A DNA stretch of 64,000 nt from the NCBI RefSeq assembly GCF_947494755.1, contig NZ_CANLVZ010000006.1, positions 1 to 64,000 on the forward strand. Direction: 5' to 3'. Origin of the DNA: an uncultured Tateyamaria sp. Lineage in GTDB: Bacteria > Pseudomonadota > Alphaproteobacteria > Rhodobacterales > Rhodobacteraceae. Numbering within the stretch: position 1 is the first letter of the stretch; each line of letters opens with the position of its first letter. The notes under the pieces were generated by a model. That model had not been told where the DNA came from, searched no databases, and was given only the letters and a program-made list of their open reading frames with translations. Below, piece by piece: positions 1 through 64,000 of this stretch. Made by a program: the position numbers and the translations under genes.

Positions 1-77
1 GCTTCTCTTCATCGTCTGTCTCCTCAGTTGGAGAACAGGCTAACTCTAAATGCCGGACTTTTCAGGGGAGCAGGTCA
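1..77 (-). mobile_element. Truncated end of an IS3-family insertion sequence
   Basis: Read on the minus strand, the sequence begins at 77 with TGACCTGCTCCCCTGAAAAG. About 45 bases later comes an ATG at 10-12 followed by codons for K-R-S at the window edge. This is the layout of an IS3-group terminus: inverted repeat, short leader, then orfA. The same layout occurs at 58124-58190, where the terminus reads TGACCTGCCCCCCTGAAAAC and the following ORF starts M-K-E-N with recognisable IS3 OrfA sequence. Only the outer end of the element is in the window, so whether it is intact cannot be told. The match rests on comparing these two places within the window and on familiarity with the family. Confidence 0.7.
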
Positions 78-344
78 AGATGTCCGCGCTGCACACGATT
101 ACCCTCGCCAATCTGACGAATGAGTCACCGCTCAATCACTGCTTGGGAAACCAGAAAGTCATCGACTCCATCAGCCGAGGCATCCCAATGATGTGTCAGA
201 AGTTGGATACGTTCGTGGAACAGCTCGGAGACGATTATGCTGCGCACAGCGGATGCTGCCTCGCAGAACCCTCACGGCTCGATCAAATTGATCAAATTCC
301 AAACCGACCCGGCAATCACCGAAAAAGCTAACAAGTTGGAAAAA
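78..344 (+). other. Interval between IS end and tRNA; possible gene remnant
   Basis: The interval between the IS terminus and the tRNA gene contains an open frame on the plus strand (50-331, about 93 codons) that begins inside the IS end. Its product resembles no family I recognise and changes in composition after about codon 60. It may be the leftover of a gene cut by the IS insertion, or not coding. No promoter or hairpin of note was seen. Confidence 0.2.
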
Positions 345-420
345 TGGTGCCCCCACACGGACTCGAACCGCGGACCTACTGATTACAAATCAGTTGCTCT
401 ACCAGCTGAGCTATAGGGGC
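345..420 (-). tRNA. tRNA-Thr (anticodon UGU)
   Basis: The minus strand folds as a 76-nt cloverleaf. The 7-bp acceptor stem is GCCCCTA/TGGGGGC, where the last pair of the 5' arm is A-T and one pair is a wobble. The D arm contains AGCTCAGCTGGTAGAGC. The anticodon stem ACTGA/TCAGT carries the loop TTTGTAA, so the anticodon is TGT, reading ACA (Thr). The T arm is GGTTCGAGTCC, and the 3' CCA is encoded. An IS end lies about 270 bp downstream, so the 3' side of this tRNA may be an integration hot spot, though no integrase is visible. Confidence 0.95.
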
Positions 421-553
421 TTTCGGCGCGAGGTCTAATCAAAGTCGCCAGCGCACGCAAGATGGTTTTGCATAACCAGCAGAGGTTTTATCCCGCCGTA
501 AAACAGGTATACCTCGATACCGAACACACCAGACATGATCGAGGTCACAAACG

Positions 554-1429
554 ATGCAACTGGTTCTGCATGCAGGCGCGCATTTTACCGAAGATGAACG
601 GCTTGTGCGCTGTCTGCTGCGCAACAAGGAACAGTTCTCGAACCGGGGCGTGGCCGTCCCCGGTCCGGGCAAATACCGGGTGTTGTTACGCGAAACGCTG
701 GATGCGCTCGAGGAAGCCCCCCCCGCCCCCGAAGCGCGCGATATCCTGTTGGACGCCATCCTCGACGAGGAAAGCGCGGATCGTATGATTCTCAGCCACA
801 TGTACCTGTTCGGTGCGCCCAGAGCCTGCGTGCGGGACGGGATCATCTATCACAGCGCCCCGCAGCGGCTCGCGCATCTGTCGTCACTCTTTCCACATGA
901 CGACATCGAAGTGTTTCTGGCCATGCGCAATCCCGCGACCTTTCTGCCGGCCTTGTTCACCAAAGCGCCCCAATCAGATATGGAGAGCTTTTTGCGCGGG
1001 GCGGACCCCACTGAAATCCTTTGGTCCGATACGATCGACCAGATCCGCACCGCCGCGCCCCGCATCACGCTCACCACATGGTGTTTTGAGGACATGCCGA
1101 TGCTCTGGGCTCAGATCATCCGCGAGATGGCGGGGCTTGAGCATGGTGAAAAGATCATCGGGGGCTTCGATCTGTTGTCCGAGATCATGTCCGACGAAGG
1201 GATGCAGCGGTTTCGCGCGTACCTGCACTCGCACCCGACCATGACCGAAATGCAAAAACGGCGGGTGATTGCAGCGTTCCTCGACAAGTTCGCCATTGAC
1301 GACGAGATCGAAGAGGAACTGGACGCGCCTGGGTGGGACGACAGCACGGTCGAGACGCTGACCGAGATTTATGAAGAGGACATGGCGCGGGTGGCGCGGA
1401 TCCCTGGGGTCACATTCATCGCGCCCTAG
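554..1429 (+). CDS. Conserved hypothetical protein, roseobacter type (291 aa)
   Basis: Cytosolic protein with no signal peptide or membrane segment. The start at 554 has a GAGGT ribosome site at 541-545. The order 'LHAGAHFTEDERL' near the N terminus, a middle 'MRNPATFLPALF' and an acidic C-terminal third recall proteins annotated in roseobacters as hypothetical or distantly sulfotransferase-like. No P-loop such as GxxRxGT is visible, so I do not assign an activity. It stands alone, reads away from the tRNA and converges on gapR. Confidence 0.75.
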   Translation: MQLVLHAGAHFTEDERLVRCLLRNKEQFSNRGVAVPGPGKYRVLLRETLDALEEAPPAPEARDILLDAILDEESADRMILSHMYLFGAPRACVRDGIIYHSAPQRLAHLSSLFPHDDIEVFLAMRNPATFLPALFTKAPQSDMESFLRGADPTEILWSDTIDQIRTAAPRITLTTWCFEDMPMLWAQIIREMAGLEHGEKIIGGFDLLSEIMSDEGMQRFRAYLHSHPTMTEMQKRRVIAAFLDKFAIDDEIEEELDAPGWDDSTVETLTEIYEEDMARVARIPGVTFIAP

Positions 1430-1459
1430 ACTGATTCAGGAGCGTCGCGCAGAGGCGCG

Positions 1460-1723
1460 TCAGGCCATGCCAAGCGCCTCTTTGTACATCTCCAACACCG
1501 CTTCTTCTTCGGCGATGTCGTCCTTGTCGCGTTTGCGCAGCGCGATCACCTTGCGCATGACCTTTGTGTCATACCCGCGGGCCTTGGCCTCGGCCATCAC
1601 CTCTTTTTGCTGATCCGCCAGATCGCGTTTCTCCATATCCAGACGCTCGATACGCTCGATGAACTGGCGCAGCTCGTCTGCGGTGACGCGGTAGCTTTCG
1701 GCATTGGTGGCGGTGTCGGTCAT
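1460..1723 (-). CDS. gapR: GapR family DNA-binding protein (DUF2312)
   Basis: 87-aa protein of the DUF2312/GapR family, a nucleoid-associated protein that binds overtwisted AT-rich DNA ahead of replication and transcription forks in alphaproteobacteria. Visible hallmarks are the helical start 'ELRQFIERIERLDMEKRDL', the conserved 'EVMAEAKARGYD' and 'VIALRKRDKDD' blocks, and the usual length (80-90 aa). The ATG at 1723 is chosen because AGGAG lies just upstream, although the frame stays open further 5'. It is monocistronic and divergent from the small membrane gene at 1843. Confidence 0.93.
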   Translation of the reverse strand: MTDTATNAESYRVTADELRQFIERIERLDMEKRDLADQQKEVMAEAKARGYDTKVMRKVIALRKRDKDDIAEEEAVLEMYKEALGMA

Positions 1724-1842
1724 GTGAGGCTCCTGACGCTTGAGGGTGACCTGCGGGATAGCCGGGTGCACCCCGCCCTGCAAGAGGGTTTGCGGCGGCA
1801 GCGTTCTTGCCAACCGCCCGGCCCTGCGGTAGCCCTGCGCGC

Positions 1843-2085
1843 ATGGAAAATACAACGACTTTTAACGTGTTTGAGGCCCTGGTCTGGGGCGGCGCTGCGG
1901 TATCTTTGATTGGTCTTGCGGGGCTGATCTGGTGCATCGTCAAAGTGTGGCGCGCGCGCCGGGCACAGCTTGATGACGCGGGGATGCGCGCAGTGATGGC
2001 GCGGGTCTTGCCGCTGAACATGGGCGCGCTGTTCTTGTCGGTGATCGGGCTGATGCTCGTCATCGTCGGTATCTTTCTGGCTTAG
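1843..2085 (+). CDS. Small two-TM membrane protein
   Basis: 80-aa protein with two predicted membrane helices (about residues 9-30 and 58-79) joined by an Arg-rich cytosolic stretch (WRARRAQL). Hypothetical proteins of this size and shape are common in roseobacters and often annotated only as membrane proteins. The frame is open upstream to 1807, but ATG 1843 gives a clean N terminus before the first helix. It ends 10 bp before the YeeE-type gene, so the two may be co-transcribed. Confidence 0.7.
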   Translation: MENTTTFNVFEALVWGGAAVSLIGLAGLIWCIVKVWRARRAQLDDAGMRAVMARVLPLNMGALFLSVIGLMLVIVGIFLA

Positions 2086-2095
2086 GGAAACGGGC

Positions 2096-2515
2096 ATGCA
2101 GGTTGAGTGGATATACGGATTGGTCGGCGGCGTGCTGATCGGCAGTGCGGCGGCGCTGATGTTGCTGGGCAACGGGCGGATCATGGGGGCCAGCGGCATT
2201 GTCGGTGGGCTGATTGATGGGACCACAACCGACAGGGGGGCGACACTTGCTTTCATCGCCGGATTGATCGGAATGCCCGCGCTGATGAGCCTTGGGGGCT
2301 GGCAGGTCGACACGCAGGCCAGCTCGGCCCCTCTCCTGTTGATTGCTGGCGGGTTGGCCGTTGGGATAGGCACACGCTTTGCCAATGGCTGCACGTCCGG
2401 GCACGGGGTCTGCGGGATGTCGCGCCTGTCAGTGCGCGGTTTCGCGGCGACGCTGGCCTATATCGGCGCAGGCGCGCTGACCGTGACGGCGATGCGGATC
2501 GGGTTGGGCCTGTGA
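2096..2515 (+). CDS. YeeE/YedE family membrane protein, N-terminal half-type (sulfur transport)
   Basis: 139-aa membrane protein of the YeeE/YedE (sulf_transp) family, whose members import thiosulfate or related sulfur compounds. Four or so hydrophobic helices are visible. The signature 'GxxxRFANGCTSGHGVCGMSRLS' contains the conserved Cys-bearing NGCTSGHG loop at about residues 101-108. The following gene overlaps by 4 bp (GTGA) and encodes the matching second half, the pattern seen for PmpA/PmpB pairs. The next product is a rhodanese/BLH-like protein, supporting a sulfur role. The exact substrate is not deducible. Confidence 0.9.
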   Translation: MQVEWIYGLVGGVLIGSAAALMLLGNGRIMGASGIVGGLIDGTTTDRGATLAFIAGLIGMPALMSLGGWQVDTQASSAPLLLIAGGLAVGIGTRFANGCTSGHGVCGMSRLSVRGFAATLAYIGAGALTVTAMRIGLGL

Positions 2516-2946
2516 TTCGGTTGATGATTGCAGCCCTCAGTGGCGCGCTATTTGGCGCGGGCCTGCACATTTCCGGGATGACCGATACGGCGAAAGTACG
2601 GGGCTTTCTGGACTTTGCGGGCGCGTGGGATCCGACTCTGGCCTTTGTGATGGGCGGTGCCATCCTGCCGATGGCAGTGGCATGGCGGATGACGCGCGGG
2701 CGGGCTCCGCTCGCGGGCAGCACGTTTCCGGCCCCACCACGGCACGAGATCACCCGCCCGTTGATTGTTGGTTCGGTGCTGTTTGGCATTGGCTGGGGGC
2801 TTGTCGGGTTGTGCCCCGGCCCTGCCTTGGCGTCGCTGAGTTACGGTGGGTGGCAGGGTGTTCTGTTCCTCGCGGCGATGCTGGCGGGCATGGGCGCTGT
2901 GCCCCGGCTGCGCCGTGCGCTGGACAGTGCCGAGACGGCGGCATAG
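2512..2946 (+). CDS. YeeE/YedE family membrane protein, second half-type (DUF6691-like)
   Basis: 144-aa membrane protein starting with GTG inside the stop of the preceding gene (GTGA overlap), so translation is probably coupled. It carries the second conserved loop 'GWGLVGLCPGPAL' at about residues 86-98, with the Cys of LCPGPA matching the functional Cys of this half. The beginning 'SGALFGAGLHISGMTD' is also typical. Together the two genes form a two-subunit importer for a reduced sulfur species, probably delivering to the downstream sulfurtransferase-like protein. Confidence 0.88.
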   Translation: MIRLMIAALSGALFGAGLHISGMTDTAKVRGFLDFAGAWDPTLAFVMGGAILPMAVAWRMTRGRAPLAGSTFPAPPRHEITRPLIVGSVLFGIGWGLVGLCPGPALASLSYGGWQGVLFLAAMLAGMGAVPRLRRALDSAETAA

Positions 2947-2955
2947 CCTGCTATC

Positions 2956-3381
2956 ATGGATATCAGACAAATCACCCCGACCTATTTTGTGGCCCCGCAA
3001 GTTGACCCCGCGGACATGCAGGCCGTCGCTGACGCAGGCATCACAACCGTGATCTGCAACCGTCCGGACGCCGAAGTGCCACCCGCCTTTCAGGCGGATG
3101 CGGTCGAACAGGCGGCGCGGGCGGCAGGGCTGGAATTTGTGCGACTGCCTTTGACGCACCAGACCATGAACCCTGAAAATGTGGGCGCACAGATGGAGAT
3201 CGCCGCCGAGGCGCAGGGTCCGGTGTTGGCCTATTGCGCTTCGGGAACACGCTCGACCGTGGTGTGGTGTTTGGGGCAAGCCGACAAGATGGCTGCGGAT
3301 GACATTCTCGCCGCGGCCCGCGCGGGCGGATATGATCTGGATAATCTGCGCCCGACGCTTGCGGCGATTGCGCAAGCCTAG
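2956..3381 (+). CDS. TIGR01244/BLH-like phosphatase or sulfurtransferase domain protein
   Basis: 141-aa single-domain protein with the dual-specificity phosphatase-like fold found at the N terminus of Blh (beta-lactamase hydrolase-like) proteins. The active-site loop reads CASGTRS (Cys at about 97), equivalent to CxxGxRS of the family. The N-terminal block 'GITTVICNRPDAE' and the 'HQTMNPENV' stretch also fit. It follows the YeeE pair by 9 bp. In related operons such proteins accompany sulfide:quinone reductase or YeeE genes and handle persulfide, which is the likely role here. No metallo-hydrolase domain is present. Confidence 0.85.
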   Translation: MDIRQITPTYFVAPQVDPADMQAVADAGITTVICNRPDAEVPPAFQADAVEQAARAAGLEFVRLPLTHQTMNPENVGAQMEIAAEAQGPVLAYCASGTRSTVVWCLGQADKMAADDILAAARAGGYDLDNLRPTLAAIAQA

Positions 3382-3386
3382 GCCCG

Positions 3387-4595
3387 CTAACCTACGTTTC
3401 GCATGGCGAGATCGGGCAAGTCCGCAAGGTCTGGCAAGTCCGACAGGTCCGGCAAGTCATCCAGATCCGGAAGCGTTGTGTCATCGGCAGTGACAACGGG
3501 TGTTGCAAGATCAGGCAGGTCTGACGCCGCCAAATCGGCCTCGAGGGCGGCCATGGTCGCCTCCAACTCTTGATTACTGACGTCATCGGCGTCCTCTGCG
3601 CGCCGACGGCCGGTCTCGAATTCTTTGACCTGAGGCATGTCGACCATTGGTTCATCACTGGCCCGGCGCAGCGGTTGCGAGGCATGCAGCGGTTTGCGCT
3701 GCGGCTTGACCGCGCGCATGCCGTCCACCTGCCCCACAACGCCACGCCCGACAATGCGCCCCGTAGTCGTCGTGATCTGCACCGAGGGGAACTGGCCCGG
3801 CGTGAGCGGGAAGGCGTCACCAACCGCCAACGCGCGCACCGCGCTCAGCGGCAATTCCATCTGACAGATCACCATGTTCAACTCTGCGTGCAGGCCCATC
3901 ACCGTTGACGACAAATCAGCCGCCGGACCGTGAAGTGTCGCGCCGTCCTCAGTCCCGTCATGCGGTTCTTCCCGGGCCTCGGGATTGGGCAGGATCAGAG
4001 TGATCTCACCCTGTCGAGCGCCGCGCGCCATATCCACGGTCAGTTTGACTCCGGTGTATTCCGACGCCTCGAGGGCCATGGCCAGCGTGCGCGACGACTC
4101 AGCCTTGGCCCCGAAAGAAAAACCATCGATCAGGGCGCGATCATCGGCGTCGTCCAATATGTCTGTCACCCGCGCGATCACCGCATCCAAAAGAGGCGCA
4201 CACACGGCCGCATCGGTGCGGGTCATGGGCCGGGTCAGCCCCTTGTCAGGCTGCACTTTTCCCATGGTTTGCTGCTGGATCAGCCCGCCCACCACGACCG
4301 GATCAATCATCGCCGCCCCGACACAACCGCGCGGCCCGTCCATCAGCATCAACAACACCTCGTCGTCCAGCATGTCAGGCACGGCCTCACCGCTGACCTC
4401 TTGCACGACCGCCCCGATCACGGCCATGGGCAGATCCATCAGCGTGTCCGCCACCTTGGCCATGCTCAGACGCATCGCCTTTTGCAGCGTCATCGCGCGC
4501 GCGTCACGCTCTTGGCGACCAGCGGCCGCGATGCGCCCCAACACGGTGTCTGGTTTGGTGTCGCCCATATCCTCCGCCGCTGCACGGCTCGCCAT
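3387..4595 (-). CDS. FliM/FliN (SpoA) family flagellar switch-like protein
   Basis: 402-aa soluble protein. A SpoA-type surface-binding domain at about 225-300 is recognisable by 'MELPLSAVRALAVGDAFPL' and 'VGQVDGMRAVKPQRK', as in FliM/FliN/HrcQ proteins that build the C-ring of flagella. The 200 residues before it are FliM-like helical sequence. The C terminus is an acidic repeat tail of LPDL units. No other flagellar gene lies near, so its membership of the C-ring is inferred from the domain alone. ATG at 4595 or 4568 are both possible starts. Confidence 0.8.
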   Translation of the reverse strand: MASRAAAEDMGDTKPDTVLGRIAAAGRQERDARAMTLQKAMRLSMAKVADTLMDLPMAVIGAVVQEVSGEAVPDMLDDEVLLMLMDGPRGCVGAAMIDPVVVGGLIQQQTMGKVQPDKGLTRPMTRTDAAVCAPLLDAVIARVTDILDDADDRALIDGFSFGAKAESSRTLAMALEASEYTGVKLTVDMARGARQGEITLILPNPEAREEPHDGTEDGATLHGPAADLSSTVMGLHAELNMVICQMELPLSAVRALAVGDAFPLTPGQFPSVQITTTTGRIVGRGVVGQVDGMRAVKPQRKPLHASQPLRRASDEPMVDMPQVKEFETGRRRAEDADDVSNQELEATMAALEADLAASDLPDLATPVVTADDTTLPDLDDLPDLSDLPDLADLPDLAMRNVG

Positions 4596-4662
4596 TACGC
4601 GCTCAGGTCTAGTACGGATTGGTTACCAACCGCTTTACATCACAGCAGTTTTTCAAGCGATG

Positions 4663-7344
4663 CTATTGCGCGGCCAGCGCGGCCTGAGTGGGCAAATGAA
4701 CCGTAAACGCATTGCCCGACGGCCCACCCAGAAACGAGATTTCGCCCCCAAGCCGCGTCATGATTTCGCGGCAAATCGCAAGGCCAAGACCCGCGCCCGC
4801 CTCGTCATTGTCACTGATCCGGGCAAATTTTTCGAAAATCAGCGCCCGCGCCGCCGGGGGAATCGGCATGCCGTTGTCCGAAAAGACGACCGCAATCGCA
4901 CCGTCCTCCTGACGCACTTCGATCACCAGACGGGGTTGCTCTGCCTGACAATATTTCTGTGCATTTGTAATCAGATTAATGAAGACCTGCGTAAGCCGAT
5001 CCAGATCGGTGGTCAAAGTCACCGCCTCGTCCAGATGGCGACGCCGGATGTCCAGTGCGCCGGTCCCGCTGGCTTGCGCCGTCAAGATCGCCTTTTCCAG
5101 CACAGAGCTGAGCGTCCCCGTCTCAAAGTTCAGATTGACCTGCCCGTTTTCCAACACGCTGAGGTCCAGCAGATCGTCCAGCAACCGCGTCAGGCGGATC
5201 GCCTCCCCATGGATGATGGAGGCATATTTCGTCTTTTCGACCTGCCCCAGCCCATCCGTGTCCCGCAGGATCTCCGAAAACGAGCGGATCGAGGTCATTG
5301 GCGTGCGCAACTCGTGGCTGATCTGGCTGAGGAAAGCATCCTTTTGCACCGAAAGCGCGGTCAACTTGGCATTGGCCTCGCGCAGCTTGCCTGCCGTGCG
5401 GCTCAGCTCGGCGGACTTTGCCTCAAGCTGGTTGGAGTATTCGAGGATCTGTGCGGATTCGTCGGCCACCGCCATCAGATCCTGCACCGATACCGATGCC
5501 CCGCCGACCAGCTGGCTGATCATCGCATGGGCGGTTGCGGCCCCAACCGAGCCGGTCAATTCACGCTCAAGCTGTTGCAGGAAACCCGGTGTGGGTTCGG
5601 GCAAATGGCCTTGCACGCCTTGGCGCGCCGCCTCGGCACGGAACAGATCGAGCGCCTCGGTCGCCCCCAAAATCCGCTGCGTCATGATCAGCAGATCTTC
5701 GGATGTGGCAAGGGCCGCGTCCCAGCCCCGCGCTTGGGTCGAATGATCAAAGACGTTGACAAATTGCGCGCCCTGCAACCGCTCAAGCGGGCCAGGAAAG
5801 ATGAACAGCGACACGATCACGAAAGCGGTCGTGTTCAGCGTGATCGACCACACAATTGCATGGACGGTCGGGTCCAACCCGCTGATCCCGAACAGGGCCT
5901 GCGGGCGCAACCATGACAGACCGAACAGGCCCGTATCGAAGGTGGCAACGCTCAGCACCGCGCCGGGGCCAAAGCTGGGCAGGAGCGAGCAGAAGACCCA
6001 AACTGAAAAGCCAACGCACAGCCCGGCCAATGCCCCCCATCGGGTCGCACCGCGCCAGAAGATACCGCCCATCATGACCGGCAGGAACTGCGCCACGCCC
6101 GCGAATGAGATCAGGCCCATCGCCGCCAGTGCCGAGCCACCGCCCGAAAAGCGGTAATAGAGATAGCCAAGCCCGATGATCATGAGGATCGAGGCACGCC
6201 GCGACAGGATCACCACATTGCGCACGTCCCCCGACACCTGCGCACCGGGCCCCTGCAGGTTGAGCCACACTGGCATCACCACGTGGTTGGATACCATCGT
6301 GGACAGCGCCAAGGTTGCCACAATCACCATCGACGTGGCCGATGAAAACCCGCCCAGAAAGCTGAGGGTGGCCAAGCCCACCTGCCCTTGCGCCAAGGGC
6401 ACGGTCAGCACGAACAGATCAGGGTTCGACCCCGCAGGCATCAGATCAAGACCGACGACTGCGATGGGCACCACAAACAGGCTCATCAGCAGCAGATAGA
6501 CCGGAAAGGCCCAGCTTGCGATTTGCAGGTGCCGCTCGTCCTCGTTCTCGACCACCATGACCTGAAACATGCGGGGCAGTGCCAGAAAAGCCGCCGCCGA
6601 CAGGGCCGTGAGCGCCACCCACCGGCTGCGATCCATGTCCCAGGCCCCAATGGGTGAGGCGTCAATCTGCTCCATCATCGGGGCGAGCCCGCCCGCGACG
6701 CCCCAGACGACAAAAATACCGACCGCCAAGAGTGCAATCAGCTTGACGACGGCCTCGACCGCGATGGCGATCACAACGCCGTCGTGGCGTTCATTGGCGT
6801 TGAGGTTTCGCGTTCCGAACAGAACGGTAAAGATCGCAAGCCCAAAGGCGACCCAGAACCCGGCGATCAACTGGTTGAGCGGGGCATCCCCGCCGGGTTC
6901 CGAAAAGATCGACAGGGACAGCGTGACCGACTGCAATTGCAGCGCGATATAAGGGGTCACACCGATCACGGCCATGATGGTCACGACAATAGCCAGCAGG
7001 TTGGACTTGCCGTAGCGGGCGGAAATCAGGTCCGCCACCGACGTGGCTCGTTGCGCGCGGCCAATGCGCACCAGCTTCCGCAAGGCCCACCACCAGCCGA
7101 TCATAACAAGGCTGGGGCCCAGATAGATCGTGACAAACTCCATCCCCGACCGGGCGGCATAGCCGACAGCACCGTAAAACGTCCACGCGGTGCAATAGAT
7201 TGACAGGGAAAGGGTATAAACGAGCGGAGAGCGCAGCCACCCGCCCTTGCCACGCTGTGCAGCGCGTTCCGCAAGATAGGCGATGGCAAACAGAAAGATG
7301 ACGTAGCCAAGGCTGACGCCGATCAGCTGATTGACGGACGTCAC
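4663..7344 (-). CDS. Sodium:solute symporter-sensor histidine kinase fusion
   Basis: 893-aa protein. Residues 1-500 form about 13 membrane helices of the sodium:solute symporter (SSS) family. Residues about 640-893 are a histidine kinase: H-box SHELRTP (His at about 675), N-box 'INLITNAQKY', G1 DNG and G2 GAGLGLAI. CbrA of Pseudomonas has the same architecture. GTG at 7344 is the start and directly follows the stop of the 98-aa gene. Gene order is response regulator, small membrane protein, kinase, on one strand with overlaps, so they form one signalling unit. The ligand is unknown; transport and sensing may be coupled. Confidence 0.93.
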   Translation of the reverse strand: MTSVNQLIGVSLGYVIFLFAIAYLAERAAQRGKGGWLRSPLVYTLSLSIYCTAWTFYGAVGYAARSGMEFVTIYLGPSLVMIGWWWALRKLVRIGRAQRATSVADLISARYGKSNLLAIVVTIMAVIGVTPYIALQLQSVTLSLSIFSEPGGDAPLNQLIAGFWVAFGLAIFTVLFGTRNLNANERHDGVVIAIAVEAVVKLIALLAVGIFVVWGVAGGLAPMMEQIDASPIGAWDMDRSRWVALTALSAAAFLALPRMFQVMVVENEDERHLQIASWAFPVYLLLMSLFVVPIAVVGLDLMPAGSNPDLFVLTVPLAQGQVGLATLSFLGGFSSATSMVIVATLALSTMVSNHVVMPVWLNLQGPGAQVSGDVRNVVILSRRASILMIIGLGYLYYRFSGGGSALAAMGLISFAGVAQFLPVMMGGIFWRGATRWGALAGLCVGFSVWVFCSLLPSFGPGAVLSVATFDTGLFGLSWLRPQALFGISGLDPTVHAIVWSITLNTTAFVIVSLFIFPGPLERLQGAQFVNVFDHSTQARGWDAALATSEDLLIMTQRILGATEALDLFRAEAARQGVQGHLPEPTPGFLQQLERELTGSVGAATAHAMISQLVGGASVSVQDLMAVADESAQILEYSNQLEAKSAELSRTAGKLREANAKLTALSVQKDAFLSQISHELRTPMTSIRSFSEILRDTDGLGQVEKTKYASIIHGEAIRLTRLLDDLLDLSVLENGQVNLNFETGTLSSVLEKAILTAQASGTGALDIRRRHLDEAVTLTTDLDRLTQVFINLITNAQKYCQAEQPRLVIEVRQEDGAIAVVFSDNGMPIPPAARALIFEKFARISDNDEAGAGLGLAICREIMTRLGGEISFLGGPSGNAFTVHLPTQAALAAQ

Positions 7345-7641
7345 CTAGAGGGCCTCGTCGTCTTGGTCGGCGGAGGTGTCGCGACGGGCAAACAGGACCG
7401 CCCAGAGCGCAAAGGCCGCCATGATCAGACCGATCCACACCACAAAGACATAGACAATCGCCGACGACATCGCCATCGGCTCGGGCGCGTCAGGGCCGTC
7501 CGCAACGGTCGGCCAGAAGACGGGCAACAGCCACAGCGCGATGCCGGCAATCGGCAACAGCCGCAACGCATCCATCAGGCGGCGGCGGCGATACCCGCGT
7601 TGCTCGAGGAACACAGGAGGAGAGGCACCGGCGTCACTCAT
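7345..7641 (-). CDS. Small two-TM protein of the symporter-kinase operon
   Basis: 98-aa membrane protein with two helices (about 26-46 and 62-86) and short charged ends. It starts inside the stop of the response regulator (ATGA overlap) and stops immediately before the GTG of the kinase, so all three are translationally coupled. I do not recognise a named family. Small DUF485/DUF4212-type partners accompany other SSS transporters, and this may be an equivalent subunit of the fused sensor. Confidence 0.8.
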   Translation of the reverse strand: MSDAGASPPVFLEQRGYRRRRLMDALRLLPIAGIALWLLPVFWPTVADGPDAPEPMAMSSAIVYVFVVWIGLIMAAFALWAVLFARRDTSADQDDEAL

Positions 7642-8012
7642 TGGGCCAGTTGGACAAGGTCACGCACGGCCGTCATCACTTCGGTGTTGGAAAACGGCTT
7701 GGTCATAAAGCGGCTCACCCCCGCCTTTTCGGCCTGCTCGCGGTCGCGCGACTGGCCGCGGGCGGTCAGCATCAACACAGGCATCTTGGCAAAATCAGGA
7801 TCGGCGCGCACTTCGGTCAGGATATCCAGCCCACTTTTGCCCGGCAGCATATAGTCGAGGATCACCAGATCGGGGCGCATGGCCAGGATCGTGTCCACCG
7901 CCGTCGCCCCATCCGAATGGGTATCGACCTGCCAGCCTTCACGGCTGAGCAGAAAACGGATCGCTTCAATGATATTGATCTCGTCTTCGACGAGCAGAAC
8001 ATGCTTGCCCAT
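7638..8012 (-). CDS. Response regulator, receiver domain only
   Basis: 124-aa CheY-like receiver with the acidic pocket EDE (9-11), phosphoacceptor Asp in VILDYMLPG (Asp53), conserved Thr in 'LMLTARG' and Lys in 'FMTKPFS'. It has no output domain. ATG 8012 is chosen over the longer open frame because GGGAGG lies just upstream. It is the first gene of the operon with the SSS-kinase fusion, its probable phosphodonor. Lacking an effector domain, it must act by protein contact or as a relay. Confidence 0.92.
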   Translation of the reverse strand: MGKHVLLVEDEINIIEAIRFLLSREGWQVDTHSDGATAVDTILAMRPDLVILDYMLPGKSGLDILTEVRADPDFAKMPVLMLTARGQSRDREQAEKAGVSRFMTKPFSNTEVMTAVRDLVQLAQ

Positions 8013-8110
8013 GCTCTTTTCCTCCCTGATCGCGCCGCCTGCGTGGGGTCTTCGACCTCTTCTGAGGCGCGTGTTAACTATGTGGGGTTTTGCGCGTTCT
8101 GTCAAAAACC

Positions 8111-9418
8111 TCAGAACCCGTCGCTGAGGATCGACGGTTCGCGCCGCGCCGCGCATCCGGCGACCGGACAAATCCGGCAGGCGGCTCCGATTTCGGTGGA
8201 GGGGGTGCCTTCGTTTCGGGCGGCGTTCGGCACACGCACAATCAGCATCGTGGCCTCGATCAGCGGGGGCACGTTCAGCACAACCCGGCCCATCGGTTGG
8301 GCCGTGGCATAGCAATCAAACACCGCATCTGCGCGCCCGGCCATGCGGACACGCTGGTGCACCACCTGCCCCGCCTGGCCCAAGCCATGAAACAGCGGCC
8401 ACAGCGGGCAGGCCGCCCCGAACCGGGGGATCGTGAACCCCTCGATCGCTTTGCGAAACAACAGGCTGCCCGACCGGTCCGACACCACAAGGCCGCAGCC
8501 ATATTCGGGCACTGACGCAAGGCGACGCATGATCCGCGCAATCGAGACCCCGAACTTTTCCGACAACTCGATCGGGTCGGTGATATTGGCCGCCAGCGCG
8601 GCGCGCAAATCCGACATGGCAACCCGCGTGCTGTCTGCCTTGAGGCGGGTCAGAATACCGACGGCGATGTGACGCGATGCATGGGACGACAATTCGGGGG
8701 CGGCGGCGATCAGCGCGGAGACATCCGTGTGCCCCTCTTCCAACGCGTCAAAGCTGTAGTCATGGGCGACCAGAAACGCCTCTACCTCTTCCTGGGGCGA
8801 ACTGGTCGAGGCCGCCTCGCCGGTTTCGGCATCCAGAAATCCGACGAGGGTTTTGGAACTTTCCGCAAGGCGACGGCTGTCGGCATCAATATTGGCATGA
8901 AAGCGGTCGCGCCATTCCGGAGCGATGTCCTTGTCCTCGGCCAGAATCGACGCGGTGGACCGGATCGAGGCGGCGGTGGACAGAACCTCGTGAACCGACG
9001 CGGCAAGGGCCGGGTCATGGGCCAGCCGGTCACTGAGGGATTCCACCGTACGCTCAAGTCCGGCGATCTTGCGATGGGCCGCCGCCAACGCCTCGGCCCA
9101 GCCGGGAAAGCGGCCCGCGAATTCCTCGGCGCGCATCGCTTCGGCTTCGGGCATGGGGGTGCCTTCGCCCGCATCCCGCAGGGCCGCGATCAGGGCGGCC
9201 TCGGCCCCTTCAGTCAGGGCAGAGGCCTCAACTGCGAGCGCCTGTGCAATGTCGAGGAGCAGCTTGCCCCCGATTCTGCGGCGGTTGTGTTCGATGAGGT
9301 TCAGATACGAGGCGGAAATGCCGATCTGACGGGCCAGATCAGACTGCTTATAGCCTGCCATCACGCGGCGTTCGCGGATGCGGGTGCCGGTCAGTGCCTC
9401 ACGGGCCATAGGCTGCAT
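8111..9418 (-). CDS. XRE-family regulator with DUF2083 domain (ScfR-like)
   Basis: 435-aa regulator. Residues about 14-68 are an XRE helix-turn-helix ('KQSDLARQIGISASYLNLIE'). The middle has an IrrE/M78-like region. The C-terminal DUF2083 (short-chain fatty acyl regulator) domain ends with the Cys pattern CRICPVAGCAARRE. Family members such as RamB/ScfR sense acyl-CoA or C2/C3 metabolism. It is divergent from the HAAT operon starting at 9644, which is the obvious regulatory target. ATG at 9418 or 9409 could be used. The upstream 225 bp is AT-rich and includes the palindrome TTGCGCAA at 9537-9544, a possible but unproven operator. Confidence 0.88.
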   Translation of the reverse strand: MQPMAREALTGTRIRERRVMAGYKQSDLARQIGISASYLNLIEHNRRRIGGKLLLDIAQALAVEASALTEGAEAALIAALRDAGEGTPMPEAEAMRAEEFAGRFPGWAEALAAAHRKIAGLERTVESLSDRLAHDPALAASVHEVLSTAASIRSTASILAEDKDIAPEWRDRFHANIDADSRRLAESSKTLVGFLDAETGEAASTSSPQEEVEAFLVAHDYSFDALEEGHTDVSALIAAAPELSSHASRHIAVGILTRLKADSTRVAMSDLRAALAANITDPIELSEKFGVSIARIMRRLASVPEYGCGLVVSDRSGSLLFRKAIEGFTIPRFGAACPLWPLFHGLGQAGQVVHQRVRMAGRADAVFDCYATAQPMGRVVLNVPPLIEATMLIVRVPNAARNEGTPSTEIGAACRICPVAGCAARREPSILSDGF

Positions 9419-9643
9419 CCCTTGGTTTCATGTTCCATTTCAACGCGTTTCTGCGGTGCAACATAATAAATTTTACAACTCGCGCCGCAGCCTTGTCGAT
9501 ATATTTACAAAATAATCGTGAGAAACAAGGGGTTTATTGCGCAATTTTCGAAAACCGGGGCATAACTAATTTGCATCAAAAGGTGCCGCGCACCCCTGCC
9601 CGAAGAAGCAAGGAGGCGCATTTCAACATTTGGGAGGATATTT

Positions 9644-10984
9644 ATGTCCAAGATGAACCTGACACGTCGTGGCGTGATCCAAACCGGCGCAGTGGCCGGT
9701 GCTGCTGGTCTCACGTTGCCAACGTATCTGCGCGCGGACGGCCATTCGGGCTTTACCAACGCGCCCGAAGGCAGCTCGGTCACACTGGGTTTCAACGTGC
9801 CACAAACCGGCCCCTACGCCGATGAGGGCGCGGACGAATTGCGCGCCTATGAGCTGGCGGTCGAGCACCTGAACGGTGGCGGCGATGGTGGCCTGATGAA
9901 CACCTTCTCGTCCAAGGCCCTGCAAGGCAACGGTATTCTGGGCAAAAAAGTCGAATACGTCACAGGTGACACGCAAACGAAATCGGATGCGGCCCGCGCC
10001 TCGGCCCGCTCGATGATCGAAAAGGACGGAGCCGTGATGATCACGGGAGGTTCGTCCTCGGGTGTGGCTGTGGCCGTGCAAGCGCTGTGCCAGGAGGCGG
10101 GCGTCATCTTCATGGCGGGTCTGACCCACTCCAACGACACCACCGGCAAGGACAAGAAGGCCAACGGCTTCCGCCACTTCTTCAACTCCTACATGTCCGG
10201 TGCGGCGCTGGCACCGATCCTGGCCAACAACTACGGCACGGACCGCAAGGCCTACCACCTGACAGCCGATTACAACTGGGGCTACACCACCGAAGAAGCG
10301 GTGCGGACCTCGACCGAAGCGATGGGGTGGGAAACTGTTGCGGCTGTGAAAACACCGCTGACACAGACCGACTTCTCCTCCTACATCGCGCCGGTTCTGC
10401 AATCGGGTGCGGACGTTCTGGTGCTGAACCACTACGGCGGCAACATGGTCAACTCGCTGACCAACGCGGTGCAGTTCGGTCTGCGCGACAAGCAGGTGAA
10501 CGGCAAGAACTTCGAGATCGTCGTGCCGCTCTACTCTCGCCTGATGGCCAAGGGTGCGGGCGCAAACGTCAAAGGCATCTTCGGGTCCACCAACTGGCAC
10601 TGGTCGCTGCAGGACGAAGGCTCCAAGGCGTTCGTGCAATCCTTCGGCACCAAATACGGCTTCCCGCCCAGCCAGGCGGCGCACACCTGCTACGTTCAGG
10701 CGCTGCTTTATGCGGATGCGGTGGAACGGGCCGGGTCGTTCAACCCCTGTGCGGTTGGCGAAGCGCTTGAGGACTTCGAATTCGACGGCATGGGCAACGG
10801 CCCAACGCTCTATCGCGGCGAAGACCACCAGTGCTTCAAGGACGTGCTGGTCGTGAAAGGGAAAGAGAACCCGACATCCGAGTTCGACCTTCTCGAAATC
10901 GTGGAAGTCACGCCCACCAGCCAGGTCACGTATGACGCGTCGATCTTCGGCGGTGAGCTGGGGGCCTGCAACCCAGGCGCCTAA
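9644..10984 (+). CDS. HAAT-family ABC transporter substrate-binding protein (Tat signal)
   Basis: 446-aa periplasmic binding protein of the Leu/Ile/Val-type (Peripla_BP_6) family. The N terminus has a twin-arginine signal (LTRRGVIQTG, then a hydrophobic Ala/Gly run). Characteristic lines are 'FNVPQTGPYADEGADE' and 'MITGGSSSGVAVAVQALC'. It heads an operon with two permeases and two ATPases. The ligand is not determined by sequence; related proteins bind amino acids, short-chain amides, urea or aromatic acids. The divergent ScfR-like regulator hints at a short-chain acyl or carboxylate compound. A small hairpin repeat follows the stop. Confidence 0.92.
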   Translation: MSKMNLTRRGVIQTGAVAGAAGLTLPTYLRADGHSGFTNAPEGSSVTLGFNVPQTGPYADEGADELRAYELAVEHLNGGGDGGLMNTFSSKALQGNGILGKKVEYVTGDTQTKSDAARASARSMIEKDGAVMITGGSSSGVAVAVQALCQEAGVIFMAGLTHSNDTTGKDKKANGFRHFFNSYMSGAALAPILANNYGTDRKAYHLTADYNWGYTTEEAVRTSTEAMGWETVAAVKTPLTQTDFSSYIAPVLQSGADVLVLNHYGGNMVNSLTNAVQFGLRDKQVNGKNFEIVVPLYSRLMAKGAGANVKGIFGSTNWHWSLQDEGSKAFVQSFGTKYGFPPSQAAHTCYVQALLYADAVERAGSFNPCAVGEALEDFEFDGMGNGPTLYRGEDHQCFKDVLVVKGKENPTSEFDLLEIVEVTPTSQVTYDASIFGGELGACNPGA

Positions 10985-11002
10985 GCGGCTCGCAACAAGA
11001 TC

Positions 11003-11028
11003 GGGGTGGGCAGGATTGCCCACCCTAC
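11003..11028. repeat. Palindromic intergenic hairpin (GGGTGGGCA / TGCCCACCC)
   Basis: Nine-base arms (11004-11012 and 11017-11025) around a GGAT loop, followed by TAC. It lies between the binding-protein gene and livH, where a stem-loop commonly lowers downstream expression relative to the binding protein. It resembles, but is not identical to, the ACA-loop repeats at 14097, 14138 and 19298: it shares the GTA-plus-G-rich outer edge but has a different loop. Confidence 0.7.
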
Positions 11029-11083
11029 CCTGCCCCGGCGCGCGCTGGTGTGGCACCTCTTGCTCAAACCAAAGGTCTGTCCG

Positions 11084-12115
11084 ATGGAAGCGATCATCCT
11101 TCAAGTTCTCAACGGGCTCGACAAGGGCTCTGCTTATGCGCTGATTGCGCTTGGCCTTACGCTCATCTTCGGCACCTTGGGGGTCGTCAATTTTGCCCAC
11201 GGCGCGCTGTTCATGATCGGCGCATTCTGTGCGGTGACACTCAGCCGGATCATTTCGCTGAGCCACGAGGTGGTGGACGAGACCCAGACCGACTTTCTCG
11301 GCAATCCGCTGAAGGTGGAAGTGCCCTATGTCTATGACTGGTTCGGGCAGGCCGCCGGCGATACGATCATCGACTGGGCCGTGCCTTTGTCGATCATCTT
11401 CGCAATCCCCGTCATGGTCGCCATCGGCGTTCTGATGGAACGCGGGCTGATCAAGCACTTCTACAAGCGCCCCCACGCGGACCAGATCCTTGTGACCTTC
11501 GGCCTTGCCATCGTTCTGCAAGAAATCATCAAATACTATTACGGTGCCAACCCGATCCCGACCCCTGCCCCTTCGGCTTTTGTGGGGTCGTTCGATTTCG
11601 GCATCATGCTCGGGTTCGAGCCCAACCAGATCATCTATCCCTACTGGCGGATCATCTATTTCGGCTTTGCGGCGATCATCATCGGTGCGGTCTTTGCCTT
11701 CCTGCAATTCACCACCTTCGGGATGGTTGTGCGCGCCGGCATGGCAGACCGCGAGACGGTGCAACTGCTCGGCATCAATATCGACCGCCGCTTTACGCTG
11801 ATGTTCGGGATTGCGGCGGCCGTCGCGGGACTGGCGGGGGTCATGTATACGCCGATCAACTCGCCCAATTATCACATGGGCATGGACTTTCTGGTGCTGT
11901 CCTTCGTGGTGGTCGTTGTGGGCGGCATGGGCTCTTTGCCCGGTGCGGTTGCGGCGGGCTTCCTCCTCGGCATCCTCGAAAGCTTTGCCTCGATGCGCGA
12001 AGTGCTGAACGTGCTGCCCGGCCTCAACCAGATCATCATCTATCTCGTCGCAATCATCATTCTGTTGACCCGTCCCCGGGGCCTTATGGGCCGCAAGGGC
12101 GTGATGGAGGACTAA
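11084..12115 (+). CDS. livH: HAAT ABC transporter permease, LivH type
   Basis: 343-aa inner-membrane permease with about eight helices and the family start 'LQVLNGLDKGSAYALIALGLTLIFG' (in part), plus the 'NFAHGALFMIGAF' motif. It contains an insertion of about 70 residues after helix 2 that includes 'FLGNPLKVEVPYVYDWFGQ', which is longer than in E. coli LivH and typical of the urea/amide-like branch. ATG 11084 is preferred; the frame is open to 11006 but that would run through the repeat. The gene is followed 3 bp later by livM. Confidence 0.9.
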   Translation: MEAIILQVLNGLDKGSAYALIALGLTLIFGTLGVVNFAHGALFMIGAFCAVTLSRIISLSHEVVDETQTDFLGNPLKVEVPYVYDWFGQAAGDTIIDWAVPLSIIFAIPVMVAIGVLMERGLIKHFYKRPHADQILVTFGLAIVLQEIIKYYYGANPIPTPAPSAFVGSFDFGIMLGFEPNQIIYPYWRIIYFGFAAIIIGAVFAFLQFTTFGMVVRAGMADRETVQLLGINIDRRFTLMFGIAAAVAGLAGVMYTPINSPNYHMGMDFLVLSFVVVVVGGMGSLPGAVAAGFLLGILESFASMREVLNVLPGLNQIIIYLVAIIILLTRPRGLMGRKGVMED

Positions 12116-12118
12116 GCC

Positions 12119-13315
12119 ATGTTCGGACTTGAAGCCAAAGACTTTCGCCTTCTGCTGCTGGTCGCTTTGCTGACCATGGCCGCGCCCTTCATCCTCAACC
12201 CCTTCCCGGTCGATTCCGGCATGGCCCAGTTCAACGCGGGCTACCCGGACCTGATGCAGCGCTTCGTGATCTTCGGGATCTTCGCGATCGGGTTCAACAT
12301 CCTGTTTGGGCTGACGGGGTATCTGTCCTTCGGGCACGCAGCTTTCCTGGGTGTCGGCTCCTATGCGGCGATGTGGATGATGAAGCTGCTGACGATGAAC
12401 GTGATCCCCGGCATTCTGGTGTCGGTCGTCGTGGCCGGTATCTTCAGCCTCGCGGTGGGCTGGATCAGCCTGCGCCGCTCGGGCATCTACTTTTCGATCC
12501 TCACGCTGGCCTTTGCGCAAATGTCCTATTCACTGGCCTATTCGGTGCTGACACCGATCACGGGTGGCGAAACGGGCCTGCAACCCAAGGTCACCGATCC
12601 GCGCATCCTGGATGCCGCGCTGACGGGCAACGCACCCAAAGCCAACCTCTTCGGCCTCGAGATGGGCAGCAGCACGGACCTCGTCATGGGCGGATGGGTC
12701 TTCACCTTCAATGTGGGCTACTACGTGGCGGCTGTGGTGATGATCTTTGCCTTTTACATGTCGATCCGCATCTTCCGCTCGCCCTTTGGCATGATGCTGC
12801 GGGCGGTGAAATCCAACCAGCAGCGGCTGAACTATACCGGGCTCAACGCCAAACCCTACACGCTGGCGGCCTTCGTGATCTCGGGCATGTATGCCGGGCT
12901 TGCGGGCGGGCTGATGGTCGCGATGGACACGCAAGTGGGGGCCGAACGGATGTTCTGGACCGCCTCGGGCGAAGTGGTCCTGATGTCGATTCTGGGCGGC
13001 GTGGGCACGCTGATCGGGCCGGTGCTGGGCGCGGGCGCGATCAAGTACATGGAAAACATCCTGTCCAAGATCAACAAGGATATCCTCTATGAATGGTTCG
13101 CCTTCCTGCCCGATGGCTTGCAGGACTTCGTCATCACACTGGTCTATCCCTTCATCGGCAAAGGCTGGCACCTGACCCTCGGGCTGATCTTTATGGCCGT
13201 CGTCATCTTCCTGCCCGGCGGGCTGGTCGAGGGCGGACAGCGGATCGCGGCAATGTTCAAGCGCAAGAAGCCATCCGACAACACGCCTGACGGCAAAACC
13301 ACACCTGCGGAATAA
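12119..13315 (+). CDS. livM: HAAT ABC transporter permease, LivM type
   Basis: 398-aa permease with the LivM core '[25 protein letters not shown]' split across about residues 60-85 and the cytosolic '[17 protein letters not shown]' coupling loop. The charged C-terminal tail (KRKKPSDNT) is cytosolic. Spacing of 3 bp from livH and 14 bp to livG places it in one transcript. Substrate specificity is set by the binding protein, not by this subunit. Confidence 0.9.
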
Positions 13316-13329
13316 GAGGGGGAACGATC

Positions 13330-14094
13330 ATGGGAATTCTCGACGTCAAAGGTGTCGGCAAACGGTTCGGCGGGCTTCAGGCCCTTGGGGACGTGAATCT
13401 GAGCGTGGCGGAAAACTCGGTCCACGCGATCATTGGACCCAACGGGGCGGGCAAGTCCACACTGCTCAACTGTCTTGTGGGCAAGCTGATCCCCGACACA
13501 GGGTCCGTCATGTTCGACGGTCAATCCGTGCTGGGGCGCAAACCCTACGAGATCAACCAGATGGGTATTTCCCGTGTGTTCCAGACACCGGAAATCTTCG
13601 GCGATCTGACCGTGATGGAAAACATGCTGATCCCCTGTTTTGCCAAACGGGACGGGGCATTCACACCCAACGCCTATGCCGCGATGCGCAAGGACACCGA
13701 AATGCTCGACCGGGCTGGTCACATGCTCGAAGAGATGAACATGGCCGACAAGCGGCACATGCATGCCGCGTCCCTGTCGCGCGGCGACAAACGGCGACTC
13801 GAGATCGGGATGTGCCTGTCACAGGAACCACGCCTGTTGCTGCTGGACGAACCCACAGCCGGGATGGCGCGGGCGGATACGAACAACACCATCGATCTGC
13901 TCAAACAGATCAAGGATGACCGGGACATCACCATCGCCATCATCGAACACGACATGCATGTGGTGTTTTCACTGGCCGAAAGGATCACGGTGCTGGCGCA
14001 GGGCACGCCGCTGGTCGAAGACACGCCGGACAAGATCAAGGGCCACCCCAAGGTGCGCGAAGCCTACTTGGGCGAATCCCAGGACGCCGCCTGA
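13330..14094 (+). CDS. livG: HAAT ABC transporter ATP-binding protein, LivG type
   Basis: 254-aa ATPase. Walker A is GPNGAGKST near residue 38. The signature region reads LSRGDKRRLEIGMCL (variant of LSGGQ, with RGD in place of GGQ). Walker B is LLLLDEPTAGM, and a switch His is in IEHDMHVVF. LivG-type ATPases carry the extended 'PEIFGDLTVMENM' segment, also present. A GGGGGAA ribosome site precedes ATG 13330. Two hairpin repeats separate it from livF. Confidence 0.9.
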   Translation: MGILDVKGVGKRFGGLQALGDVNLSVAENSVHAIIGPNGAGKSTLLNCLVGKLIPDTGSVMFDGQSVLGRKPYEINQMGISRVFQTPEIFGDLTVMENMLIPCFAKRDGAFTPNAYAAMRKDTEMLDRAGHMLEEMNMADKRHMHAASLSRGDKRRLEIGMCLSQEPRLLLLDEPTAGMARADTNNTIDLLKQIKDDRDITIAIIEHDMHVVFSLAERITVLAQGTPLVEDTPDKIKGHPKVREAYLGESQDAA

Positions 14095-14096
14095 CG

Positions 14097-14122
14097 CGGG
14101 CGGGCGACACGCCCGCCTTACG
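14097..14122 (+). repeat. Hairpin repeat, ACA loop, CGCC-TTACG flank (copy 1)
   Basis: Structure: GGCG-GGCG, loop ACA, CGCC-CGCC, then TTACG. It lies 3 bp after the livG stop. Compared with the copies at 14138 and 19298, the inner four stem bases differ but still pair, while the outer GGCG/CGCC pairs, the ACA loop and the TTACG flank are kept. Confidence 0.8.
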
Positions 14123-14137
14123 AAGACCAACACAAAC

Positions 14138-14164
14138 GTAAGGCGGAGGTGTCCTCCGCCTTAC
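14138..14164 (-). repeat. Hairpin repeat, ACA loop, CGCC-TTAC flank (copy 2)
   Basis: A perfect 12-bp inverted repeat (14138-14149 and 14153-14164) around a 3-base loop. On the minus strand it reads GTAA-GGCG-GAGG, loop ACA, CCTC-CGCC-TTAC. It is the most complete copy, showing that the outer GTAA/TTAC can also pair. It sits 16 bp after copy 1, in opposite orientation, between livG and livF. Confidence 0.85.
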
Positions 14165-14189
14165 CGCGCCACCAAGCGAGGACACGACC

Positions 14190-14945
14190 ATGAACGTCAA
14201 ACCATCCTTCGAAAAAGGCATCAACCACGCCGCCACCGCCCCGGCCTTTTTGTCGGTCTGGGATATGCACGCCTATTACGGCGAAAGCTACATTGTGCAG
14301 GGCATAAGCTTTAACGTGCACGAAGGAGAGATCCTCGCCCTTCTGGGCCGCAACGGAGCGGGCAAGACCTCGACCTTGCGCTCCATCGCGCGTATTGGCG
14401 ATCCGGAAGTGACTCAAGGCGAAATCTGGCTCGATCACCAGCCGCTGCACAACATGTCCAGCCATGAAGCGGCCCAGCTTGGCCTCGGCCTCGTACCCGA
14501 AGACCGGCGCATCATCCCCGGCCTCACGGTCGAGGAAAACCTCAAGCTTGCCCAGATCGCGCCCCCCATCGGCTGGTCGATCGAGCGCCTCTATGATCTG
14601 TTCCCCCGCCTTGGCGAGCGACGCATGCAAGAGGGCACAACGCTGTCGGGCGGCGAGCAACAGATGCTCTCCATCGCACGCGCCCTGGCCCGCGACATCA
14701 AGGTGCTGCTGCTGGACGAACCCTATGAGGGGTTGGCCCCGGTGATCGTGGACGAGATCGAAAAGACGCTTGGGATCATCAAGGAACAGGGGATCACCAC
14801 CATCATCGTGGAACAAAACGCCGTGCGCGCCCTGCAACTGGCGGACCGGGCCGTGATCCTCGACACCGGCGGGATCGTTTTTGACGGCACCGCCGCCGAA
14901 GTGCTGGAAAACGAAGAACTGCGGTCCGAATACCTGGCCATCTGA
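14190..14945 (+). CDS. livF: HAAT ABC transporter ATP-binding protein, LivF type
   Basis: 251-aa ATPase with Walker [10 protein letters not shown], signature [15 protein letters not shown], Walker [14 protein letters not shown] and the family block '[19 protein letters not shown]'. The N terminus carries about 20 extra residues before the usual LivF start. It closes the operon that began at 9644; a strong terminator follows 25 bp downstream. The preceding GAGGAC is the likely ribosome site. Confidence 0.9.
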
Positions 14946-14969
14946 ACCCGATTTCACGCACGAAACACA

Positions 14970-14996
14970 AATCCGGTCCCAAGGGGCCGGATTTTT
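14970..14996 (+). terminator. Rho-independent terminator of the first HAAT operon
   Basis: Arms AATCCGGTCCC (14970-14980) and GGGGCCGGATT close over a tiny AA loop with one G-T pair and run into TTTTT. It lies 25 bp after livF and before the accB promoter region. Confidence 0.88.
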
Positions 14997-15135
14997 GCGT
15001 TCCCCAAGCTCCACGCAGGCCAAAGAACCGGCTCAACTGCGCTTTTCACATCCAATTCCAGTCGCTATACAAAAGGCCGAGCATTGGCGCGTGCCCTTAC
15101 GGCAGGCAGCTACAAGCCATCTGTTGAGGACAAGA

Positions 15136-15630
15136 ATGACAAAAAAACCCCATGACGCGGACGTGGCCTTTATTCAGGCACTGGCCGAATTGCTGCGCGA
15201 GAACGACCTGACCGAGTTGCAGGTGAAACGGGAATATGGCGAAGATGACAGCCTGAACGTGCGCGTCTCTCGTCAGATCATTCAGCAGGTGTCAGCCCAG
15301 GTGGCCGCCCCTGCACCAGCCGCAGCACCCGCACCCGCGGCGACCGCAGCTCCGGCCGCGGCGGCTCCCGCAGCGCCCACCGATCCGGCCAGCGACCCCG
15401 GTGCCGTGACCTCGCCCATGGTCGGCACGATCTACATGCAGGCCGAGCCCGGCGCGCCCGCCTTTATCAAGGTTGGCCAACACGTGGGCGAAGGCGACAC
15501 CCTGCTCATCGTTGAGGCGATGAAAACCATGAACCACATCCCCGCCCCCCGCGCAGGCACCGTCAAACGCATCCTTGTGGATGACGGCGCTGCGGTCGAA
15601 TTTGGCGCACCTTTGGTGATCCTCGAATAA
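15136..15630 (+). CDS. accB: Acetyl-CoA carboxylase biotin carboxyl carrier protein
   Basis: 164-aa carrier subunit of acetyl-CoA carboxylase, the first step of fatty-acid synthesis. The biotinyl domain at the C terminus has the biotinylation motif EAMKTM (Lys130), with '[19 protein letters not shown]' before it. An Ala/Pro-rich hinge spans about residues 55-85. The start ATG 15136 has GAGGA upstream; the open frame extends further 5' but into the intergenic region. It is followed 10 bp later by accC, the usual pair. Confidence 0.96.
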
Positions 15631-15640
15631 GGGGCTGAGC

Positions 15641-16987
15641 ATGTTCAAGAAAATCCTGATTGCCAACCGCGGAGAGATTGCGCTGCGCGTCATCAGGGCT
15701 GCGCGCGAAATGGGCGTGGCCACGGTCGCGGTCCATTCCACAGCGGATGCGGACGCCATGCATGTGCGTATGGCCGACGAGTCCGTGTGCATCGGCCCGC
15801 CCGCCTCCCCGCAGTCCTATCTCAGCTTTCCGGCGATCATTTCGGCCTGCGAAATCACCGGGGCCGAGGCGATCCACCCCGGCTATGGCTTCCTGTCCGA
15901 AAACGCGCAATTCGTGCAGATCGTCGAAGATCACGACCTGACCTTCATCGGCCCGACCGCCGAACATATCCGCGTCATGGGCGACAAGATCACCGCCAAG
16001 GACACGATGAAAGCGCTTGGCGTACCCTGCGTACCCGGCTCGGACGGCGGTGTCGCCACACTTGAAGAGGCGCAGGCGATCGGGGCCGAAATGGGCTATC
16101 CCGTCATCATCAAGGCGACTGCGGGCGGCGGTGGGCGCGGCATGAAAGTGGCCGAAACGGCGGCAGACATGGAACGCGCGTTCATGACCGCACGGGCCGA
16201 GGGCAAATCGAACTTCGGCAATGACGAAGTCTATATCGAAAAGTACCTGACGACGCCGCGCCATATCGAAATCCAGGTCTTTGGCGACGGCAAGGGGCGC
16301 GCGGTCCACTTGGGCGAGCGCGACTGTTCGCTGCAACGCCGCCACCAGAAAGTGTTCGAAGAGGCCCCCGGCCCCAGCATCTCAGCCGAAGAACGGGCCG
16401 CCATCGGCAAGGTCTGCGCAGATGCGGTTGCCCGCATCAACTATATCGGCGCGGGCACCATCGAGTTCCTCTATGAAAACGGCGAATTCTATTTCATCGA
16501 GATGAACACCCGCCTGCAGGTCGAACACCCCGTGACCGAGGCGATCTTTGACGTGGACCTTGTACGCGAACAAATCCGGGTGGCCTCGGGCATGGACATG
16601 TCGTTCACACAAGACGACCTCAAGATCCGCGGCCACGCCATCGAGGTGCGCATCAACGCCGAAAAGCTGCCGGAGTTCCGGCCCTGCCCCGGCAAGATCA
16701 CGCAATATCATGCGCCGGGCGGTCTGGGTGTGCGAATGGATTCCGCGCTCTATGACGGCTATTCCATCCCGCCCTATTACGACAGCCTGATCGGCAAACT
16801 GATTGTGCACGGACGTGACCGGTCCGAGGCGCTGGCCCGGCTCAACCGCGCGCTTGGCGAGTTGATCGTGGACGGGGTCGACACCACGGTGCCGCTGTTC
16901 CACGCGTTGCTGGCTGAAAAAGACGTGCACACCGGGGACTACAACATCCACTGGCTGGAAAAGTGGCTGGACGCACAGGCGGAGTGA
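15641..16987 (+). CDS. accC: Acetyl-CoA carboxylase biotin carboxylase subunit
   Basis: 448-aa ATP-grasp enzyme that carboxylates the biotin on AccB using ATP and bicarbonate. Visible motifs are the N-terminal '[17 protein letters not shown]', the ATP-binding glycine loop [10 protein letters not shown] at about 158-167, and the catalytic '[14 protein letters not shown]' at about 287-300. Length and sequence are fully typical. It is in the accB operon; the following aat starts 46 bp downstream. Confidence 0.97.
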
Positions 16988-17033
16988 CCGGAGGCGCCCG
17001 GCCCAAGCCTGTCTGGCAAGGCAACGGGATGAC

Positions 17034-17675
17034 ATGACAGAGCGGGTCCTGACCCCGGAACTGCTGCTGCAAGGCTACGCCTCGGGCATCTTTCCCATGG
17101 CAGAATCGCGTGATGATCCCGAGATTTTCTGGGTCGATCCCAAACTGCGTGGGGTGCTGCCGCTAGACGGCTTTCACATGTCGCGGTCGCTGATGCGCGA
17201 CATGCGGCGCACCGACTGGCGCTTGCAGACCAATACCGCGTTTGAGGCTGTGGTCGATGGCTGCGCCGACCGGATTGATACGTGGATCAACCCCGACATC
17301 CACCGCCTGTATCTGGAGTTGCACCAGATCGGCCACGCCCACTCCTTTGAAGTCTGGGACGAGGCGCGGTTGGTCGGCGGGGTCTACGGGGTGACGCTTG
17401 GCACCGCGTTTTTTGGGGAAAGCATGTTCTCGCGCGCCACCAACGGATCAAAAATGGCACTGGCGGCGGCGGTCGATCACCTGCTGCGCGCCAGATTCAC
17501 ATTATTTGACACCCAGTTCATCACGCCGCATCTGGCCAGCCTTGGGGCTATTGAAATCACCCGCGCCGCCTATCACCGGAAACTGGCGCAAGCCATGCGG
17601 CAGGAGGCTGCGTTCTCAAACGTGCCTCAGGCGACGCTTCAAGAGGTTGTGCAGCGGATGACCCAAACGTCGTAA
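17034..17675 (+). CDS. aat: Leucyl/phenylalanyl-tRNA-protein transferase
   Basis: 213-aa enzyme of the N-degron pathway. It adds Leu or Phe from aminoacyl-tRNA to proteins with N-terminal Arg or Lys, marking them for ClpS-ClpAP. Motifs: 'LLQGYASGIFPMAESRDDPEIFWVDP' in part, 'VGGVYGVTLG', 'FFGESMFSRATNGSKMAL' in part, and 'DTQFITPHLASLGA'. The accBC-aat order is common in this group. Its 3' end overlaps the convergent DUF2155 gene by 37 bp. Confidence 0.95.
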   Translation: MTERVLTPELLLQGYASGIFPMAESRDDPEIFWVDPKLRGVLPLDGFHMSRSLMRDMRRTDWRLQTNTAFEAVVDGCADRIDTWINPDIHRLYLELHQIGHAHSFEVWDEARLVGGVYGVTLGTAFFGESMFSRATNGSKMALAAAVDHLLRARFTLFDTQFITPHLASLGAIEITRAAYHRKLAQAMRQEAAFSNVPQATLQEVVQRMTQTS

Positions 17676-18001
17676 CGGGCGTGTTCCATCGCGTTGAGCG
17701 CCGGGGCGGACGCGATCATCCAGCCTGAAAACACGGTGCCATCACGACCCGTCTCGGTGATTTCAAGACCTGCAAAGGCGTTGCCAGACAGGTTGCCCGC
17801 CGGATAGCGGCATTCGGTCAGGGTGATGTTCAGACGTTCAAATGTCGCGGTTAACCCTGATCGCATTTCGATATCGACCACATTGCCGCTGAATTTATCA
17901 AGGCCGCGCAGGACAGCACCCGTCGCGGTCTCCGTCTCTTGCTGCGCACCAGCACTGGTGGCAAGCAACATGCCAATAACAAGCGCGGCGTGCATTTTCA
18001 T
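17639..18001 (-). CDS. DUF2155 domain exported protein
   Basis: 120-aa protein with a cleavable signal peptide (about residues 1-19, ending SAGAQQ) and the DUF2155 domain 'GAVLRGLDKFSGNVVDIEMRSG' in part, with the paired Cys in 'LTECRYP' and 'VWVIRCTTS'. Function is unknown. It is regularly found beside mlaD and NDUFA12 in alphaproteobacteria, as here, where its start overlaps the mlaD stop by 4 bp. It overlaps aat tail-to-tail by 37 bp. Confidence 0.88.
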   Translation of the reverse strand: MKMHAALVIGMLLATSAGAQQETETATGAVLRGLDKFSGNVVDIEMRSGLTATFERLNITLTECRYPAGNLSGNAFAGLEITETGRDGTVFSGWMIASAPALNAMEHARYDVWVIRCTTS

Positions 18002-18450
18002 TCGCTGTCGCCTCCGGAGACAAATTTCAACAGCAGGGAGATCAGGCTGACCGCGCCTTGGGTGTCGGTGATCTCGTCCCCCGGCTCGTAATAGAAGGGA
18101 GACCCACCGGGCACGATTTCCACGAAATTGCCGCCCAACAAGCCCTCGGAACTGATTACGATGGCGCTGTCGTCGGGGATTTGGGTGGTGGCGCGCAGAG
18201 ACACAATCGTGTCGGCGCGGTAGGTTTCGGGGTTCAGATCCACATCCGTCACCGTGCCGACCTTGACCCCGGCCAGACGCACATCGGTGCCCACTGTCAC
18301 GCCCTCAAGGCTGCGAAAGCTGGCATTGAGCGGGTATGTGGCGGCGCCTGCATTGCCCAGGCCCGCAACCTGCGCGCCATAGACCGCAAACCCGATTGCC
18401 GCCGCCAGTACGACGCCCCCCACAAGCACTTCTGCGGTGTTTTCCGCCAC
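17998..18450 (-). CDS. mlaD: Outer-membrane lipid asymmetry protein MlaD (MCE domain)
   Basis: 150-aa protein with one N-terminal membrane anchor (about 9-25) and a periplasmic MCE domain: 'YPLNASFRSLEGVTVGTDVRLAGVKVGTV' in part, ending 'GGNFVEIVPGG'. MlaD forms the hexameric ring of the Mla phospholipid transporter. GTG at 18450 is chosen because it gives the normal length and follows the NDUFA12 stop by 10 bp with an AGGGA site; the frame is open further upstream but inside that gene. Other mla genes are not in the window. Confidence 0.88.
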   Translation of the reverse strand: MAENTAEVLVGGVVLAAAIGFAVYGAQVAGLGNAGAATYPLNASFRSLEGVTVGTDVRLAGVKVGTVTDVDLNPETYRADTIVSLRATTQIPDDSAIVISSEGLLGGNFVEIVPGGSPFYYEPGDEITDTQGAVSLISLLLKFVSGGDSE

Positions 18451-18460
18451 AGCTGCGTCC

Positions 18461-18844
18461 CTATTCCGGGGTCCAGGCTTCGTAATCGGACCGGTCCGCA
18501 GGCTCGACCCGGCGCAGTGAGCCGGCAGGCGCATAGGCCATGGCGGTCCCTGTGAGGTTCGGCTGATGTGGCTTTTCCCAGTCTTTGCGCTTCAGCGGTT
18601 TGTCGGTTGGCGGCTCGTTCCATGTGCGGTGCAACCAGCCGTGCCATTCGGGGTCAATGCGGCTGGCCTCGGCCTCGCCATTGAAAATCACCCACCGTTT
18701 GCTGTCATCGGCATTCTTGTAGAATGTGTTGCCCTCGCTGTCGGCACCGACTTTGGTGCCCTTGCGCCACGTGAACAGTTGCGTGTTCAGCGTCTGCCCG
18801 TTCCACCAGGTCACTGACCGCAGCAAAGTGTTGAGAATGCCCAT
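18461..18844 (-). CDS. NADH:ubiquinone oxidoreductase accessory subunit NDUFA12
   Basis: 127-aa homologue of the B17.2 subunit, a supernumerary subunit of complex I shared by alphaproteobacteria and mitochondria. The typical N terminus '[15 protein letters not shown]', the mid-block '[23 protein letters not shown]' in part and the C-terminal '[11 protein letters not shown]' are present. It is the first gene of a three-gene leftward operon with mlaD and DUF2155. The nuo core operon lies elsewhere. Confidence 0.95.
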
Positions 18845-18916
18845 GTTTCGCCTCCGACGCTTTGGGTAAGTCTATGCCGTATCGCGCGCGCGCCGTCCAG
18901 AGGACACGCGCGCGCA

Positions 18917-19279
18917 TCAGGCAGGGATCAGCGCAGTCACTTCGATCTCGATCCGGAACTTGGGATCAAGCAGCCCGCATTCAATCATCGTGGCCGCAGG
19001 TGGATGCGCACCAAAGGTCGCCGACAGGATCGGCCAGCACGGTTCGAACTCAGCCCGGTCCGGCAGCATATAGGTGACGCGCACCACGTTCTGCCAGTCA
19101 GCCCCCGCCTCGAGGAGTGCTGCGTGGATGGTTTTGAGCGCATCGCGACACTGATCGGTGACCGTCTCGCCCTGCCCCACGGTGCCCGCCACGTGCACCC
19201 AACCGCCTGCGACAACGGCGCGGCAATAGCCTACTTTGGGTTCGAACTCACCGCCCGAGGAGATGCGTTTGATGGTCAT
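18917..19279 (-). CDS. RidA family protein
   Basis: 120-aa RidA/YjgF superfamily protein. Canonical RidA members hydrolyse reactive enamine/imine intermediates. Visible family lines are 'GYCRAVVAGGWVHVAGTVG' and 'VVRVTYMLPDRAEFE'. The catalytic Arg of archetypal RidA (R105 in the 'RVAV.V' context) is replaced near the C terminus, where the chain reads 'DPKFRIEIEVTALIPA', so it may belong to a Rid subgroup (Rid4-7) without imine deaminase activity. Monocistronic. Confidence 0.88.
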   Translation of the reverse strand: MTIKRISSGGEFEPKVGYCRAVVAGGWVHVAGTVGQGETVTDQCRDALKTIHAALLEAGADWQNVVRVTYMLPDRAEFEPCWPILSATFGAHPPAATMIECGLLDPKFRIEIEVTALIPA

Positions 19280-19297
19280 GTCCGGCCTCTGGTTTTT

Positions 19298-19322
19298 GGG
19301 CGTGCCACAGGCACGCCTTACG
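19298..19322 (+). repeat. Hairpin repeat, ACA loop, CGCC-TTACG flank (copy 3)
   Basis: Structure: GGCG-TGCC, loop ACA, GGCA-CGCC, then TTACG. The variable inner four pairs (TGCC/GGCA) differ from copies 1 and 2 yet still pair fully. It lies between the ridA start and the clpX stop. Confidence 0.8.
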
Positions 19323-19381
19323 GGGGATGTGAAAAAAGCGCGCCCGCAAGCACGCCCTTTTTGTTCAGCGACGCACCTCGT

Positions 19382-20647
19382 TCAACCAGCCGAGGCAGGC
19401 TCTTTCTCCGCATCCGCGTGAATCATGAGCGGCGCGGCGTCCGAGTTCACTGCCTCTTCGTTCACGACCACTTCGGTCACCGACTCAAGACCCGGCAATT
19501 CGAACATTGTGTCGAGCAGGATATCTTCGAGGATCGAGCGCAGACCCCGCGCACCTGTCTTGCGCTCAATCGCGCGTTTGGCGATGGCGCTGAGGGCGTC
19601 GTCGGTAAAGGTCAGTTCGGTGTCTTCGAGTTCGAACAGGCGCTGGTACTGTTTCACCAACGCGTTCTTGGGCGCGGTCAGGATGGTGACAAGCGCATCC
19701 TCATCCAGATCCTCAAGCGTCGCCAGAACCGGCAAACGACCCACAAATTCAGGGATCAGACCGAATTTCAACAGGTCTTCGGGTTCGAGATCGGTAAAGA
19801 TCTCGCCCACGCCGCGATCATCATTGTCACGCACATCCGCGCCAAAGCCCATGGCCGAGCCTTTGCCACGCGCCGCGATGATCTTGTCGAGACCCGCAAA
19901 GGCCCCGCCGCAGATGAACAGGATGTTGGTTGTGTCCACTTGAAGGAATTCCTGCTGCGGATGCTTGCGCCCGCCTTGCGGGGGCACGGAGGCAACGGTG
20001 CCTTCCATCAGTTTGAGCAACGCCTGCTGCACGCCCTCACCCGATACGTCGCGGGTGATCGAGGGGTTTTCGGATTTGCGCGTGATCTTGTCGACCTCGT
20101 CGATATAGACGATGCCGCGTTGGGCCCGTTCGACATTGTATTCCGAGGACTGGAGCAGCTTGAGGATGATGTTTTCGACATCTTCACCGACATAGCCCGC
20201 TTCGGTCAGGGTCGTGGCATCCGCCATGGTGAACGGCACATCCAGAATGCGCGCCAGCGTCTGCGCCAGCAAGGTCTTGCCGCACCCCGTGGGGCCGATC
20301 AGCAGGATGTTGGATTTCGCCAGCTCGATATCGCCGCCCTTCTGGGCGTGATTGAGGCGTTTGTAGTGGTTGTGCACGGCCACGGACAACACGCGCTTGG
20401 CCGTCGCCTGGCCAATGACGTAATCGTCAAGCACGCCGCAGATATCCTTGGGGGTCGGCACACCGTCGGTGGATTTGAGGCCGGACGCTTTGGTTTCCTC
20501 GCGGATGATGTCCATGCACAGCTCGACGCACTCATCGCAGATGAACACGGTGGGGCCCGCAATCAGTTTGCGCACTTCGTGCTGGCTCTTGCCGCAAAAG
20601 CTGCAGTAGAGGGTGTTTTTGCTGTCGCCGCTCGAATTCGTGGCCAT
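19382..20647 (-). CDS. clpX: ATP-dependent Clp protease ATP-binding subunit ClpX
   Basis: 421-aa AAA+ unfoldase that delivers substrates to ClpP. The N-terminal zinc finger uses Cys15, Cys18, Cys37 and Cys40. Walker A is [10 protein letters not shown] near residue 120, Walker B is VYIDEVDKI, and the pore loop GYVGED is present. In Caulobacter-like alphaproteobacteria ClpXP controls the cell cycle. ATG 20647 is the standard start (M-A-T-N); the frame stays open upstream without support. It lies 175 bp downstream of clpP on the same strand. Confidence 0.97.
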
Positions 20648-20822
20648 GTCGCGTCCTTCCCGGCTGGATGCCGCAATTTCTGGTGCCGGAATCCCGCCCG
20701 GCGCGCCCCGCGTGACTGCCAGCTTAGGCCAGCCCTGCGGGGTCCACAATCGTCTTTTTGCGCGGCCCTTGCGTCAGCCCGGACCGCGTCACGGACACCC
20801 CTGTCACAGGGGCGTGCACGCA

Positions 20823-21464
20823 TCAGGCGTCCGCGTCTTCCGCCTTGCCACGGCTTTCGACGATTTCATCGACGTGGCCCCATTCCTTCGCCTCTTCGGG
20901 CGTCATCCAAGTGTCGCGGTCCATTGCTTTCTGGACCGTTTCATAGTCCTGACCGGAATGTTTGACGTACATCTGATACATCCGCTCGCGGGTCTGTTCG
21001 ATGTGGCGGGCCGAAATCAGGATGTCGGCGGCCATACCCTGCGAACCCCCTGAGGGCTGGTGAACCATGATTTCGGAGTTGGGCAACGCGAAGCGCATGC
21101 CAGGCTCACCCCCGATCGCGATGGCCGACCCCATGGATGCCGCCATGCCGCAAATCAGCGTCGAAACCTTGGGCCGAATGTACTGCATCGTGTCATAGAT
21201 CGAAAAACCGGCTGTCACTTCGCCACCGGGCGAGTTTACATACATGCTGATCTCCTTGGAGGGGTTTTCCGCCTCAAGGTGCAACAACTGGGCGACGATC
21301 AGGTGGCTCATCCCGCTGTGGATCGGGCCGTTGATGAAAATGATCCGCTCTTTCAGCAGGCGCGAAAAGATATCATAGGCCCGTTCGCCCCGGCTGGTCT
21401 GCTCGACCACCATCGGGACCAGATTATTGGTGACGTGTTGGAATTGTTCAATGGGATCGCGCAT
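20823..21464 (-). CDS. clpP: ATP-dependent Clp protease proteolytic subunit ClpP
   Basis: 213-aa serine peptidase forming the tetradecameric barrel. Catalytic Ser100 is in MAASMGS, His125 is in MVHQPSGG, and the acidic residue is in the MDRD stretch at about 171-174. The substrate-groove line '[12 protein letters not shown]' is also present. ATG 21464 gives the standard N terminus 'MRDPIEQFQ...[20 protein letters not shown]'. It is transcribed ahead of clpX, as usual. Confidence 0.97.
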
Positions 21465-21597
21465 GGAGTCCTGCCTCGTCGAATATTTGCGAGACCATAC
21501 CCGCAAACAAGTTACCCGAGTCTTAGTATCGCCTTTTGGGACCTGCAAGGGCACCTGCGCGCTTGAAGCCGCTTAACTGCCCGCTACGTCGCCCGCC

Positions 21598-22824
21598 ATG
21601 AGTGACGCATTGACCCGTTTTCCCCCCACCCGCACCGCCGCCCTTGAGCGTTTGCAGCGCTTCGTGCCCCACGCCGGGCGCGACTATGCCGCCCGGCGCA
21701 ACTATGATCTGGGTCGGGATGGGCATGCGGGCGTGTCGACGCTATCGCCCTATCTGCGCGCGCGTCTGATCACCGAGACCGAGGTGCTGCATGCCACCCT
21801 CGGACGTCACAGCCCCGCAGCGGCGGAAAAGTTCATCCAGGAGGTGTTCTGGCGGACCTACTGGAAAGGCTGGCTGGAGATGCGCCCGGCCGTCTGGGGC
21901 CAGTACAAAAGCGCGCTGAAACAGGCGCTGAATGATGTGCAGACACAGGCGGGCCTGCGTGACCGATGGGAGGCGGCCTGCACCGGCCAAACAGAGATTG
22001 CGTGCTTTAACGCCTGGGCACAAGAGCTTGTCGAAACAGGATATTTGCACAATCACGCCCGGATGTGGTTCGCCTCGATCTGGATTTTCACGTTGCGTTT
22101 GCCGTGGGAGTTGGGGGCGGATTTCTTCTTGCGTCACTTGCTGGATGGTGATCCCGCGTCCAACACGCTCGGCTGGCGATGGGTGGCGGGGATTCAGACG
22201 CCGGGCAAGACCTATCTCGCCCGCACCTCCAACATCTCGAAATTTACAGAAGGGCGGTTTGCGCCAAAATGGCAGCTTGCGGGCGAGGCTGTCGCGCTCT
22301 CGGGGCCACCCGTCCCGCCGGTCTCGGCCTTGCCCGAGGCGGGGCGGTTTGATCCGGCCAAGCGGACCGCGCTGATCCTGCATGACGCGGATATGAGCCC
22401 ATCCTACCTGATCGATGCCGGTTTGCGCCCTGCGGTGACCACGATCCTGCGCACCCGGTCGCATCTTTCCCCGCTTGAGGTTGCGCCCCACGTCACAGCA
22501 TTCGCCGACGGTGCCCTTGAGGATATGATGGATCGCTACGCCTCACCCCTTGGGAGCATTTCAAAAACGGCTGCAACGCCGGATGATCTGATGGCATGGA
22601 TTGCGCGCACAGACGCAGAGCAGATCGTGACACCTTACGCGCCCGTGGGGCCTGTGGCGGATCTGTTTGGCGCACTGTCCGACATGCCGGATGCGCCGGA
22701 CCTTGTGCAAATCCGCCGCCCCTATGACAGCGCCGCGTGGCCGCATGCAACTCACGGATTCTTCCGCTTCAAAAAAGAAATCCCCGCGCTGCTGGATCAA
22801 CTGCGCGAGGAGAAAGCCGCCTGA
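21598..22824 (+). CDS. Photolyase/cryptochrome-like FAD-binding protein with a C-terminal alpha/beta domain
   Basis: 408-aa protein that begins directly with the photolyase FAD-binding helical domain: 'RNYDLGRDGHAGVSTLSPYLRARLI' in part, 'EVFWRTYWKGWLEMRP' and the FAD line 'ASNTLGWRWVAGIQTPGKTYLARTSNI' in part (about 190-215). The usual N-terminal antenna alpha/beta domain is missing. The C-terminal 150 residues look like an alpha/beta domain (TALILHDADMSPSYL; IVTPYAPVGPVADLF), so the domain order appears swapped. A DNA-repair role is inferred only from the fold. It is convergent with znuA. Confidence 0.82.
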   Translation: MSDALTRFPPTRTAALERLQRFVPHAGRDYAARRNYDLGRDGHAGVSTLSPYLRARLITETEVLHATLGRHSPAAAEKFIQEVFWRTYWKGWLEMRPAVWGQYKSALKQALNDVQTQAGLRDRWEAACTGQTEIACFNAWAQELVETGYLHNHARMWFASIWIFTLRLPWELGADFFLRHLLDGDPASNTLGWRWVAGIQTPGKTYLARTSNISKFTEGRFAPKWQLAGEAVALSGPPVPPVSALPEAGRFDPAKRTALILHDADMSPSYLIDAGLRPAVTTILRTRSHLSPLEVAPHVTAFADGALEDMMDRYASPLGSISKTAATPDDLMAWIARTDAEQIVTPYAPVGPVADLFGALSDMPDAPDLVQIRRPYDSAAWPHATHGFFRFKKEIPALLDQLREEKAA

Positions 22825-22831
22825 GCGCCAC

Positions 22832-23965
22832 CTATTTCAGACAATCCGCTAGCGACGTGGCCATACCGCGCAGCAATGCCGGATAAAGCGTTGGTCCGAC
22901 CTCAAGGGCGGCCCCCATCGGGTCCATCTCACCAAGCTTGATGGTGCCAAGCGCGTCGAGCATGCCACCTGCAAATTGCGGCTCGCGCATGGCGCAGACG
23001 GCGTCGAACTCGGCAACCTCGTCGCGCAACTCAGCTACCCGAGCAGGACTTGGCGCAGCAGCGTCGCTGGCGGACACAGCGCCGACAGCTTCGACCCCGA
23101 AGCGGTTTTCAAAGTAGTGATAGGCGTCGTGGAACACGACAAAGGGGCGGCCCACCACGGGGGCTAGCATTGATGTAATTTCACCCTGCAAGGCGTTCAT
23201 ATCAGACGAAAAAGCTGCCGCATTCGATGCATAGACATCACCGTTTTCGGGGTCCTTTTCCGCAAATACCTGTGCAATGGCCTGCGCCCAGATTACGGCG
23301 TTTTGCGGGTCGAGCCAGGCGTGCGGATCAAAGGCACCGTGATCGTGGCCTGCGTGGGCGTCCGCGTGGTCTTGGTCCGCGTCATCGTTATAGGCCTCAC
23401 CGGCGTGGCCATCATGCGCGTGTTCGTCGTGGGCGTGGTCGTGATCGGCGTCTGCCTTCACCTCGTCTGCGTGCTCATGGTGGGCATCGTCATCATGGGC
23501 GTGCTCATCACGATCATCGTGGTCGTGCTCCGCCTTCGCCTCCTGTGCGTGATCATCGTGATCGTCGTGGTCATGCGCCTCATGTTTGGCCCCATGATCA
23601 TGGTCGTCGTGACTGCCAAAGGCGGCGTTCTCGCGCATCTCGAGCAATTGAGTGCCCGGCAAATCAAGCAGCTCGATCACCTCTGCCCCTGCCGCAAGCT
23701 CCGTGATCAGACCCTCAAGCCATGGGGCCAGCCCTTCGCCCACCCAGACAACAACGTCAGCCTGGTCCAGCGCGCGAGCCTCGGAGGGGCGCATGCTGTA
23801 GCCGTGCGGCGAGGCGCCGGGCGCGACGATCAAATCCGGCTGCCCAAGATCGCCCATCACAGCGGCCACAATGGAATGCACCGGTGCAATATCGACCGCC
23901 ACTTTCGGAACTTCAGCCGCAGCCGTCCCACCCCACACACATGCCGTCACGAGAATCGCCCGCAT
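22832..23965 (-). CDS. znuA: Zinc ABC transporter substrate-binding protein ZnuA, with long His-rich loop
   Basis: Periplasmic zinc-binding protein of the TroA/ZnuA family. The signal peptide is at about residues 1-18 when ATG 23965 is used (ATG 23977 also possible). Metal ligands are expected in 'APGASPHGY' and 'FDPHAWLDPQN' and the later 'FHDAYHYFENRFG'. Between the first two lies an Asp/His-rich loop of roughly 92 residues holding about 25 histidines, much longer than in E. coli ZnuA. It is divergent from zur, with two Zur-box palindromes between them, so repression by zinc is expected. Confidence 0.94.
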   Translation of the reverse strand: MRAILVTACVWGGTAAAEVPKVAVDIAPVHSIVAAVMGDLGQPDLIVAPGASPHGYSMRPSEARALDQADVVVWVGEGLAPWLEGLITELAAGAEVIELLDLPGTQLLEMRENAAFGSHDDHDHGAKHEAHDHDDHDDHAQEAKAEHDHDDRDEHAHDDDAHHEHADEVKADADHDHAHDEHAHDGHAGEAYNDDADQDHADAHAGHDHGAFDPHAWLDPQNAVIWAQAIAQVFAEKDPENGDVYASNAAAFSSDMNALQGEITSMLAPVVGRPFVVFHDAYHYFENRFGVEAVGAVSASDAAAPSPARVAELRDEVAEFDAVCAMREPQFAGGMLDALGTIKLGEMDPMGAALEVGPTLYPALLRGMATSLADCLK

Positions 23966-23984
23966 CCTGATCTCCAATTCGTAC

Positions 23985-23997
23985 GTTATATCATAAC
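23985..23997. promoter_or_regulatory. Zur box 1
   Basis: GTTAT-ATC-ATAAC, a palindrome matching the alphaproteobacterial Zur operator core GTTATAnTATAAC. It lies just upstream of the znuA start on the minus strand, in an AT-rich gap between znuA and zur. Confidence 0.75.
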
Positions 23998-24016
23998 ATT
24001 TCTGCGCTCTTGCTAA

Positions 24017-24033
24017 ATGTAATACTATAACAT
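24017..24033. promoter_or_regulatory. Zur box 2
   Basis: ATGTAATACTATAACAT, an imperfect palindrome with outer arms ATGT/ACAT and the same GTnATAnnATAAC core as box 1, about 32 bases away centre-to-centre. One box probably controls znuA and the other zur-znuCB. Confidence 0.72.
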
Positions 24034-24071
24034 ATCAAGCCGAAAGATGCAGGCTTATTCAGGACAGCGCC

Positions 24072-24554
24072 ATGACAGCCTTCGGGTTCCAACCCCACGA
24101 TCACACCGACTGCATCCGCACAACGCTGGCGCAGGCGGATGCCTATTGTGCGGAGCACAAGCTGAAACTCACGCCCATACGGCGGCGTGCGCTGGAGATT
24201 TTGCTGGCCGAGCACCGCGCGCTCGGGGCCTATGATCTGCTGGCGGTCCTGGCCAAGGATGGACTGGGCACCGCCCCGCCCGTCGCCTACCGCGCGCTTG
24301 ATTTCCTAACCTCCGCCGGTTTTGCGCACAAGATCGAGGGGCTGAACGCCTACATCGCCTGCGCCCATTTCGGGGCCGATCACAGCCCGGCCTTCCTGAT
24401 CTGCACCTCCTGCAAGTCGGTGGCCGAAGCGGAAACCACAGCCACCCAGGGACGCCTGGGCGAAGCCGCCCGCGCCGCCGGGTTCGCCATCAGCCGCACA
24501 GTGGTCGAGGCTTTGGGCCTGTGCCCGCAATGCCAAGAGGCCCCATGCGCCTGA
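24072..24554 (+). CDS. zur: Zinc uptake regulator Zur (Fur family)
   Basis: 160-aa Fur-family repressor. The winged-helix part contains 'LTPIRRRALEILLAEHRALGAYDLL' in part. The regulatory zinc region has CAHFGADHS, and the structural zinc site has CTSC and CPQCQEAPC near the C terminus. Its location, divergent from znuA and overlapping znuC, identifies it as Zur rather than Fur or Irr. It should be autoregulated through the two boxes upstream. Confidence 0.92.
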   Translation: MTAFGFQPHDHTDCIRTTLAQADAYCAEHKLKLTPIRRRALEILLAEHRALGAYDLLAVLAKDGLGTAPPVAYRALDFLTSAGFAHKIEGLNAYIACAHFGADHSPAFLICTSCKSVAEAETTATQGRLGEAARAAGFAISRTVVEALGLCPQCQEAPCA

Positions 24555-25279
24555 TCACCACCACCGGTCTGACGCTGAAACAGGCGGGCAAGACTGTGCT
24601 GCGCGATGTGAACATGCATATCGACCGCGGCGAAATCGTCACGCTTGTCGGCCCCAACGGATCGGGAAAATCTACTCTTGTCAAAGGTTTGATCGGCGCA
24701 CTTAAACCGGAAGCCGGCACCGTGGACACTCTGGACAACCTCCGGATCGGATATGTGCCACAAACGCTGCATATGGACGGGTTGTTGCCGCTGACGGTAG
24801 CGCGGTTCCTGTGCCTGCCTCATCGTCACAGCAAGGACGCCATGGCACGAGCGCTGACCGAGGCCGGTGTGCCCTCTCTGGCAGGCACTCAAATGCGCGC
24901 CCTCTCCGGTGGGCAGTTTCAGCGCGTCCTGCTGGCGCGGGCGCTGTTGATGGCACCGGACCTTTTGATCCTTGATGAGGCCACGCAAGGGTTGGACCAG
25001 CCCGGCGCGGCGGCGTTTTACCAGCAGATCGCGGATGTGCGGCGCGATCTGGGCTGCGCCGTGCTGATGGTCAGCCATGATCTGCACGTGGTCATGGCGG
25101 CCTCGGACCGGGTGTTGTGCCTGAATGGCCATGTCTGTTGTGAAGGCACGCCGGACGTGGTGCAGGACGCCCCCGAATACCAGGCTCTCTTTGGCACCGG
25201 CACCCAAGGCGCGTTTGCGATTTACCGGCACGACCATGACCACGCGCATGATCACGACCACGAGCATGACCATGCTTGA
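24545..25279 (+). CDS. znuC: Zinc ABC transporter ATP-binding protein ZnuC
   Basis: 244-aa ATPase with Walker A GPNGSGKSTL, signature LSGGQFQRVLLARAL, Walker B LLILDEATQGLD and switch His in 'VSHDLHVVM'. ATG 24545 overlaps the zur stop by 10 bases, so the genes are coupled. The C terminus ends in a run of alternating His/Asp with eight histidines, an unusual cytosolic metal-binding tail that mirrors the His-rich loop of ZnuA. Confidence 0.94.
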   Translation: MRLITTTGLTLKQAGKTVLRDVNMHIDRGEIVTLVGPNGSGKSTLVKGLIGALKPEAGTVDTLDNLRIGYVPQTLHMDGLLPLTVARFLCLPHRHSKDAMARALTEAGVPSLAGTQMRALSGGQFQRVLLARALLMAPDLLILDEATQGLDQPGAAAFYQQIADVRRDLGCAVLMVSHDLHVVMAASDRVLCLNGHVCCEGTPDVVQDAPEYQALFGTGTQGAFAIYRHDHDHAHDHDHEHDHA

Positions 25280-26069
25280 CGATTTTCTGGTGCGTGCGGG
25301 ACTTGCCGGGATTGGCACGGCGCTGGCGGCTGCGCCCTTGGGCTGCTTTGTGGTGTGGCGGCGCATGGCCTATTTCGGAGACGCGACAGCCCACGCCGCC
25401 CTCCTTGGTGTTGCGATGTCGCTGGCGCTGCAAGGGCCGATCATGCTCGGGGTGCTCTGCGCTGCGCTGCTGATGGCGCTGATGGTGCAGACCCTGTCCG
25501 GGCGCGGTCTGGCCGAGGATACGTTGCTGGGGGTCACCGCCCATTCGGCCCTTGCGGTCGGGCTGGTCGCGGTGTCGTTCCTGTCCGGCGTGCGAGTCGA
25601 TCTGATGGCCTATCTGTTTGGCGACATTTTGGCCGTGTCCAAGGCAGACCTTGCGGTCATCTGGGGCGGGGCGGCAGTGGTAATCAGCTTGATGCTGTGG
25701 CGCTGGCAACGGCTGCTCACGGCCACGCTGAACCCTGATCTGGCACAGGCCAGCGGCATTTCGTTTCGCGCCGAGCAGCTGGTGATCACGATCGCTCTGG
25801 CTGTCACTGTCGCCGTCGCGATCAAGGCGGTCGGAGCCTTGCTGATCGGCGCACTGTTGGTCATCCCGCCCGCCGCCGCCCGCCCCCTTGCGCGCACGCC
25901 CGAGATCATGGCGCTGTTGACCGCATTGATCGGCAGTGTCGCGGCCATTGCGGGTCTGGGCGCGGCATTCCAGTTCGACACCCCCACAGGGCCGACAATC
26001 GTCTGTGTGGCGGCGGGCATTTTCACGATCACCACCTTGGCGGGCCGGTTCGGACGGCAGAACGGGTAA
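25272..26069 (+). CDS. znuB: Zinc ABC transporter permease ZnuB
   Basis: 265-aa permease of the ABC-3 family with about eight helices, beginning 'DDFLVRAGLAGIGTALAAAPLGCFVVWRRMAYFGD' in part, and carrying 'FLSGVRVDLMAYLFGDIL'. It starts 8 bp before the znuC stop, in the overlapping zur-znuC-znuB order. ATG 25272 is used; the longer open frame runs through the His-tail codons of znuC and is not credible. Confidence 0.93.
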   Translation: MLDDFLVRAGLAGIGTALAAAPLGCFVVWRRMAYFGDATAHAALLGVAMSLALQGPIMLGVLCAALLMALMVQTLSGRGLAEDTLLGVTAHSALAVGLVAVSFLSGVRVDLMAYLFGDILAVSKADLAVIWGGAAVVISLMLWRWQRLLTATLNPDLAQASGISFRAEQLVITIALAVTVAVAIKAVGALLIGALLVIPPAAARPLARTPEIMALLTALIGSVAAIAGLGAAFQFDTPTGPTIVCVAAGIFTITTLAGRFGRQNG

Positions 26070-26127
26070 TGGGTCGGTGGGCGGGGCGGCTTTGCGCCAG
26101 CAAACAGCGTCCGACCAGCGGCCCGGA

Positions 26128-26817
26128 TCACACCCCCAGATAGGTGTCCGCGATGTCGGATGAGAGGGCCGCGATCTCCCCGCTCCAGACCGAACGTCCG
26201 CGTTCCAGCACCACCGCCCGGTCGGCAATCCGGCTGAGTTCGGCCAGCGACTTGTCAACGACCAGCAGCGACAGGCCCGCTTCGACCTTCAACGTGCCCA
26301 AGGCGGCCCAGATTTCCTGTCGCACCACGGGGGCCAGGCCCTCGGTCGCCTCATCCAGCACCAAAAGGCGCGGATTGGTCATCAATGCACGCCCAATCGC
26401 CAGCATTTGCTGCTCGCCCCCCGACAGGCTGCGCGCCACCTGATCGCGCCGCTCGGCCAGGCGCGGAAACAGAGCCGAGACAGCCGCGACATCCCAATGC
26501 CCCGGTCGCGCCGCTGCAATCAGATTTTCCTGCACCGTGAGCGGGCCAAAACAACGCCGCCCCTCGGGCACCAGGCCCAGGCCTGCGCGCGCGGCCACAT
26601 GGGACGGCACCCCGACCAAGTCCCGCCCCGCAAACCGCACCGATCCCCGCACGGCTTTCAGCATTTGAAACAACACCTTGATGGTCGAGGATTTGCCCAT
26701 CCCATTGCGCCCCATCAAGGCGACAACCTCACCCGCTTCCACACTCAGATCGACGCCAAACAGCGCTTGGCTGGCCCCATAGGACGCTTCGATCCCGCGC
26801 ATCTCAAGCAGGCTCAT
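26128..26817 (-). CDS. livF: HAAT ABC transporter ATP-binding protein, LivF type (second cluster)
   Basis: 229-aa ATPase: Walker A GRNGMGKSS, signature [15 protein letters not shown], Walker B LLVLDEATEGLAP, and the LivF line 'GLGLVPEGRRCFGPLTVQENL' in part. It is the last gene of the leftward cluster SBP-livH-livM-livG-livF and overlaps livG by 4 bp (ATGA). It is divergent enough from the LivF at 14190 that recent duplication is unlikely. Confidence 0.9.
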   Translation of the reverse strand: MSLLEMRGIEASYGASQALFGVDLSVEAGEVVALMGRNGMGKSSTIKVLFQMLKAVRGSVRFAGRDLVGVPSHVAARAGLGLVPEGRRCFGPLTVQENLIAAARPGHWDVAAVSALFPRLAERRDQVARSLSGGEQQMLAIGRALMTNPRLLVLDEATEGLAPVVRQEIWAALGTLKVEAGLSLLVVDKSLAELSRIADRAVVLERGRSVWSGEIAALSSDIADTYLGV

Positions 26818-27569
26818 GCGCTCACCTCGTCACCCAGATAGGCGCTGCGCACCTCGGGATGGGCGCGGATGTCGTCCGGTGTGCCCGTCGCGATGATGCG
26901 CCCATAGACCAGCACCGAAATGCGATCCGCGAGCGCAAAGACCGCATCCATGTCATGTTCGACCAGCAGGATCGGAGCCTCATGACGCAGCTCATCCAGA
27001 AACCCCGTCATGCGTTTGGACCCTTCCGCCCCAAGGCCCGCCATCGGCTCGTCCATCAGAAAGGCACGCGGCTGCAAGGTCAGCGCCACGGCGACCTCAA
27101 GCAGACGGCGCGCACCGTGGCTAAGATCAGAGGCGCGCTTGGCGGCGACATCTTGCAGGCCGACGCGGTGCAGGGCGGCCTCGGCACGGGTGCGCACGGC
27201 CCTGTTGCCCAGAACGGGTCGGATAAACTGCCATACACCGCCCTGCGCGCCCAATGCCCCGAGCATCGCGTTCTGCAACACCGTCATCTCCATCGCGAGG
27301 GCGCTGACCTGAAACGTACGGCCAAGACCTGCGCGCGACCGGGCCACTGTCGTCCAGTCCGTGATGTTCTGACCGTCAAAGAATACCTCACCCGCATCCG
27401 AGGCCAAGCCGCCCGCGATCTGTTTGATCAAGGTGGACTTACCCGCCCCATTGGGGCCGATCAGCGCGTGAATCGCGCCATTTTTCAGCGAAAGCGTCAC
27501 ATCATCTGTCGCCTTCAACGCCCCGAACGACTTGGACACGCCGCGAATATCAAGCACCGGATCACTCAT
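26814..27569 (-). CDS. livG: HAAT ABC transporter ATP-binding protein, LivG type (second cluster)
   Basis: About 251 aa from ATG 27569, which lies inside the 3' end of livM. Walker A is GPNGAGKSTL, the signature is LSHGARRLLEVAVAL (His in place of the first Gly of LSGGQ, a frequent LivG variant), Walker B is FLMDEPMAGLG, and a switch His is in VEHDMDAVF. A longer frame starts at 27590, but the overlap with livM makes 27569 more likely. Confidence 0.9.
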   Translation of the reverse strand: MSDPVLDIRGVSKSFGALKATDDVTLSLKNGAIHALIGPNGAGKSTLIKQIAGGLASDAGEVFFDGQNITDWTTVARSRAGLGRTFQVSALAMEMTVLQNAMLGALGAQGGVWQFIRPVLGNRAVRTRAEAALHRVGLQDVAAKRASDLSHGARRLLEVAVALTLQPRAFLMDEPMAGLGAEGSKRMTGFLDELRHEAPILLVEHDMDAVFALADRISVLVYGRIIATGTPDDIRAHPEVRSAYLGDEVSA

Positions 27570-28548
27570 GCGCCACCTCGCGCCCCACAAGCGATCCGAT
27601 CACTCCGCCCCGCGCAAACAGCACGACCAACAACAACACGGCGCCGACATAGATCAGCCAATACTCACTCACCCCGCCCAGCACATGTTCAAGGGCCACA
27701 AACAGGCAGGCCCCCACCACCGGGCCGAACAATCGACCAATGCCGCCCAGCACAATGAAGATGATGAACTCACCCGACATCTGCCAACTGAACATCGTGG
27801 GCGACACAAAGCGGTTGAGGTCGGCAAACAGCGCCCCGGCCAGCCCCGTGACCGCGCCCGAAATCACGAAGGCGACAAGGCGCAGGCGAAACGGGCTGAT
27901 GCCGACTGTCTCCACCCGCTCCGCGTTCTGGCGCGCGGCACTCAGCGCCAGCCCAAAGGGTGCGCGCGCGATGCGGCCCATGCCCCATAGGGTCAGTGCC
28001 AGCAGCGCGAACACGATCCCAAAGAACTGAATCGGCACGTGTGTGTTCAGGCCGGGAAAGTCGTTTCGGACATAGATGCTCAGCCCATCCTCGCCACCAT
28101 ATGCCGGCCAGGAGATCGCGAAATAGTAAAACATCTGCCCAAAGGCGAGCGTGATCATGATGAAATAGACGCCCGAGGTGCGCAAACACAGCAACCCGAT
28201 GCACAGCGCCACGAGCGCGCTTGTGAGGATCGCCACCAGCCAGATGACCGGCATGGTTTTGGTGCCTTCGATCAGGACCCAACTGTCGATGATCGGGGTA
28301 TAGCTTTGGGCGTGGCTCGCCAGAATGGCCATCGCATAGCCGCCGATCCCGAAGAACACCGCATGCCCGAGGCTGACCAGACCGCCCAGACCAAGCGCAA
28401 GGTTCAGCCCCGCGGCGGCCAAGGCCAGGATCGCCGCGCGCGTGGCCAGCGTGATGATAAACGGTTCGTCCAGGGCCAAAGCGGCCAGCGCGATGCCCGG
28501 CAAGGTCAGGAAAATCAACGTATTGAGGATATTCTCCGTGCGCATCAT
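27562..28548 (-). CDS. livM: HAAT ABC transporter permease, LivM type (second cluster)
   Basis: 328-aa permease with 'LNLALGLGGLVSLGHAVFFGIGGYAMA' in part and the coupling loop 'RAPFGLALSAARQNAERVE'. It overlaps livH upstream by 4 bp (ATGA) and livG downstream. The 'AYGGEDGLS' loop is the LivM-type periplasmic segment. Confidence 0.9.
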   Translation of the reverse strand: MMRTENILNTLIFLTLPGIALAALALDEPFIITLATRAAILALAAAGLNLALGLGGLVSLGHAVFFGIGGYAMAILASHAQSYTPIIDSWVLIEGTKTMPVIWLVAILTSALVALCIGLLCLRTSGVYFIMITLAFGQMFYYFAISWPAYGGEDGLSIYVRNDFPGLNTHVPIQFFGIVFALLALTLWGMGRIARAPFGLALSAARQNAERVETVGISPFRLRLVAFVISGAVTGLAGALFADLNRFVSPTMFSWQMSGEFIIFIVLGGIGRLFGPVVGACLFVALEHVLGGVSEYWLIYVGAVLLLVVLFARGGVIGSLVGREVAHE

Positions 28549-29462
28549 GTGGTTCCATACAGGCCGGTCGGGCGGAATATCAGCACCCCGGCCATGAGGA
28601 TGTAGATCGACATGGACGCCAGCGCCGCACCCACGGACGTGGCCGTCGCGCTGTCGACGAACAGGCCAAAGAGCACCGGCAATAGCACCCCGCCCAACGT
28701 GTCGGTCAGACCCACCAGCAATGCGCCCACCAGCGCCCCCTTGATCGACCCGATCCCGCCGATCACGATGACCACAAAGGCGAGGATCAGGACAGGCTCT
28801 CCCATCCCGACCTGAACTGACTGGATCGCCCCCACCAAAGCCCCGGCTAATCCTGCAAGAGCCGCGCCAAGTGCAAAGACAATCGTGTAAAGCCGAGAGA
28901 TATCAACGCCCAGGGCCCCGATCATCTCGCGATCACTTTCGCCTGCGCGGATTTGAATGCCGATGCGGGTGCGCGCAATCAACTGGAACAGCCCAACCGC
29001 GACCGCAAGGCCCACTGCGATGATCAGCAAACGGTAGGCCGGGTATGCGATCCCCCCCGGCAACATGACCGGCCCTGCCAGCGCGGCAGGCACATCAAGG
29101 TAGAGCGGGAACGACCCAAACGCCCACCGCGTCCCTTCCGACAGGATCAGGATCAGCGCAAAGGTGGCCAGCACCTGATCAAGGTGGTCACGGTCATAAA
29201 GACGGCGGATCACGACCATCTCGATGATAGCCCCGGCAACCGCAGCCGCCGCAAGGCTTGCGGCAAGGGCCAGCACAAACGACCCCGTTGCGCCCGCCAC
29301 TGCGGCGGCTGCAAACGCACCGATCATATACAGTGATCCGTGCGCCAGATTGATCAGCCCCATGACGCCAAAGATCAGCGTCAGACCGGCGGCCATCAGG
29401 AACAGCATGATCCCCGACTGCACCCCGTTCAGCACCTGTTCGATCAGTAAAATCGGCGTCAT
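28545..29462 (-). CDS. livH: HAAT ABC transporter permease, LivH type (second cluster)
   Basis: 305-aa permease with 'EQVLNGVQSGIMLFLMAAGLTLIFG' in part and 'NLAHGSLYMIGAF'. ATG 29462 is preferred to a TTG three bases upstream. It is separated from the binding-protein gene by about 85 bp containing a stem-loop, the same arrangement as in the first cluster. The rest of the transporter follows with overlapping genes. Confidence 0.9.
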   Translation of the reverse strand: MTPILLIEQVLNGVQSGIMLFLMAAGLTLIFGVMGLINLAHGSLYMIGAFAAAAVAGATGSFVLALAASLAAAAVAGAIIEMVVIRRLYDRDHLDQVLATFALILILSEGTRWAFGSFPLYLDVPAALAGPVMLPGGIAYPAYRLLIIAVGLAVAVGLFQLIARTRIGIQIRAGESDREMIGALGVDISRLYTIVFALGAALAGLAGALVGAIQSVQVGMGEPVLILAFVVIVIGGIGSIKGALVGALLVGLTDTLGGVLLPVLFGLFVDSATATSVGAALASMSIYILMAGVLIFRPTGLYGTT

Positions 29463-29521
29463 CAAGCCATCACTATCGCATGAACCTCACGCGACAGCCC
29501 TTTGATATACATATGGGAAGT

Positions 29522-29543
29522 GGGTGCGGGACAGAGCGCACCC
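29522..29543. promoter_or_regulatory. Intercistronic stem-loop between binding-protein gene and livH
   Basis: Arms GGGTGCG and CGCACCC (7 bp) around an 8-base loop, six bases after the binding-protein stop on the minus strand. No U-run follows, so it is more likely an mRNA-stability or partial-attenuation hairpin than a full terminator. Confidence 0.6.
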
Positions 29544-29548
29544 GCCCG

Positions 29549-30691
29549 TTACATCTGGCAATCGACGCCGTAGGGATCGCTGTAGTTTGCCGCAGCAACA
29601 CCCAAGGTGCGGTTGGTTACTATGTCACCTTCTTTGACAACTTCGCGCAGCACGATGTCCTGCACCGGGTGCTGGTTCGGCGCAAAGCTGAACGACCCGC
29701 GCACGCTGTCAAATTCAGCCGCTTGCAGAGCCGCACGAAAGGCGTCCTGATCATTCACATCCGCAGCCGCCACCGCACTCGCCAGCAGCAATCCGGTGTC
29801 GTAACCTTGAGCGGCATAGATCGATGGCAAACGCCCGTATTCTGCCTGAAAATCGGCCACGAATTTCGCGTTAGCAGGATTGTCCGTGTCCTTGGCCCAG
29901 TGTGCTGTATTCTTCACACCCAAAGCGGCATCGCCAATGGCCCCCAGAATGCCTTGGTCAAAGCTGAAGGCGGGGCCGACGATGTTTTTCTCAACACCCG
30001 ATCCAGCCAATTGCTTCATGAACGAAATGCCCATGCCGCCCGGCAGGAAGAAAAACAGGGTGTCGGCATCGCTGGCGCGCAGTTGCGCAATCTCGGCGGC
30101 ATAGTCGGTCTGGCCGAGTTGGGTGAAAATCTCCTGATCAATGTCACCGCCAAAGCCACGCTTGAAGCCCGTCAATGCGTCCTGACCTGCGGGGTAGTTG
30201 GGTGCCATGATGAAGGCGCTCTTTACCCCGTTCTCCGCCGCCCACTTGCCTGCGGCCTCGTGATAGGCGTCGTTCTGCCATGCCACGTTGAAATAGAGGG
30301 GATGGCACCCCTTGCCCGCCAGCGCGGACGGCCCTGCATTGGGGCTGACATAGAACTTGCCCTGCGCAGTGGCCGACGGCACCACGGCCATGGCAAGGTT
30401 TGACCAGATGATCCCGGTCATCACGTCCACCTTTTCGGACTGGATCATCTTGTCGGCCAGTTGCACGGCGATGTCGGGCTTGCGCTGATCGTCTTCAATC
30501 ACCGTCTCAATCGCCTCATTGCCCTTCGTCGCCAGCAGGAATCCGTCGCGCACGTCGATCCCAAGGCCCGCGCCGCCGCCCGAAAGGGTCGTGATCATGC
30601 CCACCTTGATCTTGCCGCTGTGCCCATCGGCCAACGCGCCGGTACCAAGTGTCGCAACGCATGCGGCGACCACCAACTTTTTGAACATCAT
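29549..30691 (-). CDS. HAAT-family ABC transporter substrate-binding protein linked to kynurenine genes
   Basis: 380-aa periplasmic binding protein with a Sec signal peptide (about residues 1-22, ending TGALADG), then 'IKVGMITTLSGGGAGLGIDVRDGF' in part and 'VMTGIIWSNLAMAVVPSA', typical of Peripla_BP_6. It lies 87 bp downstream of kynU on the same strand and is followed by livHMGF. The linkage suggests the ligand is tryptophan, kynurenine, anthranilate or a related aromatic, but that is inference from position. Confidence 0.88.
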   Translation of the reverse strand: MMFKKLVVAACVATLGTGALADGHSGKIKVGMITTLSGGGAGLGIDVRDGFLLATKGNEAIETVIEDDQRKPDIAVQLADKMIQSEKVDVMTGIIWSNLAMAVVPSATAQGKFYVSPNAGPSALAGKGCHPLYFNVAWQNDAYHEAAGKWAAENGVKSAFIMAPNYPAGQDALTGFKRGFGGDIDQEIFTQLGQTDYAAEIAQLRASDADTLFFFLPGGMGISFMKQLAGSGVEKNIVGPAFSFDQGILGAIGDAALGVKNTAHWAKDTDNPANAKFVADFQAEYGRLPSIYAAQGYDTGLLLASAVAAADVNDQDAFRAALQAAEFDSVRGSFSFAPNQHPVQDIVLREVVKEGDIVTNRTLGVAAANYSDPYGVDCQM

Positions 30692-30778
30692 GTCTTTTCT
30701 CCCCCTGAGGTCTCAGCCGCTTTGCGGCCCTGTTTGTGTGCGTGATTGACTGCGATTGCGACCATGGATGTCAAGCGG

Positions 30779-31963
30779 TCATGTGACCCGCGATCTGGTC
30801 AGATAGTCCGGGTTGTCCCACAGCCGGTCGCGCATAACCGTCTCGATACGATCGACCGCGCGGCGCACATCGTCGTGATCGACATAAAGCGGCGTAAAGC
30901 CAAAACGCATAATGTTCGGTGCGCGGAAATCGCCGATCACGTCGCGCGCGATGAGCGCCTGCATCGCCGCATAGCCCTGCTCGAACGCGAAGGACACCTG
31001 GCTGCCACGCCGCGCACTGTCGCGCGGACTGGCGAGCGTCAATTCGGGCACGCGCGCCTCAACTTCCTTGATGAAGGTTTCCTGCAATGCCACCGATGCA
31101 GCGCGCAAATCGGACATATCGACGTCCTCCCAGACCTCAAGCGCGGCCTCAAGGGCCGCCATCTGAATGACCGGAGGGGTCCCAACGCGCATCCGCTCGA
31201 TGCCCGGCGCAGGGCGGTAGCTGATGTCGAAAGCAAAGGGCGCATCATGGCCCAGCCACCCGGCCAAAGCGGGATTAATTGTGTCGGACAAGTCCTTGCG
31301 AACATATATAAATGCAGGCGCGCCGGGGCCGCCATTAAGGTATTTGTAGGTGCAGCCTACCGCGAATTCACAGGCACAACCCACGACATCCACCGGGACG
31401 GCCCCTGCGCTATGCGCCAGATCCCAGATCATCACCGCACCTGCCGCATGCGCGGCTTGGGTCAGGGCCATCATATCATGCATCCGGCCCGTGCGATAAT
31501 CCACTTGGGTCAGCATCACCGCAGCGATCGTGTCATCGATCGCGCCTGCGACGTCTTCCGGGTCGACCACCCGCAACTCATAGCCCGCATCCAGCGTGCG
31601 GATCAGCCCCTCAACCATGTAAAGGTCGGTGGGGAAGTTTCCGGAATCACTCAATATTATACGGCGATCGGGACGCATCTTGAGAGCGGCGGCCACGGCC
31701 TGGTAGACCTTGACCGACAGCGTGTCCCCCATCACCACCGTGCCTTCCGGGGCTCCGATCAGGCGGCCCACTTTATCGCCGATCACACTGGGTTGCGCCA
31801 TCCAACCGGCACTGTTCCAGCCCTTGATCAGCTGGGCACCCCATTCATCCGCAAGCATGGAGGCGACCCGTGCTTTCACCGATTTCGGCAACGGCCCAAG
31901 CGAGTTGCCATCCAGATAGATCATCCCCTCGGGCAAATCGAAAAACGCTTTATTCAGAACCAT
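30779..31963 (-). CDS. kynU: Kynureninase
   Basis: 394-aa PLP enzyme that splits kynurenine to anthranilate and alanine. The conserved start 'IYLDGNSLGPLP' and the PLP-lysine context CTYKYLNGGPG (Lys207) identify it; the phosphate-binding 'HDAPFAFDISYRPAPGIERMRVGTPPV' in part is also family-typical. Its ATG directly follows the kynA stop. The operon supplies TDO and kynureninase, but kynurenine formamidase (kynB) is not in the window. Confidence 0.95.
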   Translation of the reverse strand: MVLNKAFFDLPEGMIYLDGNSLGPLPKSVKARVASMLADEWGAQLIKGWNSAGWMAQPSVIGDKVGRLIGAPEGTVVMGDTLSVKVYQAVAAALKMRPDRRIILSDSGNFPTDLYMVEGLIRTLDAGYELRVVDPEDVAGAIDDTIAAVMLTQVDYRTGRMHDMMALTQAAHAAGAVMIWDLAHSAGAVPVDVVGCACEFAVGCTYKYLNGGPGAPAFIYVRKDLSDTINPALAGWLGHDAPFAFDISYRPAPGIERMRVGTPPVIQMAALEAALEVWEDVDMSDLRAASVALQETFIKEVEARVPELTLASPRDSARRGSQVSFAFEQGYAAMQALIARDVIGDFRAPNIMRFGFTPLYVDHDDVRRAVDRIETVMRDRLWDNPDYLTRSRVT

Positions 31964-32779
31964 CTACAACGCACCTCTCACGTGCCAGAGTTCGGGAAAC
32001 AGCTCAACCTCGAGCATTTTGCGCAAGTAGGCAACGCCGACCGTCCCGCCGGTGCCCCGTTTGAACCCGATGATCCGCTCGACGGTGGTGACATGATTAA
32101 AGCGCCAGCGACGGAAGTAATCCTCGAGATCGACCAGCTTTTCGGCCAGTTCATAAAGTTCCCAATGCGCGCGCGGATGCTCATAGACCTGCTGCCAAAG
32201 GTCCTGAATGACGGGTTGCGGCACCCACGCGCTGTGGCTCGGCTCACCCGCCGGATCCGGTACGTCAAGGCGCTGTGCCAGCAAACTCAGCGCAACCTGA
32301 TAGAGACTCGGCTGCGCCAGTTCCGCCTCAAGGACGGCATGGGCTTCGGGCTTGTGTTCGTGCACTTTTTTCAGCGCGACCTGCCGGTTCCCGAGCAGGA
32401 ATTCGATCATGCGATATTGGTTCGATTGAAACCCCGACGAGTTGCCAAGGCTGGGGCGGAAGGTTGTGTATTCACTGGGTGTCATGGTGCGCAGCACATC
32501 CCACGCGCCGTTCAACTGCTCGAATATCCGCGCCACGCGGGCGAGCATTTTGAACGCGGGCCGCAGATCACCCCCACTGATCGCGTTGCGTGCGGTCTGA
32601 AGCTCGTGAATAGCAAGGCGCATCCATAGCTCCGAGGTCTGGTGCTGAATGATAAACAGCATCTCGTCATGGGCGTCCGAGCGGGGGTGCTGCGCGTCAA
32701 GCAGCGCATCCAACCCAAGGTAGTCGCCGTAAGACATGTCCTTGGCAAAGTCGAGTTTGGCCCCATGATGATCGGTCAT
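31964..32779 (-). CDS. kynA: Tryptophan 2,3-dioxygenase
   Basis: 271-aa heme enzyme that opens the indole ring of L-tryptophan to N-formylkynurenine. The diagnostic line '[39 protein letters not shown]' is present in full near the N terminus (the block spans about residues 18-56). Other family lines are '[12 protein letters not shown]' and '[16 protein letters not shown]'. ATG 32779 (M-T-D-H-H) gives the normal length; the frame is open for 65 more codons without family sequence. First gene of the kyn-HAAT operon. Confidence 0.95.
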
Positions 32780-32900
32780 ATGCGCACCGCGTGTGATCTG
32801 GTTTCTCCGGAACGGTGGCATTTCGGCCATGGCGCGGCAAGGTGCAATATGGGGCGTGGAAATGCGGCCATTCGACTGATCAAATCGGCAGACGGCACCC

Positions 32901-33932
32901 CTAAGCCTGTGGTTTCGTCGTCGCCCCCACCACCAATTCAACCGGCAGCGCCACGCGCCGCGCTGCGGCCACACCGTGAATACGCGCCAGCAAATGACGC
33001 GCGCCTGTCGTCCCCATTGCCTGCAACGGCGTGCGCACCGTGGTCAGGGGCACCGGCAGAACAGCCGTCAAATCCAACGAGTTGAAGCCACGATGCCGAT
33101 CTCATCCGGCACGGACAGCCCCGCGGTCTGGCAGGCCGTCAGCCCTCCGAAAGCGAGATGGTCGTTGAGGTAAAAGATCACGTCAGCACGGCTGTGTGCG
33201 GGCCCGTTCAGGATGTCGCGCGTCGCATTTTGACCCGCCACAAACGGATTGCGATCCCCTGATCGCGCAATCCGCACCTCGCCCCGCCCCGCAGCGGCAT
33301 AGCGGGCCGCAAACCCGCTCAGGCGCGCCTCAGCCCGCGTGTCGCGCCCTTCGGCGGTGCCCACAAAGCCGGGCCGGGCATAGCCCAGATCACGGCAGTA
33401 TTGCGCGACCTCTTGCCCGGCGGCGTGGTGGTCAATACCGACGCAGACATCAATCGGGTCATCGGTCACGTCCCAAATCTGAAGCGTTGGAACCCCCGCA
33501 CGGCGCAACGCGTCGCGCAAGGCGGGGTGGTGATGCGTGCCCGTCAGGATCATGCCCGCCGGACGCCATGTCAGTAGCCGTTCCGCCCATGCAAATTCGA
33601 TATTCACATCATATTCCGAGGTGTCCACGACGCTCGAGAACCCCGCACTGTCAAAGGTGCCGCGCATGCTCGCCATGATCTCGGCAAAGACGTTGTTGAA
33701 CAGGTTGGGCACCGAGATCCCGATCAGATCCGAGTTCATCGTAACCAGTGAACGCGCGCTGCTGTTGGGCATGTAATTCAGACGCCGGGCGATTTTCAGG
33801 ATCTGCGCGCGCTTGGCTTCCGACACCCCATCCACACCGCGCAAGGCGCGTGACACGGTTATCAAGCTGACCTGCGCCACGTCCGCTATGTCTTTGAGAA
33901 CGATGCCTTTTTTCCGTGCGCCGTGGCGGCAT
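32901..33932 (-). pseudogene. LacI-family transcriptional regulator, frameshifted
   Basis: The minus strand encodes a LacI/GntR-type repressor: HTH 'VLKDIADVAQVSLITVSRALRG' in part, then a periplasmic-binding-like effector domain. The frame ends early at 33068 after 'PDEIGIVAS'. Supplying one G at 33088-33089 (GTGG to GTGGG) restores '[24 protein letters not shown]' in part and about 55 more codons to a stop at 32901-32903. A second slip is likely at the six-T run 33908-33913: without one base, ATG 33932 reads M-P-P-R-R-T-E-K-G-I-V-L-K-D in frame. Both slips are in homopolymers, so sequencing error is possible. It is divergent from the damaged sugar ABC operon it should control. Confidence 0.8.
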
Positions 33933-34070
33933 GTGTAATGCGTTTTTCGGCCATTCAACCCATACAGATACGTTAAGGTTAACGCTGTAAATCAGCAAGC
34001 GGGGTTTGTGGATTGTGCACACCGTGTCACGTTCACGGCCTGAAATGTGGTCATGTGTTCGGGGGGAAAC

Positions 34071-35156
34071 GTGCCAGAAATCGTTTTCGACAAGGTCGAA
34101 AAAAGCTATGGATCGGTACGGGTGTTGCCGCCCCTCGACCTCACATTGAATGATGGCGAATTCACGGTGCTGGTTGGCCCATCAGGATGCGGCAAGTCAA
34201 AGACATTGCGTATTCTGGCAGGTCTTGAGACCCTCTCGGGGGGCGAGATTTTCTTTGACGGCAAACCCATCAGCGCGCTTGAGCCCGAGGAGCGCGACAT
34301 CGCGATGGTGTTTCAGGACTACGCGCTTTACCCGCACATGAACATCGCGCGCAACATGTCCTTTGCGCTGCGTCTGGCCAAGGGCCCCAAGGCCGAGATC
34401 AATGAAAAGGTGCAGAACGTCGCCGATATTCTTGGCATCGGCCATCTGCTTGAGCGCAAGCCGGCGGAACTGTCCGGCGGGCAGCGTCAGCGTGTTGCGA
34501 TGGGCCGTGCGCTGGTGCGCGATGCGGGCACCTTCCTGTTTGATGAGCCATTGTCGAACCTCGACGCCAAGCTGCGCGGCAAGATGCGCACGGAACTGGC
34601 TGAAATGCGCGACCGCATCGACAAGAACATGGTCTATGTCACCCACGATCAGGTCGAGGCGATGACCTTGGGCGACCGGATCATCGTGATGTCCGAAGGG
34701 GTCGTGCAACAACAGGGCACGCCCGAAGAGTTGTTCAAGTCTCCGGTCAATCTGTTCGTAGCAGGGTTCATCGGCTCACCCCCGATGAACTTCATCGAGG
34801 GGCAGATCATCGAAGAAAACGGCGTGCTCGGGGTCAAAGGCGCGGGCTTTCACCTGCCCCTTGGCGCTGAAACCGCCGCACGGGTCAAGGATGCGACAGC
34901 GCGCGATGTGACCGTCGGCCTGCGCCCTTCGGCCTTCGCGATCAACACGCCCGAGGCGGAGGCGACGATGGATCTGCATATCGTGGTGTCCGAATATCTG
35001 GGTGCGCAATCGGTGCTGTCCACGCGGTGTGGATCGGCCGAAATGCTGGTCGAAATTCCCAGCATCGCGCCCCTGCCTGCGGGCCAGACGCACACATTTG
35101 CGGTGAACACCGACGAAATCATGGTCTTTGATCGCGCCAGCGGTCTGCGGCTGTGA
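34071..35156 (+). CDS. Carbohydrate-type ABC transporter ATP-binding protein (MalK/UgpC family)
   Basis: About 361 aa. The N-terminal ATPase domain has Walker A GPSGCGKSK, signature LSGGQRQRVAMGRAL, Walker B TFLFDEPLSNLDAKLR and switch His in VTHDQVEAM. The C-terminal TOBE/MalK regulatory domain follows from about 240. GTG 34071 with a GGGGGGAA site is preferred; an in-frame ATG lies at 34047. The Lys after KS in the P-loop (usually Thr) is unusual but the core GK[ST] is intact. First gene of the ABC operon. Confidence 0.9.
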   Translation: MPEIVFDKVEKSYGSVRVLPPLDLTLNDGEFTVLVGPSGCGKSKTLRILAGLETLSGGEIFFDGKPISALEPEERDIAMVFQDYALYPHMNIARNMSFALRLAKGPKAEINEKVQNVADILGIGHLLERKPAELSGGQRQRVAMGRALVRDAGTFLFDEPLSNLDAKLRGKMRTELAEMRDRIDKNMVYVTHDQVEAMTLGDRIIVMSEGVVQQQGTPEELFKSPVNLFVAGFIGSPPMNFIEGQIIEENGVLGVKGAGFHLPLGAETAARVKDATARDVTVGLRPSAFAINTPEAEATMDLHIVVSEYLGAQSVLSTRCGSAEMLVEIPSIAPLPAGQTHTFAVNTDEIMVFDRASGLRL

Positions 35157-35192
35157 CCCGATAAAAACGACGGCACAAGGGAGGAACCAAAT

Positions 35193-36521
35193 ATGCTGAA
35201 TTTCAAGACGACATTGACGGCGACCACCGCCGCACTGGCCATCAGCGCGGGCGCGCTTTTTGCCAATCCTTACGCGGAATACGAAGGCACGACGCTGGTA
35301 GTGAACTTCCCCGCGCACCCGCACTACAACGCCGCGATCCAAGTACTGCCCGAATTCACCAAGCAGACCGGCATCGAGGTCGAGGTGGACCAACTGCCCT
35401 ACCTCAAGATGCGCTAGCGCCAGACGCTCGAACTGGCGCAGGACGAGGGCGAATATGACCTCATCTCCTACGTGGTGTTTTCCAAGGCGGACTACGTGTT
35501 TGCCGATCAGCTCGAAAACCTCGCCAAGTATTTCATGAACCCCAAGCTGGCCAAACCGAACTATGACGCGAATGACCTGATCGGCGGCTACGTCCAGAAC
35601 ATCGGCGTTGCGGGCGGCACCAAGGGGTACCTGCCCGGTCCTACCGGCTCGCTGTTCGGTATCCCGTTCGGGTCCGAAACCTCGGTGCTGGCCTATCGCA
35701 AGGACATCTTTGAAAAGCACGGGCTGCCCGAGCCCGAAACCTATGACCAGATGCTTGATGCAGCCTGCAAGATCCCCGAACTTGAGGATGGCATGGGCGG
35801 TATGGCCTCGCGTGCGGCCTCCGGCCACCAGGCCTCTCACGCGTTCCTGTTGCACCTCGCCCCCCTTGGCGGTCGTGTCTTTGACGATGCGTGGAACCCG
35901 ATCATCAACAACGACGCCGGTGCCGAGGCGGCCACGGCCCTGAAAACCATCGTCGATTGCGGCCCCGAAGGATCGCTGGCCTTCGGCCCTGCCGAGGCGG
36001 CCAACGCGTTTTCGAACGGGGACGCGGCGATGTTCCTTGACTCCATCGCCTTCATGCCCGGTTTCGAGGATCCCGACCGCTCCAAGGTCGTGGGCAAGGT
36101 CGGCTATGCGATGCACCCCGAAGGCGTGCGCCGCGGCAGCCAGACCGGTGGGTTTGGCATCGCGATCCCCAAGAACGCCGAGAACAAAGAAGCGGCGTTC
36201 CTGTTGATGCAATGGCTCACCTCGAAAGAAGGCGATCTGATGGTGGCGATGAATGGTGGCAACCCGTCGCGCTTCTCGACCTATCAGAACGCGGAGTTGA
36301 ACGAGAAGTACCCCTTCTCGGCCACCTTTGGTGAGGCGCTGAAATATGCCGATCCCGACTGGCACCCGATCATCCCCGTCTGGGGCAAGATCAATGCCGA
36401 TATCGGCACGACAATGTCCAAGGTACTGACCGAAGAACTCGATATTCAAGAGGCTTTGGATGGCGTAGCCGAGCGGACGCGCGCCGTGATGGAAGATGCC
36501 GGGTATTACACCTGGCAGTAA
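35193..36521 (+). pseudogene. Carbohydrate ABC transporter substrate-binding protein with in-frame amber codon
   Basis: The frame encodes a MalE-type (SBP_bac_1) binding protein with a signal peptide (about 1-24, ending LFANP). TAG at codon 75 (35415-35417) interrupts it between 'LPYLKMR' and 'RQTLELAQDEGEYDL'; the same frame then continues without shift to 36521, 442 codons in all. A single change from GAG or CAG would explain it. Truncation removes nearly the whole protein, so the transporter should be non-functional unless the codon is suppressed or is an assembly error. The downstream permeases are intact. Confidence 0.85.
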
Positions 36522-36534
36522 GGTTTCTCCCTGG

Positions 36535-36561
36535 GGTGGGCCTGTCGCGGGCCCGCCCACC
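36535..36561 (+). promoter_or_regulatory. Intercistronic stem-loop after binding-protein gene
   Basis: Arms GGTGGGC (36535-36541) and GCCCACC (36555-36561) with a GC-rich loop, followed by TTTGATTT. Placed between the binding-protein stop and the first permease, like the hairpins in both HAAT clusters, it probably sets unequal expression rather than full termination. Confidence 0.65.
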
Positions 36562-36585
36562 TTTGATTTCTCAGGACATATGCAG

Positions 36586-37494
36586 ATGCGCACCGCCCGG
36601 CTCAACCGCCTGACCCCTTACATCTTCATGGCCCCTGCTGCCCTGATCATGGGCATCGCGCTGCTTTATCCGCTGGCCTACATGATCTGGGGCAGCTTTC
36701 GCGCCTGGAACCCGAGCCAGCAGATCGGTGAGACCGAGTTTGTTGGCCTCAAGAACTACATCACGCTTTGGAATGACGCGGCCTTTCGCGAGAGCCTTGG
36801 GGTCACCCTGAAATTCGCCGTCTCGGTCGTGAGTATCGAGATGCTGTTGGGCGTCGGTTTGGCCCTGCTGCTGGATCGCAATATTCGCGGCATGTCCGTT
36901 TTGCGCACCCTGTTCATTTTGCCGATGATGATCGCGCCCGTCGTGGTCGGCCTCATGTGGCGCTACATGTATCACCCCACGGTTGGGACCTTTAACCGGA
37001 TGCTTGAAAAGGTGGGCATCGAAGGGGTGGACTGGTTGGGCCAGAACGCGCTGTTTTCGGTGATCTTGGCGGACATCTGGCAGTGGACGCCGTTTATCTT
37101 CATCCTATCGCTTGCGGCGCTGCAATCCCTGCCCCAATCCGCGCTCGAAGCGGCGCGCATCGACGGAGCCACCGGCTGGCAACAGATCTGGCACATCAAG
37201 CTGCCGCTGATGATGCCCGTGCTGATTGTCACAGCCCTCTTGCGCATGATCGACGCCTTCAAAGTGCTCGAGGTGATCCTCGTGATGACCGAGGGCTGCC
37301 CGGGTCTGTCCACCGAAATTCTGGCCCTGCGTATCTCGCGCACCGCAACCGAGTTCCGCGAACTTGGGGTGGCGGCGGCAATGTCGAACTACCTGCTGAT
37401 CCTGCTGTTGATCCTGACGGGGGCGATGTTTGCCTACACCAAATTGCAAGAAGCCCGCGCCGCCCGCCTGCGCGCCGCAGCGGAGGACGGCTGA
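36586..37494 (+). CDS. Carbohydrate ABC transporter permease (MalF type)
   Basis: 302-aa permease with six helices and the cytosolic EAA loop 'EAARIDGATGWQQIWHIKLPLM' in part at about 190-210. ATG 36586 is chosen because AGGA lies nine bases before it; ATG 36580 has only three bases of spacing. It overlaps the next permease by one base pair triplet (TGATG). No family-specific ligand signature; resembles polyol/sugar permeases of alphaproteobacteria. Confidence 0.9.
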   Translation: MRTARLNRLTPYIFMAPAALIMGIALLYPLAYMIWGSFRAWNPSQQIGETEFVGLKNYITLWNDAAFRESLGVTLKFAVSVVSIEMLLGVGLALLLDRNIRGMSVLRTLFILPMMIAPVVVGLMWRYMYHPTVGTFNRMLEKVGIEGVDWLGQNALFSVILADIWQWTPFIFILSLAALQSLPQSALEAARIDGATGWQQIWHIKLPLMMPVLIVTALLRMIDAFKVLEVILVMTEGCPGLSTEILALRISRTATEFRELGVAAAMSNYLLILLLILTGAMFAYTKLQEARAARLRAAAEDG

Positions 37495-38432
37495 TGGCCC
37501 ATCCCACATATGAGCGCCAGCACCCCGGCTACTACGCACTTCTGGTCGGGCTGATCTTTATGGCCGTCGGGCCGATCGCGCTGATGTTCATCAACTCGTT
37601 CAAGCTGGATGTAGACATCATTTCAGGCACATCCGGCCTGCTCTTCATGCCCACGATCCAGAATTACGAGACGGCGCTGTGCGATATCCTGCCTTACGAG
37701 TTGGACCACCTCGACTTTTGCGCGCTGAAGTTTGGCGGGGCCTTTATCAATTCACTGATCATTGCGCTGGTGTCGACCGCGCTGACGTTGGTGATCGGGT
37801 GCATGGCCGCCTATGCTCTCGTGCGGTTCCGCTTCATGGGGCGCGACACCGCCTCTCTGACCACGCTGATGGTGCGTATGGTGCCCCCGGCGGTGTTGCT
37901 GGTGCCGGTTTTCGGGCTGTGGAACAATGAATTTTGCCTCGGCAATGATGCACTCCTGGGCGGGTTGATCCGCGAGACCTTTGGCGGGCGCGGGGATGTG
38001 TGCCTTGCGGGTACACACTCAGGCATCATCCTGATCTATGTGGCGATGAACCTGCCCTTCGTGATCTGGATCCTGCAAAGTTTCATCGTGCAGGTCCCCT
38101 ATTCGCTGGAAGAGGCAGCGCGGGTCGATGGCGCGACGCCCTTTCAGGTGTTTTTCCGCGTCGTCCTGCCCCTGATCAAACCGGGGCTTGCCGCGGCGGC
38201 CATCTTTACCTTCCGCATCGCGTGGAACGAATACCTGCTGGCCTCGGCCCTGTCGGACCGCGACACCAAGACGGTGCCGATCCTGATCGTGAACAACATG
38301 TCCGAGTTCAATGTGGAATGGGGGGTCATCATGGCCACGGGCATGCTGCTCGCCATCCCGCCGATCATCTTTACCCTCTTTGCCTCGCGCCAGATTATCA
38401 CCGGCATGACAGCCGGTGCGGTCAAAGGTTGA
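37494..38432 (+). CDS. Carbohydrate ABC transporter permease (MalG type)
   Basis: 312-aa permease with six helices and EAA loop 'EEAARVDGATPFQVFFRVVLPL' in part. It starts inside the stop of the preceding permease (TGATG). It contains a Cys-bearing periplasmic insertion of about 30 residues around 'NNEFCLGNDALLGG', longer than in MalG and more like polyol permeases. Intact, although the binding protein of the same operon is interrupted. Confidence 0.88.
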   Translation: MAHPTYERQHPGYYALLVGLIFMAVGPIALMFINSFKLDVDIISGTSGLLFMPTIQNYETALCDILPYELDHLDFCALKFGGAFINSLIIALVSTALTLVIGCMAAYALVRFRFMGRDTASLTTLMVRMVPPAVLLVPVFGLWNNEFCLGNDALLGGLIRETFGGRGDVCLAGTHSGIILIYVAMNLPFVIWILQSFIVQVPYSLEEAARVDGATPFQVFFRVVLPLIKPGLAAAAIFTFRIAWNEYLLASALSDRDTKTVPILIVNNMSEFNVEWGVIMATGMLLAIPPIIFTLFASRQIITGMTAGAVKG

Positions 38433-38436
38433 CCCG

Positions 38437-39144
38437 ATGTGGGAGTGGCTACTGGCCCCGGTCGATCCATCCCGCGCCCACGCCGTCGGGGCGGCGCTGG
38501 CCTATCACGCGCGGCTGATGGTGCTGGCCTGGGCGGTCTGCGTGCCCATCGGGATCATCGCCGCCCGGTTCTACAAGATCACACCCCGGCAGAATTGGCC
38601 CATCGAACTCGACAATCAGGCGTGGTGGATCACCCACCGGGTCGTTCAATACGGCGCGACGGTGTTCATGATCGCCGCCCTGCTGCTCATCCTGTGGCGT
38701 CCGCAGACAGTGGCCGTGCTGCCCGGGCCGCACGCATGTATCGGCTGGACGGTGCTCGCGCTGACGGCAACGCAGGTCGTGGGCGGCATCCTGCGCGGCA
38801 GCAAGGGGGGCCCCACCGACAGGCAGATGCGCGGCGATCACTATGACATGACGCCCCGCCGCCTTGTCTTTGAATATGCGCACAAATCGCTTGGCTATGT
38901 GGCGTGGTTGCTGTCCTGCGTGGCAGTTTTCACCGGGCTTTGGCAGGCCAACGGACCGAACTGGATGTGGATCGCCCTGGGTCTTTGGTATCTGGTGCTG
39001 GTGGCCGCATTCGCATGGTTGCAGGCGCAGGGCCGCGCAACCGACACCTATCAGGCGATCTGGGGCAGCGATCCGAACCTGCCCGGCAACAAGCGCCCGG
39101 CGATCGGAATCGGCGTGCGCACCCATACGAAGTCCGACGCGTAG
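38437..39144 (+). CDS. Cytochrome b561-like membrane protein
   Basis: 235-aa protein with five or six helices. The cytochrome b561/DOMON-type core shows histidines in 'AYHARLMVLAWAV', 'ITHRVVQYG', 'GPHACIGW' and 'YAHKSLGYVAW', which would ligate heme. It begins four bases after the permease stop, so it may be co-transcribed with the ABC operon, an odd partner for a sugar importer. A role in transmembrane electron transfer is inferred from the fold. Confidence 0.83.
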   Translation: MWEWLLAPVDPSRAHAVGAALAYHARLMVLAWAVCVPIGIIAARFYKITPRQNWPIELDNQAWWITHRVVQYGATVFMIAALLLILWRPQTVAVLPGPHACIGWTVLALTATQVVGGILRGSKGGPTDRQMRGDHYDMTPRRLVFEYAHKSLGYVAWLLSCVAVFTGLWQANGPNWMWIALGLWYLVLVAAFAWLQAQGRATDTYQAIWGSDPNLPGNKRPAIGIGVRTHTKSDA

Positions 39145-39215
39145 CGATAAGATCGCCCCGATCCGTCGCGGAGGGGTACGTTGCAGATGCTGCGAAACCT
39201 GCGCAGAATTGCCCC

Positions 39216-39683
39216 ATGCCGATCCGCATCGCCACTTCGTCCGACATCGAGGCTTGGGTCGCGCTGCGCGCGCAACTCTGGGCCGATACGCCACTGGACG
39301 CACACCGGGCCGAGGCGGCGGCGATGCTCGCCAAATCGCCCGGCGCGGCCATCGTGTTTCTGGACGCTGTCGATAAAACACACACCCGCGCCTTTGCCGA
39401 AGCGACCTTGCGCCACGATCACGTCAACGGCTGCGAGACTTCACCGGTGGCATTTCTGGAGGGCATCTTTGTGCGCCCGGACCTGCAAGGCGCAGGCATT
39501 GGTCGGGCGCTGTTGCAGTCGGTCCAATCGTGGGCGCAAGACAGGGACTGCTCGGAACTGGCGTCGGACGCCCATCTCGACAACGTGGCAAGCCACGCCT
39601 TCCACCGCGCGCTCGGTTTCGACGAAACGGACCGCGTCGTGTATTTTCGCAAACCGATCCAGGGCCGAAATCGTCGACGTTAG
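39216..39683 (+). CDS. GNAT N-acetyltransferase, AAC(6')-like
   Basis: 155-aa GNAT-fold protein. The acetyl-CoA loop is 'VRPDLQGAGIGRALL' (Q/RxxGxG/A variant), followed by 'ELASDAHLDNVASHAFHRALGF'. The pattern is close to chromosomal aminoglycoside 6'-N-acetyltransferases, but chromosomal members often have other substrates, so resistance is not claimed. ATG 39216 is used; the frame is open far upstream inside other genes. It is the last ordinary chromosomal gene before the mobile region. Confidence 0.85.
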   Translation: MPIRIATSSDIEAWVALRAQLWADTPLDAHRAEAAAMLAKSPGAAIVFLDAVDKTHTRAFAEATLRHDHVNGCETSPVAFLEGIFVRPDLQGAGIGRALLQSVQSWAQDRDCSELASDAHLDNVASHAFHRALGFDETDRVVYFRKPIQGRNRRR

Positions 39684-39762
39684 GCATGGCGGAGTGGTTC
39701 GGACCAAGGTCGAACCCGAGCCATCGCGCTCAAGGAGCCGGAGGCGGTAGCGCAGTGACAGG

Positions 39763-39900
39763 ATGGCGGAGCATAGCGGAGCTTGTTCGAACCATTGGGA
39801 CGAGTTTTTCAGCGAACTTGAGCGTTGGGAAGAATTATTAACCGCGCGGCCTGACTCTCCTGTGGATGACTGCGCAAGCGAACCTGATCCGCCCAACTGA
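39763..39900 (+). CDS. Possible small acidic protein (45 aa)
   Basis: Short frame with an acidic, Trp-containing product (CSNHWDEFFSELERWEELL). It lies in the otherwise gene-free 300 bp between the acetyltransferase and mobC and ends 40 bp before a strong terminator. Ribosome site is weak. The stretch 39700-39780 around its start also holds a loose duplication of TGGCGGAG...TTCG. Real coding is uncertain. Confidence 0.3.
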   Translation: MAEHSGACSNHWDEFFSELERWEELLTARPDSPVDDCASEPDPPN

Positions 39901-39940
39901 CGCCCGCCACCACGTTCACTTTCAAACACAACCCAACCAA

Positions 39941-39969
39941 CCCGCCCTCGTTTCCGAGGGCGGGTTTTT
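39941..39969 (+). terminator. Rho-independent terminator before mobC
   Basis: Perfect 10-bp stem CCCGCCCTCG / CGAGGGCGGG with a TTTC loop, then TTTTT. It insulates the mobilization genes from upstream transcription and marks the practical left edge of the mobile region. Confidence 0.88.
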
Positions 39970-39990
39970 CAATTTCTGACCCGAGACGCC

Positions 39991-40335
39991 ATGCCCGCCA
40001 AAACCGATCACCGCCTGACCATTCGGTTCACGCCGCAGGAGTATGCCCTTTTGCAGGCCAAGGCGGGTGATACGGCATTGAGCGCTTTTGTGCGTAAAGC
40101 GGCTTTGGGCGAGGTTGCGGCGCAGCGGGCAAAGCCTTTGCGCAGACCGAAGGCGGATCAACGTGATTTGGCTGCGATCTTGGCGCGCCTGTCTTTGCAT
40201 CCCTTGGTACAGTCTTTCAAAGATGCCGACAGAGATGTCGCAGACGCCACAACGACAGACAAACTGGATACCTGCGCAGCGCTTTTAGAGGACGTGCGCG
40301 CGATGCTGATGCAGGCGCTGGGGAAAGCGCCATGA
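39991..40335 (+). CDS. mobC: MobC-like relaxosome protein
   Basis: 114-aa protein of the bacterial mobilization (MobC) type: a ribbon-helix-helix-like N terminus 'DHRLTIRFTPQEYALLQAKA' in part with 'LSAFVRKAALG', then a helical C terminus. MobC assists strand separation at oriT. It overlaps the relaxase start by 4 bp (ATGA), the usual mobC-mobA coupling. An oriT would be expected in the 39840-39990 region but I could not define it. Confidence 0.82.
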   Translation: MPAKTDHRLTIRFTPQEYALLQAKAGDTALSAFVRKAALGEVAAQRAKPLRRPKADQRDLAAILARLSLHPLVQSFKDADRDVADATTTDKLDTCAALLEDVRAMLMQALGKAP

Positions 40336-43142
40336 TCCTCAAAGGCAGCCAGCGCAGTGGTGGCAGAGCTTTAGCGCTGCACCTGTTGAACGCACAGGAC
40401 AATGACCACATCACCGTGCATCAATTGCGTGGATTCCTGAGCGATGACCTCGCAGGGGCCTTTGCTGAGGTTGAGGCTGTGGCATCCGGCACGCGCTGTG
40501 TGCAGCCGTATTTCAGCGTGTCGGTTAATCCGCCACCTGAGCGCAGCGCCGAACTGACGGACAAAGACTTTCGCGCAGCGGCCTACAAAATTGAGCGTGC
40601 GCATGGCCTCAAGGGCCATCCCCGCGCCATCGTCTTTCATGAGAAAGACGGGCGCAGACATGCGCACATCGTCTGGTCGAGGATCGACGCCCAAACGATG
40701 ACGGCCAAGAACCTTGCGCATTACAAACGCAAGTTGATGGGCGTGAGCAAAGAACTTTTTCTGGAGCATGGATTCGATCTGCCCAAGGGGTTCGATGATC
40801 CAGCCCTTGCGTCACAGGACCGCGTTTCCCTTGCCGAATGGCAGGCCGCCAAACGGCGTGGACGCAATGCCATCGATCAAAGGCAGTTGATCAAGCAGTG
40901 CTGGGAGGTCAGCGATGGCAAAGCCGCGTTTCAAGCGGCCTTGGCTGAACACGGGTTTGCCTTGGCGCGCGGTGACAGGCGTGGGCATGTGATTGTTACT
41001 GCCCATGGACAGATCATCGCCGTTGCACGCGCCGTTGGTGTCAAAACCAAAGAGGTACGCGCAAAGCTGGGGGATGCAGATGCATTGCCCGGCGTCGAAA
41101 CGGCCCGTTCAAACCTTGCCCAAGATGCCACCGCTCGCTTTGCGCAAGCGGCACGCGAGATACGATCCGGCCTTTCAGAGCAACGCCGCGCGCTTGATAA
41201 AAAGCGCCAAGCACAGATCAAGGCGCACCGTTCTGCGCGTGAGGCGCTAAAACGCACACATGTAAAAGCCCGCGCTGACGCTGTTGCGCAGATCATGCCA
41301 ACCCGTGGCGGGCTTGCCGGATTGTGGGATCAAATCACGAAGTCCGGTCAACGGCGGAAAGATCTTCGAGCGCTCAAGACGCGCCTCGATACAGAGCAAG
41401 CTGCCGAATGGCATGACTTGCGCCGCACGCAGTTAAACGAGCGCCGTGTATTGGAGGCCAAACGCACTGAGCTGCGGCGTGCGGCCTTTGGCCTTGTGGG
41501 TGATCTGCGCGCTGAGCGTGACGTGATGGTTGCGCAACTGACGGGGGCCGCACCGCCACTCAAAGGCAAATTAAAAGATCAGTTCGCGGGCACCATCCCC
41601 GCCGACCCAAGACAAACGTTCTTCGCCCGCGAGGCGACAGGCCCCGTCACGGATGCCCAAATCAGGGCGAACCCCGTGCGCCTTTTGGATCGTCTTGGGT
41701 ATTTCAACGCGGCCTTCACCGAGCGTGATATCAGCCGCGCTCTGGCCAAGATATTCCCTGATCCGCTCTCTGCATTGAGTGCGAAGAAAGCCGTACTTGC
41801 CGCGCCAGACCTATTGCGCATGGAAGGCAATGAGCGCCGCTTTACCACGCGTGATTACGTTCACGCGGACACGCGCCTGCAATCGACGTCTCGCACTCTT
41901 TTAATGCGGCGTTGCAAAGCACCAAAGCGCCAGCAGATTGAACACGCGGTCACTACGCAGAACCGAGTATTGGCCAAATTTAGCGCGGTTCTCAGCAACG
42001 AACAACGCAACGCAGTGGTCCAGATGACCGACACGTCGCGCCTGTCGATGGTTGTTGGGCGTGCGGGCACGGGCAAAAGCACGATCCTTGCTGCCGCCAA
42101 TGATGCATGGGCAAAGGCCGAGATCACCGTCCACGGCGCAGCCCTGTCCGGCAAAGCCGCAGCAGGTCTGCAAGGGGCCTCGGGCATCGCCAGCCGCACT
42201 TTGGCGTCGCTGGAACTCAGTTGGGCCAATGGCCATGAACCGATCAAACCCGGCGACGTGTTGGTCATTGATGAGGCGGGCATGGTCGGCACACGCCAAC
42301 TGGACCGGATCGCCCACAAGATTGACGAGATCGGTACAAAATTGGTTTTGGTCGGCGATCCGGATCAATTGCCCCCAATTGAAGCTGGGCAGCCGTTTCG
42401 AGGGTTAATTGACCGCCACGGGGCTGCATGGCTTTCCGAAGTGCACCGCCAGACATCGGGCTGGCAAAAAGACGCCACAGGTGATTTGGCAGCAGGCCGG
42501 ATCACTCAAGCTGTGGCGGCCTATGCTGCGAAAGGCTGCGTCACCCCCGCACCGTCGCAAAACAGCGCGATTGCGCATTTGACCCAAGACTATCTGACGG
42601 ATCGCGCTGCTGCACCGGATACATCTCGTTTGATCCTGGCCCACCGCCGCCGAGATGTGCACGCGCTTAACCAATCTGTGCGCGAGACATTGAAGTTTGC
42701 TGGAGACCTTGCAGAAGGTCCGTTGCTAACCACCGATCAAGGACCGCGTGAGTTTGCCGCGCGCGACCGCGTCGTGTTCACCGCCAATGACCGCGACATC
42801 GGCGTCAAAAACGGCATCCTTGGTACAGTCCGCCATGCCAGCGATACGAAGATCACGGTTGATCTGGATGACGGTGGCCGGGTGTCGTTCGATCCTGTCC
42901 AGTTCCGTTCTTTTGATCATGGCTATGCCGTCACGATCCACAAGTCGCAGGGTGTGACCGTGGATCAGGCCTATGTGCTGGCGTCAAGGACGATGGATGA
43001 TCCGCTGACCTACGTGGCAATGACGCGGCACCGCAATGACATGCGCTTGTATGTCAGCAAAGAGGATCGTCCCACTTGGCAGGACGTGGCTAGGCCCAGA
43101 TCAACGTCTGAACAGCAGCCGGGCATGCGGTTTCGAACGTGA
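40332..43142 (+). CDS. Relaxase-helicase fusion
   Basis: 936-aa protein. Residues about 1-160 are a relaxase/mobilization nuclease domain with the metal-binding pattern HEKDGRRHAHIVWSR (His103, His110, His112). A charged coiled middle follows. Residues about 560-900 form a superfamily 1 helicase of the TraA/RecD type: Walker A GRAGTGKST near 575, Walker B VIDEAGM near 645, 'VGDPDQLPPIEAG', and 'IHKSQGVTVDQAYV' near 867. No Tyr occurs before residue 60, so the catalytic tyrosine of motif I is not in its usual place. It initiates conjugative strand transfer from an oriT. Confidence 0.9.
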   Translation: MILKGSQRSGGRALALHLLNAQDNDHITVHQLRGFLSDDLAGAFAEVEAVASGTRCVQPYFSVSVNPPPERSAELTDKDFRAAAYKIERAHGLKGHPRAIVFHEKDGRRHAHIVWSRIDAQTMTAKNLAHYKRKLMGVSKELFLEHGFDLPKGFDDPALASQDRVSLAEWQAAKRRGRNAIDQRQLIKQCWEVSDGKAAFQAALAEHGFALARGDRRGHVIVTAHGQIIAVARAVGVKTKEVRAKLGDADALPGVETARSNLAQDATARFAQAAREIRSGLSEQRRALDKKRQAQIKAHRSAREALKRTHVKARADAVAQIMPTRGGLAGLWDQITKSGQRRKDLRALKTRLDTEQAAEWHDLRRTQLNERRVLEAKRTELRRAAFGLVGDLRAERDVMVAQLTGAAPPLKGKLKDQFAGTIPADPRQTFFAREATGPVTDAQIRANPVRLLDRLGYFNAAFTERDISRALAKIFPDPLSALSAKKAVLAAPDLLRMEGNERRFTTRDYVHADTRLQSTSRTLLMRRCKAPKRQQIEHAVTTQNRVLAKFSAVLSNEQRNAVVQMTDTSRLSMVVGRAGTGKSTILAAANDAWAKAEITVHGAALSGKAAAGLQGASGIASRTLASLELSWANGHEPIKPGDVLVIDEAGMVGTRQLDRIAHKIDEIGTKLVLVGDPDQLPPIEAGQPFRGLIDRHGAAWLSEVHRQTSGWQKDATGDLAAGRITQAVAAYAAKGCVTPAPSQNSAIAHLTQDYLTDRAAAPDTSRLILAHRRRDVHALNQSVRETLKFAGDLAEGPLLTTDQGPREFAARDRVVFTANDRDIGVKNGILGTVRHASDTKITVDLDDGGRVSFDPVQFRSFDHGYAVTIHKSQGVTVDQAYVLASRTMDDPLTYVAMTRHRNDMRLYVSKEDRPTWQDVARPRSTSEQQPGMRFRT

Positions 43143-43657
43143 TTGCTGACGGTTGGTTAACTAACCCCTTCGATTGGGAAATCGACAAGGAATTTTACCA
43201 AAAACCAACAGACACACACAAGGCGATCCAGTGAGCAGTCATTGGTGCATCGCGCGGCTAAGGTCCGGAGAGAGCCCAAGGCGGTCATCAGTTTTTTTCG
43301 CTGCAAGCGCAAACTGCGCACAAATTGCCGCGCCAGCGAAAATTTCAGTGCTATTGGGCGGATAGAATAGCAGCCATTCGTTCACGGTGTCGTCCGCCCT
43401 GCTCTCATGCAACGTGTTGGGTTCGAAGTTCGAGCGAGAACGCTGTGCCAGTTTCCAGAGAAGGGCAGGCCCTACAAGGACGGTTACAGGGTTTTGGTGG
43501 CTGACAGAGGCTACCGGATCTACTATCGTGCCGACCATGGACGTGAGATTGTTGTAGTCTTGCACTTTCTAGGTTCCAAAGAACTTGCACGCTAGGGATA
43601 GCATGCAGCAATGTGAAAAGGGAATGCAGTGCAGAAAATTTTGGACCGTCATCACAG
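43143..43657 (+). other. Intergenic stretch with ParE/RelE-like toxin fragment
   Basis: No full-length gene is evident. On the plus strand 43371-43595 encodes 'FPEKGRPYKDGYRVLVADRGYRIYYRADHGREIVVVLHF' in part (residues given here as separated motifs: PEKGRPYKDGYR; YRIYYRADHG; VVVLHF), which resembles the C-terminal half of ParE/RelE-superfamily plasmid toxins, with an ATG at 43407. The N-terminal half and an antitoxin gene are not seen, so it is probably a decayed toxin-antitoxin module. The minus-strand frame 43239-43565 is likely its shadow. Confidence 0.4.
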
Positions 43658-43969
43658 ATGAACTTAGCAGCAATTTTTTTAGCTATTGCGATCGCCTTTG
43701 CTTCTCTGCCGACCTCAAGCCCTGCAGAAGCAATAATAGAAAAGTGTGTGCCAATATCTTTTTCGGGAGAAATTAATTCTACAAATGGGTTTCACCTGAG
43801 ATACCAAGATGCAGGCAAAAATTTTAGAAAGTATTTTGTTTACAATAGTAAAAGTGGTTGCAGCTTAATTGTAGAAGAAAAGCTTGAAACAGAGCGCGAT
43901 AGAATATGGCTATTTAGAATGGCGGAACTTACTACTGGAATCCCAGTTTGTTCGCCCTTCGCCGGTTAA
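43658..43969 (+). CDS. Small AT-rich gene, exported protein
   Basis: 103-aa product with a clear signal peptide (about 1-24, ending SSPAEA) and two Cys in the mature part. No recognised family. Base composition and codon use are far more AT-rich than the flanking mobilization genes. Its 3' end overlaps the next frame (43884-44189) by 86 bp; the two could be one gene broken by a frameshift near 43940, which would give a continuous exported protein of about 175 aa. Confidence 0.5.
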   Translation: MNLAAIFLAIAIAFASLPTSSPAEAIIEKCVPISFSGEINSTNGFHLRYQDAGKNFRKYFVYNSKSGCSLIVEEKLETERDRIWLFRMAELTTGIPVCSPFAG

Positions 43970-44189
43970 AGTTAGTCGGTTTTTACAAGACAGAAAGGTT
44001 GAGTCAGAGATAGTTAATCAGGAATTCAAGGAGTGCCGAAGGTTGCATACAAGGCAAGAATGTAAGGGAATAGTTGTGGAAAAAACACAAAATAACTCGG
44101 CGATTGTTTCTATTGATCGAGTGGGCAAGAGGTCAGTGATAAATTTATATATGAGCAGCGCATATTTAAATGGAGGTCAGCATGACTAA
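43884..44189 (+). CDS. Small AT-rich gene or 3' part of a frameshifted one
   Basis: 101-codon frame with a TTG at 43884 and only an AT-rich product rich in Lys, Glu and Arg; two Cys (ECRRLHTRQEC). No family recognised. Its stop overlaps the start of the Hint-domain gene (ATGACTAA), so translation into that gene is coupled. It may be the C-terminal half of the exported protein at 43658 after a frameshift. Confidence 0.45.
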   Translation: MKQSAIEYGYLEWRNLLLESQFVRPSPVKVSRFLQDRKVESEIVNQEFKECRRLHTRQECKGIVVEKTQNNSAIVSIDRVGKRSVINLYMSSAYLNGGQHD

Positions 44190-45861
44190 TTTTTCGATAT
44201 CTGATGAGCTTAGAGGTACGGTTGCTGAGAGAGCTACGGATTTTTTGAACAGCGGTACAATAAATTTTGACGTAGTATCCGCCGACGGGAACAGTGCGGC
44301 AGCGCTGTCACTAATTGAGGTCCGGTTGGGTGACTCAAACTTAGTTTCGTCTGGTGTTAGAGGCTATTCTCACTTGAATAGTACGGGGGTGAATGGGGTA
44401 GGTACTGTTTGGACATTTCCCGATAGGATGGGGGTTCGAGAAAAAGCTCAGTTAGATAGGCAAATTACAAATATCATACATGAAGCGAATCATCTTGATG
44501 AAGACATTGACCGCCAAAGGGCTCAAATTAGCTCTGATTTAGCGGCGTTGGGTGTAGATACGTCAAAAGAAAGGGTGCAAGTTGTTATCGAAGAGAAGCG
44601 CGTTAGGGATGCCACTAACGTAATCGATGAGCTTTCTCCAAGTTTTAGAGCTAGAGGTCATTTCGATAATATTGACACGGTAATCTCAAAGTATGGTCGA
44701 GGCCAGTTATCTGATGAAGAAAAGGGCGCGATTCGAGATTACTTCAATGGATCAAGCTACAATGCTCCAACAGTTGAGCTCAATGGTAAGATTTATGGCG
44801 TTAATGTAAATGGTGACTTGGTTGAACACCTAGATGGACAAGAAGTAATCGTTGAAGAAGTATCGGCTAGCGACGAATGCTTCCTAGCTGATACATCAAT
44901 TCGCATGTGGCCACGTGATCCGTCTATTAAACCGCGCGCGGACGGCAGCTATGACGAAGAGCTGGTGCTTTCGAAGGTCTGGCACAAGCCGATCAGCGAA
45001 ATCGCAGTCGGTGACATTATCGTGGCTTACGACAAGCAAGGGCGGTTGCAGCCGGACCGCGTCACGCGAACGATGCAGAACAACGCCACGCATATTCTGG
45101 ACTTCTGGGGCACGGGCGTCACACCTGGTCACGCCTGCTATTGCGCTGACGGCCCGTTCAAGGGCGAACATGCACCCATCATGGACATTCTGCGCACGGA
45201 TACAGCCATGATGCGCACGGATGGCACGATGTTCCGTGCGACAACCAATTGCGAAGTTGGTTCGATCGGGGATCGCATGATCCATGCTGAGGCAAGCGCC
45301 CAAAAGCCAGACGGCTCGTGGACGCCCAAGAAGCGCGGTCAAATTCGCTTTGGCACCCGCATTTCGACGCCGGACGGCAAGAAAAGCGTGTCCGTTATGG
45401 AGATCGCCGAGCGAAAGGGCTGGAGCCTGTCTGATGATGGCTACATGGTCGGCAAGATCGAGGGGGAGGACGGCACGCTTCATGAAAGCAAATTCCCGTT
45501 CCCTTACACCGATAGCGCAGAGCTGCCAAAGCCAGAGGATTACATCCTCACACGTTCGCAGGTCACGCTTGAGGACATCTACAAGGCCGGTGAGTGGGAA
45601 CAGATCGGCACACGGATGCCTGCACCGGCAGGCATGGTTGGGTTCAACCCGAACGCCACCAGTACGATGTTGCAGCCGTCCAAGCCAAAACCCAACCTTC
45701 CGCCCGCTTTTGCGAACCGCTCAGACGTTCCGGCGTCGCTCAGCAAGGCGCAACGCCCTGCACAGGCCGCTGCTGCACCTTCAATGAACCGCAAGCAGCG
45801 TAAGGCCATGGAAGCCAAACAGCGCAAAGCGGCCAAGGCCCGCAGACGGCTGGCGAGCTGA
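44182..45861 (+). CDS. Chimeric protein with AT-rich N-terminal module and Hint (hedgehog/intein) domain
   Basis: 559 aa from ATG 44182, which has an ideal GGAGG site (44172-44176); a weaker in-frame ATG is at 44170. Residues 1-232 are an unrecognised module, helical and charged, coded by AT-rich DNA. Cys233 begins a Hint domain (ECFLADTSI; EIAVGDIIVAYD; TPGHACYCADG with His317), whose coding sequence switches to GC-rich within about 20 codons. No C-terminal HN motif is present; the chain continues about 180 residues to a basic Lys/Arg tail. The UGA stop is followed after one codon by an in-frame ATG of the next ORF, which does carry a Hint C-terminal motif. Confidence 0.8.
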   Translation: MTNFSISDELRGTVAERATDFLNSGTINFDVVSADGNSAAALSLIEVRLGDSNLVSSGVRGYSHLNSTGVNGVGTVWTFPDRMGVREKAQLDRQITNIIHEANHLDEDIDRQRAQISSDLAALGVDTSKERVQVVIEEKRVRDATNVIDELSPSFRARGHFDNIDTVISKYGRGQLSDEEKGAIRDYFNGSSYNAPTVELNGKIYGVNVNGDLVEHLDGQEVIVEEVSASDECFLADTSIRMWPRDPSIKPRADGSYDEELVLSKVWHKPISEIAVGDIIVAYDKQGRLQPDRVTRTMQNNATHILDFWGTGVTPGHACYCADGPFKGEHAPIMDILRTDTAMMRTDGTMFRATTNCEVGSIGDRMIHAEASAQKPDGSWTPKKRGQIRFGTRISTPDGKKSVSVMEIAERKGWSLSDDGYMVGKIEGEDGTLHESKFPFPYTDSAELPKPEDYILTRSQVTLEDIYKAGEWEQIGTRMPAPAGMVGFNPNATSTMLQPSKPKPNLPPAFANRSDVPASLSKAQRPAQAAAAPSMNRKQRKAMEAKQRKAAKARRRLAS

Positions 45862-45864
45862 TCC

Positions 45865-46077
45865 ATGAGTGACCACGACAAAGACGATTTGGAAGGGGTG
45901 GAAGCCATTCCAGTCTATGATCGCGTGACCTCAAGATTTGAATGGCGCAAAAGACCGGTGGACGTGCCGGAACCGCCCCGCTGGCGAACCTATGGGATTG
46001 AGGTGTCCGACGAGAACGGCAACCCGATGCCATTTGTGGCAAACGGCATGTGGGTTAAGAACGTACCCAATACGTGA
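45865..46077 (+). CDS. 70-aa protein ending in a Hint/intein C-terminal-like motif
   Basis: Small acidic-start protein. Near the end it reads YGIEVSDENGNPMPFVANGMWVKN, to be taken as two blocks: YGIEVSDENG and FVANGMWVKN. This resembles the F and G blocks of inteins (compare the general form 'vyDi.Ve..hnF.a.NG.i.HN'), with Lys in place of the penultimate His and Asn66 conserved; only V-P-N-T follows. It starts 3 bp after the upstream stop, in the same frame (TGA-TCC-ATG). It could be the C-half of a split Hint, or the tail of the upstream protein after stop readthrough or a nonsense mutation. Confidence 0.6.
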   Translation: MSDHDKDDLEGVEAIPVYDRVTSRFEWRKRPVDVPEPPRWRTYGIEVSDENGNPMPFVANGMWVKNVPNT

Positions 46078-46479
46078 CACCGCTTTTCTAGCTCGCCGAA
46101 CGTCCGTTACTGCGGTATTCTCTGCAAGACGACGACAAACGTGCCGCACTTGCGAACGAATGCTGCGTCAGCGAGGTCTCAAAATTCAACGGCAGCTACG
46201 TCCCGCATAGGAACCGTCGGTGATAAGCGTTTTGGACGTCCGCTTTCGCTTGATCTTGCTGGCTGCGTTGCGCTTGTTCTTTCTAGCCTCTCGCTGTCAT
46301 CGCCCAAAGTTTGCGCACACACCCTCATTTGCGGTATACTATTCATATGTTTTTGAGAGACTTACACCATGTCTGCAACAGGTCTTTGTCGATAACCGAG
46401 CAACCACTTGTTCGGAACGCTTCGCGCGCTGATTGGGTTCACGCCACCCCAACAGCATCTACCTCAAAGGCGGTGTGTC
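46078..46479 (+). promoter_or_regulatory. 400-bp leader with sigma70-like promoter, 8-codon ORF and hairpin
   Basis: TTGCGC (46311-46316) and TATACT (46335-46340) are 18 bases apart, a fair sigma70 pair. Downstream, 46369-46395 encodes an 8-codon ORF (ATG to TAA) followed at once by an imperfect hairpin 46396-46415 (CCGAGCAA / TTGTTCGG). The first long gene starts at 46480. The layout could be a leader-peptide control region, or chance. The part before 46300 holds nothing recognised. Confidence 0.4.
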
Positions 46480-47226
46480 ATGCTTGATCATACTGATAGC
46501 GAGATTGCCGCTTCAAACGCGACAACCAAAAAACAGCGCGACTTTGATGATCTGCAAAACGAGATCAGCGGCGCTGATACGGGCCGCATGCGCAAGTTTC
46601 TCAGCCCGGATGATGATCGCACGCCTGAGGGCAAACGGCGCAAGGCGGAACGGGATCGTACCAACCGCACGCTGGAAGAGCTGATGCGCGATCCGGAATA
46701 TGCGGCGCTTTACACGGAGTTTGGCGACAGGTTGATCACTGCCGAGCGTGACGCGGACACGGCCCTTGCCAAGATTGAACGCCAGCTTGAGACCGCGCAA
46801 CAGGTTGTCTCTGATTTGGAAGCCCGCGCCGCCCGCGATCCAAGCGGCAAGCAAGTGTTTCAATATGCAGATGGACGCGTTGTCTATGCCGATGGCTCAG
46901 ACGTGGAACTCGATATTGCCGAAGGCATTGTCTGGCCCGACACTGCCCCAAGCGCCGAGGACTACTTTGCCGCCAAATCGCGCGTCCAATCTCTGCAAGA
47001 CCAATACGCAGAATGGGATGTCTACCGCCATGACGTGCTGGGCGATATGCGCAATCGCTACGGCGATGACGACGCCCCCATGAGTATGGATGACCTCAAA
47101 CGCGATCTGGATCGCATTGAGCGGTTGAACCCCGCAAATGTATCACTGGCACAGGATACCAAGGCCATAGATGCGCCTGCCGTGGAAACTGCTGCTGCGA
47201 TCGCAGTGCCAATGGCGCTTAAGTAG
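46480..47226 (+). CDS. Hypothetical coiled-coil protein of the mobile element
   Basis: 248-aa soluble protein, charged, with helical coiled-coil stretches at about 85-115 (AERDADTALAKIERQLETAQQVV in part) and 165-220. No signal peptide or family recognised. Such proteins accompany MobC/relaxase/T4CP modules in Rhodobacterales plasmids, so a conjugation-accessory role is possible. ATG 46480 is taken; the frame extends to 46408 without a better start. Confidence 0.65.
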   Translation: MLDHTDSEIAASNATTKKQRDFDDLQNEISGADTGRMRKFLSPDDDRTPEGKRRKAERDRTNRTLEELMRDPEYAALYTEFGDRLITAERDADTALAKIERQLETAQQVVSDLEARAARDPSGKQVFQYADGRVVYADGSDVELDIAEGIVWPDTAPSAEDYFAAKSRVQSLQDQYAEWDVYRHDVLGDMRNRYGDDDAPMSMDDLKRDLDRIERLNPANVSLAQDTKAIDAPAVETAAAIAVPMALK

Positions 47227-47231
47227 CAGGC

Positions 47232-47579
47232 CTAGGGCGCGAACGTCCCGCAGGCCCCTTCCAACACCAACATGATCACCGCAGTTGGATGATACTCCGC
47301 GTTGCGCGCAATGACGGCGCGGATTTCAGCGTCGCGCTTGGCAGCGATGTCTTCACTGGCGGCATACCATGTATCAAGGCACTGCCCCGTTGGCGGATTG
47401 GTCCGCGTCGCAATCAAGGACGCCATCGTCACGGCAATGCCGATGAAGTTGTCCTGTCCCTCCACAGACCACGTCAAGAACTCTTCGCCTGTGAACTTCT
47501 CGGCCAAAGATTCCTGTGGACTGATCGCCGTGACCGCTGCAACCACGATTGCCACACCCCAAGTTGCTATGCTGTTCAT
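47232..47579 (-). CDS. Exported small protein of unknown function
   Basis: 115-aa protein with a signal peptide (about 1-26, ending ESLAEK). The mature part has two Cys (GQCLDTW and EGACGTF) and the pattern FTGEEFLTW...A.YHPTAVIMLVLEGAC, which faintly recalls the Rap1a/Tai immunity fold; that is a guess. It is convergent with the coiled-coil gene, ending 5 bp from it, and divergent from the recombinase. Confidence 0.55.
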   Translation of the reverse strand: MNSIATWGVAIVVAAVTAISPQESLAEKFTGEEFLTWSVEGQDNFIGIAVTMASLIATRTNPPTGQCLDTWYAASEDIAAKRDAEIRAVIARNAEYHPTAVIMLVLEGACGTFAP

Positions 47580-47731
47580 ATTCCTAGGTTTTTGGACAGA
47601 GGTGATCTTTACGGGATTCTATGGTTGGGGTAAACAGGACAGCACGGAACACAGCGGTTTGCGCGCAATGTCAAGCGCGGCGCGGCGTCAATTTTGACAG
47701 GATCGGAAAGGTAGGTTTTCGATCACAAATC

Positions 47732-48304
47732 ATGCCCCGCACCCTTGGCTACATCCGCGTGTCCACGCGCTCCCAAATGCCGGATCGGCAGATCGACGCC
47801 TTGCGCGCGACCTGCGATGAACTTCATATCGAATACGTTTCTGCCGTCGCCGATGCACGCCCTGTGTTTGATTGCGTGATTGACGCACTTGCGCCGGGTG
47901 ACAGCTTTGTTGTCACGGATTTGGATCGCGCCTTTCGCTCTTCCATCGACGCGATCTTGACGGCGGAACATTTGCGCCAGATGGGCGTGACGTTCCGCAT
48001 CCTGTCTATGGCCATTGATACCAGCACGGCCGAGGGCGAGCTTTATTATACGATCGTTGCGGGCTTTGCGCAGTTCGAGCGCCGCATGATTTCAAGGCGC
48101 ACCAAGGAAGGGTTGGCGGCAGCCCGCGCCAGAGGGGTACAACTGGGGCGTCGCCCCAAGTTGTCAGAGGCGGATGTATTGGCGGCATATCGCCAGCTTG
48201 ACTCGATGTGCTGTCAGGACGTGGCGGCGGTGCATGGCGTGTCCCGATTGACGCTGCAACGCGCGTTCAGGCGGTTTGGATTGGCCTATCCGCTGGAGGG
48301 ATAA
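47732..48304 (+). CDS. Serine recombinase (resolvase/invertase family)
   Basis: 190-aa small serine recombinase. The catalytic Ser11 is in YIRVSTRSQ, and the DR-type motif region reads 'VVTDLDRAFRSSIDAILTAEHL' in part, followed by 'FAQFERRMISRRTKEGLAAARARG' in part (E helix) and a C-terminal HTH. This is the size and order of Tn3-resolvase/DNA-invertase proteins. Likely role: dimer resolution or inversion for the element. No res sites were identified. Confidence 0.92.
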   Translation: MPRTLGYIRVSTRSQMPDRQIDALRATCDELHIEYVSAVADARPVFDCVIDALAPGDSFVVTDLDRAFRSSIDAILTAEHLRQMGVTFRILSMAIDTSTAEGELYYTIVAGFAQFERRMISRRTKEGLAAARARGVQLGRRPKLSEADVLAAYRQLDSMCCQDVAAVHGVSRLTLQRAFRRFGLAYPLEG

Positions 48305-48344
48305 ACCAAAAAGGGCATCCGCACTGCGAACGCCCTTCCTTGGT
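48305..48344. terminator. Bidirectional terminator between convergent genes
   Basis: Arms ACCAA-AAGGGC and GCCCTT-TTGGT with short internal bulges, between the recombinase and the leftward 204-aa gene, able to serve both strands. Confidence 0.7.
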
Positions 48345-48360
48345 CAAATAGTCGGTGCTG

Positions 48361-48975
48361 TTACCCCATGCGCTGTTGCTGGCCCGGGGCTTCCAGCTTT
48401 TCCGCCTTGCGGGCGGCGATTTCTGCCGCGCGCACTGGCTTGTGATAGGCCTCTTCGACCTCTTTGCCCGCCTTATAAAGATCACGCCCATGCTGCGCCT
48501 TGAACGCCTCCTGCATCAAGGATTTCGCCCCTTTCTGCGTGATGCCCAACTCTTGCGACAGGGACACCGCCGCCTTGTCATAGGCCTGATAGAAGGGCTG
48601 TGTCGGCCCTTCCTTGATCTTGACGCTGATACCGTCCGCCGCTGCCAGAACGCGCGCTTGCGCGGTTTCTGGCAGCGCCTCTTGCGTGGTTTGCAACGCT
48701 TCGCGTGTGGCATTCAATGTCTGGTCATACCGCCCTTGATAGAGATCGCGCAGAATGGCTTCCCCCTTCAGGGCGTCGAACTTTTCATCACGGGCGTAGA
48801 CATGCGCGTAGTCGGTCAATTTCTCACGGAAACTGCCGGAATGGTGGATGGCTGCGTGCAAAACGCCAGCAATCGCCCAACCTTCGCGGAATTGCGTTTC
48901 CGTCAGGCCGCGCCCGTTAAAACTGTCGCGGGCGGCCTGCACATTTGCCGGTGTGGCTCCTATCGTGTCATTCAT
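48361..48975 (-). CDS. Hypothetical helical protein of the mobile element (204 aa)
   Basis: Soluble, strongly helical protein with no recognised domain. The C-terminal 60 residues are Lys/Ala/Glu-rich (AAEIAARKAEKLEAPGQQQR in part). It is in tandem with the 153-aa gene upstream (18 bp apart) and probably co-transcribed. Similar orphan proteins lie next to coupling proteins on Rhodobacterales plasmids. Confidence 0.6.
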   Translation of the reverse strand: MNDTIGATPANVQAARDSFNGRGLTETQFREGWAIAGVLHAAIHHSGSFREKLTDYAHVYARDEKFDALKGEAILRDLYQGRYDQTLNATREALQTTQEALPETAQARVLAAADGISVKIKEGPTQPFYQAYDKAAVSLSQELGITQKGAKSLMQEAFKAQHGRDLYKAGKEVEEAYHKPVRAAEIAARKAEKLEAPGQQQRMG

Positions 48976-48993
48976 CGTGCGTCCTTTCGATAC

Positions 48994-49455
48994 TTAAATG
49001 CGTTTCGGGCCGGAATGGACCTGATTGAAGCTCTGCGTCAGGTTTTGTTCCTGCGCGGGCGCATCGCGGGCGCGGATGTCTGCTGCGAGGTCTGTGAATG
49101 CATCTGTGCCATCACGCCTGATCGCTTTGATGCGCCGATCATGGTCCGACTGCACACGCGCATGCGCCTTTCGATCCAACGCGTCCGCATCGTATTGTTT
49201 GTGTGCCCAAGGCGGCAATGGTCTGTCCAGTGCGACGCTGTGCTCTTCGCGCAAGATCATCTGTTTCGCTTCTGCCATACGTTGTGTCGCATCGCGCTTG
49301 AATGCAGTCTGTTCCTGCATCACACGCGCGTCCGTCTCGCGTTGGATGCCCTTGAAGCGGTCCCAGTCTTCTGGTGTGCGCAAGGCACGTTGCAGATGCT
49401 CTTGAACCGCGCGCTCAAACACGCCGCGCACGGCGTCCGTCGTGGATAAGCTCAT
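48994..49455 (-). CDS. Hypothetical charged helical protein (153 aa)
   Basis: Soluble protein rich in Arg, Asp and Gln, helical throughout, no known family. ATG 49455 (M-S-L-S-T-T) is chosen; an upstream extension to 49527 would cross the divergent gene's start. It is divergent from the 88-aa gene at 49509, sharing a 53-bp promoter region with TATGCT at 49496-49501. Confidence 0.6.
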   Translation of the reverse strand: MSLSTTDAVRGVFERAVQEHLQRALRTPEDWDRFKGIQRETDARVMQEQTAFKRDATQRMAEAKQMILREEHSVALDRPLPPWAHKQYDADALDRKAHARVQSDHDRRIKAIRRDGTDAFTDLAADIRARDAPAQEQNLTQSFNQVHSGPKRI

Positions 49456-49508
49456 GTATTTTCTCCATAAATTTGTGTCACTGCGTCCAAATTTGCTATG
49501 CTGGATGC

Positions 49509-49775
49509 ATGCAAAACTTTGAGACATTTGAAGACGTTGAGGAATGGCTTGCCCCCATGGGTTTTGACGCGTTTTGGAACGCCGTCATCTCCATCGGGCT
49601 TTATGACGAGAGTGATCGCGCCCATTGCGACCGCACCCTCGTGGACGGCATCGCAGACATGGAAACGGTCATGACCGTGACCAAGATGTTTGCGCGCGAA
49701 GCCTTGGTACGCCAGTTTGATCTGCCGTTTCGCTGCGATGTCGCTACCAAACCCGATCTTTCCGTGATCGCCTAA
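49509..49775 (+). CDS. Small acidic protein (88 aa)
   Basis: Acidic soluble protein starting 'MQNFETFEDVEEWL'. No family recognised. A TTGTGT/TATGCT promoter-like pair sits so close to the ATG that the mRNA would be nearly leaderless. It is the only plus-strand gene in the leftward block 48.3-55.2 kb, and it converges on the small membrane gene at 49781. Size, acidity and its lone placement would fit an antitoxin, antirestriction or control protein, but nothing specific supports that. Confidence 0.5.
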   Translation: MQNFETFEDVEEWLAPMGFDAFWNAVISIGLYDESDRAHCDRTLVDGIADMETVMTVTKMFAREALVRQFDLPFRCDVATKPDLSVIA

Positions 49776-49780
49776 GCCCG

Positions 49781-50023
49781 TCATGGCGCGGCTTTCAGGA
49801 ACCGCACCCACGGGCAGTGCCCGTGCTCGGCAGGCAACGTGACGACACCAGACAGCCCCCACCAATCGCAGATGATGTAGTGGCGTTGCGCAAGCGGGTC
49901 ATAGACCCGCCCGTTGTCGTAAAACCGATAGCTCAACGCCAGATGCGGCGTGCCCCAGATGGTGATGGCCAGCCACAGTCCCAACGGAACGAGCAGCCAC
50001 GCAAAGAGTGCGAGAAGTTTCAT
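49781..50023 (-). CDS. Small membrane/exported protein downstream of the coupling protein
   Basis: 80-aa protein with an N-terminal hydrophobic helix (about 4-24) and a short extracytosolic part with two Cys. It starts 4 bp inside the 3' end of the T4CP gene, so it is coupled to it. No family recognised; possibly a lipoprotein-like or TraK/TrbK-type entry-exclusion candidate, but no lipobox is evident. Confidence 0.55.
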   Translation of the reverse strand: MKLLALFAWLLVPLGLWLAITIWGTPHLALSYRFYDNGRVYDPLAQRHYIICDWWGLSGVVTLPAEHGHCPWVRFLKAAP

Positions 50024-51429
50024 ATACGTGCCTCCGGTGTTTTTAGGGTGAGGATAGAATCGGCGGGCAGCGTGCCGCCTTCGAGCGGATTTGGGGCGAT
50101 AAGCGAGGCAAAAGGGCCAATCTGGTTTTGCGCAATGGTCCGGCAGGTAAAAAAGCCAATGCCCTTGATCCAAACCAACTGCTCTTCGCGTGGCATGGCC
50201 ATGAGCTCAGCCGCACTCAGCCACTTTTGCTTGATCAGGCTGAGGTTTTCCTGCGGCGCGCCGCTTCCGCTCAATGTTGTGGACAATGCGTGCTGTTCGC
50301 CAATGGCGTCAGAGATGCGTTTCGCCTCTTCTATGGAAGAGAAGCCAAGCCATTGTTTTACAACGCTGTTTTCTTCAATGGTATGGGTTTCTTGCTCACC
50401 AAATCGTCGAATGATCTCCGATCTGGACTGGGCTATCATGTGGATTTCCGCCCCATAGGCGCGCAGGGTCGTTAGAGATTCTACCAATGATTTCAATGGT
50501 GTATTGGTAAATTCGTCGCAGACCGCCCGCAAAGCGCCCGCCCCATTATAAAGCGCGTCGCAGAAGGCGAGGATATGCAATGCGTAATAGACCCCCAAAC
50601 GATTTATGTTCGCCTGCGGGCCTACCAGCACGATAAAGTATCCGTCGCGGATCAGATCCGCATGGGTCATCGTGGCATCGCGCCCAACCTTATTCAGGCG
50701 ATTGCCGGGCGAGAACAGTTTCAGGGACCTGCGCGCGCTGCCCAAGTGCTGCCCCCAGTTGTCGGTTTTGGACATATGCAGAATGTCGCGCGCCATCGCT
50801 TGGATGGCCTCATCGCCTTCATCCGCCTCGATCTGCGCCAAGGCCAGCAGCATGTCCGGATCACTCAGAAGCGCGGACACTGCGCCGGGTGTGGCCGTAT
50901 CGGCATCCCTGCGCACCAGCACATTGAACGCAAATTCATCAAGGTCCTGTGGCATGTCCCGAAAGTGTTGGTTTTGATCCGGGCCACCGGGCGGGTTTTC
51001 GATCAACGCATGCACGATAGTTTCTACAACCAGACTTAAGTCCAGTGGTTCGCGGCGGTACGTCGCTACCGCCGCGCCAAAGGGATTGAGACTCACCCGC
51101 CATTGCGCCAGTTCGGGGCGGACATTCATGTCGTCGATCACGGCGACCTTCACACCCATTTTGGCCAGCATCGGCACTAATTGCACCGCCACCTCGCCAG
51201 ACTTAGCGTCCAGCGCCAGAATGCTGGCCTCATGAACAGTAGACAGCAGTGAATAAATCCACGGAATCGCGCCCCGCGTGGTTTTACCGCCCCCCGCCGC
51301 GCTCAGGGTCAGCGAATGCCCCTTTGGCGCGAGGATTGGTCTATTGTCGTCGCTCAGACCAATGAGACGCAGGCCTTCAGTGTCCAAAACACCGCGACGG
51401 CCCAGTATGTTGCCAAACGGAAAGCTCAT
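50020..51429 (-). CDS. Type IV coupling protein, VirD4/TraG-like, without N-terminal membrane segment
   Basis: 469-aa ATPase with Walker A SAAGGGKT (43-50) and Walker B 'LRAVCDEFTN' near 308, plus the T4CP lines 'LDAKSGEVA', 'SLNPFG' and 'IAQSRSEIIRRFG'. It links the relaxosome to a secretion channel. Normal VirD4/TraG have about 100 N-terminal residues with two helices; here the ATPase starts at once and those helices are encoded by the preceding gene, overlapping by 4 bp. No T4SS channel genes are in the window, so a helper element would be needed. Confidence 0.87.
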   Translation of the reverse strand: MSFPFGNILGRRGVLDTEGLRLIGLSDDNRPILAPKGHSLTLSAAGGGKTTRGAIPWIYSLLSTVHEASILALDAKSGEVAVQLVPMLAKMGVKVAVIDDMNVRPELAQWRVSLNPFGAAVATYRREPLDLSLVVETIVHALIENPPGGPDQNQHFRDMPQDLDEFAFNVLVRRDADTATPGAVSALLSDPDMLLALAQIEADEGDEAIQAMARDILHMSKTDNWGQHLGSARRSLKLFSPGNRLNKVGRDATMTHADLIRDGYFIVLVGPQANINRLGVYYALHILAFCDALYNGAGALRAVCDEFTNTPLKSLVESLTTLRAYGAEIHMIAQSRSEIIRRFGEQETHTIEENSVVKQWLGFSSIEEAKRISDAIGEQHALSTTLSGSGAPQENLSLIKQKWLSAAELMAMPREEQLVWIKGIGFFTCRTIAQNQIGPFASLIAPNPLEGGTLPADSILTLKTPEARI

Positions 51430-51731
51430 TTCATCAAACCCCGCTTTTTGAGGTCTGACAACCGCGCCATCTCATCCGCCTTAAGATCGACGCCTTTAGT
51501 CTTGAATTTAACGCGTTTACCAATGCGGGGGAGCAACCGGACAAGATGAAACAATGCCTTGCCTATGCAAATCAGGCCACCCATTGCACAGCACGCCGCA
51601 ATAAAGCCAAAGAAGAACCAGTCCGGGCTATAGGCCTGCCATGTGATGTAAGCCATGCCGAATCCGCCACTGGCCCGCAGCGCGTCGGCATTCACTTTCC
51701 AGACCAACTCCCAATCGGTTTCGTCCGCCAT
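51426..51731 (-). CDS. Two-TM protein, probable detached membrane anchor of the coupling protein
   Basis: 101-aa protein with two helices (about 27-50 and 53-72) and a basic cytosolic tail ending in a Lys-rich segment. It ends 4 bp inside the T4CP start (ATGA). Its topology and size match the N-terminal part that the T4CP lacks, so the two probably make one membrane complex. ATG 51731 is used instead of the longer frame from 51749. Confidence 0.7.
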   Translation of the reverse strand: MADETDWELVWKVNADALRASGGFGMAYITWQAYSPDWFFFGFIAACCAMGGLICIGKALFHLVRLLPRIGKRVKFKTKGVDLKADEMARLSDLKKRGLMK

Positions 51732-51752
51732 TAGGTATTCCTTTCTCAAGAC

Positions 51753-51786
51753 AAAAAGGTGCCGCGCGGCTGCGCGGCACCTTTTT
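51753..51786. terminator. Strong bidirectional terminator
   Basis: A perfect 15-bp inverted repeat (AAAAAGGTGCCGCGC / GCGCGGCACCTTTTT) around GGCT. It separates the coupling-protein operon from the upstream leftward genes. A second perfect hairpin, CCGCCCGGG / CCCGGGCGG around GCGGTG, lies about 20 bp further at 51809-51832. Confidence 0.9.
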
Positions 51787-51839
51787 ATCTTGCCTCTCTT
51801 AAAAGACCGCCCGGGGCGGTGCCCGGGCGGAATGTGGGC

Positions 51840-53117
51840 CTATTCAGCCCCCACGACACGCAGCGGATCCATCAGCACCCAAGCATCATTGGGGATGGTC
51901 TGTGCGACCAATGCAGTCTCAGCGCCCACGCCCTTGTTCCCGCGCGTGGCCGGAATATGAAACGGCGTGGCCCAAACCTGCGCATCAACGGCGATGCGCA
52001 GCTCGCCCGTCACGCCAGACGACACAGCGCTACCCCCATAGAAGTTCAACGCGATCTGCATGGACGACAGATCAATCGCACCTTGCAGCGATACGGTTTC
52101 GAACGCCGTACCGGGACGGATGGTGACGTCCTTGAACAGACGACCCGCAGGCGTTGCCGCGTTGGCGTAGAAGATCACATCCGCACTTGGGGATGGGCGC
52201 ACGTACAAATCGACGTCCACGTTTTGATCCCACGTCGCGCCAATCGTGACCGACGATGCATTCTGCCAGATCGGCGCAGGTGCTGGCGCGTCTTCCGGTG
52301 CCGCTTGGTAAAGCGCAGGCACTGATCCGTTGTCCGGCGCAAAGGTCAGCATCTCCAGCTTGTCCGTCGACACCAAAGGTTCAGGATCGATGCGGTCGGG
52401 CACTTCGCCCGCCGCCAATCTAAACAGCGTGGCCAGATCGTCGCCAAAGTAGGCCATCTGCACCCCGTGCGCCTCAGCACTCAGGGTCCAGAACCGTTCG
52501 ACACTGAATGCATGCGCAGGTGACACGACCCAGTCTTCGCCAACAAGGCCAAAGAACAGATCCATGCTGTCAAGCGATGCGGGCAGGCCAGCGGTGCCGT
52601 AAGGCGTTTGACCCGCTGTCGCCGCGATATGCCCATCACCGGGCACACGCGCCCCGCGCATTGACACGGACGGCGCGCGGGGATCATCGGCAATCGGCGA
52701 TCCAATTACGATCACAGCCGCGTCCCCCTTTGCATAGGACCCGCGCAGTGTGCGCAAGAACCCTGGCAGATCAATCTGTGCGACACGACCCGGCACAGGC
52801 TCCGCACCGTTAACAAACGGCTTGAGCGCCCCGATCAATGCACGGTTAGCCTGCAACCGTGTGCGGGGATTGTCGCTGTTCTTGCCGGACGGTACCACAA
52901 AGCTTCCCAGCAGCCGCACATTGGCTACGTCGAAGAACAGGGCTGTCTCGCCCGATTGCAGATGGGTGGCCGCGTGCAGCAGCATTTGCTCTACCTGCGC
53001 CTGCACCGCTCCGCGGTCCTGATATGGCGACAGACCAAAGATCAGGTCGCGTGCCGAGGCTGGCAACGCAAGCGCAAGGCTCACCAAGACAGCAGTAAAG
53101 GATGATGTATAGGTCAT
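51840..53117 (-). CDS. Exported protein with YfaP-like/DUF2135-like beta domain
   Basis: 425-aa protein with signal peptide (about 1-22, ending PASARD). Residues about 290-420 contain 'IGATWDQNVDVDLYVRPS', 'YANAATPAGRLFKDV' and 'ALNFYGGSA', similar to the DUF2135/YfaP beta-sandwich pattern (WD...DVDL.V....G). The N-terminal 270 residues resemble a VWA/caspase-like Rossmann layout only weakly (AVIVIGSPIADDP). In an operon with the four-TM gene 18 bp upstream. Function unknown. Confidence 0.6.
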   Translation of the reverse strand: MTYTSSFTAVLVSLALALPASARDLIFGLSPYQDRGAVQAQVEQMLLHAATHLQSGETALFFDVANVRLLGSFVVPSGKNSDNPRTRLQANRALIGALKPFVNGAEPVPGRVAQIDLPGFLRTLRGSYAKGDAAVIVIGSPIADDPRAPSVSMRGARVPGDGHIAATAGQTPYGTAGLPASLDSMDLFFGLVGEDWVVSPAHAFSVERFWTLSAEAHGVQMAYFGDDLATLFRLAAGEVPDRIDPEPLVSTDKLEMLTFAPDNGSVPALYQAAPEDAPAPAPIWQNASSVTIGATWDQNVDVDLYVRPSPSADVIFYANAATPAGRLFKDVTIRPGTAFETVSLQGAIDLSSMQIALNFYGGSAVSSGVTGELRIAVDAQVWATPFHIPATRGNKGVGAETALVAQTIPNDAWVLMDPLRVVGAE

Positions 53118-53134
53118 GAGATATCTCCTGTTTC

Positions 53135-54166
53135 TCAAAGGATCGGGTCGTGGCGTTCGCCGCGTCGGGCGTCATAGGCCAGCACAGCAAGGTTGATTTG
53201 CGCCTCAAGCGACGCGGTGTAGCCCGCAAGCTCGCCTTCGCTGTTGCCAAGGGTGTCTTGCAGCTGCGCAATCCTGGCGTCCAAGGCCGCAAGCCGCCGC
53301 AGCAGGTCGATGTACTCGGGGTTTTCGACCCAGTAATTCGGGGAATAGAACGCAGCCAATTTATCGAGGCGATGCGCCAAAACACTGCTCACCGTAATCT
53401 CGGTCAGCAAGGTGACCACCGTAAACGCGGTGGCGCGCATGCGTTCCCACCAGCTTTGATCGTCAAGCAGCCCCGCTGTGACAGGTCCCGCATCCAGACC
53501 ATGGAACGAGGCCGCATAGAGCAACACCCAAAGCAGGATGCAGATCACCGCAAGGATGTTCAGCCCATAGGTGAACGCGCGACGCAAACCTTCATGGTGC
53601 AGATGCGACCACATGGATTTGACTGCCCATGCCGACAACGGTGCCAGAGCCGACATCGTCCACACGAGCGCGCCCGACTGGAAAATCGGTAGGCCTGTAC
53701 CCTCAAGATTGGCTTTTGCCGTCAACAGCGCCGCGAGCGTGGCGACGACCAACAGCATCGCCAAAATGACCGCCTCAATCCGGTGCCGCCATTGCCAGTC
53801 GCCAAAGGGCGTCTCAATCTGCGCGTCCGCGCTGCGGCCATGGTTGGCCTTGCTGGCCGGAAGCCATTGTGGCGTTTCCGCAAGCCGCGTGGCGATGATC
53901 GCACGCTCAGCGAGGGCAGTGTTTAACGCCGTCGACACGTCCGCGATCAGCAATTCCAGACGTTTCATCGCAGCGCCATACTTGGCCATAAACGCCGCTG
54001 TGATCAGTTCGACCAGCCTTTTGCGGCCTTCATCCGCATCAAGGATTTTGAGCGCAGAGGCCAAAAGGATCGGTATCAATTCGGTGATCAGGTGTCGGAT
54101 ATGCGTACCCGCGCCGCGAAACGGATCGCCGGGATCATTGCCAGTTGTGTTGTTATCGTCAGACAT
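53135..54166 (-). CDS. Membrane protein with four helices and coiled-coil C terminus
   Basis: 343-aa protein. Cytosolic helical N terminus (1-130), membrane helices at about 131-152, 165-185, 198-222 and 236-260, then a C-terminal coiled coil (LLRRLAALDARIAQLQ). No recognised family; the layout resembles a sensor or anchoring protein. It precedes the exported YfaP-like gene by 17 bp; together they may span the envelope. ATG 54166 is used. Confidence 0.6.
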   Translation of the reverse strand: MSDDNNTTGNDPGDPFRGAGTHIRHLITELIPILLASALKILDADEGRKRLVELITAAFMAKYGAAMKRLELLIADVSTALNTALAERAIIATRLAETPQWLPASKANHGRSADAQIETPFGDWQWRHRIEAVILAMLLVVATLAALLTAKANLEGTGLPIFQSGALVWTMSALAPLSAWAVKSMWSHLHHEGLRRAFTYGLNILAVICILLWVLLYAASFHGLDAGPVTAGLLDDQSWWERMRATAFTVVTLLTEITVSSVLAHRLDKLAAFYSPNYWVENPEYIDLLRRLAALDARIAQLQDTLGNSEGELAGYTASLEAQINLAVLAYDARRGERHDPIL

Positions 54167-54182
54167 GTCGTGTCCTCTATTG

Positions 54183-54212
54183 AAAAAAAGCACCGCGCAG
54201 AGGCGGTGCTTT
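54183..54212 (-). terminator. Rho-independent terminator (leftward)
   Basis: Stem AAAGCACCGC / GCGGTGCTTT around GCAGAG, running on the minus strand into a U-run (seven A on the plus strand at 54183-54189). It ends transcription of the SMR/DMT-like gene. Confidence 0.85.
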
Positions 54213-54275
54213 CCGGGTAGGACAGGTCGAGATTTGCCAAGGGCGGCAACCGGGACAGAAGTGGGCGGAATTTGC

Positions 54276-54614
54276 TCAACTAGCTGTTGGCAGGCTCAAA
54301 AGCACGATGCCAAGAAAAAGCAATCCGACGGCCAACGCTTGGCGCATCGTCAGAACCTCGCCGTAGGCGACGCCAATGGCGACAACGGCAAAAAGCCCTG
54401 CGGCTGACGTCACCGTCGACAAAACAGCAATGGGTTGATCAGAACGCCCCAGCAAAGACAAATATACAACCGAGGTCGCGGCCCATGCCAAAGCGCCCGC
54501 GATGGCCGCGACACCTGATCCAGACACTTCGGCATGTTTCAAGAAACCAACCCCCACGACGTTCAGCGCCGCGCCCAAACACACCAAACCTATAGACACC
54601 AAGATTCCGACCAT
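54276..54614 (-). CDS. Small DMT/SMR-like transporter subunit
   Basis: 112-aa protein with four hydrophobic helices; the end 'AYGEVLTMRQALAVGLLFLGIVLLSL' in part matches the helix-3/4 pattern of small multidrug resistance (SMR) and half-size EamA transporters. The key Glu14 of EmrE is not in its usual place in helix 1, so drug export is not claimed. ATG 54614 follows a GGGAGG site. Single gene with its own terminator. Confidence 0.7.
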   Translation of the reverse strand: MVGILVSIGLVCLGAALNVVGVGFLKHAEVSGSGVAAIAGALAWAATSVVYLSLLGRSDQPIAVLSTVTSAAGLFAVVAIGVAYGEVLTMRQALAVGLLFLGIVLLSLPTAS

Positions 54615-54687
54615 CACGGCCTCCCAAAAAAGTTGACCCGCCCTGAATGAACGGAGCGGGTCTGATCTGCGGGCGAAGGATGGGCGG

Positions 54688-55230
54688 CTATTCGGCGGCA
54701 CTCGTAAGTTCTTCGCGGCGGTAGCGGTCGATTTTCACGGCGACATCCTCCCAGAACATCAACGAAAGCAGCGACTTGCTCACGCTTTGGCTTGACGGAT
54801 CGTCCATCTTTTCGAACTGACGATTGAGGGTCCTGCGACTGGAGCTGCGGAAAGCCTCTTCGAGCGATAGTAATGGAACGCCCAAGTCGATGAAGACCGG
54901 CAAGTCCTTTACATCATAGACCACTTGCTCGCCCGTCCATTCCATCCTCGCAATATTCAAGGTCACAGGTGCGAGATCGAGCATTTTAACGCGCTTTGGC
55001 ATGTTCTTTGGTTTCGGAAGACGCGCTTTGATCAAGCGATCTTCTTCGTGCCAATCCAATACGGTGTTGCAAATACTATTCCGCACAAGATTGGCGGTTT
55101 CGCCCCAGGGACGAATTTGTTTCGCCAGCCAGGATTCATGAAGAGGGTCGCGCAGCTGGGTGTTACGCGCGCCAATGACAAAAGGGACTTCAGGTGTGTT
55201 TTCTTGTGGCGGTTTTTTCTCTTTGCTCAT
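54688..55230 (-). CDS. Hypothetical protein (180 aa)
   Basis: Soluble, charged protein starting MSKEKKPPQENT; no recognised domain. Features are the basic middle 'LPKPKNMPKRVKML' and an Arg-rich stretch 'SSSRRTLNRQFEKM'. It is divergent from the caspase gene (210 bp apart) and lies upstream of the SMR-like gene. AT/GC content is intermediate. Function unknown. Confidence 0.55.
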   Translation of the reverse strand: MSKEKKPPQENTPEVPFVIGARNTQLRDPLHESWLAKQIRPWGETANLVRNSICNTVLDWHEEDRLIKARLPKPKNMPKRVKMLDLAPVTLNIARMEWTGEQVVYDVKDLPVFIDLGVPLLSLEEAFRSSSRRTLNRQFEKMDDPSSQSVSKSLLSLMFWEDVAVKIDRYRREELTSAAE

Positions 55231-55440
55231 GGTACAAACTCCATTTGAAGTTTGCGTAAGGGATCCTACCGGAACCATTTCCGGCCGCGTGACGTCTTCC
55301 AAAGAGTCGGTTAGAATCGTCCCTGTTTGGGACCACGAATATTTTTTTTGAAAGAATGTTGGGGGACCACGAATCGTTCGAACGTGCGAAATTCATGTCA
55401 ATCTTCAAAAAAGATCGGCAAACATGGAGAGGTTTCTTAA

Positions 55441-56475
55441 ATGCTCGAAAATGACAAAGCTGCTGTAGTCGTCGGCATCGACCACTATCCGGGACGAAAC
55501 ATGCTGTATGGTTGTTGTAAAGACGCGAAGCGCGTTGCGGAACAGCTTTCCAGAAATGATGACGGAACAAAAAATATGGAGGTTTCGCATCATTTGAGCG
55601 TGGACTTGCAATCCGTCACGCAGCCCTCAATCATGGAGAGCATTGAGGATATGTTCGCATCTACCCTAAAATGCGCGGTGCTATATCTCGCAGGACATAC
55701 GACGATTAACACTCGAACGGACGACGTGGTCTTAGTTACGCCGGACAGCGATGGTCGCGGGCAAGGCATCAGCTTAAACGAAATCATGATCCTTGCAAAT
55801 GATGCGTTTCCCCGGGTTCAATCCTCCATCATCCTTCTCGACACTTGCCATTCTGGCGCGTCCGGCGATGTACGAAAAACTGCAAATCGTGCGACGTCTT
55901 CCATGATCGGTGAAGGCGTTACCGTTCTTGCTGCAAGTGGGCGCAAACAATCTGCGAATGAGAGCAATGAAGGTGGCGTTTTTACCAGCTTGATGATTGA
56001 AGCATTGAAGGGCAGCGCCGCCGATCTCCTCGGTCGTGTGACACCTGCTGCCGTCTATTCATTCATTGACCAGAATTTTGGCGCTGTCGGACAACGGCCC
56101 GTTTACAAAGCCAATGTTTCGCGTTTCACGAGTTTGCGTCAATGTCAGCCCAGAATAGATGTTGGTCATCTTCTTTCATTACCAGATTGGTTTCCGGTCA
56201 AAGCAACAGATCCGACAAAACAAGACTTCTACCCATTGGATGAACGCTACGAGCCCAACCGAGACAACGTCCCGAAAGAGATGATGGCTATTCCGCCGGA
56301 CCCGAAGTTGACCAAGATTTTTGCCGGGCTTCAGGCTTGCAATCGTCAAGGCATGGTCGTCCCCGTTGATGCAGAACACATGTACTATGCCGCAATCAAT
56401 AGAACAGGCTGTAAGTTGACACCCTTAGGGAAGCACTACCGCAACCTCATTGATAAAGGGCAGCTGCTTTCTTAA
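55441..56475 (+). CDS. Caspase-like peptidase (C14 family)
   Basis: 344-aa protein. The N-terminal 200 residues are a caspase/metacaspase p20-type domain: 'AAVVVGIDHYPG', catalytic His86 in YLAGHTT and catalytic Cys136 in LLDTCHSGA, then 'TVLAASGRKQSANES' and 'GGVFTSLMIEAL'. The C-terminal 140 residues are not recognised and may be a sensor or binding region. Bacterial caspases of this kind occur as effectors in several defence systems. It is convergent and overlapping at the stop with the ankyrin gene. Start ATG follows GAGAGG. Confidence 0.88.
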   Translation: MLENDKAAVVVGIDHYPGRNMLYGCCKDAKRVAEQLSRNDDGTKNMEVSHHLSVDLQSVTQPSIMESIEDMFASTLKCAVLYLAGHTTINTRTDDVVLVTPDSDGRGQGISLNEIMILANDAFPRVQSSIILLDTCHSGASGDVRKTANRATSSMIGEGVTVLAASGRKQSANESNEGGVFTSLMIEALKGSAADLLGRVTPAAVYSFIDQNFGAVGQRPVYKANVSRFTSLRQCQPRIDVGHLLSLPDWFPVKATDPTKQDFYPLDERYEPNRDNVPKEMMAIPPDPKLTKIFAGLQACNRQGMVVPVDAEHMYYAAINRTGCKLTPLGKHYRNLIDKGQLLS

Positions 56476-57866
56476 TCCATTCCCGATGGTCCGGCTTGCG
56501 GAGCGTCAGAACCTTCCGCGTGTCGGGCCCACGACATTATTGCTCGCCGTTCGTCTGGCGCAGTGAAGTCATCATGCGTCACATCTGGAGAAACACCCAT
56601 CACTTTTAAAGCATCGGACGTTTTTAAGTAAATCAAGTCAGCGAGTGTCATTTGGAGTTGAGCTATAGGGTCGGTTGCCAGTGCCGTCTCATCAGCGGGA
56701 AGTGGAGCACAATTCAATGCAAAACGATTTCTGCGATCTAAAATGGTCGGGTCAAGCTGCGCTTGCGCTAGCCTGACTGATAAATCAACCAGAACTGGAT
56801 CGTGCTCAGTATCGTCCTTGACACCACGAATGACTTCTGACGTGAAGTCGGCATCGCCCAATAGAACTTGCACACAAATCATTTCGCTTTCACTTGCCGT
56901 TACATGAAGTGCGGTTTGACCTGTCTTTGGATCAATCGCATTTATATTTGCGCCATCAGCGAGTGCTATTGCCATAGAAACAGCATCTCCACTCTTTGCT
57001 GCGTTTAAAAAAGCCAAATCAGCCTCAGAAAAATCATTACTCATACCTCTCTCTTTCGTTAACAGTTCTCCTCCAAAAAAAAATCTATTGGAATATTTAA
57101 GTATATTGCTTTTTTGCCGCCTCGTCAAATTAGAGGACTTTTCCAAATTGTCGAAATTCAACGGCGCAATTCTAATTACTTCACACAATTTTGACCCTCC
57201 TGCCGTGGTCAAACGTATTCGGTCATCAGCTCTTACAACCCCTCCAGTTTCCGGCGTCCGACTGCCAACTGTGTGATCATCAACGATAGCATAGCGCAAA
57301 TATGTACCAAGCCTATAAATCCGGCCAAATTCTTCAGAGAGTCTGTCATAGTATCCGTCATCCATGCGTCGTTCGAAGACAGAAACCTGCTCGGAGCGCC
57401 GTCGGGAATACTCACGCATCGCTCGAAACAATTCGTATTCTAGCTTGGTCATACTGGCTCTCGCCAAGGTCACTGTATAAATCAGCGCAGCCGTAGCAGA
57501 GGAGTTCTCTCCATAGTACAGTCCGGCCATGTCTTGTGCGGACGAAACGGCGCGCTCGCTTCTCTTCGACTTTCTAGAAGGTTGTTTAGTAAGAATTGGT
57601 TGCTCTACTGAAAGGAAACCCTTGGCTTCCAACAACAGAACACATGCTTGAAGCGTCTGAGGGCTTGGGGGCTTTCCTTGCACGACGAAGCGTCTTAGCG
57701 ACCGTTCTGAAGCATTGATCTCACTGCCATTGGCTAGTGCTACAGGGTAGGCAGACATAACTCCCGACAACCATCGCATAGCACTCGACGGAAACGGATT
57801 ACGTTCGAGAATGTAGCAAAACAAAAGGGATCTGGTTGCAGTTTCGTGTAAAGATAAATTTGTCAT
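56472..57866 (-). CDS. Ankyrin-repeat protein convergent with the caspase gene
   Basis: 464-aa soluble protein. Residues about 275-335 have one or two ankyrin-type repeats (FLNAAKSGDAVSMAIALADGANINAIDPKTGQTALHV in part). The N-terminal 270 residues are unrecognised, with a Lys/Arg-rich linker at about 95-108 and a possible winged-helix region near 215-240. Its stop overlaps the caspase stop by 3 bp. Ankyrin modules commonly regulate partner proteins, so it could control the caspase. The functional link is inferred only from adjacency. Confidence 0.65.
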   Translation of the reverse strand: MTNLSLHETATRSLLFCYILERNPFPSSAMRWLSGVMSAYPVALANGSEINASERSLRRFVVQGKPPSPQTLQACVLLLEAKGFLSVEQPILTKQPSRKSKRSERAVSSAQDMAGLYYGENSSATAALIYTVTLARASMTKLEYELFRAMREYSRRRSEQVSVFERRMDDGYYDRLSEEFGRIYRLGTYLRYAIVDDHTVGSRTPETGGVVRADDRIRLTTAGGSKLCEVIRIAPLNFDNLEKSSNLTRRQKSNILKYSNRFFFGGELLTKERGMSNDFSEADLAFLNAAKSGDAVSMAIALADGANINAIDPKTGQTALHVTASESEMICVQVLLGDADFTSEVIRGVKDDTEHDPVLVDLSVRLAQAQLDPTILDRRNRFALNCAPLPADETALATDPIAQLQMTLADLIYLKTSDALKVMGVSPDVTHDDFTAPDERRAIMSWARHAEGSDAPQAGPSGMD

Positions 57867-58026
57867 TTTAACTTAGCAACTGCCTCAGCATGCTCCATCC
57901 TAGTAAGATCGACCCGCTAACGTCAGTTGATGCGGACGTTCTAGTGGACCATTAAGCTGTTGTTCACCAGATAGTCTGGTCAACATTCATCAAATATACA
58001 ACACACTTGCTGACTGGGGTCAGGGT
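57867..58026. other. Intergenic, no gene seen
   Basis: Upstream region of the ankyrin gene. It holds no ORF of note, and presumably its promoter. Confidence 0.3.
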
Positions 58027-58122
58027 TCATACCCAGAGCACGACGACAGCAGCCAATGTGCATGTGGATAGGAAGACCTTAGGGCACCTGTCGTAGCGTT
58101 TTCCGACCCGCCTCCAATCCTT
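58027..58122 (-). pseudogene. IS5-family transposase remnant (C terminus)
   Basis: The minus strand translates to a stretch with DWRRVGKRYDRCPKVFLS and a following LAAVVVLWV before TGA at 58027-58029. This matches the conserved C-terminal end of IS5-group transposases (form: YDRC...F.SA..LAA...FWL). About 30 codons remain, so it is a fragment. Confidence 0.75.
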
Positions 58123-58123
58123 G

Positions 58124-58343
58124 TGACCTGCCCCCCTGAAAACTCCAATGATTTAAGCTAGCCTGTTTTCCAACTAGGAAACAAACGATGAAGGAAAACC
58201 ATTTCAACGAAAAGCAGATAATCGGAATACTGAAATAGCATCAGTTTAGGCCTGGAGCTAAGGAGCTCTGTCGCAAACACGGAGTCAGCGATGCAATGTC
58301 TTACAAGTGCTGGTCGACGTACTGTGCCATGGAAGTGTCACCT
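58124..58343 (+). pseudogene. IS3-family terminus and orfA remnant
   Basis: Starts with the terminal repeat TGACCTGCCCCCCTGAAAAC. The orfA start ATG at 58188 reads M-K-E-N-H-F-N-E-K-Q-I-I-G-I-L-K, then TAG (58236), then continues in frame with RPGAKELCRKHGVSDA. This is OrfA of IS3-group elements, inactivated by the stop and cut off after about 50 codons. The terminus matches the IS end at 1-77. Confidence 0.82.
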
Positions 58344-58392
58344 AGCATATAATGCTTACTTTACAGAACTTGAACAGACTTTCTCAAAAACA

Positions 58393-59802
58393 CTAACCGC
58401 ACTCCAAGTAACTCTTTGGAAGTTTCAAAATTTTTGGGCAGCACTTCAATGCTAATCCAAATAAAAAATAGCAGAAGATAAACATAAAAAATGGAGTAAG
58501 CACGATACCTACGCCGTTTGGCAATTCAGGAAATGTAATTTCTGCCACTAAGACTGATACATAACCAAAAAAAACATACACGGCAGACATAATTACGCAA
58601 TGCAGAATCTTAAAATTATTTTTTTCAAAAAAACGAACTCCTATGTGCCAGGTTGCATAGCATTGAGACAACAGGCCCAAGCCAATTGATAAACCAAGAG
58701 TATCCAAAAAAGACAAGGCGTTGCCGAAAATTAAGGCGAGAATAAACAATGCAAGCGCACAAAGTATAAAGATAGGAAATGCCAAGACCGGTGTAGATGC
58801 AATAGTCTTGGCATACTTCAATCGGAAAGATTTTTCGGACGCTGCTTTATCTCGCACGCCAACGAAGCATTCGATTGCAGTCTGCGAATCCCATTTGTAT
58901 CCTAAATTAGTGTGTCGCAGAGTTTTTTCATTTAACCCAATCATACCACCCTTGGGAGAGTAACCTGGTAAAGCAGTCCCGAAATCATCTAAACAAATTT
59001 TTCGAAATTCCTCCCATTGCGCTTTCGATCCTATATCCTTACTACGATACGAACTTTTTAACTTAGTCTCCCCAGGCATTACAATTATAGTTTTCCCTTC
59101 ATAATCCATACTATGGATGTACTTGAACTCTTCATATGCTGAACTGTTTCTGCTAGAAAATGGTAGAATTATTACGAGTTGGCTCGCGTCAATATACTTC
59201 GCAACAATTGGAAGCCAGATCCCGATGTCTTCGGAGCCAGCGTCACGAATGGGCATTCCGATAAGATCCGGATGTTCCCAACCAAACTTTAAAATCCTAA
59301 ATTTTGGGTATGTTGCCCTCACCAAGTTGTACTCAAGATTTTCTGACAGCAAGAAATCCCCATCTAGGAAATCAACAATCTCATCAAGTACAGACCAAAA
59401 GTAACTATTGCCAAGTCGTCCATCAAAAATAAACTGCCTCAAGAACAGGATGGAGCGGACCTCATAATCAAGCTCTTGCTTAGCCAATTGTCTCCTAATG
59501 AGATTAGTTGATGTTATTTGCGCACCCGCATAAAAGTATGCAACGACTAGTCCTGCTAAAAATGTGAATAAAGGCAGAAGTTCTGCCATGCCAAATGCCC
59601 CAATATTAAATTCTTTCTGCGATTTTATTTCAATTTCTGTGCCAACTATTATTGAGGCAATAATAACGGACAGAAAAATAGGCATATAGGTGAGTTTAAT
59701 ATTTTTTGTCACCGCAAGAAGGCTTTCAAGTGAGTGCTTTTTCAAAGTACGGGTTACTGGCCAAAAGAAAACACCAATCAATCTTTCTTTGCCAATGATC
59801 AA
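58393..59802 (-). CDS. AT-rich membrane protein with cytosolic TIR/SLOG-like segment
   Basis: 469 aa (TTG at 59802 assumed; start uncertain). Two helices at about 38-60 and 72-96 are followed by a cytosolic region of about 230 residues, then four helices from about 335 to 455. The cytosolic part has 'SQLVIILPFSSRNSSAYEEFKYI' in part and 'YEGKTIIVMPGE', the pattern seen in TIR-like or nucleotide-handling domains (hhhhP...S....E...h....Kh.hh.P). Much more AT-rich than the rest of the window, indicating recent transfer. Beside IS remnants and a caspase gene. A membrane-associated defence effector is a reasonable guess, no more. Confidence 0.6.
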   Translation of the reverse strand: MIIGKERLIGVFFWPVTRTLKKHSLESLLAVTKNIKLTYMPIFLSVIIASIIVGTEIEIKSQKEFNIGAFGMAELLPLFTFLAGLVVAYFYAGAQITSTNLIRRQLAKQELDYEVRSILFLRQFIFDGRLGNSYFWSVLDEIVDFLDGDFLLSENLEYNLVRATYPKFRILKFGWEHPDLIGMPIRDAGSEDIGIWLPIVAKYIDASQLVIILPFSSRNSSAYEEFKYIHSMDYEGKTIIVMPGETKLKSSYRSKDIGSKAQWEEFRKICLDDFGTALPGYSPKGGMIGLNEKTLRHTNLGYKWDSQTAIECFVGVRDKAASEKSFRLKYAKTIASTPVLAFPIFILCALALFILALIFGNALSFLDTLGLSIGLGLLSQCYATWHIGVRFFEKNNFKILHCVIMSAVYVFFGYVSVLVAEITFPELPNGVGIVLTPFFMFIFCYFLFGLALKCCPKILKLPKSYLECG

Positions 59803-60574
59803 ATTTCTAACCTTGATTAATTTTAAAATTACGTATTCGCAAAATTATAACTGATGCGTTTCCTGCCGTCATTGTGATAACTTGCATAAGGCAATCGACG
59901 AAAATTGATAAGCCGTATTGTAACGATCTTCGAGATGCTTATAGTTGATATTACACCACACCGCAACGTACTGTCGACCTTTTGTGCTGGGCTCGCAGGC
60001 ATACTTGCGGTCGGAAGCGTTCACTTTCGAATTATTCGCACTGATTGCAAACGAGAGCCTTTGGCACTCGCAAACGAGAGCCTTTGGCACTCGCAAGATG
60101 TGTGCTGGCAGACAACACATCTAGGCAAGGGAGCCCGCTGCGCGCTCCCGTTGCATCCCTCCGGCTCAAAACTTCAAAGAGGTTACGCCATTAGCGGACT
60201 TTGATCGGGCAGTGCCGCGAATGGCAGTTAACCGACTGTGGACTGGAAACGACCACGTTCCAAGTAGCAGACGGTGTTTGTTTCAGTTTGCCAGATATCT
60301 CCCGGGACCAGTCATTGGCCATGCTGCAGAATTGGAGGGGTGTGGGCTTGGTGCTGCGCTTAGCCGATGGCGTGCCGATGACTGTTGCCAGCCCGAAGCC
60401 GACGTTGGATCCAGCGGGATAGGTGACTGCTTGGCGGGACAATGCGGACATTGGCCTCCAAGCGGCGAAGGGCTGCTTTTGAACATGTGATAATTACGAT
60501 TCGGAACGTCGCCGGTGTCCGGTCTGATGTCCTTCGGCCCTAGTCACCGTTAGAATTACGCGAACAGGCTGAAC
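59803..60574. other. Gene-free stretch, 770 bp, with tandem repeat
   Basis: No convincing gene. Short frames such as 60201-60422 give no recognisable product. The stretch includes a two-copy 23-bp tandem repeat at 60047-60092. The rightmost 100 bp is presumably the 3' flank of the pentapeptide gene. Confidence 0.3.
60047..60092 (+). repeat. Tandem repeat, 2 x 23 bp
   Basis: The unit GCAAACGAGAGCCTTTGGCACTC, written here as GCAAACGAGAGCC followed by TTTGGCACTC, occurs twice without a mismatch at 60047-60069 and 60070-60092, then breaks off after GCAA. No ORF or known element is associated. Confidence 0.85.
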
Positions 60575-62407
60575 CTAGTCCGCAAAATCGAACTGTTCCG
60601 TTGGAGCAATCTCCGGCTCGGCCTCAATGATCGGAACTACAACTTGCCTATTGCACACTTCAATATTTTCGAAGTCACCTGGGTTTCTGGATCCAATAAT
60701 GGTCTCCTTGACAGCGCATTCCTCTATGCCGAACAACACAATCTCTCCATCTGAAATCGTCTCAGGCCAATCCATTGGAAGGAAAGCTCCATCAAAGTTC
60801 ACGCTTTGAAAATCGACATCCTGAAACTTGTCATAGGAAGGGAGCCAAGCACCGTGGAAACTGACGTTTGAAAGAATGCTCCCTGAGAAATTTACATACC
60901 GCAGATCAGCATAGCTGAAATCGACGTTGCTGTAGACTGTGCCTTCCGCGGCGCCAATTTGGTCACGCGATCCACCAGGGGACACGCCGGAAAAATTGCC
61001 TGAAATCGCAAACTCCCTCTCGTCTGATTGTAACGAACTTTGCCGAGTGTCCAGCCAACTGGGCGTATCAAACGACGATGCCATCCACGCCTCTAGAAGT
61101 CTTGTGAGGTTGCGGCTACCGAAAAACGAAAAGCTCGTGTCGATTAAACTAAACTGCCGATTTTCGAAGAACTGCTGCGTTCTTAGAGCGGTGGTTGCTT
61201 GGAGTTCAACAAAGTCAGGGTCAAAAAACTCGTTGGTCAGATCATCTACAATCCCAAGGAAATCACCGCCCCGTTGCTCAAGCTTTTGCACTTGCTGATC
61301 AACAACTCCCCACCTTAACAGGCTTTCTAAAGTGTCGCCCTCAAGTTGGAAGCTATGGATTTCCGCCAATGGTCGATTGAGATCTAACGCTCGGACCGAG
61401 TAGTGGTTTTTGGGTCGAGGCGTCGCAAATGAGGATTGGTTGTTTTGACTAAACTCATTGACCATGTCGTATAGCCAACGGTCAGACGGGACGATCGCTC
61501 CTTCTAACTGCCAACCAAAAATTTCGGAATCACGGAAACGATATGCTGGCGGTAGGATTGCTTGACGAAAGTCGGTATTTCGGAGGACAGCGGAGTCAAA
61601 GCTTGCATCCGCAAGGTTGGCATGTTGAAAATTGGCACCTGATAGATTTTGCCTTGCGAGTGAAACATTTTCAGCGTCCGCGTAAGAAAAGTCTCCGCCG
61701 CGAACGATATCTCTCAGTTCAACCCCTGAAGCGGCGAGACTAGATAGCAGCTGACCTCTTTCTGGCGAAAGGAACTCGGTAAGATTACCAGCCTCATCCA
61801 GGCGACGATAGGGCTGCAAGGCTCGGCTGAAGCTTCTAGCTCGCGCAAGCAATTGCTGCGATGGCTTGGACTCCAAGGTCAATTGATCCAATATGGCAGT
61901 TAATTCAAAGTTTAAGGAGGCTCTCCTTGATGCTTCAGCAAGCACGTTTTGGGTTTGGATCAACTTGTTTTGTTGATCCATTCTCTCGATCTGGACATAA
62001 GCAACTAAGAGTGTAGATACCGCGACCACGCCGCCGAGAGCCATCGCCACATAGGCCATCGCTTGCGACGCCGCCACGAACCCGACCGCAGTTTTTACAA
62101 GAACTGTGATGGCAGTGCGATTGTCTTCAACGATCTCTTGAACGTTTACCTCTGGGTCATGGATGATATCTTTTGAGCTTTGCAGAAGCTGGATCGCTCT
62201 GGCAGAAGTCAGCAGTTTGAGCCTATTGGTAGAATAAATTCGGGCGACGATCCCGAAGATAGCGATTCCTAGGCCAAGACCACACAACACTAGCACCATT
62301 GATTGAAGTCCATCCCTGGCAGTGGGCGTCTCAACTACAAAAACAGCACCAACGCCGAGCATCATCCCTATGGTTACAAATACTAAAGCCGTAACTGTAG
62401 TCCGCAT
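60575..62407 (-). CDS. Membrane protein with pentapeptide repeats
   Basis: 610-aa protein. Membrane helices at about 6-26, 40-58 and 100-145, then a coiled stretch, then two blocks of pentapeptide repeats (A[DN]LXX type): about 238-285 ('LSGANFQHANLADASF') and about 505-560 ('DFSYADLRYVNFSG'). Between them lies a 200-residue unrecognised region. Pentapeptide helices bind protein partners; the function here is unknown. ATG 62407 or a TTG at 62413 are both possible. GC content is moderate. Confidence 0.7.
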   Translation of the reverse strand: MRTTVTALVFVTIGMMLGVGAVFVVETPTARDGLQSMVLVLCGLGLGIAIFGIVARIYSTNRLKLLTSARAIQLLQSSKDIIHDPEVNVQEIVEDNRTAITVLVKTAVGFVAASQAMAYVAMALGGVVAVSTLLVAYVQIERMDQQNKLIQTQNVLAEASRRASLNFELTAILDQLTLESKPSQQLLARARSFSRALQPYRRLDEAGNLTEFLSPERGQLLSSLAASGVELRDIVRGGDFSYADAENVSLARQNLSGANFQHANLADASFDSAVLRNTDFRQAILPPAYRFRDSEIFGWQLEGAIVPSDRWLYDMVNEFSQNNQSSFATPRPKNHYSVRALDLNRPLAEIHSFQLEGDTLESLLRWGVVDQQVQKLEQRGGDFLGIVDDLTNEFFDPDFVELQATTALRTQQFFENRQFSLIDTSFSFFGSRNLTRLLEAWMASSFDTPSWLDTRQSSLQSDEREFAISGNFSGVSPGGSRDQIGAAEGTVYSNVDFSYADLRYVNFSGSILSNVSFHGAWLPSYDKFQDVDFQSVNFDGAFLPMDWPETISDGEIVLFGIEECAVKETIIGSRNPGDFENIEVCNRQVVVPIIEAEPEIAPTEQFDFAD

Positions 62408-62969
62408 GATCAAATGGCCCTCGTCTGAAATTACCTAGAATACAATAATGAGCTTCGAAATTTAAGGCCATCGAAGATGATTGGTGGCGCGTAACTTTTG
62501 CAGCCGACATCCTATGCGTCCATGCCTGTGGATGAATCTCATGTTTGTATTCGTGAGCCCAAAAACCGTACTTACGCCTGTTGGTGGTTGACCTACCTGT
62601 GGCTACTATTGATGGACGAAAGTCAGATCACGTTACTCGGCGCTGCTGTGCCGTGGTCAAAGGATACCCGGCGATTACTTTGCTGCGCGCGCAGCACAAA
62701 AATATAATGGCTGGGTTGGGCTCTTAGTTGACCTCGGAGGCGGTGCAGCATCCATGCGACAACCGACCCAAGCCACCTTCAGTCTCGGCCCAAACCGGAA
62801 TTTGACCGTGGTGTCGAACGCTGCAGCGCGGCTTCTCCAAAGCGGACATAAGCGCACTGGGGCCGCATTGGACCGGTTCAAGGCCTGTGCCTTTATATTC
62901 CGACTATGTCATCGACAAAAAGGAACCGCGGCAGAGGCCACACAAAATCTGCCAGCACTATGACTTTAA
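62408..62969. other. Gene-free stretch, 560 bp
   Basis: No gene with recognisable product. Frames at 62498-62707 and 62675-62881 look like noise. It carries the upstream region of the pentapeptide gene and the 3' flank of the partial gene at 62970. Confidence 0.3.
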
Positions 62970-64000
62970 TTAGCGACATTCACGGGTGAAATGCTCTAGT
63001 ACCATCTCAGCATTGAGGTCGTTTTCCGCCAAGAGCGCCGCAATACGTTCTACGCTGCGTATCGCGCTTTCGTCGCTCGCCAACGCACGAATAAATGCCG
63101 CCATTGCTTTTTTGAGTGCCTTGAGGTCCTTTGGCGTCATGACGCGTGTACCCTGAGGGACAGAGGCAGTCGGACCGGCCTTGGCGTGAGGGTGAATAAT
63201 CACCGGTACCGCTTCGACTGCGCCGTACTGACCACTGAACCAGGTCATCGACTGTTGGAGTTGGCCTAGATCTTTCTTGGAAATGCCATCCTGAGATGTC
63301 ACGCCGTTCTTACACTCTATGACAGCAAACATGTCTCCGTGAAGGTGCCAAAGGTTGTCCGGACCTTCGCCAAAGCGCTTCTCGGGTCTTTGGCATGATA
63401 ATCCTATAAGACGGCCAGCATCGTCTATGGCTTGCTCAAATGGTTCTGAGGTGTCCGGGCGAAACTGAAGGTCTTCCGCGAGCGCATCAACGAAACGAAC
63501 GCGGTCATAAGCCTCCAACATTCTCCCTAGATAGGCCTGTGATGCCTCAGCTTGCCGGATCTCTCGGCGGCGCAAGGCATCGTAGTCAACACCTACGAGA
63601 GGTCTGAGAACCTGCATGTTGTGCTTTCTAGCTTTCACGAGACGGGCCTGCGCAGCAGTTGGATCAAAACTTTGCCTATGAAAAGCCTCACGGACGAGGA
63701 GCCAGGCCTTCAGGCCAGGGTCAGTTGCCTTCTTTGACTCTTCCTCCAAGATGTCCGCAGCGCGTTGATCTCCGTCCAACCATGCCGAGTCAAAGGCACG
63801 CCGCAGATTGACTGAGGTGTCGTCAAGCCTGAGCGCCTTGTCAGGCCTAATGCTGGCGCGGGCCTTACGACTACCGGTAGTCCAAATCTTTTCTTGATCG
63901 AGACATAACATCATCGTCTCATGCAGGTCATCAATCGAACCACCCTGAGACTGTGCTGCCATCCTCTGCGCGATATCGATCTGTTTTCGTGTCGCGTTAG
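62970..64000 (-). CDS. 3' part of a large protein, possibly helicase/nuclease-linked (runs off window)
   Basis: The frame is open from the stop at 62970 to the window edge without interruption (ATG 63962 is probably internal), so the gene continues to the right. The visible 340 residues are soluble and helical. The region 'DAGRLIGLSCQRPEKRFGEGPDNLWHLHGDMFAVIECKNGV' contains the pattern D/E...E-C-K (ECKNGV), resembling the PD-(D/E)xK restriction-endonuclease fold core (GPDNLW ... VIECK). This suggests a nuclease domain at the C terminus of a helicase or restriction-type protein. Domains upstream are unseen. Confidence 0.6.
   Translation of the reverse strand, partial: NATRKQIDIAQRMAAQSQGGSIDDLHETMMLCLDQEKIWTTGSRKARASIRPDKALRLDDTSVNLRRAFDSAWLDGDQRAADILEEESKKATDPGLKAWLLVREAFHRQSFDPTAAQARLVKARKHNMQVLRPLVGVDYDALRRREIRQAEASQAYLGRMLEAYDRVRFVDALAEDLQFRPDTSEPFEQAIDDAGRLIGLSCQRPEKRFGEGPDNLWHLHGDMFAVIECKNGVTSQDGISKKDLGQLQQSMTWFSGQYGAVEAVPVIIHPHAKAGPTASVPQGTRVMTPKDLKALKKAMAAFIRALASDESAIRSVERIAALLAENDLNAEMVLEHFTRECR

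What the first reader, a model, noticed from the sequence alone, without database searches (positions are those of the whole stretch)
44182..46077. Split Hint/intein-like module across two in-frame ORFs separated by one UGA
The large ORF carries the Hint N-terminal Cys block (Cys233) and TPxH block (His317), but its end lacks the C-terminal HN motif. The next ORF (45865-46077) ends in a block FVANGMWVKN, resembling intein F/G blocks with Lys-Asn in place of His-Asn, and starts in the same frame two codons after the UGA. Either this is a naturally split Hint, a UGA-readthrough protein, or a nonsense mutation that cut a single Hint protein. The residue after Asn is Val, so splicing would be impossible and cleavage or Asn cyclisation is the likely chemistry. 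I know of no described system with this layout on a Rhodobacterales mobile element.
Basis: partly seen in the sequence, partly recalled or inferred. Interest (0 to 1): 0.78.

Follow-up and report, generated by a model that had tools for sequence, protein, structure and literature searches.

The report
Split Hint toxin module, orphan copy
The two genes look like an isolated copy of a bacterial weapon family in which a swappable toxin and its secretion carrier are made as separate proteins, each holding one half of a self-cutting (intein-like) domain that could join or release them.

Summary
In detail: ORF1 (44182-45861) has a Hint N-half (Cys233, TPGH) but no C-half, and a 70-aa ORF2 follows one codon past a TGA. 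Readthrough and nonsense mutation are not supported: in relatives the stop is TGA, TAG or TAA and the small gene is sometimes in another frame.

Fifty-five related loci show a system. ORF1 = variable, low-GC N-terminal domain (some match lysozyme, TseH, colicin M, lipase or nuclease families) + HintN. The HintC half (invariant His-Asn-x-Ser) opens a separate RTX carrier gene, often behind an HlyC gene. Two relatives have both halves in one protein; KLH11 has three ORF1 modules and one carrier. I read this as a naturally split, type-A-like bacterial intein-like (BIL) domain that joins, or releases in trans, interchangeable toxins and a carrier. The layout is shown; the chemistry is inferred.

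The window holds an orphan module: no carrier is recognisable in its genome. ORF2 is probably an altered HintC (weak profile match; catalytic histidines missing) from a conserved small-gene family, so splicing by the window pair alone is unlikely. No account of this layout was found in eight searches of open-licence papers.

The parts
44182..45861 (+). ORF1, 559 aa: variable N-terminal domain + Hint N-half + tail; stop TGA 45859-45861
44182..44877 (+). variable N-terminal domain, candidate toxin module (GC 43.8% against 59.1% for the rest of ORF1)
   Evidence: no Pfam match; GC; no convincing relative in 385 class genomes
44878..45633 (+). Hint N-half with Cys233 (44878-44880), TPGH with His317 (45130-45132), and a conserved extension up to MPAPAG
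   Evidence: model of residues 226-559
45634..45858 (+). tail of ORF1 ending in a basic stretch MNRKQRKAMEAKQRKAAKARRRLAS
   Evidence: helix in the model
45865..46077 (+). ORF2, 70 aa: member of a small-gene family, probably an altered Hint C-half
46033..46062 (+). FVANGMWVKN, block F/G-like stretch with Lys-Asn
   Evidence: alignment to HintC by eye
43613..44189 (+). two overlapping low-GC ORFs (43613-43969 and 43884-44189) ending at the start of ORF1: place of a candidate immunity gene, perhaps one gene broken by a frameshift
   Evidence: upstream ORFs in relatives; no relative among the loci

Best explanation
The window holds an orphan cassette of a polymorphic toxin family of Alphaproteobacteria whose Hint domain is naturally split between two genes. 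Shown: in relatives ORF1 is a swappable N-terminal domain followed by the Hint N-half (Cys, TPGH); the C-half (block-F His, His-Asn, then x-Ser) is the N-terminus of a separate RTX carrier, often with an HlyC gene between; both halves also occur fused; several ORF1 modules can sit by one carrier. Inferred: the halves assemble, the Cys forms a thioester with the toxin domain, Asn cyclisation frees the carrier N-terminus, and its amine attacks the thioester, so toxin and RTX carrier are ligated (type A BIL chemistry) and exported by a type I system; simple release of the toxin is the fallback outcome. The window copy has no carrier in its genome; its ORF2 is an altered C-half that more probably caps or folds the N-half, or is decaying, than splices.
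For: HintN ORF upstream on the same strand within 1.9 kb in 21 of 22 unfused HintC ORFs; two ORFs fused. HlyC by Pfam (9.6e-26, 3e-20) and RTX repeats in carriers. HintC: N, F, V, H, Y, A, V, H, N, S invariant in 24. HintN: Cys-Phe and TPGH invariant in 47, rows chosen for having CF. Fused L082 models as a BIL (2lwy, E 4e-4). N-terminal domain lower in GC than the Hint part in 49 of 49; toxin families among 48 N-terminal domains; module swapping, L058 and L089: 66% against 32% in HintN. Co-occurrence of HintN and HintC in 295 family genomes: 11 and 11, both 5, Fisher p 1e-5. Purifying selection on HintN. Chemistry precedent: PMC4031507, passages.
Against: No carrier HintC in the window's genome (best E 0.197); 12 of 25 genomes behind ORF1 loci also lack one. 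The HintC model does not hit window ORF2 below E 0.5; the profile link is weak (probability 13.6) and does not cover the Lys-Asn end. A crude motif scan saw an ABC-exporter-like ORF in 2 of 23 carrier loci. The window N-terminal domain matches no toxin. The window HintN model has no PDB hit below E 0.001. Adjacency is partly by design, since loci were fetched through HintN. No biochemistry: the halves could be inactive or only cleave.
Confidence: 0.66

Rival explanations
1. Cleavage only: the two Hint halves assemble and release the toxin domain (thioester hydrolysis) and the carrier separately; no ligation takes place.
For: +1 after His-Asn is a possible nucleophile (T or S) in only 9 of 24; in known type A BILs cleavage products dominate (PMC4031507, passages); Hint in polymorphic toxins is taken to release toxins (PMC3482391, passages).
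Against: +2 Ser invariant in 24 of 24 suggests a constraint beyond the cleavage site; releasing a toxin that has no secretion signal of its own from a separate carrier would not explain its export.
Confidence: 0.3
2. The window cassette is decaying: ORF1 still reads open, ORF2 is a relic of a carrier start, nothing is made or joined.
For: No carrier in the genome; Lys-Asn and no block-F His; nearest relatives L034, L035 and L038 are broken; the two upstream ORFs overlap as if frameshifted.
Against: ORF1 is intact over 559 aa with dN/dS 0.12-0.36 to relatives (dS above 1.3, near saturation); the small gene is kept in several species with dN/dS 0.24 and 0.15 in the two pairs that could be computed.
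Confidence: 0.3
3. ORF1 and ORF2 of the window form a complete minimal Hint that frees the N-terminal domain without any carrier.
For: Conserved small-gene family next to ORF1; weak profile link to HintC.
Against: His-Asn and block-F His are missing in the family; many orphan ORF1s have no small gene.
Confidence: 0.12
4. UGA readthrough protein or a recent nonsense mutation in one Hint gene.
For: Same frame in the window and in L051, L052, L053, L057 and L063.
Against: Stops TGA, TAG and TAA; other frame in L056, L058, L060; own ATG or TTG in each.
Confidence: 0.02

Closest known systems
Type A bacterial intein-like (BIL) domains
   Same: N-terminal Cys, TxxH block, C-terminal His-Asn without a fixed +1 nucleophile in the carrier loci; the best structural hits of the fused relative L082 are BIL domains
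   Different: Split over two genes, with a long conserved extension after TPGH; the C-half opens an RTX carrier; the window pair lacks His-Asn
Naturally split inteins (DnaE type)
   Same: N- and C-halves on separate genes; the window HintN model matches the 101-aa chain of native split Npu DnaE (4qfq_A, TM 0.68 by target, E 0.14)
   Different: Not in a housekeeping enzyme (recalled contrast); variable N-exteins; no conserved +1 Cys or Ser
Polymorphic toxins with HINT (Zhang et al. 2012, PMC3482391)
   Same: Toxin module swapping, stand-alone cassettes, Hint next to the toxin
   Different: Toxin N-terminal with the candidate immunity gene upstream, a mirror image; Hint split; RTX carrier, whereas that paper lists HINT with T2SS, T5SS, T7SS and TcdB/TcaC (passages)
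MafB toxins of Neisseria with an A-type BIL domain (PMC4287609)
   Same: BIL domain at the border of constant and variable parts (passages)
   Different: Whole BIL in one protein; variable part C-terminal

Membership tests
Hint superfamily (ORF1) | nucleophile Cys and TxxH block | tested here: met
   Cys233 and TPGH; invariant in 47 aligned rows
Hint superfamily (ORF1) | profile or fold match | tested here: inconclusive
   window sequence none; relatives match PF01079, PF13403, PF14623 or PF05203 weakly; window model hits BIL2, hedgehog and inteins, best E 0.017
Hint C-half (ORF2) | profile match to HintC | tested here: inconclusive
   probability 13.6, E 0.0021; 1 of 200 and 0 of 200 shuffles reach the score; not hit by the HintC HMM below 0.5
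Type A BIL / split intein (window pair) | C-terminal His-Asn | tested here: not met
   ORF2 has Lys-Asn
Type A BIL (carrier loci of relatives) | C-terminal His-Asn without a required +1 nucleophile | tested here: met
   His-Asn in 24 of 24; +1 T8 Q4 R4 D3 K2 E2 S1
Naturally split intein (relatives) | halves on separate genes | tested here: met
   22 unfused and 2 fused HintC ORFs
Naturally split intein (relatives) | trans-splicing activity | not testable with these tools
   needs biochemistry
Polymorphic toxin system (family) | variable toxin domains joined to a conserved part | tested here: met
   GC 49 of 49; toxin families in a minority of 48; shared modules
Polymorphic toxin system (family) | adjacent immunity gene | tested here: inconclusive
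   upstream ORF in 34 of 40; one was scanned with Pfam, Imm11 at 3.3e-4, 20.5 bits against a cut-off of 22.1
RTX / type I secretion substrate (carrier) | RTX repeats, HlyC, exporter genes | tested here: inconclusive
   RTX repeats in 3 of 3 carriers scanned and HlyC in 3 of 3 small genes scanned; exporter-like ORF in 2 of 23 loci by a crude scan

The most novel reading that the evidence does not exclude
A combinatorial weapon assembled after translation: interchangeable toxin-HintN proteins, several per genome, are trans-spliced by a naturally split BIL domain onto one shared RTX carrier. In orphan cassettes a dead C-half (ORF2), or a C-terminal His/Asn tail of ORF1, holds the N-half until a carrier displaces it.
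Probability: 0.3. Interest if true: 0.92.

Novelty: new variant of a known kind. Interest (0 to 1): 0.75.

Why it matters
To my knowledge natural split inteins are known mainly from housekeeping genes and BIL domains lack a settled biological role (recalled). A split BIL between a swappable toxin and a shared secretion carrier would give it one, would make a mirror-image polymorphic toxin system with RTX carriers, and would supply split inteins that do not need a +1 nucleophile. It can be tested directly with inert exteins in a laboratory strain.

Tried and rejected
Profile scans of the window ORFs gave no Hint match. Phage records gave nothing; plasmid records only two Trichormus matches at E 3e-3. 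IMG/VR: 19 stretches matched a pattern, none a relative. Readthrough and nonsense mutation were rejected on stop and frame variation. A DNA-level cause of the C-terminal His/Asn of ORF1s was rejected, because stop codons and downstream DNA differ. The window's N-terminal domain could not be assigned: two weak matches in 385 genomes (L107, L108) look like chance. dN/dS of the window's ORF2 could not be computed. One search printed loci unturned for the minus strand and was replaced; alignment A2 held cut references and was not used. The window's second-best ORF2 match in the family, G143 (E 3.3e-4), lies in a 178-aa ORF with no ORF1 relative in the 14 kb fetched and I left it aside. Eight literature searches found no description of this layout (open-licence PMC only).

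Full report
Observation. The two ORFs are as described: ORF1 44182-45861 and ORF2 45865-46077, + strand, same frame, TGA 45859-45861, one codon, then ATG. Cys233 and His317 are at codons 44878 and 45130. Neither ORF matches a Hint family in Pfam, NCBIfam or PHROGs.

Homologues. ORF1 occurs once in its own genome. Its part from about residue 228 on has relatives in 11 of 295 family genomes (own included) and 12 of 390 order genomes (own included; one, G173, only at 6.9e-4); the N-terminal part is not covered by these matches. A profile of ten relatives (A1) found 55 loci in GTDB genomes out of 113 pattern matches; by the record names they are Alphaproteobacteria, as far as I know those names. 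Of the ten A1 members scanned at E up to 0.5, five match the Pfam Hint module (best 7.5e-5); Vint, Hint_2 and Hom_end_hint are matched by two or three members each; the window member matches nothing. In 47 aligned N-halves Cys-Phe and T-P-G-H are invariant, with the reserve that rows were picked for a CF upstream of the TPGH. Of 53 ORF1-type frames taken for closer study, 50 have VTxGH and 49 of those have CF 30-130 residues upstream; the exception, L081, is frame-broken, L069 reads ITPGH with a Cys-Phe in place, and L101 and L102 start inside the domain.

Where the C-half is. Downstream of many ORF1s a large ORF begins with VYNFEVxxxHTYIAxGxRVHNxS. I examined the window, L050-L104 and five earlier loci (L033, L034, L035, L038, L041). 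Leaving out the weak L034 hit, 24 ORFs carry this HintC: 22 without a HintN in the same ORF, and two with both halves (L082, HintN 404-631 and HintC 689-717; the second ORF of L057, 191-273 and 334-369). Of the 22, 21 have a HintN ORF upstream on the same strand within 1.9 kb (in L041 and L104 that ORF1 is broken); L095 does not. In 14 of 22 an HlyC-type gene lies between or next to the carrier. This adjacency is partly by design, as the loci were fetched through HintN. By Pfam three of three carriers scanned have RTX repeats and three of three small genes are HlyC; the HintC starts themselves match PT-HINT and Intein_splicing only weakly (0.018, 0.091) but at the C-terminal positions of those models. 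In 24 HintC sequences N, F, V, H, Y, A, V, H, N and the +2 Ser are invariant; the +1 residue is T 8, Q 4, R 4, D 3, K 2, E 2, S 1. L052 (KLH11) has three ORF1 modules and one carrier.

Structure. The fused L082 Hint models with confident HintN and fair HintC strands (mean pLDDT 75.2; the linker is disordered); its best PDB hits are BIL domains (2lwy 4e-4, 6y75 1.2e-3) and inteins. The window N-half models well (mean pLDDT 86) and ends in helices; its hits are BIL2 (0.017), hedgehog (0.025) and native split Npu DnaE chain A of 101 aa (0.14, TM 0.68 by target), none below E 0.001 and mixed with unrelated folds. That chain A is the N-half is recalled. VIA-align was not available.

Toxin modules. 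In 49 of 49 loci (L053 dropped because its N-terminal domain is cut) the N-terminal domain is lower in GC than the Hint part: means 46.7 and 58.4, and 43.7 in the 500 bp upstream. Among 48 N-terminal domains (L053 and the cut L091 left out) Pfam finds phage lysozyme (6e-31, L083), TseH-like (7.2e-21), cell wall hydrolase (1.6e-8), Mbeg1-like (3.8e-8, L085), DUF6973 (5.8e-8, L056), colicin M (1.6e-6), AHH nuclease (2.2e-5) and weaker ones; each family is hit by one or two members, and the window by none. Modules are shared between loci with dissimilar HintN: L058 and L089 66% over 211 aa against 32% in HintN. An ORF ends near the start of ORF1 in 34 of 40 loci, many with a hydrophobic start, as expected of immunity genes; that is inference.

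The small ORF2. Of the 53 frames, ten (window included) are followed by a small gene of this kind, three of them with an altered or early end (L052b, L057, L060); L034 and L035, outside the 53, have broken remnants. Seven align (A3). The stop before it is TGA, TAG or TAA, and it is in another frame in L056, L058 and L060. Profile comparison with HintC gives probability 13.6, E 0.0021, over 27 columns that do not reach the Lys-Asn end; 1 of 200 shuffles of HintC columns and 0 of 200 of small-gene columns reach that score, and reversed HintC scores 6.1 against 18.5. In KLH11 one small gene and the carrier start share a 17-residue stretch with 9 identities (E 1e-4 for that one pair). By eye FVANGMWVKN and FIAHPIPFKN lie on Y[IV]A[GD]GxRVHN without gaps. 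The family lacks the block-F His and the penultimate His. dN/dS could be computed for two of six pairs (0.24, 0.15); the other four, with all three window pairs among them, could not. HintN pairs with the window give 0.12 to 0.36 at dS above 1.3.

An unexplained regularity. ORF1 ends in His or Asn in 30 of 53 frames, against about 8% of stop-to-stop segments of 250 aa or more. I had dropped 14 further HintN frames of L050-L104 (broken, partial, fused or cut: L057 fused, L071 second, L081 first half, L082, L090 two, L097 three, L098, L099 two, L100, L104); none of these ends in His or Asn. It is 30 of 43 when no small gene follows and 0 of 10 when one does (p 6e-5), while six of the seven aligned small genes end in LN or LH (the window ends VPNT). 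The frames are related, so p-values are only indicative.

Carriers in trans. The window genome (99.85% complete, 60 contigs) has no HintC match better than E 0.197. Of 25 genomes behind 27 ORF1 loci, 13 have a HintC at E 0.01 or better; in G602 the carrier is beside ORF1 and in G608 it is the fused ORF of L057. In the family sample HintC occurs in 11 of 295, HintN in 11, both in 5 (Fisher p 1e-5); two HintC-only genomes are weak hits, and one of the five (G053) has a stop inside.

Mechanism. Type A BILs have His-Asn, lack a +1 nucleophile, and are proposed to ligate by attack of the freed amine on the N-terminal thioester, though cleavage products dominate (PMC4031507, passages). The intact split loci fit that description. 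The window pair does not, because His-Asn is not met. I therefore call the family a split, type-A-like BIL and the window copy an orphan relative of it.

Literature. Eight searches and passages of four papers (PMC4031507, PMC4287609, PMC3482391, PMC8616854, the last only from its reference list) gave no account of a Hint split between a toxin gene and an RTX carrier. The library holds open-licence papers only, so absence is not proof.

Noticed in passing
L052 (KLH11) 4164-20908: Three HintN ORF1 modules in a row and one HintC RTX carrier: the clearest hint of shared-carrier use.
   Followed up: partly
ends of ORF1 frames in L050-L103: C-terminal residue His or Asn in 30 of 53 ORF1 frames with different stop codons and unrelated downstream DNA; absent when a small ORF2 follows, which then mostly carries such an ending itself.
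   Followed up: partly
window 40332-43142: Relaxase with a RecD-like helicase part (Pfam Relaxase 1.2e-13, AAA_30 2.2e-53): a conjugative element gene upstream of the cassette.
   Followed up: partly
window 47621-48304: Serine-resolvase-like ORF downstream, by eye only.
   Followed up: no
NC_007412.1 80104-80337 and NZ_CP047244.1 159211-159444 (Trichormus variabilis plasmids): Weak match (E 3e-3) of window HintN to a protein annotated as hemolysin-type calcium-binding: possible distant relatives outside Alphaproteobacteria.
   Followed up: no
L054, L055, L059, L062 and others: 12 of 25 genomes searched have an ORF1 but no recognisable HintC; what they use is open.
   Followed up: no
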